In this document: one piece after another, positions 1 to 64,000 of the stretch
How positions within the stretch are numbered: the first letter of the stretch is position 1
Layout: the number at the start of each line of letters is the position of its first letter
Assembly (NCBI GenBank): GCA_018303855.1
Contig: JAGVXI010000006.1
Location: 41,181 to 105,180 of the forward strand
DNA from: Candidatus Pacearchaeota archaeon
Lineage (GTDB): Archaea > Nanobdellota > Nanobdellia > Pacearchaeales > GW2011-AR1
DNA length: 64,000 bases
Reading direction: 5' to 3'
Position numbers and translations under genes: made by a program
Notes under the pieces: generated by a model
Seen by the model: only the letters and a program-made list of their open reading frames with translations
Databases searched by the model: none
What the model was told of the DNA's origin: nothing

Positions 1-361
1 ATGGCCCAAAATCCCAAAAACCTGCAAATCCGCCATAAATATCACTGCTTTGAAAAACAAAACCTTTTCTCTTGCAAAATGCAGCCAAATCCTCTATTGT
101 TATTGGTTTTTGAACCTGTTTTTGCATTGTTTGCACTGGCTTTTGTAGTTCTTTTACCCCTATAACTTCTTTTTTCACTATTTCTCCATTGCTTTTCTCT
201 TTACTCAACATTTCTTTCATTTTCTGTTTAGCTTGTTTTTTATTTTTTCCTAAATATCCAAGTGTTTTAGACTTTACTTTGCCTGTTGCTTTGTCTCTAT
301 GCCTTTCAACAAGATAATAATACTCATTCCCGTGAATTTCTTTTTTAACAATAAACGCCAT
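1..361 (-). CDS. glyS: Glycyl-tRNA synthetase, N-terminal part (truncated by window edge)
   Basis: Manual translation of the minus strand from ATG at 361: MAFIVKKEIHGNEYYYLVERHRDKATGKVKSKTLGYLGKNKK...ITIEDLAAFCKRKGFVFQSSDIYGGFAGFWDFGP. The RKGFVFQSSDIYGGFAGFWDFGP block is the class II GlyRS N-terminal signature. Runs off position 1. Confidence 0.85.
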   Translation of the reverse strand, partial: MAFIVKKEIHGNEYYYLVERHRDKATGKVKSKTLGYLGKNKKQAKQKMKEMLSKEKSNGEIVKKEVIGVKELQKPVQTMQKQVQKPITIEDLAAFCKRKGFVFQSSDIYGGFAGFWDFGP

Positions 362-376
362 TTTGATTTTATACAA

Positions 377-674
377 GTAGGCACTACATTAAGATATTTA
401 AACTTTTCGGTAGGCACTGCAATCTCTCTTGTCAAGATACCACCCACTGAAGTAGGTGGCGTGTTTGGTATCTTGAGTACACTCAAGATTTGCATTTACT
501 TTCTCATGAACTAAAGTAGGGAGTTTGCATAAAATACAAATCTTAATGTATCAAAACTTCTTAGGTACTGCAATAAATCATCTTAATCCTTTGTTAGGCA
601 CTATCACTTGCTATATCGAAAACTTATTAGGTACTACGAATTAAATTATTTTTTTTAGAGTTGGTAGTTCCTAA
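377..674. repeat. Degenerate intergenic repeat TTAGGYACTRC, five direct and one inverted copy
   Basis: Direct copies at 377-387, 410-420, 561-571, 594-604 and 627-637; inverted variant (GTAGTTCCTAA) at 664-674. Three copies share a longer context AAACTT-TTAGGYACTRC. Confidence 0.7.
432..476. repeat. Long imperfect hairpin (TCAAGATACCA...TGGTATCTTGA with inner CCACCCAC-TGAA-GTAGGTGG)
   Basis: 11-bp perfect outer stem and 8-bp inner stem with one mismatch, read directly. Confidence 0.75.
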
Positions 675-762
675 ATTATCCTAAAATTCTTAATACATAT
701 ATAGTAAGTATTTTTAGTATTTATAATAACATTTATAAGTATAATTACATACTTAATAAGTA

Positions 763-3700
763 ATGGGAAGGGCTTTATTAGCAGATGCAAGTATAAATGA
801 GTTAAAGAATAGATTAGAGGAATGCGAAAAGAAAAAGCAATTTCTTAGGAATTATTTAAAAAAACTTCATTTAAACTATACATCAGGTAAAATTACTTAT
901 GCAACATATATTGAAACAGGACTTAAAAAGAGAGATGACAGAGATATAAAAGAATGGATTGAATTTTATGACAAAGAAATAAAAAAATGTGAAAATGAGA
1001 TAAAGAAAAAAACCCTTAAAAAAAATATCCCAATAGTCTTTATTTCTTCAATTATATTGATTATATTAGTAACAATGCTTTTTAATATCCAACCAAGATT
1101 TATTGGTTTTGCGATTAAAGGAGTTGAAAATGAACAAACATTTGTAAAAGAAGTTGCTCTTAAAATAACAGAATCAAGTGAATATGAATTTATCCCTCAA
1201 GCCCAAGGAATTTTATCCTCTTTAAGAGTCTCCGGCTCTTTTAAAAGTTCAGATGAGAAAGGCTCTGTTAAAATTTATCTCGATGATATTTTAATACTTA
1301 ATACATTACAAAAACAAAAACCAGGAATAACAGGAAGCGCAATAAGTTCTGGTGGTTTTTTTTCTAATCTTGGCAAAAAATTAACAATTACTGGTTTATC
1401 TGTTGATGAAAGCGATACCGGAAGTGAAAGTTCCTTAGATTCATCATCAACTGAAAGTTCACCTGATTCATCAGATATTTCATCAGAAGAATCATATTCA
1501 GAAGAACCACCAGAATCAAGTCCAGAAGCATCAGCAGAATCAGATTTAGCGGGTGAATCATCACAAGAATCATATTCAGAAGAAACAAGCGAGGAGACTT
1601 CTCAAATTTCTGAACAGGAAGAAAGCCCTTCCCAAGAACAAGAGATGTCTCCTCCAACTTCTGAAACTCCTCAACCAGAAATGCAAGAAGAAATAGAGCA
1701 AACAACTGAAGAAGAATTTTCAGCAAATGAAACAGAGCAAGAGTCAACTGAAGAAAAACCAGATGAAAAACCTGAGCAAAAACCAAAGCCTGAACCAGAA
1801 ATTTTAGAGATTTCATTTACAGATTTTTGCGATGAAACATGCGACTTAACAAAATTTGATTTAAACAAATCCTTTTATAAAATTAGAATTGAAATTGATG
1901 GCGCCACACTCTACCTTGACAAAATTGCATACAGCATGATAATTGCGCCACTTGAAGAACCAAAAGAAATTCCAGCAAACATAACAAGACCTGAAGTCAA
2001 CGCAACAGGCCCTGAAATTAACATAACAAAACCAGAACTTCAAATGAATATAACAAAAGAAAATAAAACCTTAATCTCAGGTTACCCAATACACACAAAA
2101 ACAATTCCAAATATATTCATACAAAAAAACAGCTTTAGAGAAATAAACTTAAATGAATATTTCTCAAATGCAGAACAATTTTTTGTCCTGCAGATAAAAG
2201 ACATATCAACAACAACTTATGACTACACAATAAGATTCCAACCAAATCAAGAATTTACAGGCATTAGAGAAACAACAATAATTGCAGAAAATGTATACGG
2301 GCAAATAGAAAGCAATGCTTTTAACATAATCGTAACAGAAGAAGCAATAGAAAAACTTCCTGAACCAGAAATAGCCCCAGAAATAAACATTACAAAACCA
2401 GAACAAAACATAACACCAATACTGCCTGAACCTAACATAACCATTTCTCCTGAAATAAATATGACAATTCCAAAAGCAAACATAACTATTCTGCCTAATA
2501 TAACTCAAATAGAAAATATAACAGAAATAAACATAACCTCCATTGAAAATATAACACAAGAAAATTTAACAATAACAACAGAGCAATACCAGGCTGTTCT
2601 CGGACAGCCGGTTAAATGGAAAAAAATTTTAGATCCAGAACAAAAAGGCATAGCCAAAGTTAAACTTCCAAAAGAAGCAGAAAACATTGAAATAACAAAG
2701 ATAAAAAACCAAACACAAGAAGATATAACACAAACATCTGAAATAACAACAATAACAGGCGGAGTTATTGGAGGAGGAAATCAAGAAAGCCTAATGGCAA
2801 GATTGTTCAAAAGACTTGTAGGAGCAATAACAGGGGCAGTAATTGGAGCAGAAGAACCTTTATCTGAAAAACCAACAAATGAAACCACTGAACAAGAAAA
2901 AGAAGTTGAAATAGAAATTGACGATGCTGAATCAGATTATGAAATTAAATATGAAACTCCTGCACCTTATGCAGTTGAAGAAGAAATTGAAAGAGGCAAA
3001 AGAATAACAATTACTGGCCCAGAAACAATTCATTATGAAAATGTTTTGGTATTTGCTAATTTATCAGAAAACTTTAACATAAAAGACACCTCTCGTATAA
3101 AAATTAAGTGGCTGGAAAATGAAAGCTATATCAAGCCGTTATTAGTCAATGATACCAACAACAATGGAATTTACGATTATATTGAGTTTATTGTTCCAAG
3201 ATTATCAAACCAAACATTTGAGATTATTATTGAAATAAGCAAAGCAGAACATCTCAATAGTAACAGGGAATTTATTTCAGATATTTACGAGCAGGTTAAG
3301 GCTCTTGACAATACCTGGAGTGAGACAATAAACAACAAGGAGTATATCAGGGTTACTTTTAATCAAAATTTAACATCCAACAAAGATATAACCCTATATC
3401 CACGAATCACATCTGGCAATCCAAAAATAGAAGTTTATGAAGTTGATGGAACAAACAAAATAGCAGAATTTTCTTCTTTAATTTCAAATCAATACAGTAC
3501 TATCTATCTCACAAATTTAATTTCTGAATCACAAGATGTTTTTGACTTAAAGATTATTTCTGGCTCTTTGCAAATCAACCATATTATTGACCCAGACATT
3601 GAAAGAATAAATGCAACAACCGCCTCATATGGCAGTACAGACATTTCTGATACTGCTTGCGGTGCAGGAAGCTTAGATGTAGATGACACAACTTATTGCG

Positions 3701-6408
3701 GGAATTCAATGAGCATTGAAGGAAGCGAAGCAGGATATGTAAATTCTACACATACTTATGCAATTCCTTCTGATGCAACAATTACAAGCACCTGGATATG
3801 CTCAAGATTCTCGCTTTCAGGCAAGCTTGACGATGACGCAGGAGATACAGTAAATATACAAGTAGCAGAAAATGATTCTTCTGGAACAGGAACTTGGACT
3901 TACACTTCATTAGACAGTTGCACATCTACTGGTTGCACTGCATGGGAAACAGAAGCAACCCGTTGTTATAATGTTTTTAGTGTAATAAACAACATTGCAA
4001 GGGCGAGTGCAGTTCAAATATCAATTAGAGCTTATCAAGCAGATGCAGATGCAAATCAAAACGTTGCAGTAGACCTAAATTATGTTAATATAACTTACAC
4101 CCAGCCAGTTGATGAAGAATACCCAATTTTCTCTAATTTGCGGGCAAATCCCTCTAATGCAACAACATACTCATCAACAGCCCTTTACAGATTTAATTCA
4201 ACAATTATTTCAACAAATGGAACAGTTGGAATAGAATTTAAGGCAGTAAATTATACAGCATCAAATCAAACAGCGGGAGGAAATGCAACTGAGTTCAATG
4301 TTTCTATTTCAGATCTTTCTGCAGGAGTTCATCCATATTACTGGCTTTCTTGGGGAAATGGCACAGCAAAAAAGTATAATGTAACTGCTTTACAATATTA
4401 CACAATTGCAAATGCCTCTCTTTCAGCTTCAACTTCAAGCTCTGCCGGTTTCACATTAACTTATCCGACAGAAACAATAATATCTATAAGTGAATCAAAT
4501 GCAGGAGACAATGATGTAATCTATACACTTTACAGAGACAATGTTTCTATTGGAACCGGTGAAACAGTAACATTGGGAGCTGGAAGCTACCATTACTTAT
4601 TAAATGCTTCTGGCGGGCAAAACTATTCCTATCCTTCATCTGGATTTTTAGACAGCGATTTGTTGGTAGTTTCGCAGGTGGCAGGAAAAGTAATTGTTTA
4701 TGTAAATAATACCCTGACAAATGGAACAATAAACTCAGGGCAAAGCATTTTGCTAAATGCCAGCTTAACAACAGGTGACAACTCTGGGAATATCACCCTA
4801 TATAATAATGGAACTTCAATTAATATCGGAACAAATGCCTCAACAATTTCTAACTTAACAACTTATGCTGATTTAGGCTCATTTAACATAACAGCATATT
4901 ATTCAGGAAGCCAAAACTATACATCTGATTGGGCAGATTCAGCAGACCAATTATGGGTTGATGTTAGTGCTCAATTAACTTCAGCTCCTCAAATTATTAA
5001 TCTAACAGTTTCAGAGGGTCCAGCAATAACATTAAATGAAGCAGGCAATATTAATGTAACAATAAATTTTACAGTAGAAGACGCCAATGGTGTTTCAAAT
5101 CTTAAACCATTAGCAAATGTAAGTTTCTTTAAACCAAGTGAAGATTCAAGAATCAATACAACATGCTTTAGAGAAACAGCAGCATCTGGGAATAATGCAA
5201 ATTTTTCATGCCAGGTTGATTTATGGTGGTTTGATGACGACGGAGAATGGGTTATTAATGCAACTATTTCAGATGCAGATGGATTAAGAGCAGAAAATAG
5301 CACCAAGAATATTACAGTAAATCCTTTAACAGGATTTAATCTTGGGCCAGGAAACATAACATTTGCCACATTAAATCCAGGAAGCCAAAACCAAACAGCA
5401 AACAATATCTTAATATTAAACAACACAGGAAACCAGGATTTTTTAAATGGAAGCATTACAATTAATGCAACAACACTATGGGGCGAAACAATTAATACAA
5501 TTGGCATTTATGCTGGAAACTTTACTGTTTCAAACACATCAACTGGGGGGAATGCCCAATGTGATATATCTGGAAAATGGGCATCAAGAATGAACGAAAG
5601 TATGTCATCATGGAGATATGTTGAGAGTGCAAACATCTCAAGAGGCAATTATACAAAAAATGATGGATTATCAGGGCAAGAGCAATTATACCTGTGTATT
5701 TATCAAATTGGAGCAGAATTAACTCAGCAGTCATATTCTATTAACAGAGCAGGCTCATGGACAATTCAAGCATTAAATATTTTGTCGCTTATTAAGGAAT
5801 TTGTTGGATTATTTGAAACCTCACTAACAATAAGAATTTTGTTGGTTGCTGTTGTTGTCAAGAAGAAAAAGCAGAAGAAAAAACAACAGGATAAAAAACA
5901 GGGGCTTGAAATTGAAACCAAGCTTAAAGGCGACAAACTTGCCAAAGCAATAACACTATTAATGGAAGAATTAAAAGAAAAACATAAATTAAAAGAAAAT
6001 GAAGTTGCACAGTTTTTAGAAATAAGCCAAAAAGAAAACATTCCAATAACCATCTTCAACAAAAATCTTGGAGCATTAGAAGCTCTGACAAAATACATGA
6101 AAGAAAATCTTAATATGACTTATAAAGAAATTGCAGATGCTCTTGAAAGAGACCAAAGAACAATCTGGACTTCTTATAAAAAAGCAAAAGAAAAACAACC
6201 AGAAGCATTAGAAATAAAAGCCACACAATTTTATCTGCCGATTGAAATATTAAAGAACAGGAAATTTACAATTTTAGAATCAGTAATACTTTATTTAAGA
6301 GAAAAACAAATGAAGCATAAGGAAATTGCTAAAATGCTTAATAGGGATGCAAGAAATATTCAAACAACTTATTCAAGAGCAATAAAAAAATTAGCAAATG
6401 AAAAGTAA
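763..6408 (+). CDS. Giant membrane-anchored surface glycoprotein with cytoplasmic N-terminal coiled coil, sequon-rich ectodomain and C-terminal tandem HTH domains
   Basis: 1881-aa ORF; N-terminal charged segment then TM (IPIVFISSIILIILVTMLF), Ser/Glu-rich stalk, many N-x-S/T sites, Ig-like/beta segments, C-terminal hydrophobic segment followed by KKKKQKKKQQDKK and two HTH-like modules. Confidence 0.85.
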   Translation: MGRALLADASINELKNRLEECEKKKQFLRNYLKKLHLNYTSGKITYATYIETGLKKRDDRDIKEWIEFYDKEIKKCENEIKKKTLKKNIPIVFISSIILIILVTMLFNIQPRFIGFAIKGVENEQTFVKEVALKITESSEYEFIPQAQGILSSLRVSGSFKSSDEKGSVKIYLDDILILNTLQKQKPGITGSAISSGGFFSNLGKKLTITGLSVDESDTGSESSLDSSSTESSPDSSDISSEESYSEEPPESSPEASAESDLAGESSQESYSEETSEETSQISEQEESPSQEQEMSPPTSETPQPEMQEEIEQTTEEEFSANETEQESTEEKPDEKPEQKPKPEPEILEISFTDFCDETCDLTKFDLNKSFYKIRIEIDGATLYLDKIAYSMIIAPLEEPKEIPANITRPEVNATGPEINITKPELQMNITKENKTLISGYPIHTKTIPNIFIQKNSFREINLNEYFSNAEQFFVLQIKDISTTTYDYTIRFQPNQEFTGIRETTIIAENVYGQIESNAFNIIVTEEAIEKLPEPEIAPEINITKPEQNITPILPEPNITISPEINMTIPKANITILPNITQIENITEINITSIENITQENLTITTEQYQAVLGQPVKWKKILDPEQKGIAKVKLPKEAENIEITKIKNQTQEDITQTSEITTITGGVIGGGNQESLMARLFKRLVGAITGAVIGAEEPLSEKPTNETTEQEKEVEIEIDDAESDYEIKYETPAPYAVEEEIERGKRITITGPETIHYENVLVFANLSENFNIKDTSRIKIKWLENESYIKPLLVNDTNNNGIYDYIEFIVPRLSNQTFEIIIEISKAEHLNSNREFISDIYEQVKALDNTWSETINNKEYIRVTFNQNLTSNKDITLYPRITSGNPKIEVYEVDGTNKIAEFSSLISNQYSTIYLTNLISESQDVFDLKIISGSLQINHIIDPDIERINATTASYGSTDISDTACGAGSLDVDDTTYCGNSMSIEGSEAGYVNSTHTYAIPSDATITSTWICSRFSLSGKLDDDAGDTVNIQVAENDSSGTGTWTYTSLDSCTSTGCTAWETEATRCYNVFSVINNIARASAVQISIRAYQADADANQNVAVDLNYVNITYTQPVDEEYPIFSNLRANPSNATTYSSTALYRFNSTIISTNGTVGIEFKAVNYTASNQTAGGNATEFNVSISDLSAGVHPYYWLSWGNGTAKKYNVTALQYYTIANASLSASTSSSAGFTLTYPTETIISISESNAGDNDVIYTLYRDNVSIGTGETVTLGAGSYHYLLNASGGQNYSYPSSGFLDSDLLVVSQVAGKVIVYVNNTLTNGTINSGQSILLNASLTTGDNSGNITLYNNGTSINIGTNASTISNLTTYADLGSFNITAYYSGSQNYTSDWADSADQLWVDVSAQLTSAPQIINLTVSEGPAITLNEAGNINVTINFTVEDANGVSNLKPLANVSFFKPSEDSRINTTCFRETAASGNNANFSCQVDLWWFDDDGEWVINATISDADGLRAENSTKNITVNPLTGFNLGPGNITFATLNPGSQNQTANNILILNNTGNQDFLNGSITINATTLWGETINTIGIYAGNFTVSNTSTGGNAQCDISGKWASRMNESMSSWRYVESANISRGNYTKNDGLSGQEQLYLCIYQIGAELTQQSYSINRAGSWTIQALNILSLIKEFVGLFETSLTIRILLVAVVVKKKKQKKKQQDKKQGLEIETKLKGDKLAKAITLLMEELKEKHKLKENEVAQFLEISQKENIPITIFNKNLGALEALTKYMKENLNMTYKEIADALERDQRTIWTSYKKAKEKQPEALEIKATQFYLPIEILKNRKFTILESVILYLREKQMKHKEIAKMLNRDARNIQTTYSRAIKKLANEK

Positions 6409-6673
6409 AAGTCTAAAAAATAAGCTGGCAGAAAAAATAAGCAGATAAAAAAGATACCTAAAGAACAGACAAATTAATGTTAACAGCTAATAAACATATC
6501 AGCCCCTAATTTATAGCATATTAGAGTTTTAGCATTCTATACAAATTTTAAACTAAAAATTAATATCAAAACCATAAAATCCACAAAAAAACCCATAAAC
6601 CATTATAGATTTAAAACAAAAGAAATATTTAAAAGCGGAATAATCCTCTATAGATTATTAAAAAGGGTGTAAA

Positions 6674-7669
6674 ATGAATAAAAAAGGTAAGCAATTCTTA
6701 ATTGCTCTATTTTTAATTATCATCTTATTATCAACATTATCTTTTGCGTCTGCAGGGTTTGCTGACTGGATTAGAGGAAAATTAACACCAACAGGAAAAG
6801 CAACAACTTATACTGGTATTAATATCACAGTTGGGGCTGGAAACGCACCGCAAATTATACAAATAGGGGGGGTTTTTTTAAATCATAGCATTTCAGATGT
6901 AACTCTAAATGAAGCAGGAAACGTAAATGTAACAGTAAATTTTTCAGTTACTGATGCAGATGGAATTTCAAATTTAAGGACTATTGCTAATGTGAGTTTT
7001 TTCAGGGTAGGTGAAACACAAAGAATTAATACCACATGCGGAAGATATGAATCATCAGGAAATAATGCGAACTATTCATGTCGAGTTGATTTATGGTGGT
7101 TTGACCAAGGTGGAACCTGGACAATAAATGCTACAATATCAGATGTCAGCGGGAATAGGGCTGAAAATAGCACTATAAATGTAACTATTGGAACTTTAAC
7201 AGGATTTAATCTTGGGCCAGGAAACATAACATTTGCAACTTTAAATCCAGGAGCAGCAAACTCAACACCTACTACAAATATGAGATTAAATAATACAGGA
7301 AACCAGGATTTTGCCTCTGATAGCATTAGTGTTAATGCAACAACATTATGGGGTGAAACAACCACAACAATAGGGCTTTATTCTGGAAACTTTACAATAA
7401 GTAATACAACAAGCGGGGGCAATATTCAGTGTGATTTATCAAGATCAACATTTAATGCTTCAGCAACATCATCTCGAATGAATGTTACTTCAGGAGCAAG
7501 TTATGTAATAATTAACGGAGCAAATTTATCAAGAGGAAATTCCACGATTAATAATGGCGCTGCAGGACAAACAAATTTGTATCTTTGCTTGACAATTGTT
7601 GGTTCAGAATTAAGCCAACAATCATATTCAACTTCCTTAGGAAAATCATGGACAATCCAAGCTGTATAA
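6674..7669 (+). CDS. Secreted protein paralogous to the distal ectodomain of the 1881-aa protein
   Basis: Signal peptide (FLIALFLIIILLSTLSFASA); LNEAGNVNVTVNF...SFF...NTTC...VDLWWFD...LTGFNLGPGNITFATLNPG...SWTIQA aligns along its length with the upstream protein. Confidence 0.85.
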   Translation: MNKKGKQFLIALFLIIILLSTLSFASAGFADWIRGKLTPTGKATTYTGINITVGAGNAPQIIQIGGVFLNHSISDVTLNEAGNVNVTVNFSVTDADGISNLRTIANVSFFRVGETQRINTTCGRYESSGNNANYSCRVDLWWFDQGGTWTINATISDVSGNRAENSTINVTIGTLTGFNLGPGNITFATLNPGAANSTPTTNMRLNNTGNQDFASDSISVNATTLWGETTTTIGLYSGNFTISNTTSGGNIQCDLSRSTFNASATSSRMNVTSGASYVIINGANLSRGNSTINNGAAGQTNLYLCLTIVGSELSQQSYSTSLGKSWTIQAV

Positions 7670-7689
7670 ATATGAAATGACGAATAAAA

Positions 7690-8265
7690 ATGGTTGATAA
7701 AAAAATGTGTATAAGGAAAAAATTTGTAATTTTGACAGCATTTGCTTTTACACTAACAATTATTTTATTTATTAACTCTATTCTTGCTTTTGCAATTTCA
7801 GCTCCTTATATGGGTGAAGAAAAACAAATTAAATTAATGCCAGGAGATTCAAGGAATATTGAGTTCACAGTCCAAGATGCAGGTGCAACAGCAGAAACTA
7901 ATGTAGCAGTTCAAATTCAAGAAGGCACTGAAATAATACAGATAACTGATGCATTTGATTCATATACTATCCCAGTTGGAGATAAAACTTCAGTAAATAC
8001 AAGAATAACTATCCCAAGTAATGCGCAGATAGGAGATGTATATAAAATAAAATTGGCATTTGCAGTAGCTGCTCCTGATGGAGGATTTGCATTTGGAACA
8101 AGCATAGTGCAAGAGTTTAGTGTTATTGTAGGCAAAGAAGAAACACCAGCTCCTGCTGTGCAACCAGAGAAAAAAGAGCCCAATACTCTTCTTTATGCAA
8201 TAGGAATTTTAACAATAATTATAATCTTGCTCATACTTTTTGTAATTAAAAAAAGAAGTCAGTAA
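7690..8265 (+). CDS. Exported membrane-anchored protein, C-terminal TM plus KKRSQ tail
   Basis: N-terminal signal, beta-rich middle, C-terminal TM LLYAIGILTIIIILLILFVIKKRSQ. Confidence 0.75.
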   Translation: MVDKKMCIRKKFVILTAFAFTLTIILFINSILAFAISAPYMGEEKQIKLMPGDSRNIEFTVQDAGATAETNVAVQIQEGTEIIQITDAFDSYTIPVGDKTSVNTRITIPSNAQIGDVYKIKLAFAVAAPDGGFAFGTSIVQEFSVIVGKEETPAPAVQPEKKEPNTLLYAIGILTIIIILLILFVIKKRSQ

Positions 8266-8502
8266 GCAATATATAAATAATATTAATTATTTTCCAGCTA
8301 AAGCTGAAGTTCCTTTATTAATTTCTAACATAGGCAACAACAATATATAACTGAATATAACCAGCAAGCTAATAAGTGTTTGGCATTATTCATAAAATCC
8401 ACAAAGGTTACTAACCAAAGTTAGCAGGTATAAACAAAACGCTTATAAAAAATACTTCTAAAAAAGATATAATTTTAAATACTTTTATTCTATCTTAGTA
8501 AT

Positions 8503-10239
8503 ATGGAGTGTAAACTTGTTTTGATAATGACATTATTTTTAATAACTGCAGTAATTATATCAGGCAATATATCAGCTTCATTTACAATAACAGGAAAAAG
8601 AATAGGAAATGCGTCAGTTACAGGAGATGTAACACAGCAAGCAAGTTTAAAAATAGTTCTTGATGCCAACCCTCCTAATATAACCTTAGTTGAACCGAAA
8701 AACAAAACCTACAATTACAAAAAAATTAGCCTAAATTTCTCAATTGTTGATGATTTATCACCTGTAAACAAAGTCTGGTATACTGTAAATAATGGGACCA
8801 CAAATACAACTATAACAGAAAATACAACAATAAATTTAAATGATAAAGCAAGCTACACCATTATCCTTTACGCGAATGATAGTTTAGGGCAATTAAATAG
8901 CACAAGAGTAACATTTTTTATAAATGAAAGTTATGGATGGACTATTACTTCAGATAAATACTCTTTCAATGATGACAGTTATAATAATGATAGTAGCCAG
9001 AATTATACGGCATGGTATGAAAATATGGGAAAAGAATATATGCAAAACATATCTGGCTTTACTCTTGAAATCCCAAATTACGGGAAAATTGTTTTCAATA
9101 CTCCATTAAATATAAGCCGCTGGCTGGATGATTTGGACGATAATTCTAATATTAATAATAATACTATTCTAATCAATTCCACTAATTTACCAGAGTTTAA
9201 TATGTCAGCAACCCTTTATTTATATAGTTTAAATTTCACAAATCCACGAATGTTAAGAGATGGTGTTGTATGCCCTTCAACAATCTGCACACAACAAAGT
9301 TATTCAGGAGGAAGCTTAATAGTTAATGTAACTGGATTTAGCGAATATCAAGCAGATGAGACTCCTTCTGAAGGTGGGGGAAGCGATGACAGCGGGACAG
9401 GCGGAGTTAGTGAAAGTGGAGGAGTAACAACTGTCATAACCCTGGATGAAATAAGTGTAGACAAACAAATGATTAATATAAAATTAAAGCAGGGTGAAAC
9501 AACAACAATAAAAAAAATAATAACCAATAAGTTAGATAGGAACCTGATTGTTGAAATAAAAACAAGCAGTTTGAGTGATTTCGTAATAATATCAAATGAA
9601 AAAATCAAATTAACTCCAAAAGAATCAAAAGAGGTTATTTTTGAAATAACTATTAAACCAGATACAACTCCTAATTTGTACCAAGGAGAACTAATTATTA
9701 CTACTGAAAAAACCCAGGAAAAAATACCAATAACAATAGAAGTTGAATCAACAAAATCCCTATTTGATATTGATGTAACAATCCCAACACAATCTTTAAG
9801 GGTTCTTCCTGGGCAAGAATTAATTGCTAACATAAATCTTTTTAATATAGGAGCTCCTAAAGGAGTTGATGTTTTGATTAATTATGATATAAGAAGTTAT
9901 GAAGGAAAAAGTATATATCAGTCATCAGAAAGTGTTGGCATAGAAACAAGAACAAGCCTTTCAAAAAATTTTCAAATACCAGAAGATGCTGATTTTGGAG
10001 ATTATATATTATATATTAAAGTTACATACGATGGGGAAGTAGCAAGCGCAAGCACATGGTTTTCTATTGGAAAAAAGCCACTGGAGAATATAACAATAGT
10101 GCTCTACCTTATAATTGCTATATTAATGGTTATGATCTTAATTGTTTTATATGAAATACAAAAGATTAAAAAATATCTAAAACATCATTATAAAGTAAAT
10201 GACAGCATGTTATCAGGGGAAATAACAATAAAAAAATAA
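8503..10239 (+). CDS. Surface protein with C-terminal TM anchor
   Basis: Signal peptide, N-glycosylation sequons, beta domains, C-terminal TM ITIVLYLIIAILMVMILIVLYEIQKIKKYLK. Confidence 0.8.
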   Translation: MECKLVLIMTLFLITAVIISGNISASFTITGKRIGNASVTGDVTQQASLKIVLDANPPNITLVEPKNKTYNYKKISLNFSIVDDLSPVNKVWYTVNNGTTNTTITENTTINLNDKASYTIILYANDSLGQLNSTRVTFFINESYGWTITSDKYSFNDDSYNNDSSQNYTAWYENMGKEYMQNISGFTLEIPNYGKIVFNTPLNISRWLDDLDDNSNINNNTILINSTNLPEFNMSATLYLYSLNFTNPRMLRDGVVCPSTICTQQSYSGGSLIVNVTGFSEYQADETPSEGGGSDDSGTGGVSESGGVTTVITLDEISVDKQMINIKLKQGETTTIKKIITNKLDRNLIVEIKTSSLSDFVIISNEKIKLTPKESKEVIFEITIKPDTTPNLYQGELIITTEKTQEKIPITIEVESTKSLFDIDVTIPTQSLRVLPGQELIANINLFNIGAPKGVDVLINYDIRSYEGKSIYQSSESVGIETRTSLSKNFQIPEDADFGDYILYIKVTYDGEVASASTWFSIGKKPLENITIVLYLIIAILMVMILIVLYEIQKIKKYLKHHYKVNDSMLSGEITIKK

Positions 10240-10248
10240 AAACTTAAA

Positions 10249-10578
10249 ATGATTGACTCAATAATAATAATAAGCATTATTTTCGGATTAGCAAGTATTT
10301 TAGCTGGAATTTGGGTAATTGGTAGATGTGAAGGAAAACTTAGGACCACGGCAATTATTTTGGTTACTGCTGCAATTGTTCTTACTATAAAAACAGCCAT
10401 AACAGGTGCTTATACCTTAACCGGTTCTGCAATTAATTTAACTATATTAAGGGAAATTGGTTATTCAAGAACCGTGGACATTTTTCTGTATTTCTTTATA
10501 ACATTGTTTATATTAATTGCATTAGTAATCATGAACAAAATGATTTCTGAGATTGCAAACCAATATGGGAAAAAATAG
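10249..10578 (+). CDS. Small multi-pass membrane protein
   Basis: 109-aa ORF with about three hydrophobic segments, 9 bp downstream of the preceding CDS. Confidence 0.65.
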   Translation: MIDSIIIISIIFGLASILAGIWVIGRCEGKLRTTAIILVTAAIVLTIKTAITGAYTLTGSAINLTILREIGYSRTVDIFLYFFITLFILIALVIMNKMISEIANQYGKK

Positions 10579-10588
10579 AAGTGCTATC

Positions 10589-11125
10589 TCATAAGTCCAG
10601 TTTAACCATTATCTCATTAACAACTTCTTCAGGGATTTTTTCTTCTGTATTAATAACAAAATCTGCCTTTTTTTCCTGCTCACGATAATCTATTCCATAA
10701 ACTGCTTTAAAGAGATTTATTTCAAGCTCTTCTTTTTCTTTAAGCTTTTTCCTTGCTTTTTCAATATTCCATGCCTCTCTTTTAGCTATTCTTTTTGCGC
10801 GAGTTTCAAAAGAAGCTGTAATCCATATGCACTTGTCAGCAATATCTTTCAAGAAATGAATTCCAAGTTTAGAGTCTATAACAATGCCTCCTTTTTTAGC
10901 CAATTCAACTTGCAGATTATCTAAATAATCATGAAAATTTTTATCTTTGGCTTCTTTGGTTTTTGTAAAGTTGATGTTTTTATCTGTTTCTCCTGCTCCT
11001 TCTCCTCTTTTTTTAAATTCTTTGCCTATTGAAAAATATTTTAGTGCGAGTTTATCAGCCAGCAATTTTCCGATAGTTGAACTTCCACAGCTCGTTAACC
11101 CAGAGATAACAAATGTTTTCATCAA
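10589..11125 (-). CDS. cmk: Cytidylate kinase-like protein
   Basis: P-loop variant SGLTSCGSSTIGKLLADKLALKYFSIGKEFK and overall archaeal CMP kinase layout. Confidence 0.75.
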   Translation of the reverse strand: MMKTFVISGLTSCGSSTIGKLLADKLALKYFSIGKEFKKRGEGAGETDKNINFTKTKEAKDKNFHDYLDNLQVELAKKGGIVIDSKLGIHFLKDIADKCIWITASFETRAKRIAKREAWNIEKARKKLKEKEELEINLFKAVYGIDYREQEKKADFVINTEEKIPEEVVNEIMVKLDL

Positions 11126-11139
11126 AAATAAAATTATAG

Positions 11140-13809
11140 TTACTTCTTAAACCTTTTTCTATTGACAATCCCCAATTTTGCAAGATGATATCTCCTTAAT
11201 TTCAAAATCCTTCTAATCATAAAAAATGCAAAGATAACAAACACTAAAATTATCACTCCAGTTATAAATGTATCCCTTGTGCCTACTTCACCGCCAAAGA
11301 TTGCAAGCCCAGTGGGAGTTAAAAAAATGTTTTCCTGGATAAATGTTGAATAAATTTCTGAGTTTAAATTAATCAGCAGATTAAAATCCCCTTTCAAATT
11401 AGAAGCAATAGGAAGAAGGGTTTCAAATTCAGCCAAAGAATTTGCTGAAATTGTTCTTTGCTCTATCATCTCTGCAACTTTTTCATCATCAGAATTATAT
11501 AATAAAAACTGCAATTCAACAGTTTGATCAGTTCCTGAGAGTTCTTCCAAAGAATAAACAATCCTAACCATATCTGCCCCTGCTCTTTTTACATCAATAA
11601 GTTTAAGCCCTATCTTTTGCTCAATAATCTCTGCATTAAAACTCACGCCATCACTTATTTCTTTGCATGTTAAAGCAACCCCCAATTCATATTCATCTGC
11701 ACGTGCATTATCAGGCACTTTTAAGTCAAATACAAAATTATATTCTTCCCCCGCAGATAAACTTTTGGTACCTGAAACAGAAAGCCAATCAGCATAAGAA
11801 CCAGTTGACTCTATTTTACAATCATTCAAAAAGACAGTTCCAGTATTTTTGGCACTTAGAGTAATTTTCTTTGAATCTCCTGGGTTAACAATTAAATCAT
11901 AAATTGATGCAAGAGTTAAAGAGATTGTTGCTTCTGGAGTCTGCTGGATTATTGTGGTGCTTCCTCCGCCCCCACCTCCTCCGCCGCCTCCACCAGAAGT
12001 TCCGCTAGAAGTTGAAACACTAAAACTTGAGCTTGCATTATCTTTAGAACCAAAAGTATTATTTGCATAAACATTAAACACAAAATCGGCGTCAATAGTA
12101 ACACCAAAATCTCCACTTATAGAGCCATTAGAGCAACTTATGCTTGTGTTTGCCACTTCAAGGTTTGTTCCTCTGTAAACATTATAAATACAACTCACAT
12201 TGTCACCAACCACCCCAACATTAATTGGAATTCCTGTCCTGCTTAATTTTGCTCCAGAAGGTTCGTTTATTGTTATAGCAACGCCAGTGGCATCTATATC
12301 AAAGCTCACATTATCACTTCCAAGCTTCCCATATGTATCATTTGTGTAAATTTTTAAATTGTGACTTCCTTGAGAAGTACTAAATGTTGTATTCACGCAA
12401 CCTGTTAAACTTATATTTAAGCCATTATCTAACCAATACCAGCATGCATCTAAATTACCATCGCTATCGCTTACAGTATATGTTAAATTCAAAGATTCAT
12501 TAGCTAAATATAAAGTATTTTGTGGTTCAATAAGTGTAATTGCCGGAGCAGAATTTAGCAATGCATATCCAATTGAAACATTATAAACTGAGGGGGTTAT
12601 AGAAGAGCTAGGAGTTGTAAAATCTACTTTATACTGGAAATATCTTCCCTGCAGGCTGAAACTGGCCTGATTAACGCCCTGCCAACCCCCATCGCTACAA
12701 TCTACCTGGGTGCAATTTTTAACCTGAAATGATAAATTCGTATAGTCTAAAACCGAGTTAAGTCCAAAAACATTTCCGTTGCCCCCATTAAAATTAGTGT
12801 CATTTACTTTTATAAATATTACTCCCCCATTAACAGACCTTAAAACATCTTCGCTTCCATCAACTACATAAATATTATTCTGCTCATCAATATAAGCGAC
12901 AAGTCCATCGTTGCTGTCTCCTGCTCCATTAATATCATCATTAACCAATGTCCAACTAACCCCATTATCAGTAGAGCTCCAGAAATCCTGCCTATCAATA
13001 ATATAAAGATTGTTATTTGAGTCCATAGCCATATCATCTGCATTATTTCCTATGCCTCCATTAAAATCATCTTTAACAAGATTCCATGTAACACCCTGAT
13101 CAAGAGAATTCCAAACATCAGATGCTCCATCTACTACAGAAATAGCACCAGAATTATTTATAACAAGTCCAAATACAACCCCATTCCCACCATTAAAATT
13201 AGAAATTAATTTTGAAAAAGTTACCCCCCCGTCAGTGGATCTCCAAACATCTTGGTCTCCTTCTATAATATAAATATAATTATTGCTATCAATTCCTAAA
13301 ACATCCCCGTTCTGTCCTTCTGCCCCATTATAATCATCATTAATCTTGACCCATGTTAAACCCCTGTCTAAAGATGTCCACAAATCCTGATTAAAAAGCA
13401 AAAATAATCGCGTTGAGTTTTTCTCAAGATCAGTGGCCCCATTTCCTTCTCCTCCATTATAATCATCTTTAACAAGATTCCAACTAATCCCAGAATCAGA
13501 AGATTTCCAAAAATCTGATTGAACATCCACTGCATAAAGGACCGGTAATGAGAGGGTTACGCCAAGGTAACTTAAATTATTCCAAACAGCATCAGTTCCA
13601 GCATCAAAAATCCTGCTTATATAAGTTCCAGTTAAATTGCTTCCAGAGAGAACAACCGCACTTCCATTGTAAGTCGTATTTGAATATGTTCCTAAATCAA
13701 AATTATCTTGATTTAAATCTGAGAACATCGCAGCATAAATTAATGCTATTAACAGAACTAAAACAAAACAAAATATAAGACTAACTAATACAAAATTCCC
13801 CTTTTTCAT
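11140..13809 (-). CDS. Surface protein with six Asp-box (BNR-like) repeats, poly-Gly linker and C-terminal TM
   Basis: Repeats SSDSGISW, SLDRGLTW, STDGGVTF, SLDQGVTW, STDNGVSW, SVNGGVIF; GGGGGGGGGGG linker; C-terminal TM with basic tail. Confidence 0.8.
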   Translation of the reverse strand: MKKGNFVLVSLIFCFVLVLLIALIYAAMFSDLNQDNFDLGTYSNTTYNGSAVVLSGSNLTGTYISRIFDAGTDAVWNNLSYLGVTLSLPVLYAVDVQSDFWKSSDSGISWNLVKDDYNGGEGNGATDLEKNSTRLFLLFNQDLWTSLDRGLTWVKINDDYNGAEGQNGDVLGIDSNNYIYIIEGDQDVWRSTDGGVTFSKLISNFNGGNGVVFGLVINNSGAISVVDGASDVWNSLDQGVTWNLVKDDFNGGIGNNADDMAMDSNNNLYIIDRQDFWSSTDNGVSWTLVNDDINGAGDSNDGLVAYIDEQNNIYVVDGSEDVLRSVNGGVIFIKVNDTNFNGGNGNVFGLNSVLDYTNLSFQVKNCTQVDCSDGGWQGVNQASFSLQGRYFQYKVDFTTPSSSITPSVYNVSIGYALLNSAPAITLIEPQNTLYLANESLNLTYTVSDSDGNLDACWYWLDNGLNISLTGCVNTTFSTSQGSHNLKIYTNDTYGKLGSDNVSFDIDATGVAITINEPSGAKLSRTGIPINVGVVGDNVSCIYNVYRGTNLEVANTSISCSNGSISGDFGVTIDADFVFNVYANNTFGSKDNASSSFSVSTSSGTSGGGGGGGGGGGSTTIIQQTPEATISLTLASIYDLIVNPGDSKKITLSAKNTGTVFLNDCKIESTGSYADWLSVSGTKSLSAGEEYNFVFDLKVPDNARADEYELGVALTCKEISDGVSFNAEIIEQKIGLKLIDVKRAGADMVRIVYSLEELSGTDQTVELQFLLYNSDDEKVAEMIEQRTISANSLAEFETLLPIASNLKGDFNLLINLNSEIYSTFIQENIFLTPTGLAIFGGEVGTRDTFITGVIILVFVIFAFFMIRRILKLRRYHLAKLGIVNRKRFKK

Positions 13810-13898
13810 ATCTCCCCTAATACAATCTCTTTTTTAAATATTATCACAAAACAAGGAATAAAAGAAATCTTTAAATAACTCTTTTAATTAAGTTAAAT

Positions 13899-14675
13899 AT
13901 GGCAAAAAAGAGCTATGCATTTATAATCCTCTTATCATTAACAATTATTTTGTTATCCTCTTCTGTTTTAGCCCAGACTAAGATAAGTGTTTCAACAATA
14001 AAAGAAACTTTTGATGCAGGTGAGCTAGTAACACTAAAGGTTTCTTTATTCGATACTAACAATGCCCCAATTAATACTGAAGTAAACATCGTATTAGAAG
14101 ACGCAGAAAAAAGAGTAAAAATAGAAAAAACAATCCAGTCAAATAAATTTGTTGATATCAGCCTTGGAGAAGGAGCTACACATGGTTATTGGGAAATAAC
14201 TGCTAACTACCAAGGACAAGAAGCAAAAACAATTTTTATTGTAGAAATTAAAGAATTAGCCAAATTTGAATTAAATAAAGATATTTTAAAAATAACAAAT
14301 ATTGGTAACACAAAATATACTAAAACTGTCCAGATTATCATTGGGGGCACAATTGGTATAAAAGAACCAAAGCTCAATATTGGGCAAAGTGTGGGATACC
14401 GGTTAATTGCGCCTGATGGAACATACAACATAAGAATAACAGACGGGAAAACAACTTTAGAAAAAGGAAATATCCAATTAACAGGAAAAACTATTGGCAT
14501 TCTTAATGAAAATATTGGCAAGGGTTCTGTATTAACAGGAGGCATCAAACCAGAAGATGAAACAACAGATGTAAGTGTCTTCCAAAATAAGTTTGTTTAT
14601 GCTTTTATACTTGTTATATTTGGGGCAATGATTTTGCTTGCAATTGAAAGAAGATACAGGAAAAGGGCGGAATAA
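13899..14675 (+). CDS. Exported protein with C-terminal TM
   Basis: Signal peptide, Ig-like beta regions, C-terminal TM FVYAFILVIFGAMILLAIERRYRKRAE. Confidence 0.75.
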   Translation: MAKKSYAFIILLSLTIILLSSSVLAQTKISVSTIKETFDAGELVTLKVSLFDTNNAPINTEVNIVLEDAEKRVKIEKTIQSNKFVDISLGEGATHGYWEITANYQGQEAKTIFIVEIKELAKFELNKDILKITNIGNTKYTKTVQIIIGGTIGIKEPKLNIGQSVGYRLIAPDGTYNIRITDGKTTLEKGNIQLTGKTIGILNENIGKGSVLTGGIKPEDETTDVSVFQNKFVYAFILVIFGAMILLAIERRYRKRAE

Positions 14676-14826
14676 TTTCTTGTTAAAAAAATTTCTATTA
14701 AGATAAAAGTTAATGATAAAACGCGATTATAAACAAGTTATTTATTAATTAGACCCAAAATTCAGTTAACACATTTTTTATTAATTAAAAATTATTTTTT
14801 AAGCACGAAATCTCGCATTAAAATAA

Positions 14827-15129
14827 CTAAATAGTCATGGGTTCCCTCAAACCTTTCCAAAAACTGCTCTTATATTCTATCTCTTCTTGAGTTAAAAGCC
14901 TTTCATAAGTTGTCCAACAATAATCACAATGGACTGTAACTGAACTGCCATATCCACGAGCAAGCTGAAGTTGAGAGGAAAAATAATCTCGCGGTTGTTT
15001 GTGTCCGTCTCTTGCACAATCTTTTCTTCTTTCCGGGATAACTTCTTTACACATATAATCAAGCCATTTAGCAGTTGAGCTTGTTTTGTTAGCAAGTTCA
15101 ACCCTTATTTGTTCTTGAAATATCCCCAT
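14827..15129 (-). CDS. Hypothetical small protein with possible zinc-binding Cys/His pairs
   Basis: 100-aa ORF, C-x-RDGH ... HCDYC. Confidence 0.5.
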   Translation of the reverse strand: MGIFQEQIRVELANKTSSTAKWLDYMCKEVIPERRKDCARDGHKQPRDYFSSQLQLARGYGSSVTVHCDYCWTTYERLLTQEEIEYKSSFWKGLREPMTI

Positions 15130-15283
15130 GAGTTTTACAACTGAATGAGATATTTAAAGATTGTTGTGAAGATGCAAGAAAAATATTGATTTGTTAATTT
15201 TAACTATTTTTATTTTAAATAGCTGACTTTTCCGTGATAAAAGCCAGCCTGCCATCTTGACTTTAAGATAACTATAAACAAAA

Positions 15284-15355
15284 GCGGAGGGTGGGACTCG
15301 AACCCACGAAAAACCGGGCTGCAGCCGATTGCAGTAGCCGCTGTGCCACCTCCGC
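15284..15355 (-). tRNA. tRNA-Cys (GCA)
   Basis: Folded by eye: acceptor GCGGAGG/CCTCCGC, anticodon stem ATCGG-CTGCAGC-CCGGT, T-arm GTGGG TTCGAGT CCCAC. Confidence 0.92.
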
Positions 15356-15379
15356 ATGCAAAAAGTAGGAAACCCGCAT

Positions 15380-15778
15380 TTAAAGGCTTTTTGTTAGCGC
15401 TTTAACTTTCTTTTCAATTTTATCAATAATCCTACTTATCTCTTGTTTATCCAAAGAAATAGCGTCTTTGATTTCCCATTTAATTATTTTTCCAGAAAAA
15501 TCATGAAAAAACTCTTTGGAAACATTGTCTGCAACAATAACAATCATCTCAAATTTATCAGCCAGCTGTCTTGTTAATTGCCTTGGAGTTCCTGCAACAT
15601 CATATCCTTTTTCTTTCATTAAAGAAACAACAACTGGTTCAACATAAGGTCTTGACTCATCTAAAATTAAACCAGCACTTTCTATTTGAATTTCTTTATT
15701 TTTATTCAGCTTGTTAAAAATTGCTTCAGCAACTTTGCTTCTGAACCTATTATGCCTGCAAACAAAAAGAATTTTCAT
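15380..15778 (-). CDS. Low-molecular-weight protein-tyrosine phosphatase / ArsC-like family
   Basis: N-terminal ILFVCRHNRFRS (CX5R-S P-loop). Confidence 0.8.
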   Translation of the reverse strand: MKILFVCRHNRFRSKVAEAIFNKLNKNKEIQIESAGLILDESRPYVEPVVVSLMKEKGYDVAGTPRQLTRQLADKFEMIVIVADNVSKEFFHDFSGKIIKWEIKDAISLDKQEISRIIDKIEKKVKALTKSL

Positions 15779-16329
15779 TTTATGAATTTTAAAATCTCTG
15801 GAATCTCATTAACTTCATTAAAATGTTCCAATCCTCTTTTTATAATTATTCTCGCGTCAAGTCTAGACTTAAATTTATTAACTTCATCTAAATGCACATA
15901 AGGATCATTATTTGAAAAAATCGTTAAAAAATTATTACAATGATCTAAAACTCTTTCGAAATCAATTTTTTCGTGAATCCAAGGATGTGCAATTTCTAAT
16001 TCTTCTTCACTTTGATTAATTAAATCAAACCACGGGGCAACAAAAACACATCCTGCAATTTTTTTATGCTTATGTAACTTCTCCAAAAACCTCATTATTG
16101 TTTGACAGCCAATACTGTGCCCTACAAAATATGTTTCTTCATCGACATCTTTTATATTTTTTTCAAAATATGAAACCCATTCTTCAATTTTTGGGTGATC
16201 TGTATTTGGCATATTAAATATCTCAACATGAAACCTTTTTTTAACCAATTCTTTTTTCAACCAATCAAACCAAGGTTCACTGGAAGAACTTCCCCCCCAA
16301 CCATGAATTATGCATACCTTTTTAACCAT
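15775..16329 (-). CDS. RBBP9/YdeN-type alpha/beta serine hydrolase
   Basis: IHGWGG...FVGHSIGC...FNEVNEI layout; overlaps the next gene by 4 bp. Confidence 0.8.
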   Translation of the reverse strand: MVKKVCIIHGWGGSSSSEPWFDWLKKELVKKRFHVEIFNMPNTDHPKIEEWVSYFEKNIKDVDEETYFVGHSIGCQTIMRFLEKLHKHKKIAGCVFVAPWFDLINQSEEELEIAHPWIHEKIDFERVLDHCNNFLTIFSNNDPYVHLDEVNKFKSRLDARIIIKRGLEHFNEVNEIPEILKFIK

Positions 16330-16344
16330 CTTACAAATCCCAAA

Positions 16345-16460
16345 TGCCCCCGACAGGATTTGAACCTGCGACCCCTAGCTTTCTTCCTTTTTCGTGTCTC
16401 GCGAAACCTATGCATAATGGCTAGAAGGCTAGTGCTCTATCCAGGCTGAGCTACAGGGGC
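16345..16460 (-). tRNA. tRNA-Arg (UCU) with ~40-nt intron after position 37
   Basis: Acceptor GCCCCTG/CGGGGGC, D-arm GCTC...GAGC, anticodon stem CTAGC/GCTAG interrupted after CTTCTA, T-arm GCAGG TTCAAAT CCTGT. Confidence 0.85.
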
Positions 16461-16553
16461 TCATAATAATAAATAAAAAAGTCTATTTAAAAGTGTTTGT
16501 CTTACTAAAACAACAAAATTTAAAAGGTTCATACACCCAATAAAAAAGGCAAA

Positions 16554-16826
16554 ATGAATAGGATTAATTTAGAAATCGAGATGATTACTGAACAAGAAAT
16601 CAAAGAAGCTGGTTCAAGACTAATTGAATCTATGGTACAAATCCACAAAAATTCTGGCGGACAAAATTTAGATAGCCTGAAAAAAGGAGGATCATATGCA
16701 AAAGAAGCAATTGACAAAGGGTATCATGACGGAGAAAGCGATACTCTTGATAACATAAATTATTTTAATTTACATATAATGCCTTTAATAACTAAAATTA
16801 AACCCTTAAAACATCTAAATCATTAA
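16554..16826 (+). CDS. Hypothetical protein
   Basis: 90-aa ORF; convergent 29-bp overlap with the RNase Z gene. Confidence 0.5.
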   Translation: MNRINLEIEMITEQEIKEAGSRLIESMVQIHKNSGGQNLDSLKKGGSYAKEAIDKGYHDGESDTLDNINYFNLHIMPLITKIKPLKHLNH

Positions 16827-17691
16827 CCAAATAACTTTGTTTAAACTCTTTTCTTGCTTCATCTAAGATGACTTTGGGGTTTTTGTCATATCTCTGGCTT
16901 AAATGAGTTAACACAAGCTTCTGGACTTTAGCTTTTTTTGCAATATCTGCACACTGTTTTGAAGTCATGTGTTTGTATTCTTTTGCTTTTTCTTTAAGTT
17001 CATGGCTAAAATCCGAGGCACAAACTAAAATATCAGCCCCTTTAGCAAAATTTGCAATACTGCTGTCAAAAGCAGTATCCAAAATCACAGAGATTTTTTT
17101 GGCTTGGGTGGTATACACTAAATTTTTAGCAAGATATTTTTTATTTTTGTATATTACATCTTTTCCCTGTTTCAGTCTGCCAATTAATGGACTATTTGGC
17201 AATTTAGCTCTCTCTAATTTTTTTTTGTCAATTCTAACCTGCCCTTTTTTAACAAAATTATATGCTAAAGTTGGGGGGCCATGAAACATGTTTTTAGCTT
17301 CAATAAAAAAATCCTGGGTTTCTAAAAACCTGCCAGAAACCTCTTGGACATTCAGATTAATCTTACCTGCAAAAACAAAGGTGTTTAATAATTGATGCAT
17401 AAACTTTTTGGTGCCTGTGGGTCCATAAATACACAAAGTTTTTTTATAGTTATTTAAAGCCAATGTCTGCAATAATCCCGGTATTCCAAGCACGTGATCT
17501 CCATGCCAGTGAGTAATCAACAATCTAGTAAGCTTCATTGTGCTTAGTTTTGCTTTTCTAAACTGCCTCTGGGTTCCTTCCCCACAATCAATTAGAATAT
17601 TTTCATTTGCATAACTAAGTAAAATCGCCGGATGATTTCTACTTGCAGTTGGAATGCTGCTGCTTGTCCCTAAAAATGTCAGTTTAATCAT
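16798..17691 (-). CDS. rnz: Ribonuclease Z
   Basis: LGTSSSIPTASRNHPAI, THWHGDHVLGIPGLLQT and C-terminal LVLTHLSQRY motifs. Confidence 0.95.
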   Translation of the reverse strand: MIKLTFLGTSSSIPTASRNHPAILLSYANENILIDCGEGTQRQFRKAKLSTMKLTRLLITHWHGDHVLGIPGLLQTLALNNYKKTLCIYGPTGTKKFMHQLLNTFVFAGKINLNVQEVSGRFLETQDFFIEAKNMFHGPPTLAYNFVKKGQVRIDKKKLERAKLPNSPLIGRLKQGKDVIYKNKKYLAKNLVYTTQAKKISVILDTAFDSSIANFAKGADILVCASDFSHELKEKAKEYKHMTSKQCADIAKKAKVQKLVLTHLSQRYDKNPKVILDEARKEFKQSYLVNDLDVLRV

Positions 17692-17810
17692 ATTTTAAAC
17701 AAGAGAAAATGATTTAAATAAGTTGTGAAATTAATCTCAAAAATTAACTGGGTGTTAATATCAAACTTCTAAGTAGGTGGATTACTAACTAATCCCCTAC
17801 TAAAGAAATC

Positions 17811-18062
17811 TTACTCTTTTTTCAAACTTGTTGATGCAGGAGATATAAATATAATTGTATCTCCACGTAAAAAAGTCAAGCCAATGTTTCTTTTCGCTTC
17901 TCCACTTTCCATCTCCTTAGTATTGTCTAATACAAGGTTGATGTGTATATCAAAAGCTAGCAGAGTGCCAACAAACTGCTTGTCTCCTTTCAAATGCACT
18001 AAGACTTCTTTGCCCTTTGAATTGTTTAACAAATCAAGAGGCCTTTCAATACCGTTAACCAT
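17811..18062 (-). CDS. Lsm/Sm-like RNA-binding protein
   Basis: Sm1/Sm2 motifs: VLVHLKGDKQFVGTLLAFDIHINLVLDNT...LRGDTIIFIS. Confidence 0.92.
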   Translation of the reverse strand: MVNGIERPLDLLNNSKGKEVLVHLKGDKQFVGTLLAFDIHINLVLDNTKEMESGEAKRNIGLTFLRGDTIIFISPASTSLKKE

Positions 18063-18283
18063 TATTAATTTTTGATGAATAGCTTTTTAAATGTTTTTGT
18101 TTGACAAATGAGGGTTATTTAGTCTTTTATCACTTGTTTGGTATAATATAAGATTAATAATCATACAATATCAGGTTGAACATATAATCAGTATAAGCCA
18201 CTCTGGTAGGATTTTTATCACAATTAACAATTTCTTCAAACAAAACAGAAACCTATTTAAACCAAATTTCTCAACATTAAAAT

Positions 18284-18646
18284 ATGAAAAAAGGAAGAAA
18301 GGTATCTGGTGGAAAATATATTCAGAGAAGGAAAAAGAAACTTTACGAGTCTGGAAAACAAAAAAAAGAAACCAAACTAGGCAAAGAAAAAAGAAAAACT
18401 AAAAAAGTGGCCGGAGGAAATAAAAAAAGTTATTTGCTTGCGTCGAAATTTGTTAATTTAATCACTAAAGAAGGAAAATCAAAAAAAGTTGAGATAAAGA
18501 AGGTTCTTGAAACTCCTTCAAATCATTTTTTAGCCAGACAAAACATAATTACAAAAGGGACAATAATCCAAACAGAAGTCGGGAAAGCCAGGATTACATC
18601 AAGGCCAACACAAGAAGGAGTTGTAAATGGGGTTTTGATTGAATGA
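18284..18646 (+). CDS. rps8e: 30S ribosomal protein S8e
   Basis: RKVSGGKYIQRRKKK...NPSNHFLARQNIITKGTIIQTEVGKARITSRPTQEGVVNGVLI-type signature. Confidence 0.95.
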   Translation: MKKGRKVSGGKYIQRRKKKLYESGKQKKETKLGKEKRKTKKVAGGNKKSYLLASKFVNLITKEGKSKKVEIKKVLETPSNHFLARQNIITKGTIIQTEVGKARITSRPTQEGVVNGVLIE

Positions 18647-18867
18647 TTATTGAAAAATCATAATTTTTAGTTATTTCAAATAATATGCTAAATCAAAACC
18701 TTTTGAATTATAGTAATTAACCTTGATTTGCATCTGCTACAATAATGCTTAATCATAACATTATTGTACCATTTAATTGATAATCTCCTTATCTTTATTT
18801 TGAAGTGATTAATTGACAAATCCTCAACAATAAAAACCTTTATAATGTGTAAAACCCTTTTTATTCT

Positions 18868-19164
18868 ATGGAATTAATAAAGAAATTTATTACTGTCACT
18901 GGAGTTTTAATTGCTGCTGGGGTAAGTCTTCCTTTGATTGGCTGTGAAACAATACAGAAACACCCAGACCTTGCAGGAACAATTGGCGGAGCAGGAGCAG
19001 GATATGTAATTGGTGGAAAAAAAGGAGCTGTTATTGGAGGCGCTGCTGGTTATGTAATTGGAGACAAAGTGCAAGACGAACAAAGGGATAAGGAATTAAG
19101 AGAACTTAGAGAAAGACAAGAACGCTTGGAAAGAGAGCAGCTTCCCAGAGATTTTAGATATTAA
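18868..19164 (+). CDS. Glycine-zipper lipoprotein-like protein
   Basis: Lipobox-like LIGC, then GGAGAGYVIGGKKGAVIGGAAGYVIGDKV. Confidence 0.75.
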   Translation: MELIKKFITVTGVLIAAGVSLPLIGCETIQKHPDLAGTIGGAGAGYVIGGKKGAVIGGAAGYVIGDKVQDEQRDKELRELRERQERLEREQLPRDFRY

Positions 19165-19273
19165 AAAAGCACAGGCAATAGCAATAATCTGAATTGAAAT
19201 GCTTCTTAAAAACAGGTTTATTCTTTAGATTGCACCAAATTTAAGCTCTTTAGAGGTTTAGGTGCAAAAATTC

Positions 19274-19438
19274 TTCTGTCACAAAAACCCCAATAGTTTA
19301 TGTGCAACGCCAAACCAAGCAGCTTTGCACTTAAACCCCATTCTGTCACAAAAAGGGTATATTGCTGTCACAAAAACTATCTAAATTAGGGAGAAGAGTG
19401 GATTAAAATAGAAAAAGAGGGAAATTCTGTCACAAAAA
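19274..19438 (+). repeat. Four direct copies of (TT)CTGTCACAAAAA
   Basis: 19274-19287, 19341-19354, 19365-19376, 19425-19438. Confidence 0.85.
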
Positions 19439-19517
19439 AGAATAGCATTAGTAAATAGCTATTAGAAGGAAATAGTTAAAAATTAGAAGTTCCTGTTAGT
19501 ATAACTTTTTAGTGGTA

Positions 19518-19679
19518 TTAGCCTTTAAATCTAATCAAGTTTAAATAATCTTTTATAATGATTAAAACTCCAATAAAAAAAATAACCAATCCAAGAATAT
19601 AAGAATTTTTAAAGAAAACAAAAACTCCCAGAATAAGCTCTAAAATTCCAACAACTAAATAAAATTTATCTTTTTTCAT
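19518..19679 (-). CDS. Small two-TM membrane protein (not in ORF track)
   Basis: Manual translation: MKKDKFYLVVGILELILGVFVFFKNSYILGLVIFFIGVLIIIKDYLNLIRFKG*. Confidence 0.55.
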   Translation of the reverse strand: MKKDKFYLVVGILELILGVFVFFKNSYILGLVIFFIGVLIIIKDYLNLIRFKG

Positions 19680-19801
19680 TTTTTTCTTCCATTCTATTTC
19701 TAATAATTTAAAGTATTTATTATTAACTGTGTCCTAAAAGTAAAGAGTTAAAAATTAGATTATTCTTAAATTATTGTTAAAGTTATTAGATTTATAGAAA
19801 A

Positions 19802-20113
19802 ATGAAAAGGTGGCTTGAAAGAGATTTTATACTTGTTTTATCATTAGGAATCCTTATCGGACTTTTGATTCCTATTTTAATATTTAATCTTAAGGAAGCA
19901 CTTAAAGAAGAAGAGTGTTTTTGTGATGTTCCAGCTTTTACTGACCCCTGTTCTATTTGGAATAAAGATGCAAGAGATAAAGAAACATATGATTATTGCG
20001 AAGCTAGAAACTGGACATTTTTGACTCAAGAAGAAAGTGAGAAGATTATTGAATCATATAAACTTAAATATTGCGAGTGTTATGCTAAGTTGGCTTTATT
20101 AAATAAGTCCTGA
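19802..20113 (+). CDS. Hypothetical membrane-anchored Cys-containing protein
   Basis: 103 aa, N-terminal TM FILVLSLGILIGLLIPILIFNL, six Cys in the C-terminal part. Confidence 0.55.
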   Translation: MKRWLERDFILVLSLGILIGLLIPILIFNLKEALKEEECFCDVPAFTDPCSIWNKDARDKETYDYCEARNWTFLTQEESEKIIESYKLKYCECYAKLALLNKS

Positions 20114-20266
20114 TTTAAGGCGACTTTTTACACAGGATAAAATATCATAATCCATAAAAACCTCAGAAATCCTTACTTTTCATGTCTAGGGGGCTTTGTT
20201 TAATAAGTCTCCTTTTTAGGGCTTTGTTTAATAAGTCAATCAAACTCCGACTTATTAAACAAAGCC
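20092..20266. repeat. 18-bp repeat GGCTTTGTTTAATAAGTC: three direct copies (one degenerate) plus one perfect inverted copy
   Basis: 20092-20109 (2 mismatches), 20192-20209, 20220-20237 and inverted 20249-20266; the last two form a perfect 18-bp stem. Confidence 0.9.
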
Positions 20267-20385
20267 TCTCCAACCATATGGAGTTTTAACTATTCTTGTA
20301 GATTTAGCCAAAAGCTTTCCTCTCTCTTCTCTTGAAAGCTTTTTCCAGTTTGTTTTTAATGTTTGTTCCATTGTTTATACATTAT

Positions 20386-20700
20386 GGTACCATAAAAAGT
20401 ATATAAATATTGTGGTACCACAATAAATAGATTAGTTTTGATAATCCTGAAGGGGTTTAGAACAAATACTTTTCCGAGTACTTTAGAATAATCACTCTTT
20501 TTCTAAAATAATTTTACCCTTCTCTATCTTAGCTTTAAGATTTTTATTGATAAGTCCAGATTTTTCGGCGACTTCCTTTGGTATTGGAGAAATAGTGTAC
20601 TTGTGATAGTACCCATTTCCATCTGCTCTTTTTGTTGACTTTACTTTACTTAATCTCATAATAAATCTATTGAGACGAACTATATAAATATAGTGGTACC
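20386..20700. promoter_or_regulatory. TGGTACCA palindromes beside TATA-like boxes (candidate operators)
   Basis: TTATGGTACCATAA near 20386, TTGTGGTACCACAA near 20412 and TAGTGGTACCATAA near 20691, next to TATATAAATAT boxes. Confidence 0.6.
20492..20659 (-). CDS. AbrB/SpoVT-like small DNA-binding protein (not in ORF track)
   Basis: Manual translation: MRLSKVKSTKRADGNGYYHKYTISPIPKEVAEKSGLINKNLKAKIEKGKIILEKE*; IPKEVAEKSGL...AKIEKGKIIL resembles the swapped-hairpin fold. Confidence 0.6.
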   Translation of the reverse strand: MRLSKVKSTKRADGNGYYHKYTISPIPKEVAEKSGLINKNLKAKIEKGKIILEKE

Positions 20701-20784
20701 ATAATATTTAAATATACCACTTGGTATGGTGTAGTATGACTAATCATACTAAGTCTTATAAATCATACCCCCATAATTTATATT

Positions 20785-20946
20785 ATGAAAAAGGGGGTTG
20801 TGAAAGAGAAGATAACCATCTCTATCAGCCCAGAGGTTCTAAAAAATTTAGACGACTATCGGGAAAAAATAAAACCAGTTCAGCCCGACAGGTCTCCTTT
20901 AATAGAAATAGCCATAAAAGAGTATTTGGCGAGGGAGAAAAAATGA
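20785..20946 (+). CDS. Ribbon-helix-helix (CopG-like) regulator (not in ORF track)
   Basis: Manual translation: MKKGVVKEKITISISPEVLKNLDDYREKIKPVQPDRSPLIEIAIKEYLAREKK*; stop overlaps the downstream start (ATGA). Confidence 0.75.
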   Translation: MKKGVVKEKITISISPEVLKNLDDYREKIKPVQPDRSPLIEIAIKEYLAREKK

Positions 20947-23900
20947 TGGAGATAAATAGAGAAAGCTTGTCAAATTTTCTTAGTTTGATTGAATTTAAAC
21001 TAAAAGACGGCGAAGAAGAAACCTATTCCAAAAAATATAGAAAACATAATGCCTATGAGATTGTAATAAAAGTAAATAGAAATTTTAAGTCTTCTTTAAT
21101 TGATTATGGAAATAAGATTAATGTCGGTAGAAGAACAATTACAAACTTCTCAAAACCAGAAAACTTTGTTATTTTAGAGTGTGTTGATAGATTATTAGAA
21201 AAGGGATATTCTCCAGAAAAAATCTTTCTGGAAAAAGATTGGAGGCAGGGTCATAATGAAGGAGGAAAGTTAGATATTCAAGTATTGGATAAAAACAATA
21301 AGAGTTTCTTGATGATTGAATGCAAGACATGGGATACTGAATATAAGAAATATGTACAAGAGACATATATGGATGGGTCACAAATATTCCCTTACTTTAA
21401 TAATGATAAAAATACAAAATTCCTCTGCCTTTACGCTTCTTACTTGGATGGGGAAAAAATTTTTTACAAAAGTTCTATAATAAAAGTAACTGAGGATATG
21501 AGAGACTCAGCAACAAGTCAAGAAGCATTTGAAAGATGGAAACCCCAAGTATTTGAAACAAACGGGTTATTTGAAGATGTTGCGGAACCATATCAACCAA
21601 AATTCACAGGGTTAAAAAAAGAAGACCTTGTATCTCTGACAAAAGATGATGGAGGAGATATTTTTAACAGATTCGCTGAGATACTTAGGAAAAATGTTGT
21701 TTCAGATAAAACAAATGCTTACAATAAAATATTCAATTTATTCCTATGTAAAATAGTAGATGAGTATAAAACAAATGAAAAAGACAAACTTAAGTTTCAA
21801 TGGGAAGAGGGTGAAACTAATGAAGAGGTATTATTGAGACTAAATGACTTATATAAGGAGGGAATGAACGAATATCTAAACTTGAAAATTTCTTCTGTAG
21901 ACATAGAAAAAATTGATAAACAATTGAAGAATTTGGCAACTGACAAAGAAAAAGAAATAATAAAACAAATGTTTATAGAGCAAAAACTTTATACAAGTAA
22001 TGATTTTGCATTTAAAGAAGTCTTTGATAAAAAGACTTTTGATTTCAATTGTGTAGTCGTAAAAGAAGTTGTTAAACTATTAGAAAGGTATAAAATAAAA
22101 TATGAAACCAAGCAACAATTTTTAGGAGATTTCTTTGAAAGTTTGTTGAACACAGGAATCAAACAAGAAACTGGTCAATTTTTTACACCAGTTCCAATAA
22201 CCCATTTTATATGTAGCTCCTTACCAATCTATGAAATAATAAAAGAGAAAAATGCCAATAGAGAAAATCATGTTTTACCATATGTTTTAGATTATGCTTC
22301 TGGTTCAGGGCATTTCCTCACAGAGATAATGGAAATCATTAATTATTACATGGACAAAATTGATGATAACTTCTTCAATAATGCATATGCAAGAAAAGAA
22401 TTTAATCGGAATAAAGATAATTTTCTTTGGGCTGAAGAGTATATCTATGGAATTGAAAAAGATTATAGGTTGGCAAAAACTACTAAAATTGCTACATTTC
22501 TTAATGGGGATGGAGAAGCTCAAATAGTTTTTGGTGATGGGTTAGATTCTTTTTCAGAATCTAAAGATTATATGGGACTTCTTAAATCAGAAAGGAAGGG
22601 TAAGGATAATCAGGTCTTTGATGTAATAGTGACTAATCCGCCTTACTCTGTAAATGGATTCAAAACGACTCTAAGAAATGGGAAAAGTAGCTTTGATTTA
22701 TTTGAATTTTTATCTGAGAAATCAGATGAGATAGAATGTTTATTTGTTGAGAGAGCAAAACAATTATTAAAAAATGGAGGCGTAGCAGGAATAGTTTTAC
22801 CAAGCAGTATACTTTCTAATAAAGGAATTAAAACAAAAACAAGAGAGTTTATCTTAAAAAATTTTGAAGTAGTGGGGATAATTGAATTAGGTTCCAAAAC
22901 ATTTATGAAAACAGGCACCAATACAATAATACTTTTCTTAAAAAAACTAAATAATTTAAAAGGTTTAGAAGTAAAGGAACATCTGGATAATGCATTTAAA
23001 TCTAAAAGGGATGTTACTATAAATGGAATTAAGAATCCTATAGATACTTATCTAAAAGAGGTTTATAATTCTAAATTTTCTGATTTCTTGTCTATTTTAA
23101 ACGGAAAACCTAATGAGAAAATAATCAAATTAGATATTTACAAAGAATACGCAAGTGAATTTTATAAAATAAAGGAAATAAAAGACTTACAAAGAAAGAG
23201 AGATTTTAATGAATTATCTGAAGAGGAACAGAAAAAAGTACTAACTGCAAGATTATGTTCTTATATATCTGAAAAGGAAAAAGAGAAACTTTATTTTTTC
23301 ATATTAGCTTATGCTCAAAGCCCCGTTTTAGTAAAAATTCCAAGAGAAATAAGGAAACAAAGAGAGTTCTTGGGATATAAATTCTCAGAAAGAAGAGGTA
23401 AGGAAGGGCTTAAATATTTAGATGAAGAAGAGAAAACTACAAGTTTATATGATGTAGAGGGAGTAGATAATCCTGAAAAGGTAAACTATTACATTAAGAA
23501 TAATTTTTTAGGGAAAAAAACAGAAATAGCAGAATCTTTACAGGGAGTAGTATTCTATCAGAAATTAAGTAGCTTAATTGATTTTAGACAAACCGAATTT
23601 AATAAAACAATAAATCTAAATCCAAAAGTAGAATTTGAAAGTAAATATGAAAAGGTTAAGTTAAAAAATAATTATGAAGTTGAAAAGGGTACATCAATAA
23701 CAGAAGAACAAACGAGAAAAGGTGGGATACCAGTAATTGCGGGTGGAAAACAACCAGCTTATTATCATAATTCCTCAAATAGAGAGGGCTATACTATTAC
23801 TATAAGTGGTTCTGGAGCTAACGCAGGGTATGTTTCCTTTTTTGATAAACCAATATTTGCTTCGGATTGTTCTACCATCAAATCAACTAACGAAAGAATA

Positions 23901-24734
23901 GCCTCAACCAAGTTTCTTTATTATTTATTAAGCCTCAATCAAGAGTCTATGTATTATCTAAAAAGAGGAAATGCCCAACCCCATGTTTATCCAAAGGATT
24001 TAGAAAATCTGAAAATACCTCTTCCTCAAATATCAATCCAAAATGAAGCAGTGCATAAATTAGATAAAATGGGTAGCGAACTGATTAAATTAAAAAAGGT
24101 TAACGAGAATCTTATTAAAGATAAAGAAATAAAATTAAAAGAAATAATCACAAATAAGTACCCTACTGAAAAATTAAGTAACTTATGTGAGGTTGTTAGA
24201 GGAGGGTCGCCAAGACCTAAAGGTAGCCCATTATATTTCTCAAAAAAAGATACGGGAATACACTGGATTTCTATATCTGATTTAACGAGATATAAAAAAG
24301 GTAAATTTATCACTAATACAATAGAATTTTTGACAGAAGAAGGTAAGTCAAAGAGCAGGTACTTGGAGAAAGGGTCTCTTGTCTTAACAAATAGTGGAAC
24401 GGTAGGAATTCCAGCATTCTTAGGGATTAATGGTTGTATCCATGATGGTTACCTAACTTTCCTTAATCTTTCTAAGAAAATATCTAATAATTATTTATAT
24501 TATGTTTTTAACGCTATGAAAGAGCATTTAGAAAGCATTGCACCTGAAGGAAACCAAAAGAATCTAAACACAACTATTGTTGGAAATTTGGAAATTGCTT
24601 TGCCCCCAGAAAAGAAACAAGAAGAAATGGTTAGCCTTCTTGATAAAATCAACAAGGAAATAGAAGAAAATAATTTAAAGATAAAGAAAATTCAAGAAGA
24701 ACAACAAAACGCCCTAAATGAGATTCTTAATTAG
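20943..24734 (+). CDS. Single-chain restriction-modification-specificity enzyme (Type IIG/Type I-like fusion)
   Basis: N-terminal nuclease-like LDIQVLDKNNKSFLMIECKTW; N6-MTase LDYASGSGHFL and VTNPPYSV; two HsdS-like target-recognition regions. The track start at 20721 is rejected in favour of ATG 20943/20946. Confidence 0.88.
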   Translation: MMEINRESLSNFLSLIEFKLKDGEEETYSKKYRKHNAYEIVIKVNRNFKSSLIDYGNKINVGRRTITNFSKPENFVILECVDRLLEKGYSPEKIFLEKDWRQGHNEGGKLDIQVLDKNNKSFLMIECKTWDTEYKKYVQETYMDGSQIFPYFNNDKNTKFLCLYASYLDGEKIFYKSSIIKVTEDMRDSATSQEAFERWKPQVFETNGLFEDVAEPYQPKFTGLKKEDLVSLTKDDGGDIFNRFAEILRKNVVSDKTNAYNKIFNLFLCKIVDEYKTNEKDKLKFQWEEGETNEEVLLRLNDLYKEGMNEYLNLKISSVDIEKIDKQLKNLATDKEKEIIKQMFIEQKLYTSNDFAFKEVFDKKTFDFNCVVVKEVVKLLERYKIKYETKQQFLGDFFESLLNTGIKQETGQFFTPVPITHFICSSLPIYEIIKEKNANRENHVLPYVLDYASGSGHFLTEIMEIINYYMDKIDDNFFNNAYARKEFNRNKDNFLWAEEYIYGIEKDYRLAKTTKIATFLNGDGEAQIVFGDGLDSFSESKDYMGLLKSERKGKDNQVFDVIVTNPPYSVNGFKTTLRNGKSSFDLFEFLSEKSDEIECLFVERAKQLLKNGGVAGIVLPSSILSNKGIKTKTREFILKNFEVVGIIELGSKTFMKTGTNTIILFLKKLNNLKGLEVKEHLDNAFKSKRDVTINGIKNPIDTYLKEVYNSKFSDFLSILNGKPNEKIIKLDIYKEYASEFYKIKEIKDLQRKRDFNELSEEEQKKVLTARLCSYISEKEKEKLYFFILAYAQSPVLVKIPREIRKQREFLGYKFSERRGKEGLKYLDEEEKTTSLYDVEGVDNPEKVNYYIKNNFLGKKTEIAESLQGVVFYQKLSSLIDFRQTEFNKTINLNPKVEFESKYEKVKLKNNYEVEKGTSITEEQTRKGGIPVIAGGKQPAYYHNSSNREGYTITISGSGANAGYVSFFDKPIFASDCSTIKSTNERIASTKFLYYLLSLNQESMYYLKRGNAQPHVYPKDLENLKIPLPQISIQNEAVHKLDKMGSELIKLKKVNENLIKDKEIKLKEIITNKYPTEKLSNLCEVVRGGSPRPKGSPLYFSKKDTGIHWISISDLTRYKKGKFITNTIEFLTEEGKSKSRYLEKGSLVLTNSGTVGIPAFLGINGCIHDGYLTFLNLSKKISNNYLYYVFNAMKEHLESIAPEGNQKNLNTTIVGNLEIALPPEKKQEEMVSLLDKINKEIEENNLKIKKIQEEQQNALNEILN

Positions 24735-24890
24735 ATATTTCTATACATTTAACCAAAAAAGATTTTCCTTAAAATTATAAGCAAATTTCTGGGGTGAAGA
24801 TTTTTTCCATTTATTACTACCAGCCTTTCTATATTTTATCTGAAAATAAAAATCCAATGAAGAAATCTCTTGAATCACGACTGTTTGCAA

Positions 24891-25136
24891 TTAAAGAATT
24901 CTAACTTTCTCTCTCCAATTAGGATTAATTCTGCATTTCATCATCTTATGCTTTCCCTCTTTTTTACAATTAGTTATTCCTGCTTTATCTAACTTCCCCA
25001 ATCTACTCTGAACAGTAGCTGGATGCACATTAATTGTTTTAGCTATTTTTGATGGGGTTACTGCAAGTTTTAATGGAACTATCGTTCTAATTATATCCCT
25101 ATCTATTGGGTCTAATCTTATTTTTTCTTTTGCCAT
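24891..25136 (-). CDS. Small HTH protein
   Basis: LAVTPSKIAKTINVHPATVQSRLGKLDKAGIT helix-turn-helix. Confidence 0.65.
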   Translation of the reverse strand: MAKEKIRLDPIDRDIIRTIVPLKLAVTPSKIAKTINVHPATVQSRLGKLDKAGITNCKKEGKHKMMKCRINPNWREKVRIL

Positions 25137-25336
25137 CTTATTGAATATTCTTTATTTTTAAGTGAAGCTTTAAATATAAATATATCTCCTTTTTTAATTC
25201 CAACAATCTCCGCAAATAAAGAAGGAATGGGAAGTACTAATTGCCTTCCAGTATGTTGAACTTTTACCTCTTTTAATATCTCTTGAGGCTCTTTGATAGT
25301 TGGATTTAATACGTCACCAATATTGCTTTTTTTCAT
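25118..25336 (-). CDS. AbrB/SpoVT-like small protein
   Basis: VKVQHTGRQLVLPIPSLFAEIVGIKKGDIFIFKAS; overlaps the HTH gene by 19 bp. Confidence 0.65.
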   Translation of the reverse strand: MKKSNIGDVLNPTIKEPQEILKEVKVQHTGRQLVLPIPSLFAEIVGIKKGDIFIFKASLKNKEYSIRWQKKK

Positions 25337-25454
25337 ATATTATGGTATTATTACCTCTATATAAATATATCTGTATATCATATTATAACTATTCAATTAC
25401 GAAACATTTATAAAGGTGTAATATAGTAATATGATAAGATTACAATAATATAAA

Positions 25455-26561
25455 ATGAAAAGATATAAAGGATATAGTGTATTAAAAGCACAAGCAGAGC
25501 ATAACCTAGAGAAAGAAGCTATCAGGAAAATAGAAGAAAAAATATACAAGAATATTCCTCTTCCTCCAAAACCTCAAAAGAAAATAGAGGATTTCATTCC
25601 TAAGGATACAGAATACTGGCACAAATACAATCAGGCAAAAACCAATGAGAAAAGAATGTTCTATTTGTTATTAGATGATTTATTGAATATGATACAAGAG
25701 CCTTATCATGATAATGGAAGACCTCCTGTTCCAATAAGAGATTTGTTATTCTGTTCCTGCATAAAAGCATATAACAACTTCTCAGCAAGAAGAATATCAA
25801 GTGATTTAAGGCATGCAGAAAATATGGGATTTGTAAAAAGAGTTCCACATTACAACACACTTCTTGCTTTTATGAATGATGATTTTCTTACAGACATGTT
25901 GGGTAAACTGATAACAATAACTGCTCTTCCATTAAAAAGCATGGAAACAGACTTTGCTTTGGACAGCAGTGGTTTCGGAAGTTATGAATATGAAAAATGG
26001 GTAAGGGTAAGATTTCAAAGAGCTTTGGGAAGCGAATATTCAAAAAGAAATTATGTCAAGGCACACATTGCTATAGGAACAACAACACAGATAATAACTG
26101 CTTGTGAAGTTACCCCTGGAAATGAATCAGATACAAAACAACTTCCATTATTAGTAAGTAAAACTCATAAAAACTTTGAACCAAAAAGATGGACAGCAGA
26201 TAAAGCTTATAGTTCTCGTAAAAATATGCAATTAATAGGAAGCCTTGAATCAATCCCTTTCATACCATTTAAGGATAATGCAACAGGAACTTCAAAAGGG
26301 TGCCCAATTTGGAATGCCATGTTCACTTATTTTCAGATGTACAAGGAAAAATTTGATAAATTTTACCACAGAAGAAGTTTAGTTGAATCAACTTTTAGTG
26401 TTTTGAAAAGAAAATACGGAGAATTCCTTCGCTGCAAGAATTTTGAAGCCCAAAGAAATGAAGTCCTGTTAAAATGCCTTTGCCACAACATTTCTCAGCT
26501 TGTAGAGGAAATTTATCAGAATGGCATAAACATCAAATTCAAGCCCCTTGCGACTTCTTAG
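25455..26561 (+). mobile_element. IS transposase, DDE type (IS4/IS5 superfamily-like)
   Basis: DDE landmarks: LDSSGFG, WTADKAYSS, RRSLVESTFSVLKRKYG. Terminal inverted repeats not identified. Confidence 0.85.
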
Positions 26562-26573
26562 GCAGAAATCACT

Positions 26574-26606
26574 TTTGCCTTAAAAGGCATATAGTTTTAA
26601 GGCAAA
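26574..26606. terminator. 12-bp perfect hairpin TTTGCCTTAAAA/TTTTAAGGCAAA
   Basis: Directly read, immediately 3' of the transposase. Confidence 0.6.
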
Positions 26607-26717
26607 GCCAAACCAAGCAAAAGCTTTATAAAGGCGAAAGGTTTATAAAACTTATCCTCAAATCATTTATAAAACTTACTGTTAAACTTTAGAGTTATAA
26701 AAACTTAATATTTTAAA

Positions 26718-27656
26718 ATGGCTTTTGTAAGAAGATGCCCTGAATGTGGCAGCATAAACCTCACGCATGATGAAGCGCATGGAGAGATAATTTGCAATGA
26801 TTGCGGACTTGTTATTGAAGAAAAAATGGTGGATACAGGTCAGGACTTGCAAGGAAAATTTGATAAAAGCGAAAAAAAAGGGCGTGGCGGTGCTCCGATG
26901 AGCATACAAAAATTTGACAAAGGATTAACCACAAATGTCGGTGAAATTTCTGATATATACAAATTAGAACCTGGGCAAACGCGTAAATTCTTAAGACTTA
27001 AAAAATGGCAAGAGAGAGTTTCAACTTCAATTGAGAGAAATTTGAGGCTTGCAATGGCAGAACTCAGAGTTATTGCTTCTTATCTTAATTTGCCAAATGT
27101 TGTGAGAGACGAAGCTTCTAGAATATACAATTATGTTCTTCAACGCGGACTAGTAAGAGGAAGAAGCATGGAATCTGTAATTGCATCTTGCTTATATGCT
27201 GCATGTAGAAGTTATAATATACCAAGAACACTGGATGAAATGGCAACAGCTTCTGATGTAGAAAGAAAAGAAATCGGAAGAACATACAGGTTCGTTGTAA
27301 GAAAACTTGGAATCACAGTTAAGCAAAGCTCTCCAAAAGATTACATATCAAGATTTGCTTCTGTTCTTAAGCTCTCACCAAAAACCCAAAATGATGCCCT
27401 TAAAGTTTTAAAGCAAGCAGAAGGTGCTGAACTAACATCTGGCAGAGGACCAGCAGGGATTTCAGCAGCTGCATTATATGTTGCAGCTTTAATGAATGAT
27501 GAGAAAAAAACACAAAGAGAAGTTGCAGACATTGCAGGAATAACAGAAGTAACAATCAGAAATAGGTACAAAGAATTAATTGAAAAACTTGAACTGGAAG
27601 ACAAGTTAAAAATTAAAGAGTTTGAAGCAAAAGCTGTTAAAGCTAAAAAGAAATAA
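26718..27656 (+). CDS. tfb: Transcription initiation factor IIB
   Basis: Zn-ribbon CPECGSINLTHDEAHGEIICNDCGLVIEE and two cyclin-like repeats. Confidence 0.97.
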   Translation: MAFVRRCPECGSINLTHDEAHGEIICNDCGLVIEEKMVDTGQDLQGKFDKSEKKGRGGAPMSIQKFDKGLTTNVGEISDIYKLEPGQTRKFLRLKKWQERVSTSIERNLRLAMAELRVIASYLNLPNVVRDEASRIYNYVLQRGLVRGRSMESVIASCLYAACRSYNIPRTLDEMATASDVERKEIGRTYRFVVRKLGITVKQSSPKDYISRFASVLKLSPKTQNDALKVLKQAEGAELTSGRGPAGISAAALYVAALMNDEKKTQREVADIAGITEVTIRNRYKELIEKLELEDKLKIKEFEAKAVKAKKK

Positions 27657-27790
27657 TTTTTTAATTTATAGCTATCTATAACACAGCCAAAAATAATAAA
27701 TTAGCAAAATAGTGCACAATATTATAAATGGCTTATATTAGATAAGATAATTTGAGAATTTAACAATAACTGCTCTTTACTAATTTTTAA

Positions 27791-27994
27791 CTAACTCTTT
27801 TTAAAAATTTGATCAAGTCCTAAAGATTTTTCTAATTCCTCTAAAGTATCTAAACCCTCTAATTGTTCAAGTCCTAATTTAACCTGCAGATAATTAAACT
27901 CATCAATTTCCTTTCTGCCAGTTGCTTTGAATCCTGGCTTAAGCTCTGGGGGACATGCTTCAACAAAATAAAATCTATCTTTTTTATTTGGCAT
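27791..27994 (-). CDS. Hypothetical small protein
   Basis: 67-aa ORF MPNKKDRFYFVEACPPELKPGFKATGRKEIDEFNYLQ... Confidence 0.5.
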   Translation of the reverse strand: MPNKKDRFYFVEACPPELKPGFKATGRKEIDEFNYLQVKLGLEQLEGLDTLEELEKSLGLDQIFKKS

Positions 27995-28141
27995 TTTTTG
28001 GCAATGTAAACAGGATAACCATGATTTAGGTTATAATAACTAATATTTAATCACTTTTAACACTTATTAACAGCCTTTCCATTTTAACTTACTTCTCTAT
28101 CTTAAATACCCCCAACACAATCTTACAAATAATTAAAAAAT

Positions 28142-28224
28142 GCGGGAAGAAGGATTCGAACCTTCGCAGGCACTAAGCCACTTGGTCCTAAGCCAAGCCC
28201 ATTTGACCACTCTGGCACTCCCGC
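28142..28224 (-). tRNA. tRNA-Leu (UAG)
   Basis: Long variable arm; anticodon arm CTTGG-CTTAGGA-CCAAG; T-arm AAGG TTCGAAT CCTT. Confidence 0.9.
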
Positions 28225-28363
28225 ATGTTTCTATTAATTTACTGCTCAAAGTCAATAGCATAATAGAAATCCATTGATATAAAAACCTTAGTATTTTAAA
28301 TATCTAAAATATGCAATCTATAATGATTTGTCTAACATATCTTACTAAATTTATCTAACCAAT

Positions 28364-31300
28364 TTATTTAAAGTATTGCTCTAAACCAATAGCTATTTCC
28401 TCAGCAAGAAGTTGTTTTGAAGCAGATTTTTTTAAAATTGCTGCATCTTGGGAATTTGAAATAAAACCAACTTCAACTAAAACAGCAGGCATTGTAGCTG
28501 TTTGCAAGACAGTCATATCAGCCCCTTTAACTCCCCTTGTTGTAGCTATGTTAATACTGCTAACAGCTTCTAACATTAGCCTGGCAAGATTAAAACTCAC
28601 ATCAAAACCAGCTCTTCCGTCTTCTCCAGCATTTTTTTTGCATTCATCATCTTTATCTGGATTAGACACATAATCGATTACCCCCTTTGTATCTCCTTGC
28701 TTACCAAAGCAAAAAAGATAAACTTCCGCACCATTTGCTTCAGAATCTTTAATAAAATTTTCATCTTTTGGATCGCCAAAAGAATTTGCATGAATACTGA
28801 TAAAAACATTTGCATTTTTTTGGTTAGCAATTGCAGTTCTTGCTGATTTGATTGGATCATCTGATAGAACCTTCTTAGTTAGGTAAACTATAGCCCCTTT
28901 ATTCTCTAATTCTCCTTTTAACCTCGATGCAATATCCCAAACAAGCTCTGCTTCATCAATACCATTGCCACTCGTACCAGTTCCTTTTCCACCATGCCCA
29001 GGATCAAGAACAATTATCTTGCCAGCAAGTGAAGATGTTGTTGTGCCAGTAGTTGATGAATCATCATCTTTGTTGCCCATTGAAGGATCACCACCGCCTC
29101 TTTTAGCAGGATAACACCCTTCATCTTGAATTGTTTGGTCAGAATAACAGCAATAGTCATTAACAAATTTTAAAAAGCCAAAAAAACCACCTCCAAATTT
29201 GCAAACCAATTCTGCTTCACAATCCCCATTATTATTACAATCGCCTTGATTATATGCTAATAATTTTTTATCAGAATCAACAGATTTTACTTCTTCAATT
29301 CTAATTTTTGCTGTGCCATCATTATTCAAGCCAATAAAAGTTATAGAGATGTCTTCAACATTATTATTGTCGACATCATTATCAACATCAAACTTTTGTG
29401 ATATCCCCTTTTGCAATTCAAAAATTCCATTTATTAAAGGATAAAGTTCAAGTGTTAGTTTGTCATTTTCAATTTTCACAGCTTTGATTGTAATAACAGA
29501 CATTGTTCCAGATGAAGGTTGTAAAATATCTAATAAGAATGGCTCATTTTCTTTAATATCTTTTATTAATACTTCTCCAGATTGTTGTTCAAGCACAAAT
29601 TCACTACTACCTTCTATTTGTGAAATGACATCAGCTATTTGCGAGCTTTGCCTTTCTCTTTCCAGCCATATAACGTTCCTAATCAAAGCATTATAAACTC
29701 TCGCCCTAAACCATGTAAGCTCTGCTTTTTGGAAAGAGTAAAATACCTTTGTGTAATTTAAGTCAATTGATTCTAAAGCGTGAAGTAAAGCATTTTGATT
29801 AACAACTTCTGCATCATTTAAATCCGGAGATGTACCAACTAATTTTATTAATGCCTCTCTTACCCCTGTATACTGCTCATTGTTCAGATATTTTCCTTCA
29901 TTCATTAATCTGTTAAGGTTATATTTATTCAAATCACCTAAAGTCTTGCCTTCAAGTATTTCCATTGAATTTTTCACAGAATTTTGGTCAAGCCAGCACC
30001 TTAATTTTTGATTATCACAATAACCAACATCAGTCCATCTTTGTTCATTTCCTACTCGTGTGCCAGGATTTGCAGTTGCACAAATTCTGATTATCCCGCT
30101 ATTATAAAGTTCAGGATTAATAAACTCCTCTGCACCTGCCTGAATATTTGGATTAATCATGCTATACAAACTCGGGCTTCCTGAAACACACTCTGCTTCT
30201 GTTTTAACATCTTTTTTAGTTGCCTGCTCTTTTTGATAAGACTCTGCTAAATAATCTAAAGCGAATGAGGTAGTAACCTGCTTAAATCCGCACTCTGTTT
30301 TGGCATTAACACTAACGCACAATTCTTTATATCCAGTTGATGCAATAAAATCAACTGTTTCAGAGCCAGTATCTCCTTTTGGAATATACCCATTTGCAAC
30401 AGAATAAGTTGGGTTTACCTGGTATAATGACAAACCTTCTGGATTCCTTAAATAAACTCTGAAATAAGCCCCCCTGTCATTTCCAGCATAAATATGGAAA
30501 AATACTTTATACTGGGAAGTTGCAGGCACAGTTGCAGTTGTAAATGGAATTTCTTCAAATCTTGCATAAAACTGCACAGGAGAGTCTGGCTCAAGTAATT
30601 TGTCTAAAAACTCCCCGCTTGCAGGATATCTTGCAGAGATAAATGTCTTGCAAACCTCTGTGCCAGCTTCTTCTGTAGAACGCGCTTTAAATGCATTAAT
30701 AGAATTTTTAGCATAATATTGCGTGAAATAAGAAACAGAGTTTTGTGCATTTTGCCAGGCATTCGCAACACCAAGATATTCTCCTCCTCCACGGACATTT
30801 TGCCCTGCAACAGCTTCAAATATTTTTGGGATTATTAATTTTGTAAATGGCACTGCTTGTCTCCAGAAAAATTCGCACATATAAATGCTCTGAATTTCAT
30901 CACAAATTCCAACTGTTTTTCCTGTTTCAAGATTTTCCTGTAAACAACCTTTGTAAGACTTCATAATGCTTACAAAATTATCAAGCCCTGCGTGAATTCC
31001 TGTCAAGCAAACAGGAACAGCAATCCCTTCCTTACGATTTGGCAGGCATAATGCAATACTCCCAACAATTCCTGACTGAACAACATCAGGCACAGTATAG
31101 CTTCCTCCTAAATTGCATCTGCTTGAAGGACAGATTACAGGGTCACAAACATTAAACAAAAGCTTGCAATCTTTTGGAGACATAAATTCCTGGCATTGCA
31201 TTTCAGGAACACCTGCTGCTGGATTTCCAACTCTAATTGGCTCTGCAACACCTGGAATCCTTATATAATCAATTCCAGCCCTATACTGGTTCTCAGCTGT

Positions 31301-34300
31301 TTCAAGAGCTCTTATAGCAGAACTGATTTTTCTTCTTGCTTCTGCTGGTTTTAAGCAAGAAACCTGATCATAAGACGCTCCTGTAACCATGTTTATTCCA
31401 TGACAGATATCATCTCTAATGCCGTCAAAAAAGTCTTGTCTTCCATTTGCCCCAACATTGCATAAATAAAAACTTCTTACTGCGCCAGACTCATCATATG
31501 AAGCAGTGCTTCCAAATCCCTGCACAGTCTGCTTTGTTGCAGCATACCATCCATTAACCAAATCAAATGGAACAATTGCAGCTTTTCCTTTATATGGCTC
31601 TGTTTCATAATACATTACTTCTGCATTGCTAAATCCATTTTTAGTGCAATCCTCTTCTTGGATTGAAGAGAATGTCATTTCTCCAATTTTGTTTATATCT
31701 TGCTCTATTATTCCTGCCTCATCCATATTCCTTAGTCCTATAATCCAATTTCCCGGAGGTGAATCAGGAGCGCTGTCCCTTCTTGCTAAAGGCGTTCCAC
31801 CTTCATCATAAATCTCACTAACAGTATAAACTATTCCTCCACTTGCTACTTGTTGCTTTAAACCCAAAACATAAAATTTATTATTGTAATCTACTGCCTG
31901 GATTTGTCTATCTTTTGGTATATTCCCAAATCCTTCAGCAATAGTTTGCCCATTACTATAATAATATCTATCTATTTTTTTATTATATTTAACCAGGCCT
32001 AAACTCTCGGTTTTCTGAGTATCTTCCAAACTGCCCAAAAAGTTTTCTTGCTGAACTTCTCTTTCATATGTATTTTTGATTTCAATTAAATTTTCATTTA
32101 ATCTCCTGCCAACTGCATCTTTCATCTCATTTGTAATTCCTTGCTGATTCAAAGTTTCCATGTCAGTATGAATGTCTCTTAAAGTGTTTAGAGGAACTTT
32201 ATCCAAATATTTATTAACATTATTGCTACTAAATTCGGTGTTTAAATTATTATTAGAACTAATATAATCCTGAACTTTTGGATTTAGTATATTGAGGTAT
32301 TGATTCCTCACCTGTTCTGTATTAACAATTCTTGTTCCAAGCTTTATCTCGGAATTATCTGGGTCTTTGTCTAATGGTTGCAACACTCCCTGAACATTTT
32401 GTATAGCTTTATATCTTAACTCAACATCTTTATCAACTTCACTGGAATAATGTGTCAGACACTGATCCATTGTTTGAAACTGCCTGCCTTGCCCAATCTC
32501 ACCACTGCATTTAGGATACCAGATATTTTTCATTATATCGTGCCTTGCAATTCCTTTGCCTCCAAAATTGGCAAAATAATTTTTCACAGTTAAATAAGCT
32601 CCAACACCCAAACAAGCTCCTTTAAACCCTTTTAACAAACTTCCAATATTATCGTTTATTTTTTCCCATTTTTCAATCTGCTTGTCTAAGCTCGCAATTT
32701 TTTCCTTGATTTTATCAGGGCTTAATTGAATTGCCCGCTTCTCAATTCCAATCTTAAATGTAAAATTTGCCTCTGTTCCTGCATTGTCAATGCTTGGCAT
32801 AACATGCACTTTTGCAAATTGATTTAAGTTAATCTTATTAACAGCAATCCTGTATTCTTGTTCTCCAATAATTTTATAATCTCCTTCTTTAACCTTTATA
32901 GTTTCAGAACCAAAAATATTATCGGTTAGTTTTCTCTTAACATATACATCAAAAGTTGCAGAATCTGCTTCCAAATCTTTTAATTCAATATACTCTCCTT
33001 TATCAGAAAGAAAAACTTTTTGATTCTGCGTCACTGGTTTTCTTCCATTGTAATTTGCATCTGCTGCTCCACTAATCTGCACTTCAACCCCGTAATCTTT
33101 AAATTTAGGTTCAGAAACTCCTTCAAATTCAATCATTCTTATTCTCCCTCCAACATAAACAGTCTGAGTTACAGGTTCTTGATTTGAAAGTTTTTCTAAA
33201 TTATTTAATACATCCTGAACAGAACCCCCAAGGTTGGAAGATTCTGGGTATAATTCAATAAACTCTTTTGCAAGCTCAACCATTTTAGATTTCTGATTAG
33301 CAAAATGAGCCATTAATATTGCTTCATATAATCCTCTTTCTGCATAAGTTTCTGGCAATTCGCGATTTTCAAAAATAACTTTTTCACCAGCAAATTGAGT
33401 TTTAAGTATTCTGTAATTTTCCAAAGCATTTTCAAAATAAATTTTAGCATTTGCATCCTGAATCTCTATGTCTCTCGGTTCTGCAAAACCTTTGAGTGTA
33501 ACAATCAAACCTGCAGATTGATCACCAACTAATCTTGCAGCAAGCCCTGGAAATAAATTATTAGTGGGGTCCTTAGCAGTAAGAGAATTAACAACTTCTC
33601 CTTCTACTATATATCCTGCAGAGGATTTTATAAACGCAGAGAACTTTGTTCTTGCCTCTCCAATTGTGCTTAACAAAGTATTTGGATTAGTTATTTCCCA
33701 CTGCCTTGCCAGCTTGTAAATCCTTTCCATATCAGATTCGCTTAATTTGTCAGAGTGTATCTGAGGCGCACTTAAAAAAATAACATTTAAATCATTTTCT
33801 TTGCCAGTATCCCCTTTTATATAAGCAGCTGCAATAAAAATATTAGTGTCTTTATTATCAGTATAAATTCTGTCCCCAACATTATAATCTTCTGCTGGTT
33901 TTCCATTAACTTCCAAGCTTATTTTTGCCCGTTTAGATAGCATAAACTTTTCACTTATGCTATCATCTTCCTTGCAGGAAACCTCAACTACCTGGTCTAA
34001 TCCACGATTAATTGCTTTTAAAAGTGTGCATCTATTATCCAAAAATTTGTCTCCTTTCATAACCTGCATACTATCTCCACCAATGCTGAATTTTGCCATT
34101 TCCTTTGGATCCACAAACCCATCTAATCTAACTTGCAATCCTGCTAAGCAATAAAATCCAGGCATGTAAATCTTGCTGGACGTCTGCCCTTTTCTTAAAG
34201 TAAATGTTCCAATCCTGTTTTCCTTGTCAGAATATACTGCAATAACTGCTCCATCTTCTCTAATTGATTCTGCTCTTACAAATCCCCTGCCGCTCCAAAA

Positions 34301-35023
34301 ACCATATTGTGCATAATTTTGCTCCCAATCCAAATCACTTAATTCTGACAGAGAAAAATCAGCTTTTCCAATTCCAAATGCATTTTGAATGTCATATCTT
34401 AAAAATGCAGTTAATTCTCCTTGAACATAATCTGGCATTGCAGACTCATTTGGCTGCTGTTTTAATATAATAACTGCATACCCGATATTATCGTCAACAG
34501 GAGTATTAATCAAATTAACTCCAGGAGAAAGTGCAGCCTGAGCAGGATGAAATCCAACTCCGCTTATTTCTCTTGGGTAATTTCCCTTAAAAGAAATGTG
34601 GTCAATTGAATTAACATCAATTAAAGGGTTTATCTTTGTTGCCATAATCGGGCAGAATACAGGAACATTTCTCTCTTCCAGCAAATCGCTCCTTACAACA
34701 GCAGGTGTGCAAGATGCAGGAGCAATTTGCAAAACAAAATCCTGCCCTGCTTCGCATTTTTCCTGGCTAAAAGTTGTAAAAGCATCTACACCACTTCTTG
34801 CAAAATAATCAAATGAAGTTGGCCTTGAGTATTGTGTGCTTGTTCTGCTGTAAGCAGCAGAAATTATACTCACCAAAAGAATCATTAAAACCAAGCCTAA
34901 GCTAATTAATAAAACTACTTTAAGACTAACACCGCTTTTAATTACGCCTAAATTATTATTCTTACCCACCTTATTTATTTTTACCATTCTCTTATTCAAC
35001 TTACCTTTTTTAACCCCCACCAT
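28364..35023 (-). CDS. Giant secreted/surface protein with C-terminal Amidase_3 (N-acetylmuramoyl-L-alanine amidase) domain
   Basis: 2219 aa; N-terminal TM VVLLISLGLVLMILLVSIISA; C-terminus IIVLDPGHGG...DEAELVWDIASRL...VFISIHANS...MPAVLVEVGFISNSQD. Confidence 0.9.
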   Translation of the reverse strand: MVGVKKGKLNKRMVKINKVGKNNNLGVIKSGVSLKVVLLISLGLVLMILLVSIISAAYSRTSTQYSRPTSFDYFARSGVDAFTTFSQEKCEAGQDFVLQIAPASCTPAVVRSDLLEERNVPVFCPIMATKINPLIDVNSIDHISFKGNYPREISGVGFHPAQAALSPGVNLINTPVDDNIGYAVIILKQQPNESAMPDYVQGELTAFLRYDIQNAFGIGKADFSLSELSDLDWEQNYAQYGFWSGRGFVRAESIREDGAVIAVYSDKENRIGTFTLRKGQTSSKIYMPGFYCLAGLQVRLDGFVDPKEMAKFSIGGDSMQVMKGDKFLDNRCTLLKAINRGLDQVVEVSCKEDDSISEKFMLSKRAKISLEVNGKPAEDYNVGDRIYTDNKDTNIFIAAAYIKGDTGKENDLNVIFLSAPQIHSDKLSESDMERIYKLARQWEITNPNTLLSTIGEARTKFSAFIKSSAGYIVEGEVVNSLTAKDPTNNLFPGLAARLVGDQSAGLIVTLKGFAEPRDIEIQDANAKIYFENALENYRILKTQFAGEKVIFENRELPETYAERGLYEAILMAHFANQKSKMVELAKEFIELYPESSNLGGSVQDVLNNLEKLSNQEPVTQTVYVGGRIRMIEFEGVSEPKFKDYGVEVQISGAADANYNGRKPVTQNQKVFLSDKGEYIELKDLEADSATFDVYVKRKLTDNIFGSETIKVKEGDYKIIGEQEYRIAVNKINLNQFAKVHVMPSIDNAGTEANFTFKIGIEKRAIQLSPDKIKEKIASLDKQIEKWEKINDNIGSLLKGFKGACLGVGAYLTVKNYFANFGGKGIARHDIMKNIWYPKCSGEIGQGRQFQTMDQCLTHYSSEVDKDVELRYKAIQNVQGVLQPLDKDPDNSEIKLGTRIVNTEQVRNQYLNILNPKVQDYISSNNNLNTEFSSNNVNKYLDKVPLNTLRDIHTDMETLNQQGITNEMKDAVGRRLNENLIEIKNTYEREVQQENFLGSLEDTQKTESLGLVKYNKKIDRYYYSNGQTIAEGFGNIPKDRQIQAVDYNNKFYVLGLKQQVASGGIVYTVSEIYDEGGTPLARRDSAPDSPPGNWIIGLRNMDEAGIIEQDINKIGEMTFSSIQEEDCTKNGFSNAEVMYYETEPYKGKAAIVPFDLVNGWYAATKQTVQGFGSTASYDESGAVRSFYLCNVGANGRQDFFDGIRDDICHGINMVTGASYDQVSCLKPAEARRKISSAIRALETAENQYRAGIDYIRIPGVAEPIRVGNPAAGVPEMQCQEFMSPKDCKLLFNVCDPVICPSSRCNLGGSYTVPDVVQSGIVGSIALCLPNRKEGIAVPVCLTGIHAGLDNFVSIMKSYKGCLQENLETGKTVGICDEIQSIYMCEFFWRQAVPFTKLIIPKIFEAVAGQNVRGGGEYLGVANAWQNAQNSVSYFTQYYAKNSINAFKARSTEEAGTEVCKTFISARYPASGEFLDKLLEPDSPVQFYARFEEIPFTTATVPATSQYKVFFHIYAGNDRGAYFRVYLRNPEGLSLYQVNPTYSVANGYIPKGDTGSETVDFIASTGYKELCVSVNAKTECGFKQVTTSFALDYLAESYQKEQATKKDVKTEAECVSGSPSLYSMINPNIQAGAEEFINPELYNSGIIRICATANPGTRVGNEQRWTDVGYCDNQKLRCWLDQNSVKNSMEILEGKTLGDLNKYNLNRLMNEGKYLNNEQYTGVREALIKLVGTSPDLNDAEVVNQNALLHALESIDLNYTKVFYSFQKAELTWFRARVYNALIRNVIWLERERQSSQIADVISQIEGSSEFVLEQQSGEVLIKDIKENEPFLLDILQPSSGTMSVITIKAVKIENDKLTLELYPLINGIFELQKGISQKFDVDNDVDNNNVEDISITFIGLNNDGTAKIRIEEVKSVDSDKKLLAYNQGDCNNNGDCEAELVCKFGGGFFGFLKFVNDYCCYSDQTIQDEGCYPAKRGGGDPSMGNKDDDSSTTGTTTSSLAGKIIVLDPGHGGKGTGTSGNGIDEAELVWDIASRLKGELENKGAIVYLTKKVLSDDPIKSARTAIANQKNANVFISIHANSFGDPKDENFIKDSEANGAEVYLFCFGKQGDTKGVIDYVSNPDKDDECKKNAGEDGRAGFDVSFNLARLMLEAVSSINIATTRGVKGADMTVLQTATMPAVLVEVGFISNSQDAAILKKSASKQLLAEEIAIGLEQYFK

Positions 35024-35050
35024 TTTTTCATTTTAAGTTTGTATCCATTT

Positions 35051-36937
35051 TCATCTTACATTCACAATTAAACTATTTTGTTCAAACAATAACTGATTAC
35101 TCTGCAATTGTTCTAATGTTGATGGAATTGGCAGGCTTGTAGCATCAATTTCAACTAACCTTCCCCCTGCTAATTCTGATTCAACAAAATAATACGGCTG
35201 TGAGCCTCCACCAGACAAAGCATTTGTAACTGTTTGCTCAGGAATATTAATGTCAAAACATTTTTCAGTTGTCATACCAAGTATTCCCCCTAAACCAGGA
35301 TTTGGAACATCAATGCATTGCGATTTAGAAGTTGCTTCTAATTTTAATTGAGAATCCCTGTAAATCTGAACAATTATTTCATAATCTCCTTCGCTTAGCT
35401 TCACGCTTTTTTGCTCAGGATAAACAACTGATGTTGAATATTTTTCAGAAACAAAATTAACAATTGCTTGCCCAGTATAAGTTCTTCCATCTAATCTTAA
35501 ATTTAAATCCAATTCATAAACTTTTTCAAGGAATAATTCTGTTGCACCTGATTCAGTAGTTGAAAACAAAGTTTTTCCCTGCCTATAACCTTCTGCATCT
35601 GCTAAAATATAACCATTGACGCACTGCGGGAAGTTTTCAGACAACTGTCCATTTTCTGTTTCGCCAATTGAACATTTTGTTCCAAAACACTCAAAAGAAA
35701 TTTTAGCATCTACTGGATTTATTCCCAAATCATAGGTATTAACGCTTACTTGAGTATTTTTATGCTGGCAAAGTTCTGGCAAACCAACTATTGCTCCGCT
35801 TCCCTCTAAAGCCTCTCTTTGTTTATTACCCTGAATAACAACTGCAACTGGAAACTGGAAAATTTCGCTCACAGCCTCGTCATAAACCTGAATCAAGACA
35901 GGGTAGTTTACATTATAAACAAAATGATAAGGAACATAACAAAAGCCAAGTATGCCTAATCCGGGCTGGTCTCCAACAGGACTTGCAATCAAGATACTTT
36001 CTTCACTTGGATCAACTTCAAAACTATGGGGCCAATTTTTAGAAGTTAAGAATCTGACATTTGCCTTAGGAGAAATATCAACCATAAAATAATCATCAGC
36101 TTTTTCTTGCACATCTCCTCCTTTAACTTTTAAGGCAAGAGTGTTTGCTTCAATTGCATTTTCCAGTTCATCAAAAACTTTTTCTGCATCCCATATTTTA
36201 GGCGCACATGTAATTTCAACTCCATCAACAGGGGCATATAATCTTAAGACATCAACTCCGTAAGTTTCCAAAAACAAAGTATCCTGCTCATGATTGTATA
36301 CTTCAAGTGCAGCTTTGTACAATTCTCCTAATTTTGAATTAACATTTATTTCATGAGAACTTACTTTTGCTGTTTCCTCTGCTTTGCTAATTTCCATCAA
36401 CATATCTAAATTGACCATGATACTTTTGTCACTAATGCTCACTTTAGCTTCTGGCTCTTGCATAATAATATCATATCCCTGTTCATAATAATCATCAAAA
36501 ACACATGCACTTACTTTAGATTCAATAAAATCAGCAAGTTGCTGTTCCATCTCGGTTTTACTTGGAACTTGTTCTTTCTGAAAATTATTTCCAGAAACAT
36601 AATACCAATAAGGCACAGGATTTCCTAAAACATTAAGCTGTGAAGAAAACGGCATATATTCGCTTCCTGTATCAAAATTAGGCAGATAGATATATCCTGC
36701 TTGAGATTCTAAAACATCTATTCCAGTTAATGTATCTTGTTCAAGACAAGATAAAAATGTGTTATAAACCGGCTCTAAAGATGCAGGAAGTCTTTTTTGA
36801 AAAATCACATCTTTAAGCAAAAAAACTCCTACAACAAGTGAAACTATAATAATTGCGATTATTATAAATAAAGTTATCTGCCCCCTCTTTCCTCTTTGAT
36901 AATTATTGCTTTTCATCTTTTTTTCCAAAAACCCCAA
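35051..36937 (-). CDS. Secreted/pilin-like N-terminal-TM protein; likely start at internal Met 36913-36915
   Basis: KRGQITLFIIIAIIIVSLVVGVFLLKDVIF N-terminus; 27 bp upstream of the amidase gene on the same strand. Confidence 0.8.
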   Translation of the reverse strand: MGFLEKKMKSNNYQRGKRGQITLFIIIAIIIVSLVVGVFLLKDVIFQKRLPASLEPVYNTFLSCLEQDTLTGIDVLESQAGYIYLPNFDTGSEYMPFSSQLNVLGNPVPYWYYVSGNNFQKEQVPSKTEMEQQLADFIESKVSACVFDDYYEQGYDIIMQEPEAKVSISDKSIMVNLDMLMEISKAEETAKVSSHEINVNSKLGELYKAALEVYNHEQDTLFLETYGVDVLRLYAPVDGVEITCAPKIWDAEKVFDELENAIEANTLALKVKGGDVQEKADDYFMVDISPKANVRFLTSKNWPHSFEVDPSEESILIASPVGDQPGLGILGFCYVPYHFVYNVNYPVLIQVYDEAVSEIFQFPVAVVIQGNKQREALEGSGAIVGLPELCQHKNTQVSVNTYDLGINPVDAKISFECFGTKCSIGETENGQLSENFPQCVNGYILADAEGYRQGKTLFSTTESGATELFLEKVYELDLNLRLDGRTYTGQAIVNFVSEKYSTSVVYPEQKSVKLSEGDYEIIVQIYRDSQLKLEATSKSQCIDVPNPGLGGILGMTTEKCFDINIPEQTVTNALSGGGSQPYYFVESELAGGRLVEIDATSLPIPSTLEQLQSNQLLFEQNSLIVNVR

Positions 36938-37046
36938 TTTTTTTCTTTATTAGTTCTATAATTTCTGTATTAATATCTTTTTTAAGATTGCCTTTAAATT
37001 TCTCCCAAAGCTTCTCATCTTCTATAAGAAGCAAATATTTTTTCAT
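36903..37046 (-). CDS. Small leader ORF overlapping the 628-aa gene (not in ORF track)
   Basis: Manual translation: MKKYLLLIEDEKLWEKFKGNLKKDINTEIIELIKKKIGVFGKKDEKQ*; well placed TATA box at about 37097-37110. Confidence 0.55.
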   Translation of the reverse strand: MKKYLLLIEDEKLWEKFKGNLKKDINTEIIELIKKKIGVFGKKDEKQ

Positions 37047-37096
37047 CTAACCACCCCTATTCTCTTTCTTACACACCATGAATTTTAATAAAATCT

Positions 37097-37142
37097 TTAT
37101 ATATATAAATGTTTCTTAATTAGTTACTAAGTTAGTAACTAA
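37097..37142 (-). promoter_or_regulatory. TATA box plus 9-bp inverted repeat TTAGTTACT-AAGTT-AGTAACTAA
   Basis: IR at 37120-37142 lies immediately upstream of TTTATATATATAAAT for the minus-strand operon. Confidence 0.65.
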
Positions 37143-37268
37143 GTGAATTATTTGCGATTAATTAATAGAGATTATTATTATATAACCTACTGATCACAAA
37201 GTAAATAAGAAATATACTCTAAAACCTATAATTGAAAAAACCGCATAAATTAAACGCACCAAATAAAT

Positions 37269-37493
37269 TTACTTACTACTGGCTCTTAAATAATTAATTC
37301 CACCAATAATTATCAAAACCCCGGCAATAGCAAAAATCCATTCATTCAATGCAGTTATAGCATCTGGGATTTTAACAAATGTGAATTTTAGGTTAATTAA
37401 GTATAATCCAAAGACCAAGTAAATTAACAAAAAAATTAATGAACCTGTTTTACTTTTAGCATAAATCTCAGAACCATAATCTCTTCTTGACAT
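37269..37493 (-). CDS. Small two-TM membrane protein
   Basis: 74 aa with two hydrophobic segments. Confidence 0.6.
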   Translation of the reverse strand: MSRRDYGSEIYAKSKTGSLIFLLIYLVFGLYLINLKFTFVKIPDAITALNEWIFAIAGVLIIIGGINYLRASSK

Positions 37494-37566
37494 AGATATT
37501 ATTAGTGATGAGCATATTTAAATATTTACAAATTGAATAAATCTCCAATTAAGTTTAAGTAGTTAT

Positions 37567-37607
37567 TTAAAGGAAAGTTTGATAAAGAAAACCTTGGTTG
37601 TCTTTAT
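37567..37607 (+). promoter_or_regulatory. 41-bp tRNA upstream element, copy A
   Basis: 35/41 identical to 50394-50434; all six differences are transitions. Confidence 0.7.
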
Positions 37608-37608
37608 A

Positions 37609-37679
37609 GGCCCTGTAGTCTAGTGGTATAACATGTCCTTGACGTGGACAAAACCCCAGTCCGATTCTGGGCAGGGCCA
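37609..37679 (+). tRNA. tRNA-Val (GAC)
   Basis: Acceptor GGCCCTG/CAGGGCC, anticodon arm TGTCC-TTGACGT-GGACA. Confidence 0.9.
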
Positions 37680-37746
37680 TTTAGTCAAAAATAAAAAGCC
37701 ATACATTAGATTTTTAAAGCCAGATTTTCTACTCAATTTATAAAAA

Positions 37747-38058
37747 ATGAAAATCCCAAAGAAAACAAATAGGTATTGCCCATTTTGCAAGAAAAAAACA
37801 GAGCACAAAATTAAATTAGTGTCTACAGGAGCAAAAAGAGGAGCTTTAAGAAGGGGCAGTCTACAAAGAGGAAAAAAGCGAGGAAGGGGAAGAGGTTTTG
37901 GAAATAAAGGAAAATGGGGCTCTAAACCAGCTGTCTCAAAATTCAAAAGAAAAACAAAAACAACTAAAAAGACAAATATAATGTACACATGTGAAACATG
38001 CAAAAAGTCACACTATCAAAAAAAAGGAACACGTTCAGGAAAACAATTACAGGAATAA
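37747..38058 (+). CDS. rpl44e: 50S ribosomal protein L44e
   Basis: CPFCKKKTEHKI...CETCKKSHYQKKGTRSGKQLQE. Confidence 0.93.
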   Translation: MKIPKKTNRYCPFCKKKTEHKIKLVSTGAKRGALRRGSLQRGKKRGRGRGFGNKGKWGSKPAVSKFKRKTKTTKKTNIMYTCETCKKSHYQKKGTRSGKQLQE

Positions 38059-38071
38059 TTAAAGATGAAAA

Positions 38072-38608
38072 ATGGCGCAAATAAAGAAAAGAAAAAAGTT
38101 TTTTGATGTTGAAATGCCAATAGTTAGCAAGGATACACAGCTACAAGCATACAATATTGAAGAACTTCAAAATAAATATATTACATATGATCTAACCAGA
38201 CTTCTTAGGGGCAAAAGTATGGAGATAACATTAAAAGTGGTAGTTGAAGGAGACAAAATAACAACAACTCCTTACAAGATAAAGCTAATGCCATATTTTT
38301 TGCAGAGAATGATGAGAAAAGGAACAAATTATATTGAAAGTTCTTTTTCAGCAAAATGCAAAAATTCTCAGTTAAGAATTAAACCATTCCTCATAACAAG
38401 AAAAAAAGTTTCCAGAGCAGTAAGGAATAGCCTTAGAAATAAAGCAAAAGATGAAATATCTGAATATATAAAAGAAATGACATTTGAAGAAGTTTTTGAT
38501 GAAGTAATCAAAAATAAGCTCCAAAAAACTCTGAGCTTAAAACTTAAAAAGATATATCCTCTTTCTCTTTGCGAAATAAGAATTATGAAAGTGGAGAAAG
38601 GTGTTTAA
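38072..38608 (+). CDS. rps3ae: 30S ribosomal protein S3Ae (eS1)
   Basis: Family-typical VSRAVRNSLRNKAKDEI and overall eS1 layout. Confidence 0.93.
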   Translation: MAQIKKRKKFFDVEMPIVSKDTQLQAYNIEELQNKYITYDLTRLLRGKSMEITLKVVVEGDKITTTPYKIKLMPYFLQRMMRKGTNYIESSFSAKCKNSQLRIKPFLITRKKVSRAVRNSLRNKAKDEISEYIKEMTFEEVFDEVIKNKLQKTLSLKLKKIYPLSLCEIRIMKVEKGV

Positions 38609-38867
38609 GCTATTTAGTTAGATTAGCAATTAATTAGTTTGGTAAATTTTATTCGAGAGTGTATTAATTCAAAAAATCTGTCATCTAAGATTATATAATT
38701 GTCACCAACGATTAATCAAACTTTTGTTATCTGATGCAATAATACCTACCATTAACTAATTAATAATATGTCATCAGAGTTTTGTATTAATAATTCTCCA
38801 TACTGATAATGCCAAGCACAAATAGAAACAACAAATTTTAAAAGCAAACTATTTCTTATTCAATTAA

Positions 38868-38939
38868 GCCTCTGTAGCTCAGTGGTAGAGCGGCTGCCTT
38901 GTAAGCAGTAGGTCGGGGGTTCAATCCCCTCCGGAGGCT
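38868..38939 (+). tRNA. tRNA-Thr (UGU)
   Basis: Acceptor GCCTCTG/CGGAGGC, anticodon loop CTTGTAA, T-arm GGGGG TTCAATC CCCTC. Confidence 0.92.
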
Positions 38940-39102
38940 TATTTATCTAAAAAGAAATGTTTTTAGGAGTAATTAAAGATTGACTTAAACTAATTTCTTG
39001 GATTTTGTTAAAACGTCCGTTTTTTGAAGTATTAGTTTTATTGGAGAATTTTTTGTTAATCATCTAGTTAGAATATATAAACCCCAAAGTATTTATTAAA
39101 TT

Positions 39103-39282
39103 ATGGATTATATTACTTCAAGTATCATCATTATTGATGTAATTTTAATGATTGGAACATTCGTATTGTTTATATTACAAAAAAAATTTAAAATTAAACA
39201 GAAGGCCATAGACAATGTATGGGAGTTAGTAAAATATGTTACTATGGCACTTGTGGGTTACCAGTTTGGTAAAGGACTATAA
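39103..39282 (+). CDS. Small membrane protein (not in ORF track)
   Basis: MDYITSSIIIIDVILMIGTFVLFILQKKFKIKQKAIDNVWELVKYVTMALVGYQFGKGL*. Confidence 0.55.
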   Translation: MDYITSSIIIIDVILMIGTFVLFILQKKFKIKQKAIDNVWELVKYVTMALVGYQFGKGL

Positions 39283-39285
39283 AAA

Positions 39286-39402
39286 ATGCCAAATTTTTTA
39301 ACTGTCATTGGTATTGTTGTATTTGTAGTAAGTGGAATAATGAAGAATAAGCTTGGAATGGCAGTTGGTGTTGGACTTATCATTATTGGTGCTTTTACAT
39401 AA
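39286..39402 (+). CDS. Very small hydrophobic protein, tandem with the previous one (not in ORF track)
   Basis: MPNFLTVIGIVVFVVSGIMKNKLGMAVGVGLIIIGAFT*. Confidence 0.45.
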   Translation: MPNFLTVIGIVVFVVSGIMKNKLGMAVGVGLIIIGAFT

Positions 39403-39421
39403 ATCTCTCCTCACAGAAAAA

Positions 39422-41032
39422 TTATTTTATTTCCCATTTAATACACCATAAAAACCCCAAGAGCCTTTTTATACATAGTTTTTCCTGAGAAACAATAGTA
39501 TCTCCTGTTATTGGAAACTGTGATTGTTGTTGGAATTCGGAATTAATTTTTTCCTCATAATATTGATTAATTATCAATGCGTCTAATATTTGGTTATATG
39601 CATTATTACAATTAGAAGGAATTATTAAATTAGCATGACTAGTACATTGAGTGTCTTCATAATTTTTAGCCCCGCTCAATTGAACTCCAGAACCAACAAT
39701 ATGGTCTGAACTAGTGTAAATAGTGTAATATTCAACATCTCCATAAGTTTCATCATTAGAGTTTAGGTCATTCAAAAATTGGCTATTAAAGTTAAGGTCC
39801 TTTAATGATTTGTCTTGATTATAATTACATCCATTTTTAATAAGGGCTTCAATTAAACCCCCAAGATTCCCATTTGCACCATGATTCGGTGTTCCCAACA
39901 TAATTAATTTGTGTACCTTTTTATCTCCCCCAAGATAATTAATATAATATCTTGCGGTTAATCCCCCCATACTATGTGCAATTATATTAACTTTGTAATA
40001 ACGGGAGTTGGACAATGCTTTATCAATTTCTTTTTGCAATTGAAGTGCATGCTCTCTAATTCCATATTCTGCTAAATTACTACAAGTTATATCTGAATAA
40101 TCTATATTATATGTTTCTGCTTTTGCTGTTCCACTAGTTTGAACAATCTGAGTATCCCACTTTATGCTTTTTTCGAGCTCATCAAATGAACTTCCACTAC
40201 CAGTCCAGCCATGAACAAAAATTATTGGGTAATCATTTATATTCACTACTTGATGAGTAGAAAGGTTTAATTCATTTATTCTTTTTCTTTGCTCATCTAA
40301 ATTTTGTTGATAACTTTCTTCAAGAGTAGTGCATTTCTCTCCACTATCTCTTATCTCACTTTTTCCACATCCATCTTTACATAGCAAGGTATAACTTTGA
40401 TTAACACATTTGAAATATGAACATTCCCAATTAGACACACAACAAGCTTCTCTTTCTGTTTTAGTATTGCCACAGCCATCATTACAGTTTCTTGTTCTTT
40501 GTCCATTTACGCAATTTGACCAATCTCCACAATTCCATGAAGGAGTACATTTATTTTCTTCCTGAAACTTAACCCAAGCACTTAAGCATATCCCCATTTC
40601 ATCCCGAGTGCATAAACTATCTTGCCATTCTTTTTCAATGATATGCACTTCATCTTCTGTATTACAATCAATCTTTGAAGGATAAGAACATATATTTCCT
40701 ACTGAAGCTTCACCTAAAAAATTAGCAACGAGTGCACCCCCTACAAGATAATTATTATATTGTGCGGTATCTATAATTATTCCCTGGTTATCGGTAATCT
40801 TTATAGAAATATCCAATCTATCTGTAACTGAAGAAATTTCTGTACGAGCAATCCCCCTAACGTCTGCTAAAAGGTTAACATATTTTACTTTTTCTTGATT
40901 ATAAGAATTATCAGCTTGAATAAATACAAACCTATCGGGTTCAGTTTGGACTATAATATTTGTTTGGTAGGCTGAAACAAACCCACTTAAAAAGATAAGC
41001 AAAAATACCAAAAGTATTTGACGATTTTTCAT
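39422..41032 (-). CDS. Secreted lipase-like alpha/beta hydrolase with Cys-rich module
   Basis: Signal peptide, two Cys-rich repeats (SWNCGDWSNCVNGQRTRNCNDGCG / NWECSYFKCVNQSYTLLCKDGCG), VHGWTGSGSSF, IIAHSMGGLTARYY. Confidence 0.85.
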   Translation of the reverse strand: MKNRQILLVFLLIFLSGFVSAYQTNIIVQTEPDRFVFIQADNSYNQEKVKYVNLLADVRGIARTEISSVTDRLDISIKITDNQGIIIDTAQYNNYLVGGALVANFLGEASVGNICSYPSKIDCNTEDEVHIIEKEWQDSLCTRDEMGICLSAWVKFQEENKCTPSWNCGDWSNCVNGQRTRNCNDGCGNTKTEREACCVSNWECSYFKCVNQSYTLLCKDGCGKSEIRDSGEKCTTLEESYQQNLDEQRKRINELNLSTHQVVNINDYPIIFVHGWTGSGSSFDELEKSIKWDTQIVQTSGTAKAETYNIDYSDITCSNLAEYGIREHALQLQKEIDKALSNSRYYKVNIIAHSMGGLTARYYINYLGGDKKVHKLIMLGTPNHGANGNLGGLIEALIKNGCNYNQDKSLKDLNFNSQFLNDLNSNDETYGDVEYYTIYTSSDHIVGSGVQLSGAKNYEDTQCTSHANLIIPSNCNNAYNQILDALIINQYYEEKINSEFQQQSQFPITGDTIVSQEKLCIKRLLGFLWCIKWEIK

Positions 41033-41119
41033 TAAACGCCAACTAATTCTAAATATAAAAATCTTTCTAACTTTTAATTCTTTCTCAGCCTTCCTAACTT
41101 TCCCCCGTGTCCGCCCTTT

Positions 41120-41824
41120 CTAAACCCTCCTAATCCTCGGTCCCTGATATGTCCTGACTCTTAAACTAACACCTAAATCATGCGCAACTTTCTCGCATTT
41201 TTCCATGTCTGGAACTGGAATTCCGCGAGGCAAAACTCCTTCTGGAAAATCAACAGCAGTTGCTTCTGTTTTTAAACCAGGCTGATTAAAGCACTGAGAA
41301 ATAAATTTTAGCAAAAGCTCATAAGCCTGACTGTCCTCTTCATTTTTAATAAAATTTGGCCTGCATAACTTATTATATACTTGACAATTCTCAGCATTTA
41401 AGCTAACTGAAATCCTACTAACACCTACACCAACTAACTCTTTAGGAATGTTTCTATTAGAATAGTGATAAAGCACATGCCCGTTTGTATCAACTCTTAT
41501 TGGCTTGCTAAATTCTTGCTTAAGTCTTGGCGACAAAGGTGAAACAATATCATCTAATCGCAGTAAAGGTTCTCCAAAACCACAATATACTATTTCTTCA
41601 AAATTTCTACCAGAAGCTTTATCAAAAACATCTTGCCACACTTCATTTAGACCAGGATCTTGCTGAAGCATTAAGTTATACTGCTTTAACCCTTGTGAAA
41701 AATTGCTTAAACAAAAGATACACTTATTATCGCATCTATTTGTAACATTAAGATACAATCCATTTTTGGTAAAATAGGTTATGCTTGGTTCATTCTTCAA
41801 CAATTTCGGCTTTTCCATCTTCAA
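41120..41824 (-). CDS. Radical SAM protein
   Basis: CDNKCIFC (CX3CX2C) and YCGFGEPLLR. Confidence 0.87.
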   Translation of the reverse strand: MKMEKPKLLKNEPSITYFTKNGLYLNVTNRCDNKCIFCLSNFSQGLKQYNLMLQQDPGLNEVWQDVFDKASGRNFEEIVYCGFGEPLLRLDDIVSPLSPRLKQEFSKPIRVDTNGHVLYHYSNRNIPKELVGVGVSRISVSLNAENCQVYNKLCRPNFIKNEEDSQAYELLLKFISQCFNQPGLKTEATAVDFPEGVLPRGIPVPDMEKCEKVAHDLGVSLRVRTYQGPRIRRV

Positions 41825-42341
41825 TTAATATCTGAGCTATTTTGAAAGGAATGTTGGCAATCTGCCCTTTGCTAAAAGGACCCATCTTTTCGCCTTCTAA
41901 TCCCATAAATTCCTCAACATCTGTATTAAAAACAACGAGCTCATTTTTCTTTTCTTCTTTTTTTCCATTTAAAGTTTCGCTTATTTTTTTATCGCTTTTA
42001 TCAACACAAGCCATCAATTCTTCAAACAATTCTTTTTCAAAAGGTAGCATATTATCAAAATCTTGCTTGCTTATCCCTGTTTCAGCTGCAATCAAAACTA
42101 GATTAAGCAACTTTTTTCTTCTCCTAATCATTAACTCTTTGAATAAAGTCATAGCATTTTCAAGCTGTTTTTTGGTTTTTATAACAACATCTGAAAATAC
42201 ATCATCTTCTTTGACTGAAATTTCTTTTTTTTCTTTTAGATAATCAGCAATTTCTTGGATAAAGTTTTTTGGCAATGGCTGAAGCTGTTCACTATATCTC
42301 TCTTTACGCGAAGCCTCATAGATATCATTATAAGTTATCAT
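41790..42341 (-). CDS. GINS complex subunit (Gins51/Sld5-like)
   Basis: Helical A-domain then VEEFMGLEGEKMGPFSKGQIANIPFKIAQILIEDGKAEIVEE B-domain. Confidence 0.8.
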   Translation of the reverse strand: MITYNDIYEASRKERYSEQLQPLPKNFIQEIADYLKEKKEISVKEDDVFSDVVIKTKKQLENAMTLFKELMIRRRKKLLNLVLIAAETGISKQDFDNMLPFEKELFEELMACVDKSDKKISETLNGKKEEKKNELVVFNTDVEEFMGLEGEKMGPFSKGQIANIPFKIAQILIEDGKAEIVEE

Positions 42342-42606
42342 TTTTCAATTTTTAAGCCCATATCTCATCTTTAATTAGTACTACTGTAATTTAATCGAGT
42401 TTAACTAAAACCCCATACTTTAAGCATATATCTTTTATATTATACCTTAATCAAATAAATCACCTATTTTTAATGATTATTATATTGAAAAATGAGCATT
42501 TTGCATATGTTTTGAGAGTATTATTCATCAATCTAAAGTTAAAAATCATGAACTTAGTAAATTAAATTTAAGTACGTAGCTAACGTCTTATAGATTAACT
42601 ATTATC

Positions 42607-43857
42607 TTACTTTACAAATCCAGCCTTTTTCAAAAGCATATCCCCATTCATTCCCCCAAAATTGCCTATCTGCGCTTCTTTCTCACAAAACTTCTTGGCT
42701 TTTGGAACCTTTTCAAGCCCGTCATAATATAAAACAGGCACAGGGTCAGCTGAGTGAGATTTAAACTTACAGGGAGTTGAATGGTCACAGGTTACAACAA
42801 CTTTAATATTATTTGGCGGAGCAAATTTCCTTAGGAAATTGAATAAAACAGAATCAATATATTCCAGCATCTGTTTTTTTTCAAGTGGCTTATTATCATG
42901 CCCTGGAATATCTGTTTCTTTAATATGAATATAGGCATACTCATATTTTTTATAATTTTTTTTCAAAACCTTAACAGAAAACTTGCATGCCTGAGCCAAA
43001 CCATCATACAAATTCTGATATGCATCTAACTGCTCAAGTACAGGATAAGGCAAATCAAAAACATCCATGCCGCATAATTTTGAAAAACCAATTTCCAAAG
43101 GCATATATGCAATGGAAATCCATCTCTTGTAGGGTTTTAATTTAGGAATTTCTATGCCAGCGCCTCTTACTAATAAGAAATTAGCGGGTGCCAAACCCTT
43201 TTTTCTTCGTTGTTCATTGATAGAATGCTTGTCTAAAATTTCGTGAGCATATTCAAGAAACTCATTAACAACATTGGCAGTATATTGTGTAAGTTCGAGC
43301 TCATCTAAAGGCAGACACTTTTTTGGATTAGAAAATTGTTTTAATTTCCCCTGCTCATAATATGAAATGTCATTTCCAGAGATATTATCTGAAAAACCCC
43401 CTTTGAATACCAATGTTGCTCTATGCTGAACAGTCACCTTAAAAATAAAATCAAAAGGCAGTTTTATCTTTTTGTTTAAAGTTTCTGCGAGAGTTTCAGC
43501 CTCTTCTGTAGTAAGGGTTCTTCCAGCTCTTCTATCAGTAATTTCATTTGTTTTGCGGTCAAATGTTGCAAAATTTACTCTTAAAGCCAAATCTCCGCGA
43601 GTGGTTTTAATTCCAGCACCTGCAGCCTCTAATTGTCCCCTTGTACTCGATATTAATTCATTGCCAAAAATAGAAACAATAGCCTCATCTGATTCAGGGA
43701 TAAAACCTGGTTTAACAGGCCACATATGCCCTAATTCTCCGCGGGCAGCTAAAAAATCAAGATTTGGCATATTTGCAACTTCCAAAGGAGTTTTTTCTCC
43801 AAGCAATTTGTGGGGTAAATCAGCAGCTCCGTCAAGTATTACAAGTATGCCTTTCAT
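42607..43857 (-). CDS. apgM: 2,3-bisphosphoglycerate-independent phosphoglycerate mutase, archaeal type
   Basis: MKGILVILDGAADLPHKLLGEKTPLEVANMPNLD...; true start at 43857, not the track start 44274. Confidence 0.92.
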   Translation of the reverse strand: MKGILVILDGAADLPHKLLGEKTPLEVANMPNLDFLAARGELGHMWPVKPGFIPESDEAIVSIFGNELISSTRGQLEAAGAGIKTTRGDLALRVNFATFDRKTNEITDRRAGRTLTTEEAETLAETLNKKIKLPFDFIFKVTVQHRATLVFKGGFSDNISGNDISYYEQGKLKQFSNPKKCLPLDELELTQYTANVVNEFLEYAHEILDKHSINEQRRKKGLAPANFLLVRGAGIEIPKLKPYKRWISIAYMPLEIGFSKLCGMDVFDLPYPVLEQLDAYQNLYDGLAQACKFSVKVLKKNYKKYEYAYIHIKETDIPGHDNKPLEKKQMLEYIDSVLFNFLRKFAPPNNIKVVVTCDHSTPCKFKSHSADPVPVLYYDGLEKVPKAKKFCEKEAQIGNFGGMNGDMLLKKAGFVK

Positions 43858-43999
43858 AAAAAAACCAAAGCATTTTTCTTTATAAAAATTTGTATATATT
43901 TTTAGTAGTGATAAATAATAAATAAAAATGGATAATACTAATGAAAAAGCATATATATCTAACGATTCTGTTCTATATACATAAACAAAGGCATAAAAA

Positions 44000-45121
44000 A
44001 TGTTTAAATTTTTAAAAGACAAGCTAAGCAATTGGGCAAAAAAGATAGCCAAAGCTGAAGAAAAAAGAGAAGCGAAAAAAGAGCCAGAAAAAATAGAAAA
44101 GGCGAAAACAAAAATTGAGCAAAAGGATAAAGAAAAACCAGTAAAAGAGGAAAAGATAAAAAAACCAGAGAAAACAATTGAAAAAAGGCTTGAAGAAGCT
44201 GATGAGAAAGAAAAGCAGGAAGCTGAAGAAGAAAAACAGGGGTTTTTTGCAAGATTAAAGTCAAAATTCACCAAGATTAAAATTTCTGAAAACGAGTTTG
44301 ATATTTATGCAAATGAATTAGAAGAGCTTTTGCTTGAAAATAATGTCGCATTTGAGGTTGCAGAAAAAATAATCTCAGGACTTAAGCAGGAAATTGTTGG
44401 CAAAGAATTGTTAAAAAAAGAAATTGAGGGTGAGATTAAAGATGTTTTTAAAGAGATAATTAGAAAAATACTTATAGAACCATTTGATGTAGCTGAAAAA
44501 ATCAAAGAAAAAAACCAAAAAGAAAAAACCCCTTATGTGATTGTTTTTTTCGGAATAAATGGCACAGGTAAAACAACCACAATTGCAAAAGTTACTGAAT
44601 TTCTCAAAAAGCAAAACCTTTCATGCGTTTTGGCAGCAGCAGATACTTTCAGAGCAGCAAGCATTGAGCAGCTACAAAAGCACGGAGAGAGGCTTGGAGT
44701 AAAGGTTATTGCAAATTCATATGGCAGTGATCCGGCAAGCGTGGGGTTTGATGCAGTAGCTTATGCAAAAAGGCATTATATTAATGCTGTCTTGATAGAC
44801 ACTGCAGGACGAATGCATACTGCAAAAGATCTGCTACGAGAAATGGAAAAAATAGTTAGAGTTACTAAGCCGGACTTGAAAGTTTTTATTGGAGAATCAA
44901 TAACAGGCAATGATGCGGTGGAGCAGGCAAAATCATTTAACTGGAGTGTTGGCATAGACGGAATTATCTTAACAAAAGCAGACATTGATGAAAAAGGCGG
45001 AACAGCTCTCAGCGTTGGCTATGTAATAAAAAAACCCATTTTATATCTCGGCACAGGGCAGGAATATAATGCGATTGAACCTTTCAGCAAGGAAAAGTTT
45101 ATTGAAAGGTTGGGATTGTGA
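44000..45121 (+). CDS. ftsY: Signal recognition particle receptor FtsY
   Basis: GINGTGKTTTIAK, AADTFRAASIEQL, IDTAGRMHT, LTKADIDEKGG. Confidence 0.96.
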   Translation: MFKFLKDKLSNWAKKIAKAEEKREAKKEPEKIEKAKTKIEQKDKEKPVKEEKIKKPEKTIEKRLEEADEKEKQEAEEEKQGFFARLKSKFTKIKISENEFDIYANELEELLLENNVAFEVAEKIISGLKQEIVGKELLKKEIEGEIKDVFKEIIRKILIEPFDVAEKIKEKNQKEKTPYVIVFFGINGTGKTTTIAKVTEFLKKQNLSCVLAAADTFRAASIEQLQKHGERLGVKVIANSYGSDPASVGFDAVAYAKRHYINAVLIDTAGRMHTAKDLLREMEKIVRVTKPDLKVFIGESITGNDAVEQAKSFNWSVGIDGIILTKADIDEKGGTALSVGYVIKKPILYLGTGQEYNAIEPFSKEKFIERLGL

Positions 45122-45233
45122 AATTGAAGATAAAAGATAATTAACAAAATAAGGATGCGTTAATTCAAAGGGGATAATAGTTGTTTAAGACTAAAACCAC
45201 AACTTTATTAACCTTTAATTTTCTTTTTAGTTT

Positions 45234-48200
45234 ATGTTAGAGAAATTTGGAGAAGTCTTAAGAAAAGCTACAGATAAGATAGCTAATGCCATATTCCTTG
45301 ATAAAAACCTCGTAGATTCGATAATCAAAGATCTACAAAGAGCCTTAATAGAAGCAGACGTAAACATTAAACTTGTAAAAGAATTAAGCGATAAACTGAA
45401 AAAGGCGGCATTTGATGAAAGAATTAAAGGCATAGAAAAAAAAGAGCATCTTATCAAAGTTTTACATGATGAACTAATTGCTTTGCTTGGAGAATATAAA
45501 CAGCTTAAATTACAAAAAGGACAAAACAGAATTCTGCTTTTAGGTTTGTATGGGGCAGGAAAATGCGTCCACGCAGAAAGCAATATTCAATTAGGCAATG
45601 GGGATATTATTAAAATTGAAGATCTTTATAATAGATATAAAGATAAAAATGAAGAAGAATTAGAAGAAGGAAAAATAATAGATATATCTAGTAAAAATCT
45701 GTTTGTTCCTTCATTTAATTCCAATACCGCTAAAATAGAAAATAAAAAAGTAACGCATTTATGGAAATTAGCAAAAGATAACCTGATTAAAATTAAAGTA
45801 AATAATGGGAACGATTTTTCAGTTAAAGTAACTCCAGAACATCCATTTTTTGTCCTTAGAAATGAGAAAATTGTTAAAATAAGAGCAGATGAAATAACAT
45901 TAAATGATTATATATCTATTCCTAGAGAAATAAAAAATGATGGCAAAATTATTGGATTATTTGACGAAATTAAAAAATTAAATCTTTATACCTATTTAAG
46001 TCAAGAAGAAATAAAATTAATTTTGAAAGAAAAAAATAAAAATTTAAAGGAAATCTGTAAAGATTTGAAATTCAAGAAAAACTATTGTCATTTTACTTCA
46101 AGAATCAAGAGAGGTCAAGTCCCAATAGAACTAATAGAAGAAGGCAGATTTAATCTCTTAAGAATAAAAGAATATAATAGTTACAAAATTATTACAATGC
46201 CCTGTTACTTAACGCCAGAATTTGCAGAATTTATTGGTTATGTTATGGGAGATGGAAATATAGGGAAAAATTATATCCAAATATCTAATGAAGATACAGA
46301 GATAATAAAACGAATAAATGAACTCTCAAAAATTCTTTTTAACATAACTCCCTCAATTAAAAGAGACTTTAGAACAAAAAAAATGTATAAAGTTATAATA
46401 AGTTCAAAATCTTTAATAGAAGTTTTTAAAATATTTGGACTAAAAAGAGGTAGAAAGGGAAAAGAATTAAAAATTCCACAACAAATCTTACAATCTAATA
46501 AAGATACAATAAGGTTATTTATTAGGGCTTACTTTGATTGTGATTCAAGTCCTTCAAAAGGAAAAAGATTTATAGAGCTAATCTCTGAAAGCAATATCCT
46601 AATAAAACAAATGGACTTGTTGTTAAGAAGATTTGGCATTTTGTCAGCAATTTCAAAGAAAATTATTAAAAATATTTCATATTGGAGACTTTCTATAAAA
46701 GCGCGATATGCAGAAACTTATGCTGGTGAAATAGGATATTTAATAAACAGAAAAACAAAAATAATAGCAGGATACAAAAGGATAGGAATAGTTCAAGGAA
46801 CAGGAAATCAAGATATGATTCCTCTAGGTAAATCTCTAAAAGAACTAAGAACAAAACTTGGATTTTCTATAGGTGAAATACAAAAAAATGCTGTTTGTAG
46901 TTATGGAATACATGAAAAAAAAGGTTTTATATCAAGAGAGAACCTGCTAAGACTTATAGTTTATTACCAAATTAAAAAAAGAGGGATATTTCTAAGTTTG
47001 TTGCAAGACATAGAAAATAGAAGTTCATTAAAGGATAAATACTCTAAAGAACTAATAAATGGGACACTTTATTACTTAAAAGATCAAGGAATTATTAATC
47101 TCGAAGATAATAAAAATTTAATCCTTTCACAAAAGGGTCAGTTATATCTGCAACAGATAAATGAAAACCAGTCAGATTATCTATTAGAAATGTTAGAGAT
47201 GCTTGCTAATTCAAATGTATGCTGGATGCCTGTAAAAGAAATAAAAAATATCTCAAATGATAAGGAATTTGTATATGACCTAACAGTAGAAGATAACCAT
47301 AGTTTTATTGCAGAAGGGTTTATAGTTCATAATACAACAACAGTTGCAAAACTCGCTAATTATTTTGCTAAAAGAGGAAACAAATCTGCTGTTATTGGCT
47401 TAGATGTACACAGGCCTGCAGCACAAGAGCAATTAAAACAGCTTGCTGAAAGAAACAAACTGAATTATCTAATTGATATTAATGCAAAAAACCCAATAAA
47501 CACCTATAAAAATTTCAAACCAGAATTATCAAATTATGATGTACTAATAATTGACACAGCTGGACGCCATAGTTTGGACAAAGAGCTTGTAGCAGAAATT
47601 TCTGCATTAAATAGGTTAATTGAGCCAACTGAAACAATCCTAATCATGCCAGCAGATATTGGACAAGCGGCAAAACAACAGGCACAAGCTTTTAAAGAAA
47701 TGCTGCAAATTTCTGGAATTATTGTCACAAGAATGGATTCCACTGCAAAAGGAGGGGGAGCATTAACAGCATGTGCTGAAATAAAAGCACCTGTTTATTT
47801 TATTACAACAGGAGAAAAAATAAATGACATTGAAGAATTTAATCCAGAATCATTTTTATCAAGACTTTTAGGCATGGGGGATCTTCAGATTTTAATTGAA
47901 AAAGTCCATTCTGCCTCAGACACAAAAAAACAAGAAGAAATTTCAAAAAGACTGCAAGAAGGACAGTTTTCTTTAGAAGATGTCATTGAGCAAGTAAAAA
48001 CTCTTGGCTCTGTCGGCGGATTTGATAAAATAAAGAGTATGATTCCAGGATTAGGCAAAGTAAAACTTCCAGAACTAAAAGTTGAAAACCAAGAGCAGAG
48101 AATAAAAAAGTGGGAGCATATAATTAAATCAATGACGCAGGAAGAAAAAAACAATCCAGAATTATTAGAAAGACAAACAACTAGAATTGCAAGAATAGCA

Positions 48201-48371
48201 AAAGGCAGTGGAACACATACCAGCGATGTTCGCAATTTGCTCAAGCAGTATAAAATGCTAAAAGAAGTTATAAAATCAGGCTCAACAATGGGTGTGGGTG
48301 AAGGAACTCTTGACCAAAAACAGCTTATTAAACTAGCAAGAAAGTTTGGGAAGAAAAAATTTAGAATGTAA
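45234..48371 (+). CDS. srp54: SRP54 signal recognition particle GTPase precursor, intein-containing
   Basis: N-extein ...LLLGLYGAGK; C-extein TTTVAKLANYFAKRG...LDVHRPAAQEQLKQ...IDTAGRHS...TRMDSTAKGGGALTA...M-domain. Confidence 0.95.
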   Translation: MLEKFGEVLRKATDKIANAIFLDKNLVDSIIKDLQRALIEADVNIKLVKELSDKLKKAAFDERIKGIEKKEHLIKVLHDELIALLGEYKQLKLQKGQNRILLLGLYGAGKCVHAESNIQLGNGDIIKIEDLYNRYKDKNEEELEEGKIIDISSKNLFVPSFNSNTAKIENKKVTHLWKLAKDNLIKIKVNNGNDFSVKVTPEHPFFVLRNEKIVKIRADEITLNDYISIPREIKNDGKIIGLFDEIKKLNLYTYLSQEEIKLILKEKNKNLKEICKDLKFKKNYCHFTSRIKRGQVPIELIEEGRFNLLRIKEYNSYKIITMPCYLTPEFAEFIGYVMGDGNIGKNYIQISNEDTEIIKRINELSKILFNITPSIKRDFRTKKMYKVIISSKSLIEVFKIFGLKRGRKGKELKIPQQILQSNKDTIRLFIRAYFDCDSSPSKGKRFIELISESNILIKQMDLLLRRFGILSAISKKIIKNISYWRLSIKARYAETYAGEIGYLINRKTKIIAGYKRIGIVQGTGNQDMIPLGKSLKELRTKLGFSIGEIQKNAVCSYGIHEKKGFISRENLLRLIVYYQIKKRGIFLSLLQDIENRSSLKDKYSKELINGTLYYLKDQGIINLEDNKNLILSQKGQLYLQQINENQSDYLLEMLEMLANSNVCWMPVKEIKNISNDKEFVYDLTVEDNHSFIAEGFIVHNTTTVAKLANYFAKRGNKSAVIGLDVHRPAAQEQLKQLAERNKLNYLIDINAKNPINTYKNFKPELSNYDVLIIDTAGRHSLDKELVAEISALNRLIEPTETILIMPADIGQAAKQQAQAFKEMLQISGIIVTRMDSTAKGGGALTACAEIKAPVYFITTGEKINDIEEFNPESFLSRLLGMGDLQILIEKVHSASDTKKQEEISKRLQEGQFSLEDVIEQVKTLGSVGGFDKIKSMIPGLGKVKLPELKVENQEQRIKKWEHIIKSMTQEEKNNPELLERQTTRIARIAKGSGTHTSDVRNLLKQYKMLKEVIKSGSTMGVGEGTLDQKQLIKLARKFGKKKFRM
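45564..47333 (+). other. Intein (590 aa) with LAGLIDADG-type endonuclease and extra HTH-like insertion
   Basis: Starts Cys (CVHAESNIQLGNG), block B VTPEHPFFV, LAGLIDADG-like IGYVMGDGNIG and IRAYFDCDSS, ends VYDLTVEDNHSFIAEGFIVHN before Thr. Confidence 0.95.
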
Positions 48372-48372
48372 A

Positions 48373-49143
48373 ATGAAAATTCTTATAAAAATAGGCAGCG
48401 CACTTTTAAGCAAAGGAAATTATTTAGATCATAAATTTCTAAAATCAAAAATAAAAGAAATAAGTGAATTGCATAAACAAGGAAACGAGGTAATTATTGT
48501 AAGCTCTGGGGCAGTTGCTTGCGGAATGGAAATAGAAAATCTTCAAAAAAGACCGCAGGATATATTAGAACTGCAATTACTGTCCGGGGAAGGACAAATA
48601 GAATTACTTGGACATTATCAAAAATTGTTTTTAAAAGAGGGTATTAAAATATCCCAGGTTTTACTAACTCACCATAATTTTGACACCAAAAAGGAAAAAG
48701 AAACAATAGTGAATATAATTAATAATTATCTCAAAAGAAAGATAATCCCTATAATTAATGAGAATGATTTAGTAAGCAAAGAAGAATTTGAATCCAACAA
48801 ATTATTTAGCGATAATGATATTTTAGCTGCATTGATTGCAAAGGAGATTAGAGTAGATTTAATAATCATCTTAACAGATGTTGATGGGCTCTATAGTGAA
48901 AATCCAGGAACAAATTTAAATGCAACATTAATTGAGGAAGTAAAAGAAATTACTGAAGAAATAAAAAAAATTGCTACAAAAGAAAACAACATGCTTGGAT
49001 TAGGTGGGATGAATTCCAAAATAATCGCAGCAGAAATTACAACAAAAGAAGGAATTAATACTATTATAGCAAACGGCAAATACAGCATATCAGACATTTT
49101 AAACAACAAAGTTAAAAGAACTTTGTTTAGAGCAAAAAAATAA
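48373..49143 (+). CDS. proB: Glutamate 5-kinase-like amino acid kinase
   Basis: KIGSALLS, VSSGAVACGM, INENDLVS, LTDVDGLYSENPG, GGMNSKIIAA. Confidence 0.85.
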   Translation: MKILIKIGSALLSKGNYLDHKFLKSKIKEISELHKQGNEVIIVSSGAVACGMEIENLQKRPQDILELQLLSGEGQIELLGHYQKLFLKEGIKISQVLLTHHNFDTKKEKETIVNIINNYLKRKIIPIINENDLVSKEEFESNKLFSDNDILAALIAKEIRVDLIIILTDVDGLYSENPGTNLNATLIEEVKEITEEIKKIATKENNMLGLGGMNSKIIAAEITTKEGINTIIANGKYSISDILNNKVKRTLFRAKK

Positions 49144-49148
49144 AGAAA

Positions 49149-49550
49149 ATGAAATATAAAATAATTTTATTTCTTATGGTAATATCCCTATTTAGTTCAA
49201 TACTCATCATGCTGCCAAAAGAGATAAAAGGCATGTGCGTGCAAAACACTTGTGAAAGTGTTACTGATTCACAATATGGAAAATTTCTAGGGATAAGCAA
49301 CTCGTATTATGGTGTAGTAATTTTTTCATTTTTAGCCATTGTCATTTTTCTTCACATTAATAAGCCAACAAAGATAAAAAAACAAATAATATCCATAGGG
49401 GTTATTACAGGCTCAATTATTGCGTCATATTTCATTTATCTCCAAAAATTTGTTTTAAAACAGTACTGCACTTACTGCTTAATAATTGATATATCGCTTT
49501 TAATTGCCCTCATTATTCTTGTTTTTGCACCGAATAAAAAGATTGCTTAA
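49149..49550 (+). CDS. VKOR family disulfide-forming membrane protein
   Basis: Four TMs, conserved Cys pair CVQNTC, and CTYC active site. Confidence 0.85.
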   Translation: MKYKIILFLMVISLFSSILIMLPKEIKGMCVQNTCESVTDSQYGKFLGISNSYYGVVIFSFLAIVIFLHINKPTKIKKQIISIGVITGSIIASYFIYLQKFVLKQYCTYCLIIDISLLIALIILVFAPNKKIA

Positions 49551-49558
49551 CAAATAAA

Positions 49559-50332
49559 ATGCTACAAACTCAGAAGATTATTGCACAAGGCGCAGAAGCT
49601 AGAATAATTAAACAAGGCATCAGCATAATAAAAAAAAGAATAAGTAAAGGCTATAGAATAAAAGAGCTGGATAAAAAAATAAGAAAACAACGAACAAAAT
49701 CAGAAACTAAATTGCTTGAAAAAGCATCTAAACTTGTTAATATACCTCAACCAGTTAAAGCTGATAAATATAACATAACCATGCCTTTGATTAATGGTTT
49801 AAAACTCTCAGATAATTTAGATAAACTTCCATTGAACAAGCAGCTTAAAATCTGCAAACAAATCGGTAAAGACACTGCAAAACTCCATGATGCAGATATC
49901 ATACATGGAGACTTGACAACCAGCAATATGATCTTAGTTGACGATGAAATTGATAATAAGGAAGATGGTGTTAATAAAGATAATAAAAAGGCAAACAGCA
50001 TAATACCTAACAAAAGATTAGCTGATACTAAAATCAGTAATAATGCTGATAACCTCGGTTTAACATTTAATAATAAAGTTAATAACCATGGTTTATCAAA
50101 ACAAAAATTCAAAATCTATTTCATTGATTTTGGCTTAGGATACACAAGCAAAAAAATTGAGGATAAGGCAGTTGATATTCATTTGCTACGCCAAGCTCTA
50201 GAAGCAAAACATTTTAGAAATTGGGAGAAGTTATTTGGTTCTTTCATCAAAGGTTATAAAATATCTAGCCAATCGCACAAGGTGCTGGAACAGCTTAAAA
50301 AAGTTGAAGCAAGGGGGAGGTACAAACATTAA
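49559..50332 (+). CDS. Bud32-like KEOPS kinase with internal insertion
   Basis: GAEARI, LHDADIIHGDLTTSNMIL, YFIDFGLGY, DKAVDIHLLRQAL. Confidence 0.9.
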   Translation: MLQTQKIIAQGAEARIIKQGISIIKKRISKGYRIKELDKKIRKQRTKSETKLLEKASKLVNIPQPVKADKYNITMPLINGLKLSDNLDKLPLNKQLKICKQIGKDTAKLHDADIIHGDLTTSNMILVDDEIDNKEDGVNKDNKKANSIIPNKRLADTKISNNADNLGLTFNNKVNNHGLSKQKFKIYFIDFGLGYTSKKIEDKAVDIHLLRQALEAKHFRNWEKLFGSFIKGYKISSQSHKVLEQLKKVEARGRYKH

Positions 50333-50393
50333 TCAAAACCCTTAAAAATCACTTAAAACTCTAATTTCTATTCAAATCACCAATGAGGCTAAC

Positions 50394-50434
50394 TTAAAGG
50401 AAGGTTTAGTAAAGGAAACCTTGGTTGCCTTTAC
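50394..50434 (+). promoter_or_regulatory. 41-bp tRNA upstream element, copy B
   Basis: 35/41 identical to 37567-37607 upstream of tRNA-Val. Confidence 0.7.
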
Positions 50435-50561
50435 AGCCCTATAGTATAGCGGTCAAGTATACAGCCCTTTGGCCGAGCAAACTCGCAAGGCAAATGTTTG
50501 AAAAATATCGAGTGAGCTTGGGAGATAGGCTGGGACCCAGGTTCGAATCCTGGTAGGGCTA
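50435..50561 (+). tRNA. tRNA-Gln (UUG) with ~54-nt intron
   Basis: Acceptor AGCCCTA/TAGGGCT, anticodon stem CAGCC/GGCTG interrupted after CTTTGG, T-arm CCAGG TTCGAAT CCTGG. Confidence 0.85.
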
Positions 50562-50637
50562 TTATTCATGAGAATACTGGATAATTAACTAATAAAAACA
50601 ACTAAACCTTTTTAAACCGAGTTTCACAATTAAAAAA

Positions 50638-51003
50638 ATGCCAAAAAAAGCAGACAGAAAAAAACCAGAAAAAAAAGATGAAAAGCCAACATCCCAAAAA
50701 CTTAGCGAGGCTGATTTTGAAAAGACTGTAATTGACTTGGCAAAAAAAGGAATAACCTCTGAAAAAATTGGAGAACAATTAAGGCAGCAGAACATTCATC
50801 CAAAGGAGCATAGCAAAAAAATTTCTCAAATTCTCAAAGAAAACAAGCTTTATATTCAGCCAGATATAAAAAATGTCAAGGAAAAACTTGAGAGAATAAG
50901 AAAGCATTATGAAAAAAATAAGCAGGATAAAAGAGTAAAAAGAGAGATAGACAGAGTTGCCGCAGGATTGCGAAAATTGAAGAAATACTTCGGAGAACAA
51001 TAG
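50638..51003 (+). CDS. rps15: 30S ribosomal protein S15
   Basis: IDLAKKGITSEKIGEQLRQQ...LYIQPDIKNVKEKLERIRKHYEKNKQDKRVKREIDRVAAGLRKLKKYF. Confidence 0.93.
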   Translation: MPKKADRKKPEKKDEKPTSQKLSEADFEKTVIDLAKKGITSEKIGEQLRQQNIHPKEHSKKISQILKENKLYIQPDIKNVKEKLERIRKHYEKNKQDKRVKREIDRVAAGLRKLKKYFGEQ

Positions 51004-51040
51004 TATTTATTAAGCAAGATTAAATTTTATACTTGAAAAA

Positions 51041-52360
51041 ATGAAAAAGAGGATAGAACAAATAGCAAAAAAATTTCTTGAAACAGTTCATGACAAAGAT
51101 ATAATTATTCTAAGCCATTATGACACAGATGGCATAACTTCTGCAGCAATAATGATTAAAACACTAAGAAGACTTGACAAAAAATTCTTTGTAAAAATTG
51201 TAAAAAATTTAGAAGAATCCATAATAAGCAATTTGCCAAAAGACAAAGTTGTTATTTTTTTAGATTTAGGCTCTAATAGTCTTGGATACATCGAGCAGTC
51301 TAGTTTAGAAGATGTTTTTATTATAGACCACCACCAAATAATTCAGCAGATTCCAAAAAATGTTAATATAATAAATCCTGAATTGCATGGCAAAGAAAAA
51401 ATAAGCACATCTGGATTAACCTACTTATTTTGTAAGGAACTGCTACCAGAAAGCAAAGATTTGGCAAAACTCGCAATTGTTGGAATGATTGGAGATGTAC
51501 TTGAAAAAAATATAAGCAGATTAAATAAACAGATACTTGAAGAAGGAGAGATAATTACAAAAAGAGGTCCGCTAATCTATCCTTCAACACGCCCGTTAAA
51601 CAGGGTGTTGGAATTTAATTCAAATCCCTATATTCCAGGAATTACTGGAAACCCTAAAGGAGTTTTAAATTTTCTAAGAGAAGCTGGAATATGCAGTGAA
51701 AACGGAAAATATCCTTCTCTTATGGAATTGGATGAACAAGAAATGTCAAAAATCACAACAGGCATAATGTTAAGAAGCCCAAAAATAAAAAATGGGAGTG
51801 ATATCATTGGAGATATATTCCTTATTAAACTCTTTAACAAATTAGAGGATGCAAGGGAAATCAGTGCTATGATAAACGCATGCGGAAGATTAGGCGAGCC
51901 ACACATAGCAATCCAACTTTGTTTGGAAATCCCAGATGCTAAAAAAAAATCAGAATCATTATACGTAAAATACAAAAGGCTAATTATTTCAGGTTTGGAA
52001 ATCGCATCGAAAATTGAAAAGATAGAGGGAAAAAGCTTTGTAATAATAAACGCAAAATCAAGCATTTTAGACACATTAGTTGGAACAATAGCAAGCATCC
52101 TGTCCAACTCTCCTTTTTATGAGGATGGCACAATGATTATTACAATGGCTTATGCTGGAAATAAAATTAAAGTTTCAGCAAGAGGAGTTGGAAAGCAAGG
52201 AAGAAATGTCCGGGCTGTTTTAAACGAAGTTGTTGAGAAAATTGGGGGTGAGGTCGGAGGGCACGAATTTGCAGCTGGCTGTCTTATAGACAAATCAAAA
52301 GAGCAATTATTCATAGAAGAAATTCAAAAGAGCCTTGAAATTGAATTAGTGAAGATTTGA
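51041..52360 (+). CDS. DHH-family single-strand exonuclease (RecJ-like/GAN)
   Basis: LSHYDTDGITSAAIM, FLDLGSNS, IIDHHQ, C-terminal GGHEFAAGC DHHA1. Confidence 0.9.
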   Translation: MKKRIEQIAKKFLETVHDKDIIILSHYDTDGITSAAIMIKTLRRLDKKFFVKIVKNLEESIISNLPKDKVVIFLDLGSNSLGYIEQSSLEDVFIIDHHQIIQQIPKNVNIINPELHGKEKISTSGLTYLFCKELLPESKDLAKLAIVGMIGDVLEKNISRLNKQILEEGEIITKRGPLIYPSTRPLNRVLEFNSNPYIPGITGNPKGVLNFLREAGICSENGKYPSLMELDEQEMSKITTGIMLRSPKIKNGSDIIGDIFLIKLFNKLEDAREISAMINACGRLGEPHIAIQLCLEIPDAKKKSESLYVKYKRLIISGLEIASKIEKIEGKSFVIINAKSSILDTLVGTIASILSNSPFYEDGTMIITMAYAGNKIKVSARGVGKQGRNVRAVLNEVVEKIGGEVGGHEFAAGCLIDKSKEQLFIEEIQKSLEIELVKI

Positions 52361-52551
52361 TTGGATTAATGTTAAAGGATAATAATAGTCTACTCAATAA
52401 AAAACCAGTTAAACCTTACTGTTAACCCCCATTAATTATTAATCTCGCTATTAATGCCCATTATTAATCAACTTTTTTGAACTATTAAATTAGCAATTTA
52501 AATAAACACAATCATCACAACCTTTAAAACCTCTTTTTTTCTATCTAAATC

Positions 52552-53259
52552 ATGGCATTAGAAGAAGGAGACATTGTATTATGCACAGTAGACAGAATAG
52601 TTGGAACAACAGTATTTGTTAAAATAGAAGGTGAAGATTCAGAAGGAAGCATAATTACTGCAGAAATTGCGCCAGGAAGAATCCGCAATTTAAGGGACTA
52701 TGTTATCCCTAAAAAGAAGATTGTATGCAAAATTCTAAGAGTTCAAGGCAAAAATATAGAGCTTAGTTTAAGAAGAGTTACTTCAAAAGAAAAGAAGCAG
52801 GTAATAGATGAATACCAGCAAGAAAGAAGCTGTGCAAGCATTCTTAGAAGTGTTTTAGGTGATAAAGCTGACAATGCTATTAAAGAAATATGCAAAGCAG
52901 ATAAATTATCTGAATTTTTGGAACAATCAAAAGAAAATGAAAAAGAGCTTGAAAAACTTGTGGGTCACGAAAATGCGAAAAAAATACTAGGAATATTAAG
53001 AACAGAAAAAAAGAAAAAGGCTGTTGTAAAAAAAGAGTTTGGCCTTAGAACAGCCAAATCCAACGGTTTAATATTAATAAAAGAACTTCTTGAAAAAATC
53101 AAAGATGCTGAAATTAAATATCTCGCAGCAGGAAAATATTCAATAAGCACAGAATCAACTGATTTAAAAAAGGCAGATCAAAAATTGCAGGAAATAATCC
53201 GTGAATTGGAAAAACAAGCAAAACACCTTGGCGTTGAGTTCAGTGTGAAGGAGAGATAA
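52552..53259 (+). CDS. aif2a: Translation initiation factor 2 subunit alpha
   Basis: S1 domain plus NLRDYVIPKKKIVCKILRVQGKNIELSLRRVT signature. Confidence 0.92.
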   Translation: MALEEGDIVLCTVDRIVGTTVFVKIEGEDSEGSIITAEIAPGRIRNLRDYVIPKKKIVCKILRVQGKNIELSLRRVTSKEKKQVIDEYQQERSCASILRSVLGDKADNAIKEICKADKLSEFLEQSKENEKELEKLVGHENAKKILGILRTEKKKKAVVKKEFGLRTAKSNGLILIKELLEKIKDAEIKYLAAGKYSISTESTDLKKADQKLQEIIRELEKQAKHLGVEFSVKER

Positions 53260-53397
53260 AGAAGGGGCATTAGCAAGATAAAGTTAATAATAAAAGACGC
53301 CAAAATGTTGTTAAGATTCAAAAGATTATTGAGTATAATGGCTGGTATTAAAGAGGTTATATAAGCTCCATCAACTATCAAAATTTTATTAAGTTAT

Positions 53398-54642
53398 TCA
53401 AACCAGCGTCTTCTGATCTTCTTCAAATTGTGCAACACCATATTCCCCATCATATCCTGGCTTTATTTTTATTTTCGCCTCACGATTTTTTAAAATAAGC
53501 TCTATTAGTTTGTTTTCTATCTTTTTAGACAATAGTGCCTCTTTTTTAACATTTAACAAAATCTCAAACTCAGTTCCAAACTTTTCGATTAAGTTATTAT
53601 AAACTTCCCATGATTTTTTGCTTTCCATTTTAGTCGAATAAGCTAAAGCAATTAATTCGTGCAATGGAAGAAGCTTAAGATAAGGTTTTGCACTAGCAGG
53701 TTTAAACCCTCTTGGCTGATCTTCTAATTGCTTAACCCTATAATCCACCCCTATTATTAATGGTTTTCCACAAACAGGACATACCCCATTAAGCTCTTTT
53801 GTTTTTTCAGGAGAACAGGAAAAGTTGCATAATCTATGCCCATCCCAATGATACTTGCCATATTCTGGAGGGGTTTCTATTGTTGCAATTAATCCATCTC
53901 CAGTCCTTATTGAATTCATTATCTCTTTATAGCTTAATTTTTTTTCATCATAAATTATTTTATCAACTTCAAAAATAGTTGATTCTCTTCCTAAACGCCA
54001 GGGCCAAAAGCTATGTGCATCTGAAAAGCTGACTATATTTACTTTTTCATTTAAGCTCCATAGCATTTCAGGGTCTGCACTCATTCCAGATTCAATTGCA
54101 TAAATTTTTTTTGTTTGTTCTTGGAAACAATCTTTTAACGAATCAAATCCAGATTTACTCCCAAACAACCCAAACCAAGGAGTCATGCAATGAGCAGGAA
54201 TTATCTCTATTTTATCATCTATCTTTTTAAGAGACTCAACCAAATCCGGAGATGTCATTCCAAAAATAGGCCTCCCATCGTAGTCTAATCTCCCCTTGCT
54301 TGCTAAAAATTCTGTTATTTGATTCGCAACCTCTTTATTTGGAGCAAAAATTAAGTGGTGAATTGCTCTGCTTTTTCCATCTTGACGATACATCAAACTA
54401 ACTTCTGTTTGCCATAAAAATGGAAATCCACTAGAAGTATATAAAATTCCATGCTCATTTTCTGTCAGTTTTTCATCAATTTCTTTTCTTCTTAAAGGAT
54501 GTTGAAAATCTCCAACACCAAGAAGATTTATCCCTTTTATTTTCGCATATTTCTCAAGATTTTCTATGCTTATATTTTTACTTGTTGCACGAGCATATTT
54601 TGAATGAATTTGTAAATCAGCTATCAACCAGTTTTTTTCCAT
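53398..54642 (-). CDS. EndoQ-like PHP-domain endonuclease
   Basis: ADLQIHSKYARATS, IIPAHCMTPWFGLFGSKSGFDSL, FSDAHSFWPWRLGRE, C-terminal Cys cluster CNFSC...CPVCGKPL. Confidence 0.88.
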   Translation of the reverse strand: MEKNWLIADLQIHSKYARATSKNISIENLEKYAKIKGINLLGVGDFQHPLRRKEIDEKLTENEHGILYTSSGFPFLWQTEVSLMYRQDGKSRAIHHLIFAPNKEVANQITEFLASKGRLDYDGRPIFGMTSPDLVESLKKIDDKIEIIPAHCMTPWFGLFGSKSGFDSLKDCFQEQTKKIYAIESGMSADPEMLWSLNEKVNIVSFSDAHSFWPWRLGRESTIFEVDKIIYDEKKLSYKEIMNSIRTGDGLIATIETPPEYGKYHWDGHRLCNFSCSPEKTKELNGVCPVCGKPLIIGVDYRVKQLEDQPRGFKPASAKPYLKLLPLHELIALAYSTKMESKKSWEVYNNLIEKFGTEFEILLNVKKEALLSKKIENKLIELILKNREAKIKIKPGYDGEYGVAQFEEDQKTLV

Positions 54643-54923
54643 TCCTGATAATAAAAAAGAAGAATTAAATAGTTTTCTATAATAATTGAGATAGATATTG
54701 ATAATAATTAATTGAGATAGAAGATGATGATAAATAAATTAGCTTGTAATTGCATACCTATACAATTCTAGAGTAAGTTAACTATCATTCTTACATAAAC
54801 TTAACCAATTTATATCAAAAATTTTAGATTAAAAATCACAATTAAATTAAGTTAAATAGTTTGCTATGATGGTTAATATAAATAAAAAGAAAATTTAATG
54901 GTGTGGTTTAATTGCTTTAGAAT

Positions 54924-56036
54924 TTAAGGAGTATCAGAAATTGGACTGATTTCTTCCACAACTGGTGCTTGATTAGTATCTTCACCTGCGACTAAAAATG
55001 CCCACCAAGGTTTATTAACTTCTATAAGTTCACCAGTAATGGGATTAATTAATGCCTGCAAATCAACATTTATATTAAACAATCCAAACAATTTTCCTTG
55101 TTTTACAGATTCTGCCATAAAAACAGATGTTAAAACTCCTTCTTCTGCCCTTTCGGTTAATTCTATTGAAATACCCTGAGCTTTTATAGCATCTAATGCA
55201 ATTTGGTGGGCCTCATCTGGCATAACAATTATGTCCTGCTCAGCTCCTGTAGAAAGTTGAGATTTAATAATTGTTGCACCATTTTTAATTTCTTCTTTAA
55301 CAGATAATTTAGTTGTAACTAAAAAACCTTTGACTTCAATTGAGTTCTTAGTTTCTTGCACACCTTCTTCTGTTTCTACTTTATTTTTTAGAATAATCTC
55401 TATTCCATCTGGAGTTGTAATTGTAGTTTTTTCTGTACGTTCAATTTCATTTCCTTCCATCTCTACTTTAACAACAACTTTCACCTCATTACCATTTTCA
55501 TCTATAAATTTGTGAATTGTTTCGGTCTCTGTTTCACCACTCTCCCCTGTTTCTATTTTGGATTCAATAACGACTTCATTTCCATTTTCATCAAAATAAC
55601 TCCTTGTTTCCTTTATCTCCTCTTCTCCATCTCCATTTTTCTCAATTTCTGTTGTAACTGTGACTTCTCTTCCTTGCTCATCAATAATTATCTCTGTAGA
55701 TTCAGACTTATCATCGTTACTACTTCCTGAATTATCTGGATCATCACCAGTATTCCCACTTCCATCACTACCGCTTGAACCTGAACCGCTTGAATCACCA
55801 TCCACATCTCCACTACCACCTTCAGAGCTTCCACTTCCTGAGCTATCACTTCCTGAATCACCACCTCCATTACTACCACTATCTGCCAAAACATTTATAG
55901 GACCAAAGCTTAATAAAACCCCAGATACTAAAAAACAAGTTAGAAATAACAATACTTCTTTTTTTAGCCTAGCTTGATCTTTCATTATGATATAATAGCT
56001 TTTATATTTATAAAGCTTTATAAATAAACTTTTCAA
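54924..56036 (-). CDS. Secreted protein with Ser/Gly/Asp-rich linker and imperfect beta-strand repeats
   Basis: Signal peptide; SGNGGGDSGSDSSGSGSS-type tract; repeats around DENGNEVVIESKIETGES / DENGNEVKVVVKVEMEGNE. Confidence 0.75.
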   Translation of the reverse strand: MKSLFIKLYKYKSYYIIMKDQARLKKEVLLFLTCFLVSGVLLSFGPINVLADSGSNGGGDSGSDSSGSGSSEGGSGDVDGDSSGSGSSGSDGSGNTGDDPDNSGSSNDDKSESTEIIIDEQGREVTVTTEIEKNGDGEEEIKETRSYFDENGNEVVIESKIETGESGETETETIHKFIDENGNEVKVVVKVEMEGNEIERTEKTTITTPDGIEIILKNKVETEEGVQETKNSIEVKGFLVTTKLSVKEEIKNGATIIKSQLSTGAEQDIIVMPDEAHQIALDAIKAQGISIELTERAEEGVLTSVFMAESVKQGKLFGLFNINVDLQALINPITGELIEVNKPWWAFLVAGEDTNQAPVVEEISPISDTP

Positions 56037-56045
56037 ATAATTTTA

Positions 56046-56519
56046 ATGAGTAATAAGAATAATAGTAAAATGGAAGAGCAAACCCTTGTTTTAATTAAGC
56101 CAGATGCAATGCTTAAGGGTTTGGCTGGCTGTGTTATAACAGAACTGCATTCTTTGGGGTTAAAAATGATTGGATTAAAATTGGTTAATGTTAAAAAAGA
56201 ATTAGCTGAACAACATTATTGTGAGCATAAAGAAAAACCATTTTTTGAAAAACTGATAAAACACATAACAGGGGAATTTCACAATAAGGAAAATGTCATT
56301 GCAATTGTTTACAAAGGAGAAAATGCTATTAAAAAAGCAAGAGAATTAGCTGGAGCAACACATCCAGAAGATGCTCATCCAACAAGCTTAAGGGGAAAAT
56401 ATGGCAGAGTGCACAGTAAAACAGACTGCTTTGAAAATGTTGTTCATACTTCTGATAGTAAAGAAAGCGCTGAAAGAGAAATAGCTTTGTGGTTTGATAA
56501 AAAAGAGCTTGTTGAATAA
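56046..56519 (+). CDS. ndk: Nucleoside diphosphate kinase (start may be 56070)
   Basis: TLVLIKPDAMLKG, GATHPEDAHPTSLRGKYG, HTSDSKESAEREIALWF. Confidence 0.92.
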   Translation: MSNKNNSKMEEQTLVLIKPDAMLKGLAGCVITELHSLGLKMIGLKLVNVKKELAEQHYCEHKEKPFFEKLIKHITGEFHNKENVIAIVYKGENAIKKARELAGATHPEDAHPTSLRGKYGRVHSKTDCFENVVHTSDSKESAEREIALWFDKKELVE

Positions 56520-56565
56520 GTTTATAATTATTTAATTCTTTTAAAGATGGCATTTTTAAGTAGGT

Positions 56566-56637
56566 GGGTGCGTAGTATAATGGATAGTACGAAACCTTGC
56601 GGAGGTTTTAATCCAGGTTCGAATCCTGGCGTGCCCA
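56566..56637 (+). tRNA. tRNA-Arg (GCG)
   Basis: Acceptor GGGTGCG/CGTGCCC, anticodon arm AAACC-TTGCGGA-GGTTT, T-arm CCAGG TTCGAAT CCTGG. Confidence 0.9.
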
Positions 56638-56774
56638 TATTAACTTCATAACATTATTGAGTCAGAGGTTCAAATCACCGTTGGGGGCGTCCTTAACAGC
56701 GACGGCAAATGACATAAAATGTGTAATAAATATTGTGTCATGAGATTTTTATTTTTTCAGTATAAACTTTAAAA

Positions 56775-58496
56775 TTAATCTATCAAACCAAGTTTCCTCA
56801 ATCTTGATCTAATCGCTCCTGGCTGTCGCATTAGAATTTGTGCAATTTCAGAAATTGTTTTATTTTCAGAGTTTAAAACCTTTAATCTTAAATCATCTTC
56901 TTCTTTCCAAGGTTCATAAGCATTTGCGTAATTCTCTTTTATTTTTTTTAATCTTTTATGATAATCTGTTTCTGAACCATCTTCTTCATTAGAACCCACT
57001 AGCTCATTATTATCTATGCTTTTCTCTTTTAAATAAGTTTTAATTGTCTCTAAGAACAAATCCCCGAAATCTTTTAATTTTTGCTGCCCAACTCCCTTAA
57101 TATTTAAAAATTCCTCATTATTACTTGGAAAAAAGCTAGCCATTTCTCTTAAGGAAACATCTCCAAATATAATAAAAGGAGGAACATTTCTTTGAACAGC
57201 AATCTGCTTTCGTAGAATCCTTAATTTCTCAAATAATTCACGATCATACTCCTCAATTTTTCCTTTTTCTTTTGGAATTAATGTTTTTTGTTCTATTCTT
57301 TCGGGTTTTGATAATTTTAAGCAAGAATCGCAAGCTCCACAATTATCCTCTAAAAAATCCTCTCCAAAATACTTCAGTATCTGCTTTCTTCTGCAAGAAC
57401 CATCTTCACAATAATTCATAACTTGGCTTAATTTATTTCTTGCATTGTTTTTTGTCGTTTCATCTTCTATCTTATCAATAAAAAATTCATGTTTTCTTTT
57501 GTCTCCCCTTGAATAAAAGAGTACACAATCGCTTGAAAGCCCGTCTCTCCCCGCTCTTCCTATTTCCTGATAATAACTTTCAAGGGTTTTTGGAAAAGTA
57601 TGATGAATAATCAATCTAACATCTGGCTTATTAATACCCATTCCAAAAGCAATTGTTGCTACAATGATATTAGCTTTATCCTTAATAAATAAGTCCTGAT
57701 TCTTTTTTCTTGTTTCATTATCAAGCCCTGCATGATAGGGGAGGGCACCAAATCCTCGCCCCCTTAATCTTTCTGCAATATTCTCTGAATCTTTACGAGA
57801 AAAACAGTATATAATTACAGATTCATCTTTATATTCTTTTAACATAGTTATAATTCTTTCAATAGTTTTATTTTTTTCTACAACCATTAAATTTAGATTT
57901 TTTCTATTAAAACTCGAGATGAATATTTTTGGTTCTCTTAAAGATAATTGTTTTAAGATGTCTATTCTTACTTTTTCTGTAGCTGTTGCAGTTAAAGCAA
58001 TTATTGGAGCATCTGGAAAAAGTATTCTTAAAGATTTTAAATTTCTATATTCTGGTCTAAAATCATGTCCCCATTCAGAGATGCAATGAGCCTCATCTAT
58101 AGCAATTAAATCCACTTGCAAGGTGCTCAAAAATACTCTAAACTCTTCTAAAGCTAATCTTTCGGGAGCAATATAAAGAAGCTTTATTTCTTTTTTTTGA
58201 ATTTTATTCTGTATTAATAGAATCTCTTCAAAAGAAAGTGAAGAGTTAATGTACTCTGCATTAATGCCATTTGCCCTTAAACTATCTACTTGGTCTTTCA
58301 TTAAAGAGATAAGTGGAGAAATAACTATTGTAAGCCCTTCTAATTTTAAAGTAGGAAGCTGATAACAAATTGACTTTCCACCCCCTGTTGGCATAATTAC
58401 TAAAGAATCCCTCTTTTTTAGAACATTATCGATGATATCTAATTGCACTGGTCTAAATTCATTATGACCAAAATATTTTTTTAGTAGTTCAATCAT
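56775..58496 (-). CDS. recQ: RecQ-family DNA helicase with C-terminal SANT/HTH-like extension
   Basis: MPTGGGKSICYQLP, DEAHCISEWGHDFRPEY, QEIGRAGRDGLSSDC, RQC Cys cluster, HRDC-like segment, then EPWKEEDDLRLKVL...ISEIAQILMRQPGAIRSRLRKLG. Confidence 0.93.
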   Translation of the reverse strand: MIELLKKYFGHNEFRPVQLDIIDNVLKKRDSLVIMPTGGGKSICYQLPTLKLEGLTIVISPLISLMKDQVDSLRANGINAEYINSSLSFEEILLIQNKIQKKEIKLLYIAPERLALEEFRVFLSTLQVDLIAIDEAHCISEWGHDFRPEYRNLKSLRILFPDAPIIALTATATEKVRIDILKQLSLREPKIFISSFNRKNLNLMVVEKNKTIERIITMLKEYKDESVIIYCFSRKDSENIAERLRGRGFGALPYHAGLDNETRKKNQDLFIKDKANIIVATIAFGMGINKPDVRLIIHHTFPKTLESYYQEIGRAGRDGLSSDCVLFYSRGDKRKHEFFIDKIEDETTKNNARNKLSQVMNYCEDGSCRRKQILKYFGEDFLEDNCGACDSCLKLSKPERIEQKTLIPKEKGKIEEYDRELFEKLRILRKQIAVQRNVPPFIIFGDVSLREMASFFPSNNEEFLNIKGVGQQKLKDFGDLFLETIKTYLKEKSIDNNELVGSNEEDGSETDYHKRLKKIKENYANAYEPWKEEDDLRLKVLNSENKTISEIAQILMRQPGAIRSRLRKLGLID

Positions 58497-58498
58497 TC

Positions 58499-59041
58499 TT
58501 AATCCATTATAATCTCATTTAAATCTGTTTTCATCCCATTCCCCAATACTCTTTTATAAATTTCATAATCTTCTTCATCAAACAGAACTAATATAATCTC
58601 TTTAATGATATCTGATTTAAAATTCTCAAGTACCTCTGATACTATCTCAGCAGATTTTTCAATAGGGCATCCATAAGCCCCAGTAGATATTGCAGGAAAA
58701 GCAATACTCTCACAATTATTTTCTTCTGCTAATTTCAAACAATTAGTATAGCAGTTTTTTAGTAGGTTAATATCTCCAGAATAGTATCTTGGTCCTACTG
58801 TGTGAATTATTATCTTAGCAGGAAGATTATATGCTTTAGTTACAATAGCTTTTCCAGTTTCAAGCCCATTAGGGATTACTTCTTTTCTTAGTCTAACACA
58901 TTCTTCCTGCAAACTATGCCCTGCTGCTCTCCTAATAGCCCCATCAACCCCTCCGCCACCAAGCATCCCAAAGTTTGCAGCATTTACAATAGCATCTACT
59001 TTAACTTTAGTTATGTCTCCCCTAATTATGCTAATCTTCAT
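58499..59041 (-). CDS. Macrodomain protein (ADP-ribose-binding/processing)
   Basis: GDITKVKVDAIVNAANFGMLGGGGVDGAIRRAAG ... IAFPAISTGAYGCP. Confidence 0.95.
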   Translation of the reverse strand: MKISIIRGDITKVKVDAIVNAANFGMLGGGGVDGAIRRAAGHSLQEECVRLRKEVIPNGLETGKAIVTKAYNLPAKIIIHTVGPRYYSGDINLLKNCYTNCLKLAEENNCESIAFPAISTGAYGCPIEKSAEIVSEVLENFKSDIIKEIILVLFDEEDYEIYKRVLGNGMKTDLNEIIMD

Positions 59042-59142
59042 GCAGAAACGAATAATGTTCGGTTTAAATAATTAATAGCGAGGGTTATAGTTAAAGATGT
59101 CAAAAATCAGTTAAAGATTAGCATAAATGTTATGCATACAAT

Positions 59143-59167
59143 CTTTGATTTTGTAGGCTAAGCCTAC
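59143..59167. terminator. Near-perfect palindrome TTTTGTAGGCTAAGCCTACAAAA
   Basis: 11-bp stem around one central base, flanked by A-rich sequence. Confidence 0.5.
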
Positions 59168-59306
59168 AAAAAAGTGCCATTTCCAGCCCCAATATGAATT
59201 AAATGAAGTTTAGAGTAGAGCTAGGAAGAAAACAGGATCACGCTAGTAAAATAGAGAAAGTGCTTAATGAAGATAACTTTTTAATGATGTCAGCAGTATA
59301 ATAAAC

Positions 59307-59486
59307 ATGAAAATCAAAGACATATTAAGCATCATACTTGCAATCGTTGCAGTAGTTAGCTTTATCATATTTTTTAGAAGTGCTTCGGATGTAGAGCAGT
59401 TTACAACTGCTGTTTGGAGTTGCTTAGTTACTGCAGTATCTGTTGCTGTACTTCTTGTTTGGAATCCCTGGCTGATTGGCAAATAG
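59307..59486 (+). CDS. Small two-TM membrane protein (not in ORF track)
   Basis: MKIKDILSIILAIVAVVSFIIFFRSASDVEQFTTAVWSCLVTAVSVAVLLVWNPWLIGK*. Confidence 0.5.
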   Translation: MKIKDILSIILAIVAVVSFIIFFRSASDVEQFTTAVWSCLVTAVSVAVLLVWNPWLIGK

Positions 59487-59574
59487 CCAGATTTCTTTAA
59501 GGAACATGTACCTTTAAGTTCCTGCCCTCGTTTGGGCGTATTATCTAAGGTTTACTTTCTCTGACAAAAGCCCT

Positions 59575-59826
59575 TTATCTATCAAATTTTTTCTTGAGAT
59601 TGTTGAGTCTTTCTCTAAAGTTTTTGAGCGAATCATCTTCAGCCCCCAGAATTTCTATCTTTATCTCGAGTGCTTGCAATAAGCTTTTATCTATTTCTTT
59701 TGCATGATATCTTCCTCTTTCTATTCTCCCTTCTTGAATGTCTTTTTCTAATTTAGAGAAATGTTCCTCTATCTCCTTTTTTAGACTGTCTATTCCTTTT
59801 TCTAATCTTTTAATTCTTTTAACCAT
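59575..59826 (-). CDS. Small coiled-coil protein paired with nucleotidyltransferase gene
   Basis: 83 aa helical; overlaps the upstream NTase gene by 25 bp. Confidence 0.65.
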   Translation of the reverse strand: MVKRIKRLEKGIDSLKKEIEEHFSKLEKDIQEGRIERGRYHAKEIDKSLLQALEIKIEILGAEDDSLKNFRERLNNLKKKFDR

Positions 59827-60563
59827 TTTTCAGATAAGTCCAATAGAATTTCCATTTCCTTTGGAATTATTTCTCTTAATTCTTTCTCATTCCTCTTTAT
59901 TCTGATATATGCGAAATAGTTCTTATCCCCGCAAATTTTCAAGAAATCTTCTTTGGAATATGATTTATTGGATCTTAAGCATTTCAGCAAATATAACTCC
60001 CTTAATCTTAAAACAATCGAATAAGCTATTCCATCAGGTATTTTTTTATTATTGTCTTCGCATATCTTTACAGTGTCTTTATTAATTTTCAATACCCTGC
60101 CAATTTCATTCAATACCCTTTTAACGTTCAATCTATATTTGCTTATGGAATATCTTTCAATTAGGTCTTTATTGATTATAGTTTTCAATTCTTTTAGCAT
60201 AGATGTATAATATAAACTATCAGGCAAGTTTTTTGAGAAATTTTCCTCTGAGATTAATAGAACCTCATAATTCCCATGATTGATTAACTTATTTGTTTCT
60301 TTTGTTATCATTAAAAGGTCTATATCACTATAAGGGTCATAATCCCCTCTTGCATAGCTTCCATAAAGGTAAACTCCTTTTATTTCTTCATTTATATTGT
60401 TTTTGAGGATTATTTCCATTACTTCTTTGGCTATTTCTTCTTTTGAAGGCTGTAAAAGAGTTACGACTACCTGCTTATTCAGCCATTTTCTTGGCAACAA
60501 AACTCCTGCAGAGGTTCCAACCTCCCTAGTTTGTTTTATTAAAGTTTCCATATTATAATGCAT
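59802..60563 (-). CDS. Minimal nucleotidyltransferase with N-terminal AbrB-like segment (MNT/HEPN-like TA candidate)
   Basis: VGTSAGVLLPRKWLNKQVVVTLL N-terminus, then YLYGSYARGDYDPYSDIDLLMI NTase motif, helical C-terminus. Confidence 0.8.
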   Translation of the reverse strand: MHYNMETLIKQTREVGTSAGVLLPRKWLNKQVVVTLLQPSKEEIAKEVMEIILKNNINEEIKGVYLYGSYARGDYDPYSDIDLLMITKETNKLINHGNYEVLLISEENFSKNLPDSLYYTSMLKELKTIINKDLIERYSISKYRLNVKRVLNEIGRVLKINKDTVKICEDNNKKIPDGIAYSIVLRLRELYLLKCLRSNKSYSKEDFLKICGDKNYFAYIRIKRNEKELREIIPKEMEILLDLSEKWLKELKD

Positions 60564-60684
60564 TATAATGCATTATATAAATGTTTCTTTTTTGAAATAA
60601 CATTAACCTAATGTTAATTCTTTCGTGGGGGCATTAATCCTTAGGATTAAATCTTTTACATAAAACAAAAATATTTATAAACTA

Positions 60685-60703
60685 TAGTTGTTTACAACTA
60701 ATT
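60685..60703. promoter_or_regulatory. TAGTTGTTTACAACTA palindrome upstream of TA module
   Basis: Inverted repeat just downstream of a TTTATAA box and just upstream of the antitoxin ATG. Confidence 0.5.
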
Positions 60704-60719
60704 ATAGGGAGTTATAAAA

Positions 60720-60929
60720 ATGTCAACCACAATACAAATTTCAGATAATGTAAAATTAGTTTTAGATAAAATGAAAATGATAGAAAGGGAAACCTACAAT
60801 GATATAATTGAAAGAATGATAGAAGATGATTTAGATATAAATGAAAGAACTAAGAAAGAATTAGAAGAGAGAAGAAAAAGCAAAGATTTTATTTCTCACG
60901 CAGATGTCAAAACAAAATTTGGGCTATAA
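60720..60929 (+). CDS. Antitoxin (RHH-like)
   Basis: TTIQISDNVKLVLDKMKMIERETYNDIIERMIED; 1-bp overlap with downstream toxin. Confidence 0.75.
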   Translation: MSTTIQISDNVKLVLDKMKMIERETYNDIIERMIEDDLDINERTKKELEERRKSKDFISHADVKTKFGL

Positions 60930-61177
60930 TGAAATACCAGATATTTTATGAAAAAGAGGCTTTAAAGGAATTAAACAAATTAGAAACTTCAATTTCTAGA
61001 AGAATAATAAAAAAGATTGATGAAATGTCAAGAAATTCATCTTCTTGTGACATTAAAAAATTAAAGGCAAGTAATGATTACAGATTAAGGGTTGGGGATT
61101 ACAGGATTCTTTTTCTTTTTGATAAAGATTCAATAAAAATTCTTAAGATTGGACATAGACAACAAATTTACAATTAA
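60929..61177 (+). CDS. RelE/ParE family toxin
   Basis: YQIFYEKEALKELNKLETSISRRIIKKIDEM...LRVGDYRILFLFDKDSIKILKIGHRQQIY. Confidence 0.87.
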   Translation: MKYQIFYEKEALKELNKLETSISRRIIKKIDEMSRNSSSCDIKKLKASNDYRLRVGDYRILFLFDKDSIKILKIGHRQQIYN

Positions 61178-61218
61178 ATGAAGAAAACATTGCTAAACTA
61201 ATCTTTAAATGCCAAGAA

Positions 61219-61635
61219 TTAAATTTCTTTTTCCCCTTTATGCCAACCAATTAATGGAGAAAATTTTTTCCAAAATGGGTTTTTATTTCCCCTAAAAGTC
61301 AGATAATTTAACTGAAAACAACTGCCTTCTGCATAACCAACGCTTCCAACCTGCAAAGTGGTTTTTTTCTCTTTTTCTTCAGCTTCTGTTGCTGTATGTG
61401 TGTTAAATATTGGGATTACCTTTGCATACCAATGATTGTCACCAGCTAAGTTTAATATTCCAATTTCAGTATAACTTCCGCCTTTTGCTAAACAACCATA
61501 ACCAATTAAAAAATCTCTTTCTCCTTCCCTGTCAATCATCACAGAAGACATTCTAATGTTATATCCAGCACAGCCAGTTGTCGCTAAAATAGTTCCAGCA
61601 ACTGCACTAGCTAAGATTTTCCTTAAACCTTTCAT
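61219..61635 (-). CDS. Putative lipoprotein
   Basis: Signal peptide with lipobox-like LATTGC. Confidence 0.65.
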   Translation of the reverse strand: MKGLRKILASAVAGTILATTGCAGYNIRMSSVMIDREGERDFLIGYGCLAKGGSYTEIGILNLAGDNHWYAKVIPIFNTHTATEAEEKEKKTTLQVGSVGYAEGSCFQLNYLTFRGNKNPFWKKFSPLIGWHKGEKEI

Positions 61636-61713
61636 GTTAGATCAAGAAATAAGCACTATAAATATTTTTGTGCTAATAGTATGCTTTTTATATCCAAAAG
61701 ATCATTTATTAAC

Positions 61714-62775
61714 ATGAAAAGAGGCACGACAATAATATTAATGATAACAGTAGTAGTAATCATCATCTTAGCCACATTTATATTCTCAAATAAAGGTGCA
61801 ATTTTAACCAAACAAACCCCAAAACAAAATGAATCATTAACACCTAATTTAAACCAGAGCAATAATATAGATATAGAACAAGCAACAAAATATGAAGGAC
61901 CCCCGCAATTTATTTTGGCATTCCCTGCAAATTCCATAATAAGCCCGTATGAAAAAATTTTTGTATATGGAAACCCTAGTCAAACTGAAATTGATAGATA
62001 TTCAAATGCAATACAGAAAACGAGGACAGATTTGGCAAATTTTGTGAAAAAGATTTCGCAGTCCCAATTAACGCTCACATTTGAAGAACAAGACAAAATT
62101 GGGTTTGGTCCTGGAAACCTGCCAATTTTAGCAGATTCTAACATCAGGAGCATTTCATTGGCCAACAATATTAATGAAGGTTCAGTAACTTTTATCCCAG
62201 AGTATAAATACACTAACGATGAAAACTCAACAGCGTCAGAAGATACATTCACAATCAACCAAGAAGAATCAATAGATACATGGATGCTGGTAATTAGCTG
62301 GAAAAATGAATATTCTGAAATAACTTCTATGCCAGTAATCAAATTATACTCAGAACACGAACTCTTGCTAGGAGAATATAGCCTAAGCATAAAAATTAGA
62401 TTAGAAAACACCACAATACCGGATGACTCTAATTTAAGCAGAAGTGCAACAATAAAAGTCTTTGCAGAAACCAGCATAGTTTTGCCAACAGATGAAATAA
62501 CAATAAATAAAACTGGACTTGAAAATTCAATAAATTCAGAACAACCAATAATCTTTTTAGGGGCTGACTGGCTAATTGACAAGCTGTATAACTCGTGTGA
62601 AGGCATTGAATATCCTGGGGCAAGTAACATGGGAGTAGCTGAATATATTTCAAGCCGTTTAAACTCTGCAATTTCTGATGCTGATTTTGCAAAAAAGGAA
62701 GGAATGCAATGCCCTTTAAAAGAAATTACAAGTGACAAGCCGCAGGTTATGTTTGTGAAGAATACTGAAGCATAA
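61714..62775 (+). CDS. Exported hypothetical protein
   Basis: MKRGTTIILMITVVVIIILATFIFSNKG N-terminal TM; start moved from track 61681. Confidence 0.7.
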   Translation: MKRGTTIILMITVVVIIILATFIFSNKGAILTKQTPKQNESLTPNLNQSNNIDIEQATKYEGPPQFILAFPANSIISPYEKIFVYGNPSQTEIDRYSNAIQKTRTDLANFVKKISQSQLTLTFEEQDKIGFGPGNLPILADSNIRSISLANNINEGSVTFIPEYKYTNDENSTASEDTFTINQEESIDTWMLVISWKNEYSEITSMPVIKLYSEHELLLGEYSLSIKIRLENTTIPDDSNLSRSATIKVFAETSIVLPTDEITINKTGLENSINSEQPIIFLGADWLIDKLYNSCEGIEYPGASNMGVAEYISSRLNSAISDADFAKKEGMQCPLKEITSDKPQVMFVKNTEA

Positions 62776-62935
62776 ACTTTGATATTTATATTATCCTTAC
62801 AATAACTTAATTAATAAAATAGTAAAACTAAGGTATTACTAAAAAAGCTGGATAAAATTGATAGATGGTTTAAACCAAGATTAGGTAATCAAATAATTTC
62901 AACAAATATCTAAGATTAAGACATAAATTAAATAA

Positions 62936-63946
62936 TCAATCTTCCTCAACAACCCCGTCTCTAATGCCAGCTTGTGTCAAGAAAAATACGCATTCATTGT
63001 CAGGCAAATTAGGAGAATCAATTAATTTCGCAACTCTCGAGTCTTTTTTTCCTCGGCGAAAATACATTCTGTAAGTTGAGGCGTGTCCTACAATATTCCC
63101 CCCAATAGCTGTTGTTGGGTCTCCAAACATCTGTGCAGGATTTGCCATTACTTGATTTGTAACATAAACTGCAAGATTATGTTGCTCTGCAATTTTCATT
63201 AACTGATGTAGATATTTATTAAGTCTTTGCTGCCTGTCTGCAAGCATGCCCCTGCCTGCAAATTCTGCTCGAAAATGCGCAGTAAGTGAATCAACAACCA
63301 CCAATTTTATCGGCTCCCCATTTTTAATCATTTCTGAAATCTTATCAAGCAATAAAATCTGATGGTCAGAATTAAATGCTCTTGCAACAAATATATTTTT
63401 TAAAACTTTTTCAGGATTTGCCCCAATTGCTTCTGCCATTTGCTTAATTCTTATTGGACGAAAAGTCCCTTCTGTATCAATAAAAACAGCCTTGCCATTT
63501 GCACCCCCTTTATCCAAAGGCAACTGCACATTTACTGCTAGCATTAAACCCAACTGAGTTTTCCCACTTCCATAAGCTCCAAATGCTTCTGTTATTGCTC
63601 TGCTCTCAACCCCTTTTCCACCCAAAAGTGCATCAATATTTTGACTTCCTGTTGTAATATTATGGACATCCTCTCTTCTTCTGGCATATTCTGTTCCTTC
63701 CTGAAAACCCAAATCCAGCATTTTGCGTGCTGCCTGTATAGCTTTTCTCGCAACAGCAGCTCCAACACCTGCTATTTCAGCTAATTCGCTTGGACTCATT
63801 ACAGCTAGACTCATTAAATCATAGATCCCAGCTGATTCGAGCTTAGAAGCAACAGCAGGCCCAATTCCAGGCAAATCAGTAAGCTGAGGCTCTGTTTTAG
63901 TTTCTGTTTCACTTTCAGAATTATCTTTTTTAATTGTCATACACAA
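62936..63946 (-). CDS. radA: DNA repair and recombination protein RadA
   Basis: HhH N-terminus DLPGIGPAVASKLESAG; FGAYGSGKTQL Walker A; VVDSLTAHFRAEFAGRG; C-terminal GIRDGVVEED. Confidence 0.97.
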   Translation of the reverse strand: MCMTIKKDNSESETETKTEPQLTDLPGIGPAVASKLESAGIYDLMSLAVMSPSELAEIAGVGAAVARKAIQAARKMLDLGFQEGTEYARRREDVHNITTGSQNIDALLGGKGVESRAITEAFGAYGSGKTQLGLMLAVNVQLPLDKGGANGKAVFIDTEGTFRPIRIKQMAEAIGANPEKVLKNIFVARAFNSDHQILLLDKISEMIKNGEPIKLVVVDSLTAHFRAEFAGRGMLADRQQRLNKYLHQLMKIAEQHNLAVYVTNQVMANPAQMFGDPTTAIGGNIVGHASTYRMYFRRGKKDSRVAKLIDSPNLPDNECVFFLTQAGIRDGVVEED

Positions 63947-64000
63947 AAAAACAAGCCAGCATTTATAAGGTTTATATCTCTTGAATATATTATTTAAAAA

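Follow-up and report, generated by a model that had tools for sequence, protein, structure and literature searches.

A giant DPANN surface protein ending in a tandem helix-turn-helix tail: a probable membrane-tethered repressor of its own operon

In the 64,000-nucleotide stretch of Candidatus Pacearchaeota DNA analyzed here (contig JAGVXI010000006.1; hereafter, the window), one gene encodes a giant surface protein that ends in two helix-turn-helix (HTH) modules. The question this locus raises is what a DNA-binding-like tail does on a surface protein. DPANN surface proteins are thought to mediate host contact, and very little is known of how uncultivated DPANN archaea regulate their genes. Based on its relatives, we conclude that the window protein is a fusion of a DPANN surface-operon pair, comprising a signal-anchored surface protein and its dedicated tandem-HTH regulator. 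It is probably a membrane-tethered autoregulator that would repress the four-gene surface operon A-B-C-D (Table 1).

Architecture of the surface protein and its tail

Gene A is a single frame without interruption, and every element that the preliminary description had assigned to one giant protein is found in its 1881 residues. For the N-terminal domain, AlphaFold2 predicts a helical hairpin; no Pfam family scored above cut-off, and a fold search returned nothing beyond generic coiled coils. The first hydrophobic segment is strong (Kyte-Doolittle 2.89 over residues 89–107) with KKKTLKKN directly before it, as expected of the N-terminal membrane helix proposed earlier. The ectodomain is indeed sequon-rich, with 69 sequons against 26.9 ± 4.6 in shuffled sequences. 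Its membrane-proximal Ig-like region is conserved together with the tail and resembles the C-terminus of the gene B product.

Table 1 Features of the surface operon and its promoter in the window
Feature	Coordinates	Strand	Evidence
Operator-like site 1 (TACTTACTATATATGTATT), centre ~62 nt upstream of start codon	692..710	-	Zero-mismatch; PWM site in homologs
TATA box (TTTATAAG), centre -27.5	732..739	+	Position shared among fused promoters
Operator-like site 2 (TACTTATTAAGTATGTAAT), between TATA and ATG	744..762	-	Zero-mismatch; helically phased spacing
Gene A: 1881-aa surface protein, C-terminal tandem HTH	763..6408	+	ORF call, translation, Pfam
N-terminal cytoplasmic helical domain, residues 1-88	763..1026	+	Family HMM, AlphaFold2
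Transmembrane helix 1, residues 89-108, N-in	1027..1086	+	Kyte-Doolittle 2.89 over 19 aa; KKKTLKKN before
Ectodomain, 69 sequons, net charge -120	1093..5757	+	Sequence count
Membrane-proximal Ig-like region ending GSWTIQ	5203..5772	+	Alignments, neighbor table
Second hydrophobic segment, putative TM 2, residues 1681-1699	5803..5859	+	Second-ranked 19-aa segment, weak
Polybasic stop-transfer-like linker KKKKQKKKQQDKKQG	5860..5904	+	Sequence, alignment of homologs
Helical linker ahead of HTH pair	5905..6039	+	AlphaFold2 helices, lower confidence
HTH module 1, sigma region 4-like	6040..6225	+	Pfam, AlphaFold2, alignment
HTH module 2, sigma region 4-like	6235..6405	+	Pfam Sigma70_r4_2 best stretch residues 1841-1877; AlphaFold2
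Gene B: 331-aa secreted protein ending GKSWTIQAV, without tail	6674..7669	+	Gene order in relatives
Gene C: 191-aa NEW3-like protein, C-terminal TM	7690..8265	+	Domain search, gene order
Gene D: 578-aa Ig-like surface protein, C-terminal TM	8503..10239	+	Domain search, gene order

The two C-terminal modules align with each other at a BLOSUM62 score of 73, compared to 24 for the best of 1000 shuffles. Pfam Sigma70_r4_2 matches the window tail in two stretches (E 4.8e-9, above the curated cut-off) and was found in all 39 tails tested. AlphaFold2 predicts two three-helix HTH units with pLDDT mostly >90, and Pfam, NCBIfam, and AlphaFold2 agree in identifying two sigma region 4-like HTH modules in the tail. 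Foldseek matched it to sigma region 4 (SigmaE/SigR) and to RcsB HTHs, including SigmaE region 4 on DNA (prob 1.00 with a single tail module); the E-values of the structural matches are weak because each module is only ~50 residues. The two alignable HTH-like modules read from the sequence alone are thus confirmed, and Pfam and AlphaFold2 exclude a tail that does not fold as HTH. Sigma-70 region 2 was not matched, with tail matches confined to the region 4 parts of the models.

The earlier proposal of an N-in/C-in topology is clear in its first half, the orientation of helix 1, and weaker in its second. The segment at residues 1681–1699 (VGLFETSLTIRILLVAVVV) is the second most hydrophobic 19-aa stretch of the protein (2.06) and is directly followed by KKKKQKKKQQDKK. 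The predicted segment and its polybasic follow-on are therefore present, but the segment is a weak candidate for spanning the membrane: it contains Glu and Arg, and AlphaFold2 confidence is low across it. Among homologs, it is mostly ~10–17 residues and often charged; most members fail a simple insertion estimate, and a clear second helix of 19–24 residues appears only in three (L068, L069, and L071). This weakness is the one point in favor of an exported tail whose HTH fold is incidental, a reading to which we give hardly any credence. Many unfused surface proteins stop exactly at GSW[TS]I, whereas the fused forms carry a hydrophobic and polybasic segment at the junction, which makes that stretch specific to fused forms. 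The ectodomain has a net charge of -120 and the tail of +9, and operator-like sites described below lie at the gene's own promoter. Together, the junction segment, charge, and operator evidence favor a cytoplasmic tail, and N-in/C-in is the sole topology compatible with a tail that binds DNA.

Fused and stand-alone forms of the tandem HTH

The preliminary description had suggested looking for the same tail on other surface proteins. A single-sequence search found it in 31 of 143 same-family genomes, at the very end of ~40 giant proteins, and also in nine named MAGs, most labeled Pacearchaeota or Nanoarchaeota. Nearly all of these tails are the last part of a large ORF, commonly 1000–3500 aa, with one open frame reaching 8071 aa. 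Since the same architecture recurs in about 30 independent genomes, a fusion, assembly, or frameshift artifact at 5780–5870, raised earlier as a possible explanation, is ruled out. Two other possibilities were rejected: an internal start yielding a free tail, as the alignment shows no conservation of the internal Met (LLMEEL), and a viral source, as relatives were absent from the viral contigs searched. Three fused proteins (L038, L055, and L123) have two consecutive tandem-HTH tails, giving four HTH modules, and the 8071-codon open frame ending in an HTH tail belongs to L058/L206 (G090:C84).

Across the phylum, a profile built from 39 tails matched in 127 of the 286 genomes searched. Outside the window's family, nearly all matches listed are stand-alone ORFs of ~150–220 aa. 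Elsewhere in the class, the stand-alone tandem HTH gene (~180 aa) sits directly upstream of a surface-protein gene and overlaps it. In 60 class loci, which include 56 solo HTH genes with a neighbor, 53 of these genes overlap the next same-strand gene, 19 of them by exactly 4 nt, with overlaps of other lengths possibly inflated by the choice of ORF start. A strict surface-protein test was passed by 39 of these 56 neighbors versus 29 of 414 other genes. An HMM of the N-terminal domain, made from the fused proteins, matches the gene directly downstream of the solo HTH in 14 loci (E down to 1e-28), so the same partners exist both separate and fused. It is this pairing, a stand-alone HTH beside a surface protein with the same N-domain, that points to the window protein as a fused operon pair. 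The order differs, being HTH then surface protein in solo loci and surface protein then HTH within the fused chain. On a tree, fused and solo HTH forms are largely, though not wholly, separate, and the fused copy L119 groups as sister to its solo neighbor, so more than one fusion event is probable.

The overlapping genes, with an HTH protein followed by a single-pass N-in membrane partner, and the sigma-region-4-like fold of the HTH could also indicate a sigma/anti-sigma-like pairing. Here the N-domain would sequester the HTH at the membrane until a signal released it, and fusion would only fix the stoichiometry. The N-domain common to 14 downstream partners fits such a role, but most stand-alone HTH partners lack it, and its fold matches are generic coiled coils only. 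We regard this pairing as unlikely.

Downstream of most fused genes in the window's family, the B-C-D order is kept. Genes for a tRNA synthetase class II-like protein (HGTP_anticodon) are found repeatedly near gene A, often in divergent orientation (L053:10922-12610), and the window, L037, L038, and L052 encode similar N-termini (MAFIVKK.IHG.EYYYL) upstream of gene A. The window also encodes, at 11140-13809 (-), an 889-aa surface protein with Sortilin-Vps10/BNR repeats and a C-terminal TM. In some families, solo HTH genes precede ~250-aa secreted proteins (L116, L118, L129, L131, L132, and L139), several of which end in YYFYVEL-like motifs; some of these loci have very strong operators.

An operator-like motif and a model for autoregulation

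Upstream of both the fused and the stand-alone genes lies a common pseudo-palindromic motif of roughly 20 bp, mostly in at least two helically phased copies. Its form is TACTTA-n-TATgTaTgTAtt at fused genes and TACTTACAtaatAnGTAt at solo genes. A blind spaced-dyad count recovered ATAC-8-TAAG in 38 of 81 upstream regions versus 9 of 411 controls. In cross-validation, a PWM trained on fused promoters found sites in 17 of 56 stand-alone promoters (2 of 560 shuffled), and one trained on stand-alone promoters found them in 15 of 25 fused promoters (2 of 250 shuffled). A conserved PWM site lies upstream of 21 of 25 fused homologs; the scan found none in the other four (L056, L059, L065, and L070). 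AT-matched control regions also score, at up to 14/85, mostly as a result of divergent genes having their promoter region in common with an HTH gene. Only 17 of 411 control upstream regions have a match, 13 of them sharing an HTH-gene intergenic region, which rules out a general core-promoter element.

An exact-motif scan of the 143 genomes gave 28 matches, versus 0 for the reversed pattern, with 27 directly upstream of such genes. The remaining match (G090, 24223-24240) is an operator-like site just downstream of the tail rather than upstream of an N-domain gene. The exact motif is present in 17 of 31 tail-positive and 5 of 112 tail-negative family genomes (Fisher p 9e-10), though related genomes share promoters and counts across genomes are not independent. 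In all five motif-positive, tail-negative genomes, the motif precedes an N-domain gene cut by a contig end, one of them with a frameshift. The off-contig matches examined, other than the one in G090, also precede N-domain genes, mostly truncated in this way. At solo loci L118, L129, L132, and L139 the motif is present though the N-domain HMM misses the partner, which indicates that the motif follows the HTH. From this association we infer that the tail binds the motif.

At least two sites occur in 20 of 25 fused and 32 of 56 solo upstream regions. Their center-to-center distances cluster at 20–23, 30–34, 40–45, 51–54, and 63–65 bp (n=84; period about 10.5–10.7), and such multiples of ~10.5 bp are characteristic of proteins bound along a single face of B-DNA. 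The two window sites are 52 bp apart and flank the TATA box. Among the fused promoters, the TATA box is most often centered at -27.5 relative to the ATG, TTTATAA falls in a single 5-nt bin (-30 to -26) in 11 of 25, and one site lies at about -10 and another at -44 or -62; a TATA box at this distance implies a leaderless transcript. In the 860-kb assembly, there is no further site with fewer than two mismatches to the window pattern. Because the pattern derives from the two sites of the window itself, their zero-mismatch is by construction, and only the lack of further good sites is informative. In L069, gene A is preceded by seven operator-like sites in tandem at 20–22 bp spacing. Divergent-clade fused genes without near-start operators (L056, L059, L064, L065, and L067) have a recurring ACACCCTRG-type element upstream (as ACCCTAG in L067), with repeats in L056 and L065. 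In L059, L064, and L067 it is part of a stable hairpin immediately preceding the ATG (z -2.8 to -5.5) that has no Rfam match, and it is possibly a 5' UTR RNA element.

Two readings of the tail put regulation aside or second. HTH domains on membrane proteins can serve as protein adaptors, as in RodZ, and by that precedent the tail might bind a cytoplasmic protein instead of DNA. We consider this highly improbable given the conserved, phased palindromic motif that follows the HTH in fused and solo forms alike. Alternatively, a unique operator pair could anchor the locus to the envelope, consistent with the single good site pair in this genome; this is also very unlikely, as a tether has no need of sites that bracket the TATA box and start codon, and the solo HTH forms are not membrane-bound. 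The regulatory role suggested in the preliminary description is strongly supported by the class-wide tandem-HTH family, its linkage to surface genes, and the motif shared at their own promoters.

With the HTH tail linked to a site pair at the start of its own gene, the surface protein probably controls its own production. We consider it likely that the fusion protein acts from the membrane as a repressor of its own promoter, through the tail at the paired operators. In this model, the tail would be in the cytoplasm, with the two HTH modules probably each contacting one half-site of an inverted-repeat operator of roughly 20 bp. The two operators, on one DNA face, bracket the TATA box, and a tail bound to them would block TBP/TFB or the start site, repressing A-B-C-D. 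In most relatives, the HTH is a free protein whose translation overlaps that of the surface protein; in the window's family, the regulator is covalently joined to it, so that every surface molecule would take its own feedback element to the membrane. That the tail represses rather than activates is our reading of the site positions. The archaeal repressor EnfR binds a 36-bp pseudo-palindromic site with a footprint from -44 to +3 over the start (PMC10570040). By analogy, sites upstream of TATA and between TATA and a leaderless start suggest occlusion of initiation and favor negative autoregulation.

Whether the ectodomain also informs the tail is a further matter. As a strict surface sensor, the ectodomain would detect host contact or envelope state and alter DNA binding across the membrane, in the manner of ToxR or CadC. 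The large extracellular part, the cytoplasmic domains at both ends, and the dedicated promoter sites would suit a sensor, but no signal or ligand domain was found, stand-alone HTH versions work without a covalent ectodomain, and the short second segment would be a poor signal conduit, so we find strict sensing doubtful. More broadly, and only tentatively, the protein could be self-counting, with each molecule taking the repressor of its operon to the membrane, surface occupancy or ectodomain state setting transcription, and the two-gene version serving as a dedicated DPANN regulator/surface-protein module across the class. A plain production-feedback role fits equally well as sensing.

Comparison with known systems

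In the literature searched, we did not find a giant surface protein with a C-terminal tandem HTH described, and the shared upstream motif, mostly in at least two helically phased copies at fused and stand-alone genes, is new. Read together, the evidence from protein family, gene order, fusion, and promoter motif pairs a regulator with a likely target and a likely operator in one system. A short protein and 71 bp of DNA would therefore allow a DPANN regulatory circuit to be tested directly in vitro. If true, this would also be an instance in which a large surface protein controls its own gene from the membrane.

Bacterial ECF sigma/membrane anti-sigma operons likewise pair a sigma-region-4-like protein with a single-pass N-in partner in overlapping genes. 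Unlike these, the window system has no sigma region 2, archaeal transcription uses TBP/TFB, and the HTH probably binds an operator. ArnR-type regulators are small, act on other genes, are not themselves surface proteins, and belong to a different HTH family. The likeness to Sulfolobus ArnR of the archaellum network is that of archaeal membrane-bound HTH regulators of surface structures (PMC6396743). EnfR/Tfx proteins (PDB 8hnp; PMC10570040) share an archaeal sigma-region-4-like HTH, with a weak sequence match to the tail (E 0.004). However, they are soluble, with a single HTH per chain, and dimerize through an acidic alpha+beta C-terminal domain that is absent here, the tail ending at HTH 2. 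ToxR, CadC, and TcpP combine an HTH and a membrane anchor in one polypeptide that works from the membrane (PMC10269533), and a survey of such transmembrane regulators makes no mention of DPANN or Nanoarchaeota in its main text (PMC10269533). Like members of this class, the window protein has a recognizable DNA-binding domain and at least one membrane-spanning region (TM 1); the conserved motif points, indirectly, to control over the transcription of target genes. It differs from ToxR, CadC, and TcpP in that its HTH is a C-terminal tandem pair, placed behind a putative second membrane segment on a giant surface protein.

Follow-up and report, generated by a model that had tools for sequence, protein, structure and literature searches.

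A 2219-aa exported protein of a Candidatus Pacearchaeota archaeon, encoded within a 64,000-nt stretch of contig JAGVXI010000006.1 (the window), ends in an apparently intact peptidoglycan amidase. Comparison with its homologues showed that, at the level of sequence, the long N-terminal trunk of this protein family is inherited at a fixed chromosomal site while the C-terminus has been replaced repeatedly. Judged by these alignments, the conserved part of the protein is the trunk and not the amidase, which is one among many exchangeable predicted payloads rather than a defining feature.

The operon and its amidase

An earlier note had described a tight minus-strand operon of a 47-aa leader, a 628-aa protein and a 2219-aa protein, and all three ORFs are open as claimed. 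The leader gene (positions 36,903 to 37,046) overlaps the gene for the 628-aa protein (35,051 to 36,937), which is separated by 27 nt from that for the 2219-aa protein (28,364 to 35,023; an open ORF with homologues), so that an operon is supported. Translation of the 628-aa protein probably begins with the ATG at 36,916 (MKSNNYQRGKRG/QITLF...) rather than at the TTG at 36,937. A gene for a 74-aa small membrane protein lies upstream of the operon on the same strand (37,269 to 37,493).

The trunk comprises aa 1 to approximately 1790 of the 2219-aa protein. Near its start is a hydrophobic segment (about aa 33-58, ...LVSIISA/AYS; 34,850 to 34,927) that may be a Sec-type signal or an anchor and is the only one in the protein; 105 of 107 trunk relatives have such an N-terminal segment and 102 of the 107 have no other, consistent with export of the trunk. 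A Cys-rich conserved core (aa 1130-1695; 29,939 to 31,636), seen in alignments A1 and A3, is followed beyond the trunk by a variable linker (29,015 to 29,626), parts of which are rich in Cys or in Ser/Thr/Gly/Asp, and then by the Amidase_3 domain (aa 2004-2215; 28,379 to 29,014). Similarity between the window protein and its nearest trunk relative ends at aa 1777.

The amidase domain matched Pfam PF01520 with 137 bits (cut-off 27, E 8e-40), covering model positions 1-173 of 174, and phmmer aligned it with the solved AmiA, AmiC and CwlV (E 6e-19 to 2e-16; 72 bits for AmiA 8c2o). The putative zinc ligands His2010 (DPGHGG), Glu2024 (DEAE) and His2078 (SIHAN) and the putative catalytic Glu2184 (VEVGF), numbered by counting along the printed protein sequence, fall at the corresponding positions of 8c2o and 4bin. 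The full-length match and the retention of all four residues agree with the earlier view that every landmark of an intact-looking Amidase_3 domain is present. Catalytic residues, read from the sequences, are likewise retained in all four Amidase_3 tips of the family. The catalytic domain and active site are shared with AmiA, AmiC and CwlV but, unlike those enzymes, the window amidase forms the terminus of a 2219-aa archaeal trunk protein. The genome (860 kb, 91% complete) yielded no other Amidase_3 domain. Nothing points to a very recent insertion of foreign DNA, as amidase part and trunk are close in GC content (36.5% and 35%) and both have low GC3. Contamination or misassembly was considered and is unlikely, given the continuous frame, the fitting GC content and the Amidase_3 tips of three other relatives.

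Exchangeable ends on a conserved trunk

Homologue searches agreed with the earlier note that both large proteins belong to conserved, uncharacterised DPANN families. With the first 1990 residues as query, 136 of the 371 genomes searched in the phylum contained trunk relatives, among them 62 of the 64 in the window's family, all seven others of its order and many in the class. A trunk-core profile retrieved 245 relatives from named genomes; among the best 80, almost every one belongs to Candidatus Pacearchaeota or Nanoarchaeota. The relatives are about 1650-3250 aa long and carry an export signal. The archaea that produce them are very small, look parasitic and build no cell wall of the bacterial type.

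In almost every locus where sufficient sequence is available, a gene for the 628-aa partner precedes the trunk gene; the two are no more than 60 nt apart in 98 of 107 pairs, and 57 pairs have an overlap of 4 or 1 nt. A transcription factor B (TFB) gene is found downstream of the trunk in 66 loci, an eS1 gene upstream in 61 and an eL42 gene upstream in 55. The same operon with the same housekeeping neighbours indicates that the trunk locus is ancient and has kept its position. Within the trunk core, 36 (A1) and 51 (A3) alignment columns are invariant, many of them Cys. The core profile had no meaningful match among PDB sequences, and its structure model (pLDDT 72), a predicted Ig-like sandwich, showed local Ig-like likeness but no global fold match to PDB structures.

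Payloads were counted over 112 non-redundant complete ends from 121 trunk proteins in all, taken from draft genomes, mostly MAGs, in which certain ends could be misassembled or wrongly binned. A recognised or inferred murein hydrolase was present in 48 of the 112 ends, or in 38 without the ten proteins that are assigned solely by a new Cys/His domain, and in 46 of the 94 ends that extend at least 200 aa beyond the trunk. Post-trunk Pfam matches included SLT (GH23), Peptidase_M23, Amidase_3, Glucosaminidase (GH73) combined with NLPC_P60, DUF2272, 3D combined with a GDSL lipase, and others; class assignments below the Pfam cut-off are based on motifs and locally built profiles. The earlier note had taken systematic lack of the amidase in homologues as grounds for abandoning its proposal. 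Read literally, the homologues do lack it, as Amidase_3 occurs in 4 of 121 trunk proteins (the window protein, L097, L101 and L160), on separate branches; yet murein hydrolases of unrelated folds often substitute for it, and their presence in the amidase's place strengthens the reading that bacterial walls are the target.

SLT-like tips, identified by local profiles, occur in 27 proteins, about a quarter of the trunk relatives; the payload alignment matched MltC and Slt70 (best E 3e-17), and all 27 copies that span the catalytic Glu retain it. These payloads are also similar to EtgA and to a phage tape measure protein. The new domain, characterised by invariant Cys and His residues, was found in 12 proteins by local profiles and had no match in PDB or Pfam; its Cys/His pattern suggests an NlpC/P60-like enzyme. 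A tryptophan-rich module (YFKY...WxWS) is present in 60 copies in 34 proteins, often paired ahead of the enzyme; its profile found no match among PDB sequences, and by its sequence it looks like a binding module. In the other 64 of the 112 ends no hydrolase could be recognised; some have almost nothing past the trunk, and others carry ankyrin repeats, a transglutaminase-like domain, trypsin (in one case) or no recognisable payload. The hydrolase-free ends, among them the trypsin end, indicate that wall cutting is not universal in the family. A Tox-REase-5 payload in one relative was weak (E 0.0036), disappeared when members were rescanned one by one, and was rejected.

Replacement of the ends is seen most directly in pairs of closely related trunks. 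L071 (DUF2272) and L073 (SLT) have trunks that are 61% identical and nothing detectable in common afterwards, and the trunks of L138 and L143 (70% identical) and of L078 and L136 (78% identical) are followed by unrelated ends of 550-820 aa. Sister trunks of 54 to 78% identity can bear unrelated ends. L118/L119 and L101/L114 differ by clean gain or loss of an end of about 430 aa. Mapped on a tree of 121 trunk-core sequences, payload labels required 34 changes, compared with a mean of 44.6 and a minimum of 39 for shuffled labels, and among the 48 hydrolase-bearing trunks 20 changes compared with a shuffled mean of 22.7 and minimum of 19, in a test that is coarse owing to small classes and a quick tree. 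The kind of payload is tied to trunk descent only loosely.

A constant, long N-terminal part with a highly variable C-terminal effector is also how the polymorphic toxins CdiA and Rhs work, to which the trunk family may be likened by analogy. Exchangeable C-terminal modules are found in both, though homology is not established, and the putative tips here are wall hydrolases whereas those of CdiA and Rhs are intracellular toxins. Nor do trunk loci have the adjacent immunity gene of the CdiA/Rhs type: downstream of the trunk there is no consistent small (immunity) gene but conserved housekeeping genes instead, which fits a producer without murein.

The pilin-like partner and the small genes

The pilin-like nature that the earlier note gave to the 628-aa protein is borne out by a class III signal, KRG/QITLFIIIAIIIV, that is, [KR][GA] ahead of a hydrophobic helix, which a strict pattern recognised in 84 of 102 partner homologues. 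Tandem beta-sandwich domains are predicted to follow it; the structure model (pLDDT 82) is a chain of predicted Ig-like domains with weak likeness in the PDB to Ig-like domains of pilus and adhesin proteins, and the partner profile had no meaningful match among PDB sequences. Compared with the PDB, neither the trunk nor the partner fold has a clear known counterpart. The genome also encodes a family A24 prepilin peptidase and three T2SSE ATPase matches of the type IV pilus type. Gene order suggests that partner and trunk work together.

The 47-aa leader (MKKYLLLIEDEKLW...) is a conserved microprotein and possible autoregulator; it shares 50-80% identity with its aligned homologues and is therefore considered a real conserved gene. 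It resembles a ribbon-helix-helix pattern by eye, but the similarity was not significant by hhalign and its profile had no meaningful match among PDB sequences; that it is a ribbon-helix-helix regulator is a guess. In L098, L108 and L115, RHH or winged-helix genes occupy the leader's place. Small membrane proteins like the 74-aa one of the window form a cluster of 38 loci, where their genes lie a median of 69 nt upstream of the partner gene.

Target and possible function

No match to a Mur ligase (Mur_ligase_M) was found in the window genome, its family or its order, in line with the earlier expectation of a producer without murein synthesis; matches elsewhere in the class are mostly single proteins of about 400 aa that are probably FolC-like. 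The substrate should therefore be the murein of another organism. Pseudomurein contains neither N-acetylmuramic acid nor D-amino acids, and so cannot account for SLT/GH23, GH73, M23 and Amidase_3 jointly; murein is indicated, and bacterial murein is the substrate common to the recruited hydrolase families. With no Mur ligase and such varied putative murein hydrolases, the bacterial wall, which the earlier note had suggested as the target, appears the likeliest substrate.

Large SLT-bearing extracellular proteins of Pace- and Woesearchaeota, up to 3,000 aa, were reported as fam00969 by Castelle et al. 2021 (PMC8204110), where bacterial hosts were proposed. The fam00969 proteins match the trunk family in lineages, large size, extracellular location (trunk relatives have an export signal), an SLT domain and the suggested bacterial target, and the two are most likely the same protein family, although the SLT domain ascribed to fam00969 is missing from the window protein, which has Amidase_3 instead. 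The text of the paper names lytic transglycosylase only, leaving M23 and Amidase_3 unmentioned, and its passages on fam00969 contain no account of payload exchange, a two-gene operon, a fixed locus, the tryptophan-rich or Cys/His modules or an amidase version. The bacterial-target idea was also discussed by Vigneron et al. (PMC9723730) and in PMC11537232. Strock et al. 2025 (PMC12352652) described archaeal modular peptidoglycan hydrolases that kill bacteria, with Nanoarchaeota among the carriers. Those enzymes and the trunk family are alike in being archaeal, directed against murein and subject to domain shuffling, but the cases detailed there are haloarchaeal zoocin A-like enzymes that have neither trunk nor partner, and because only proteins pairing a catalytic domain with a known wall-binding domain entered the survey, it would overlook trunk-borne tips that lack the latter. 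In the open-licence literature, no description was found of payloads exchanged on a single trunk, of the operon partner or of the amidase version. The SLT-bearing large proteins and the proposal of bacterial hosts are thus already known, as far as the fam00969 passages go; new are the amidase version, the swapping of payloads at one unchanging site, the conserved partners and the tryptophan-rich module.

We consider it reasonably likely that the product of the locus is a tool fixed to the cell, bearing an exchangeable tip for cutting bacterial peptidoglycan; that the enzymes are active, that the tool is displayed on the surface and that bacteria are its target is what we infer from the evidence above. 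The pilin-like partner would anchor the trunk to the envelope or extend it outward, and the disulfide-rich trunk would reach a neighbouring bacterium, where binding modules and a lytic tip would bind murein and open it locally; the window tip would cut the MurNAc-L-Ala amide bond. Such local opening could help an archaeon that is unable to feed itself to attach, take up nutrients or act as a predator. A producer that has no murein would require no immunity protein, and exchange of the tip would track changes in the bacterial partner or its wall chemistry.

All of the sequence evidence for such a tool is shared by the proposal that the hydrolases scavenge, freeing sugars and amino acids from dead bacterial walls while the trunk merely holds the enzyme near the cell. 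Pacearchaeota depend on amino acids and sugars, and peptidoglycan of dead bacteria has been proposed as their food (PMC11537232); however, a trunk of about 1800 aa with a pilin-like partner is expensive for feeding, and repeated tip replacement and hydrolase-free tips are left without a reason, so we regard scavenging as unlikely. Less probable again is that the tips remodel a polymer belonging to the producer itself or to a host archaeon (pseudomurein or S-layer glycan) or aid pilus assembly. Bacterial lytic transglycosylases do assist secretion and pilus assembly, the EtgA and tape measure likeness of the SLT payloads is in keeping with such a role, and the DPANN hosts known so far are archaea; but family and order are without Mur ligase, the four hydrolase classes are incompatible with pseudomurein chemistry, and it would be a strange coincidence for several murein-specific families to have been recruited independently. 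That the modules serve adhesion to bacterial walls only, with catalysis dead or irrelevant, would suit the binding-like tryptophan-rich module and the many enzyme-free ends but is very improbable given the catalytic residues retained in the SLT and Amidase_3 tips.

A wider reading is more tentative and falls slightly short of an even chance: a fixed surface operon, trading its wall-cutting tip among several unrelated murein hydrolase families, would serve archaea throughout the lineage as a feeding tool or a weapon on contact against bacteria, and whole Pacearchaeota groups would be parasites or predators of bacteria and not archaea. Counting against a bacterial target, the hosts of cultured DPANN archaea are, to our knowledge, all archaea; for most DPANN archaea we know of no identified host. 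If the tips do cut murein, each genome's tip would be a clue to its bacterial partner and perhaps to the wall type of that partner. The tryptophan-rich module and the Cys/His domain are two unexplored domain families, to which a new disulfide-rich trunk is added, and, if the proposal is true, archaea would gain a polymorphic, exchangeable antibacterial surface tool.

Trunk loci of relatives and the region beyond the TFB gene

At two loci of trunk relatives in other genomes, L160 and L196, a second pilin-like gene carrying the signal KRGQVTIFII was found downstream of the trunk gene. At a third (L136:2121-4430), the trunk ends in a trypsin-like protease in place of a wall hydrolase, and the trunk end at L078, a close sister of L136, is unrelated to this trypsin-like end. 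In the window, two genes within 20721-26561 are located immediately past the transcription factor B (TFB) gene: one is Type I/IIG-like and of the restriction-modification kind (1337 aa), the other encodes a DDE transposase of 368 aa. Apart from these two genes, the adjoining region is syntenic.

Mur ligase candidates in the class

In one genome of the class (G330, contigs C2 and C7), Mur_ligase_M gave three strong matches, 500-590 aa in length, which possibly represent either genuine Mur ligases or contamination from bacteria.

Surface proteins, SRP54 and a lipase-like gene in the window

The 1881-aa surface protein encoded at 763-6408 (+) has a membrane segment followed by a C-terminal sigma-70 region 4-like helix-turn-helix, a layout as if an outer sensor were fused to a DNA-binding tail. 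Lipobox-like signals (LIGC, TTGC) occur in two small proteins, encoded at 18868-19164 (+) and 61219-61635 (-), that look like bacterial lipoproteins in an archaeal genome; one of the two proteins gave a weak Gly-zipper match. The SRP54 gene (45234-48371, +, 1045 aa) is split by an intein comprising a splicing domain and a LAGLIDADG endonuclease, inserted adjoining the P-loop (GAGK|C...HN|TTT). Approximately 2 kb upstream of the trunk operon and on the same strand, a gene at 39422-41032 (-) encodes a secreted class 2 lipase-like protein of 536 aa with Cys/Trp-rich repeats, which could target membrane lipids as a complement to the wall hydrolase of the operon.
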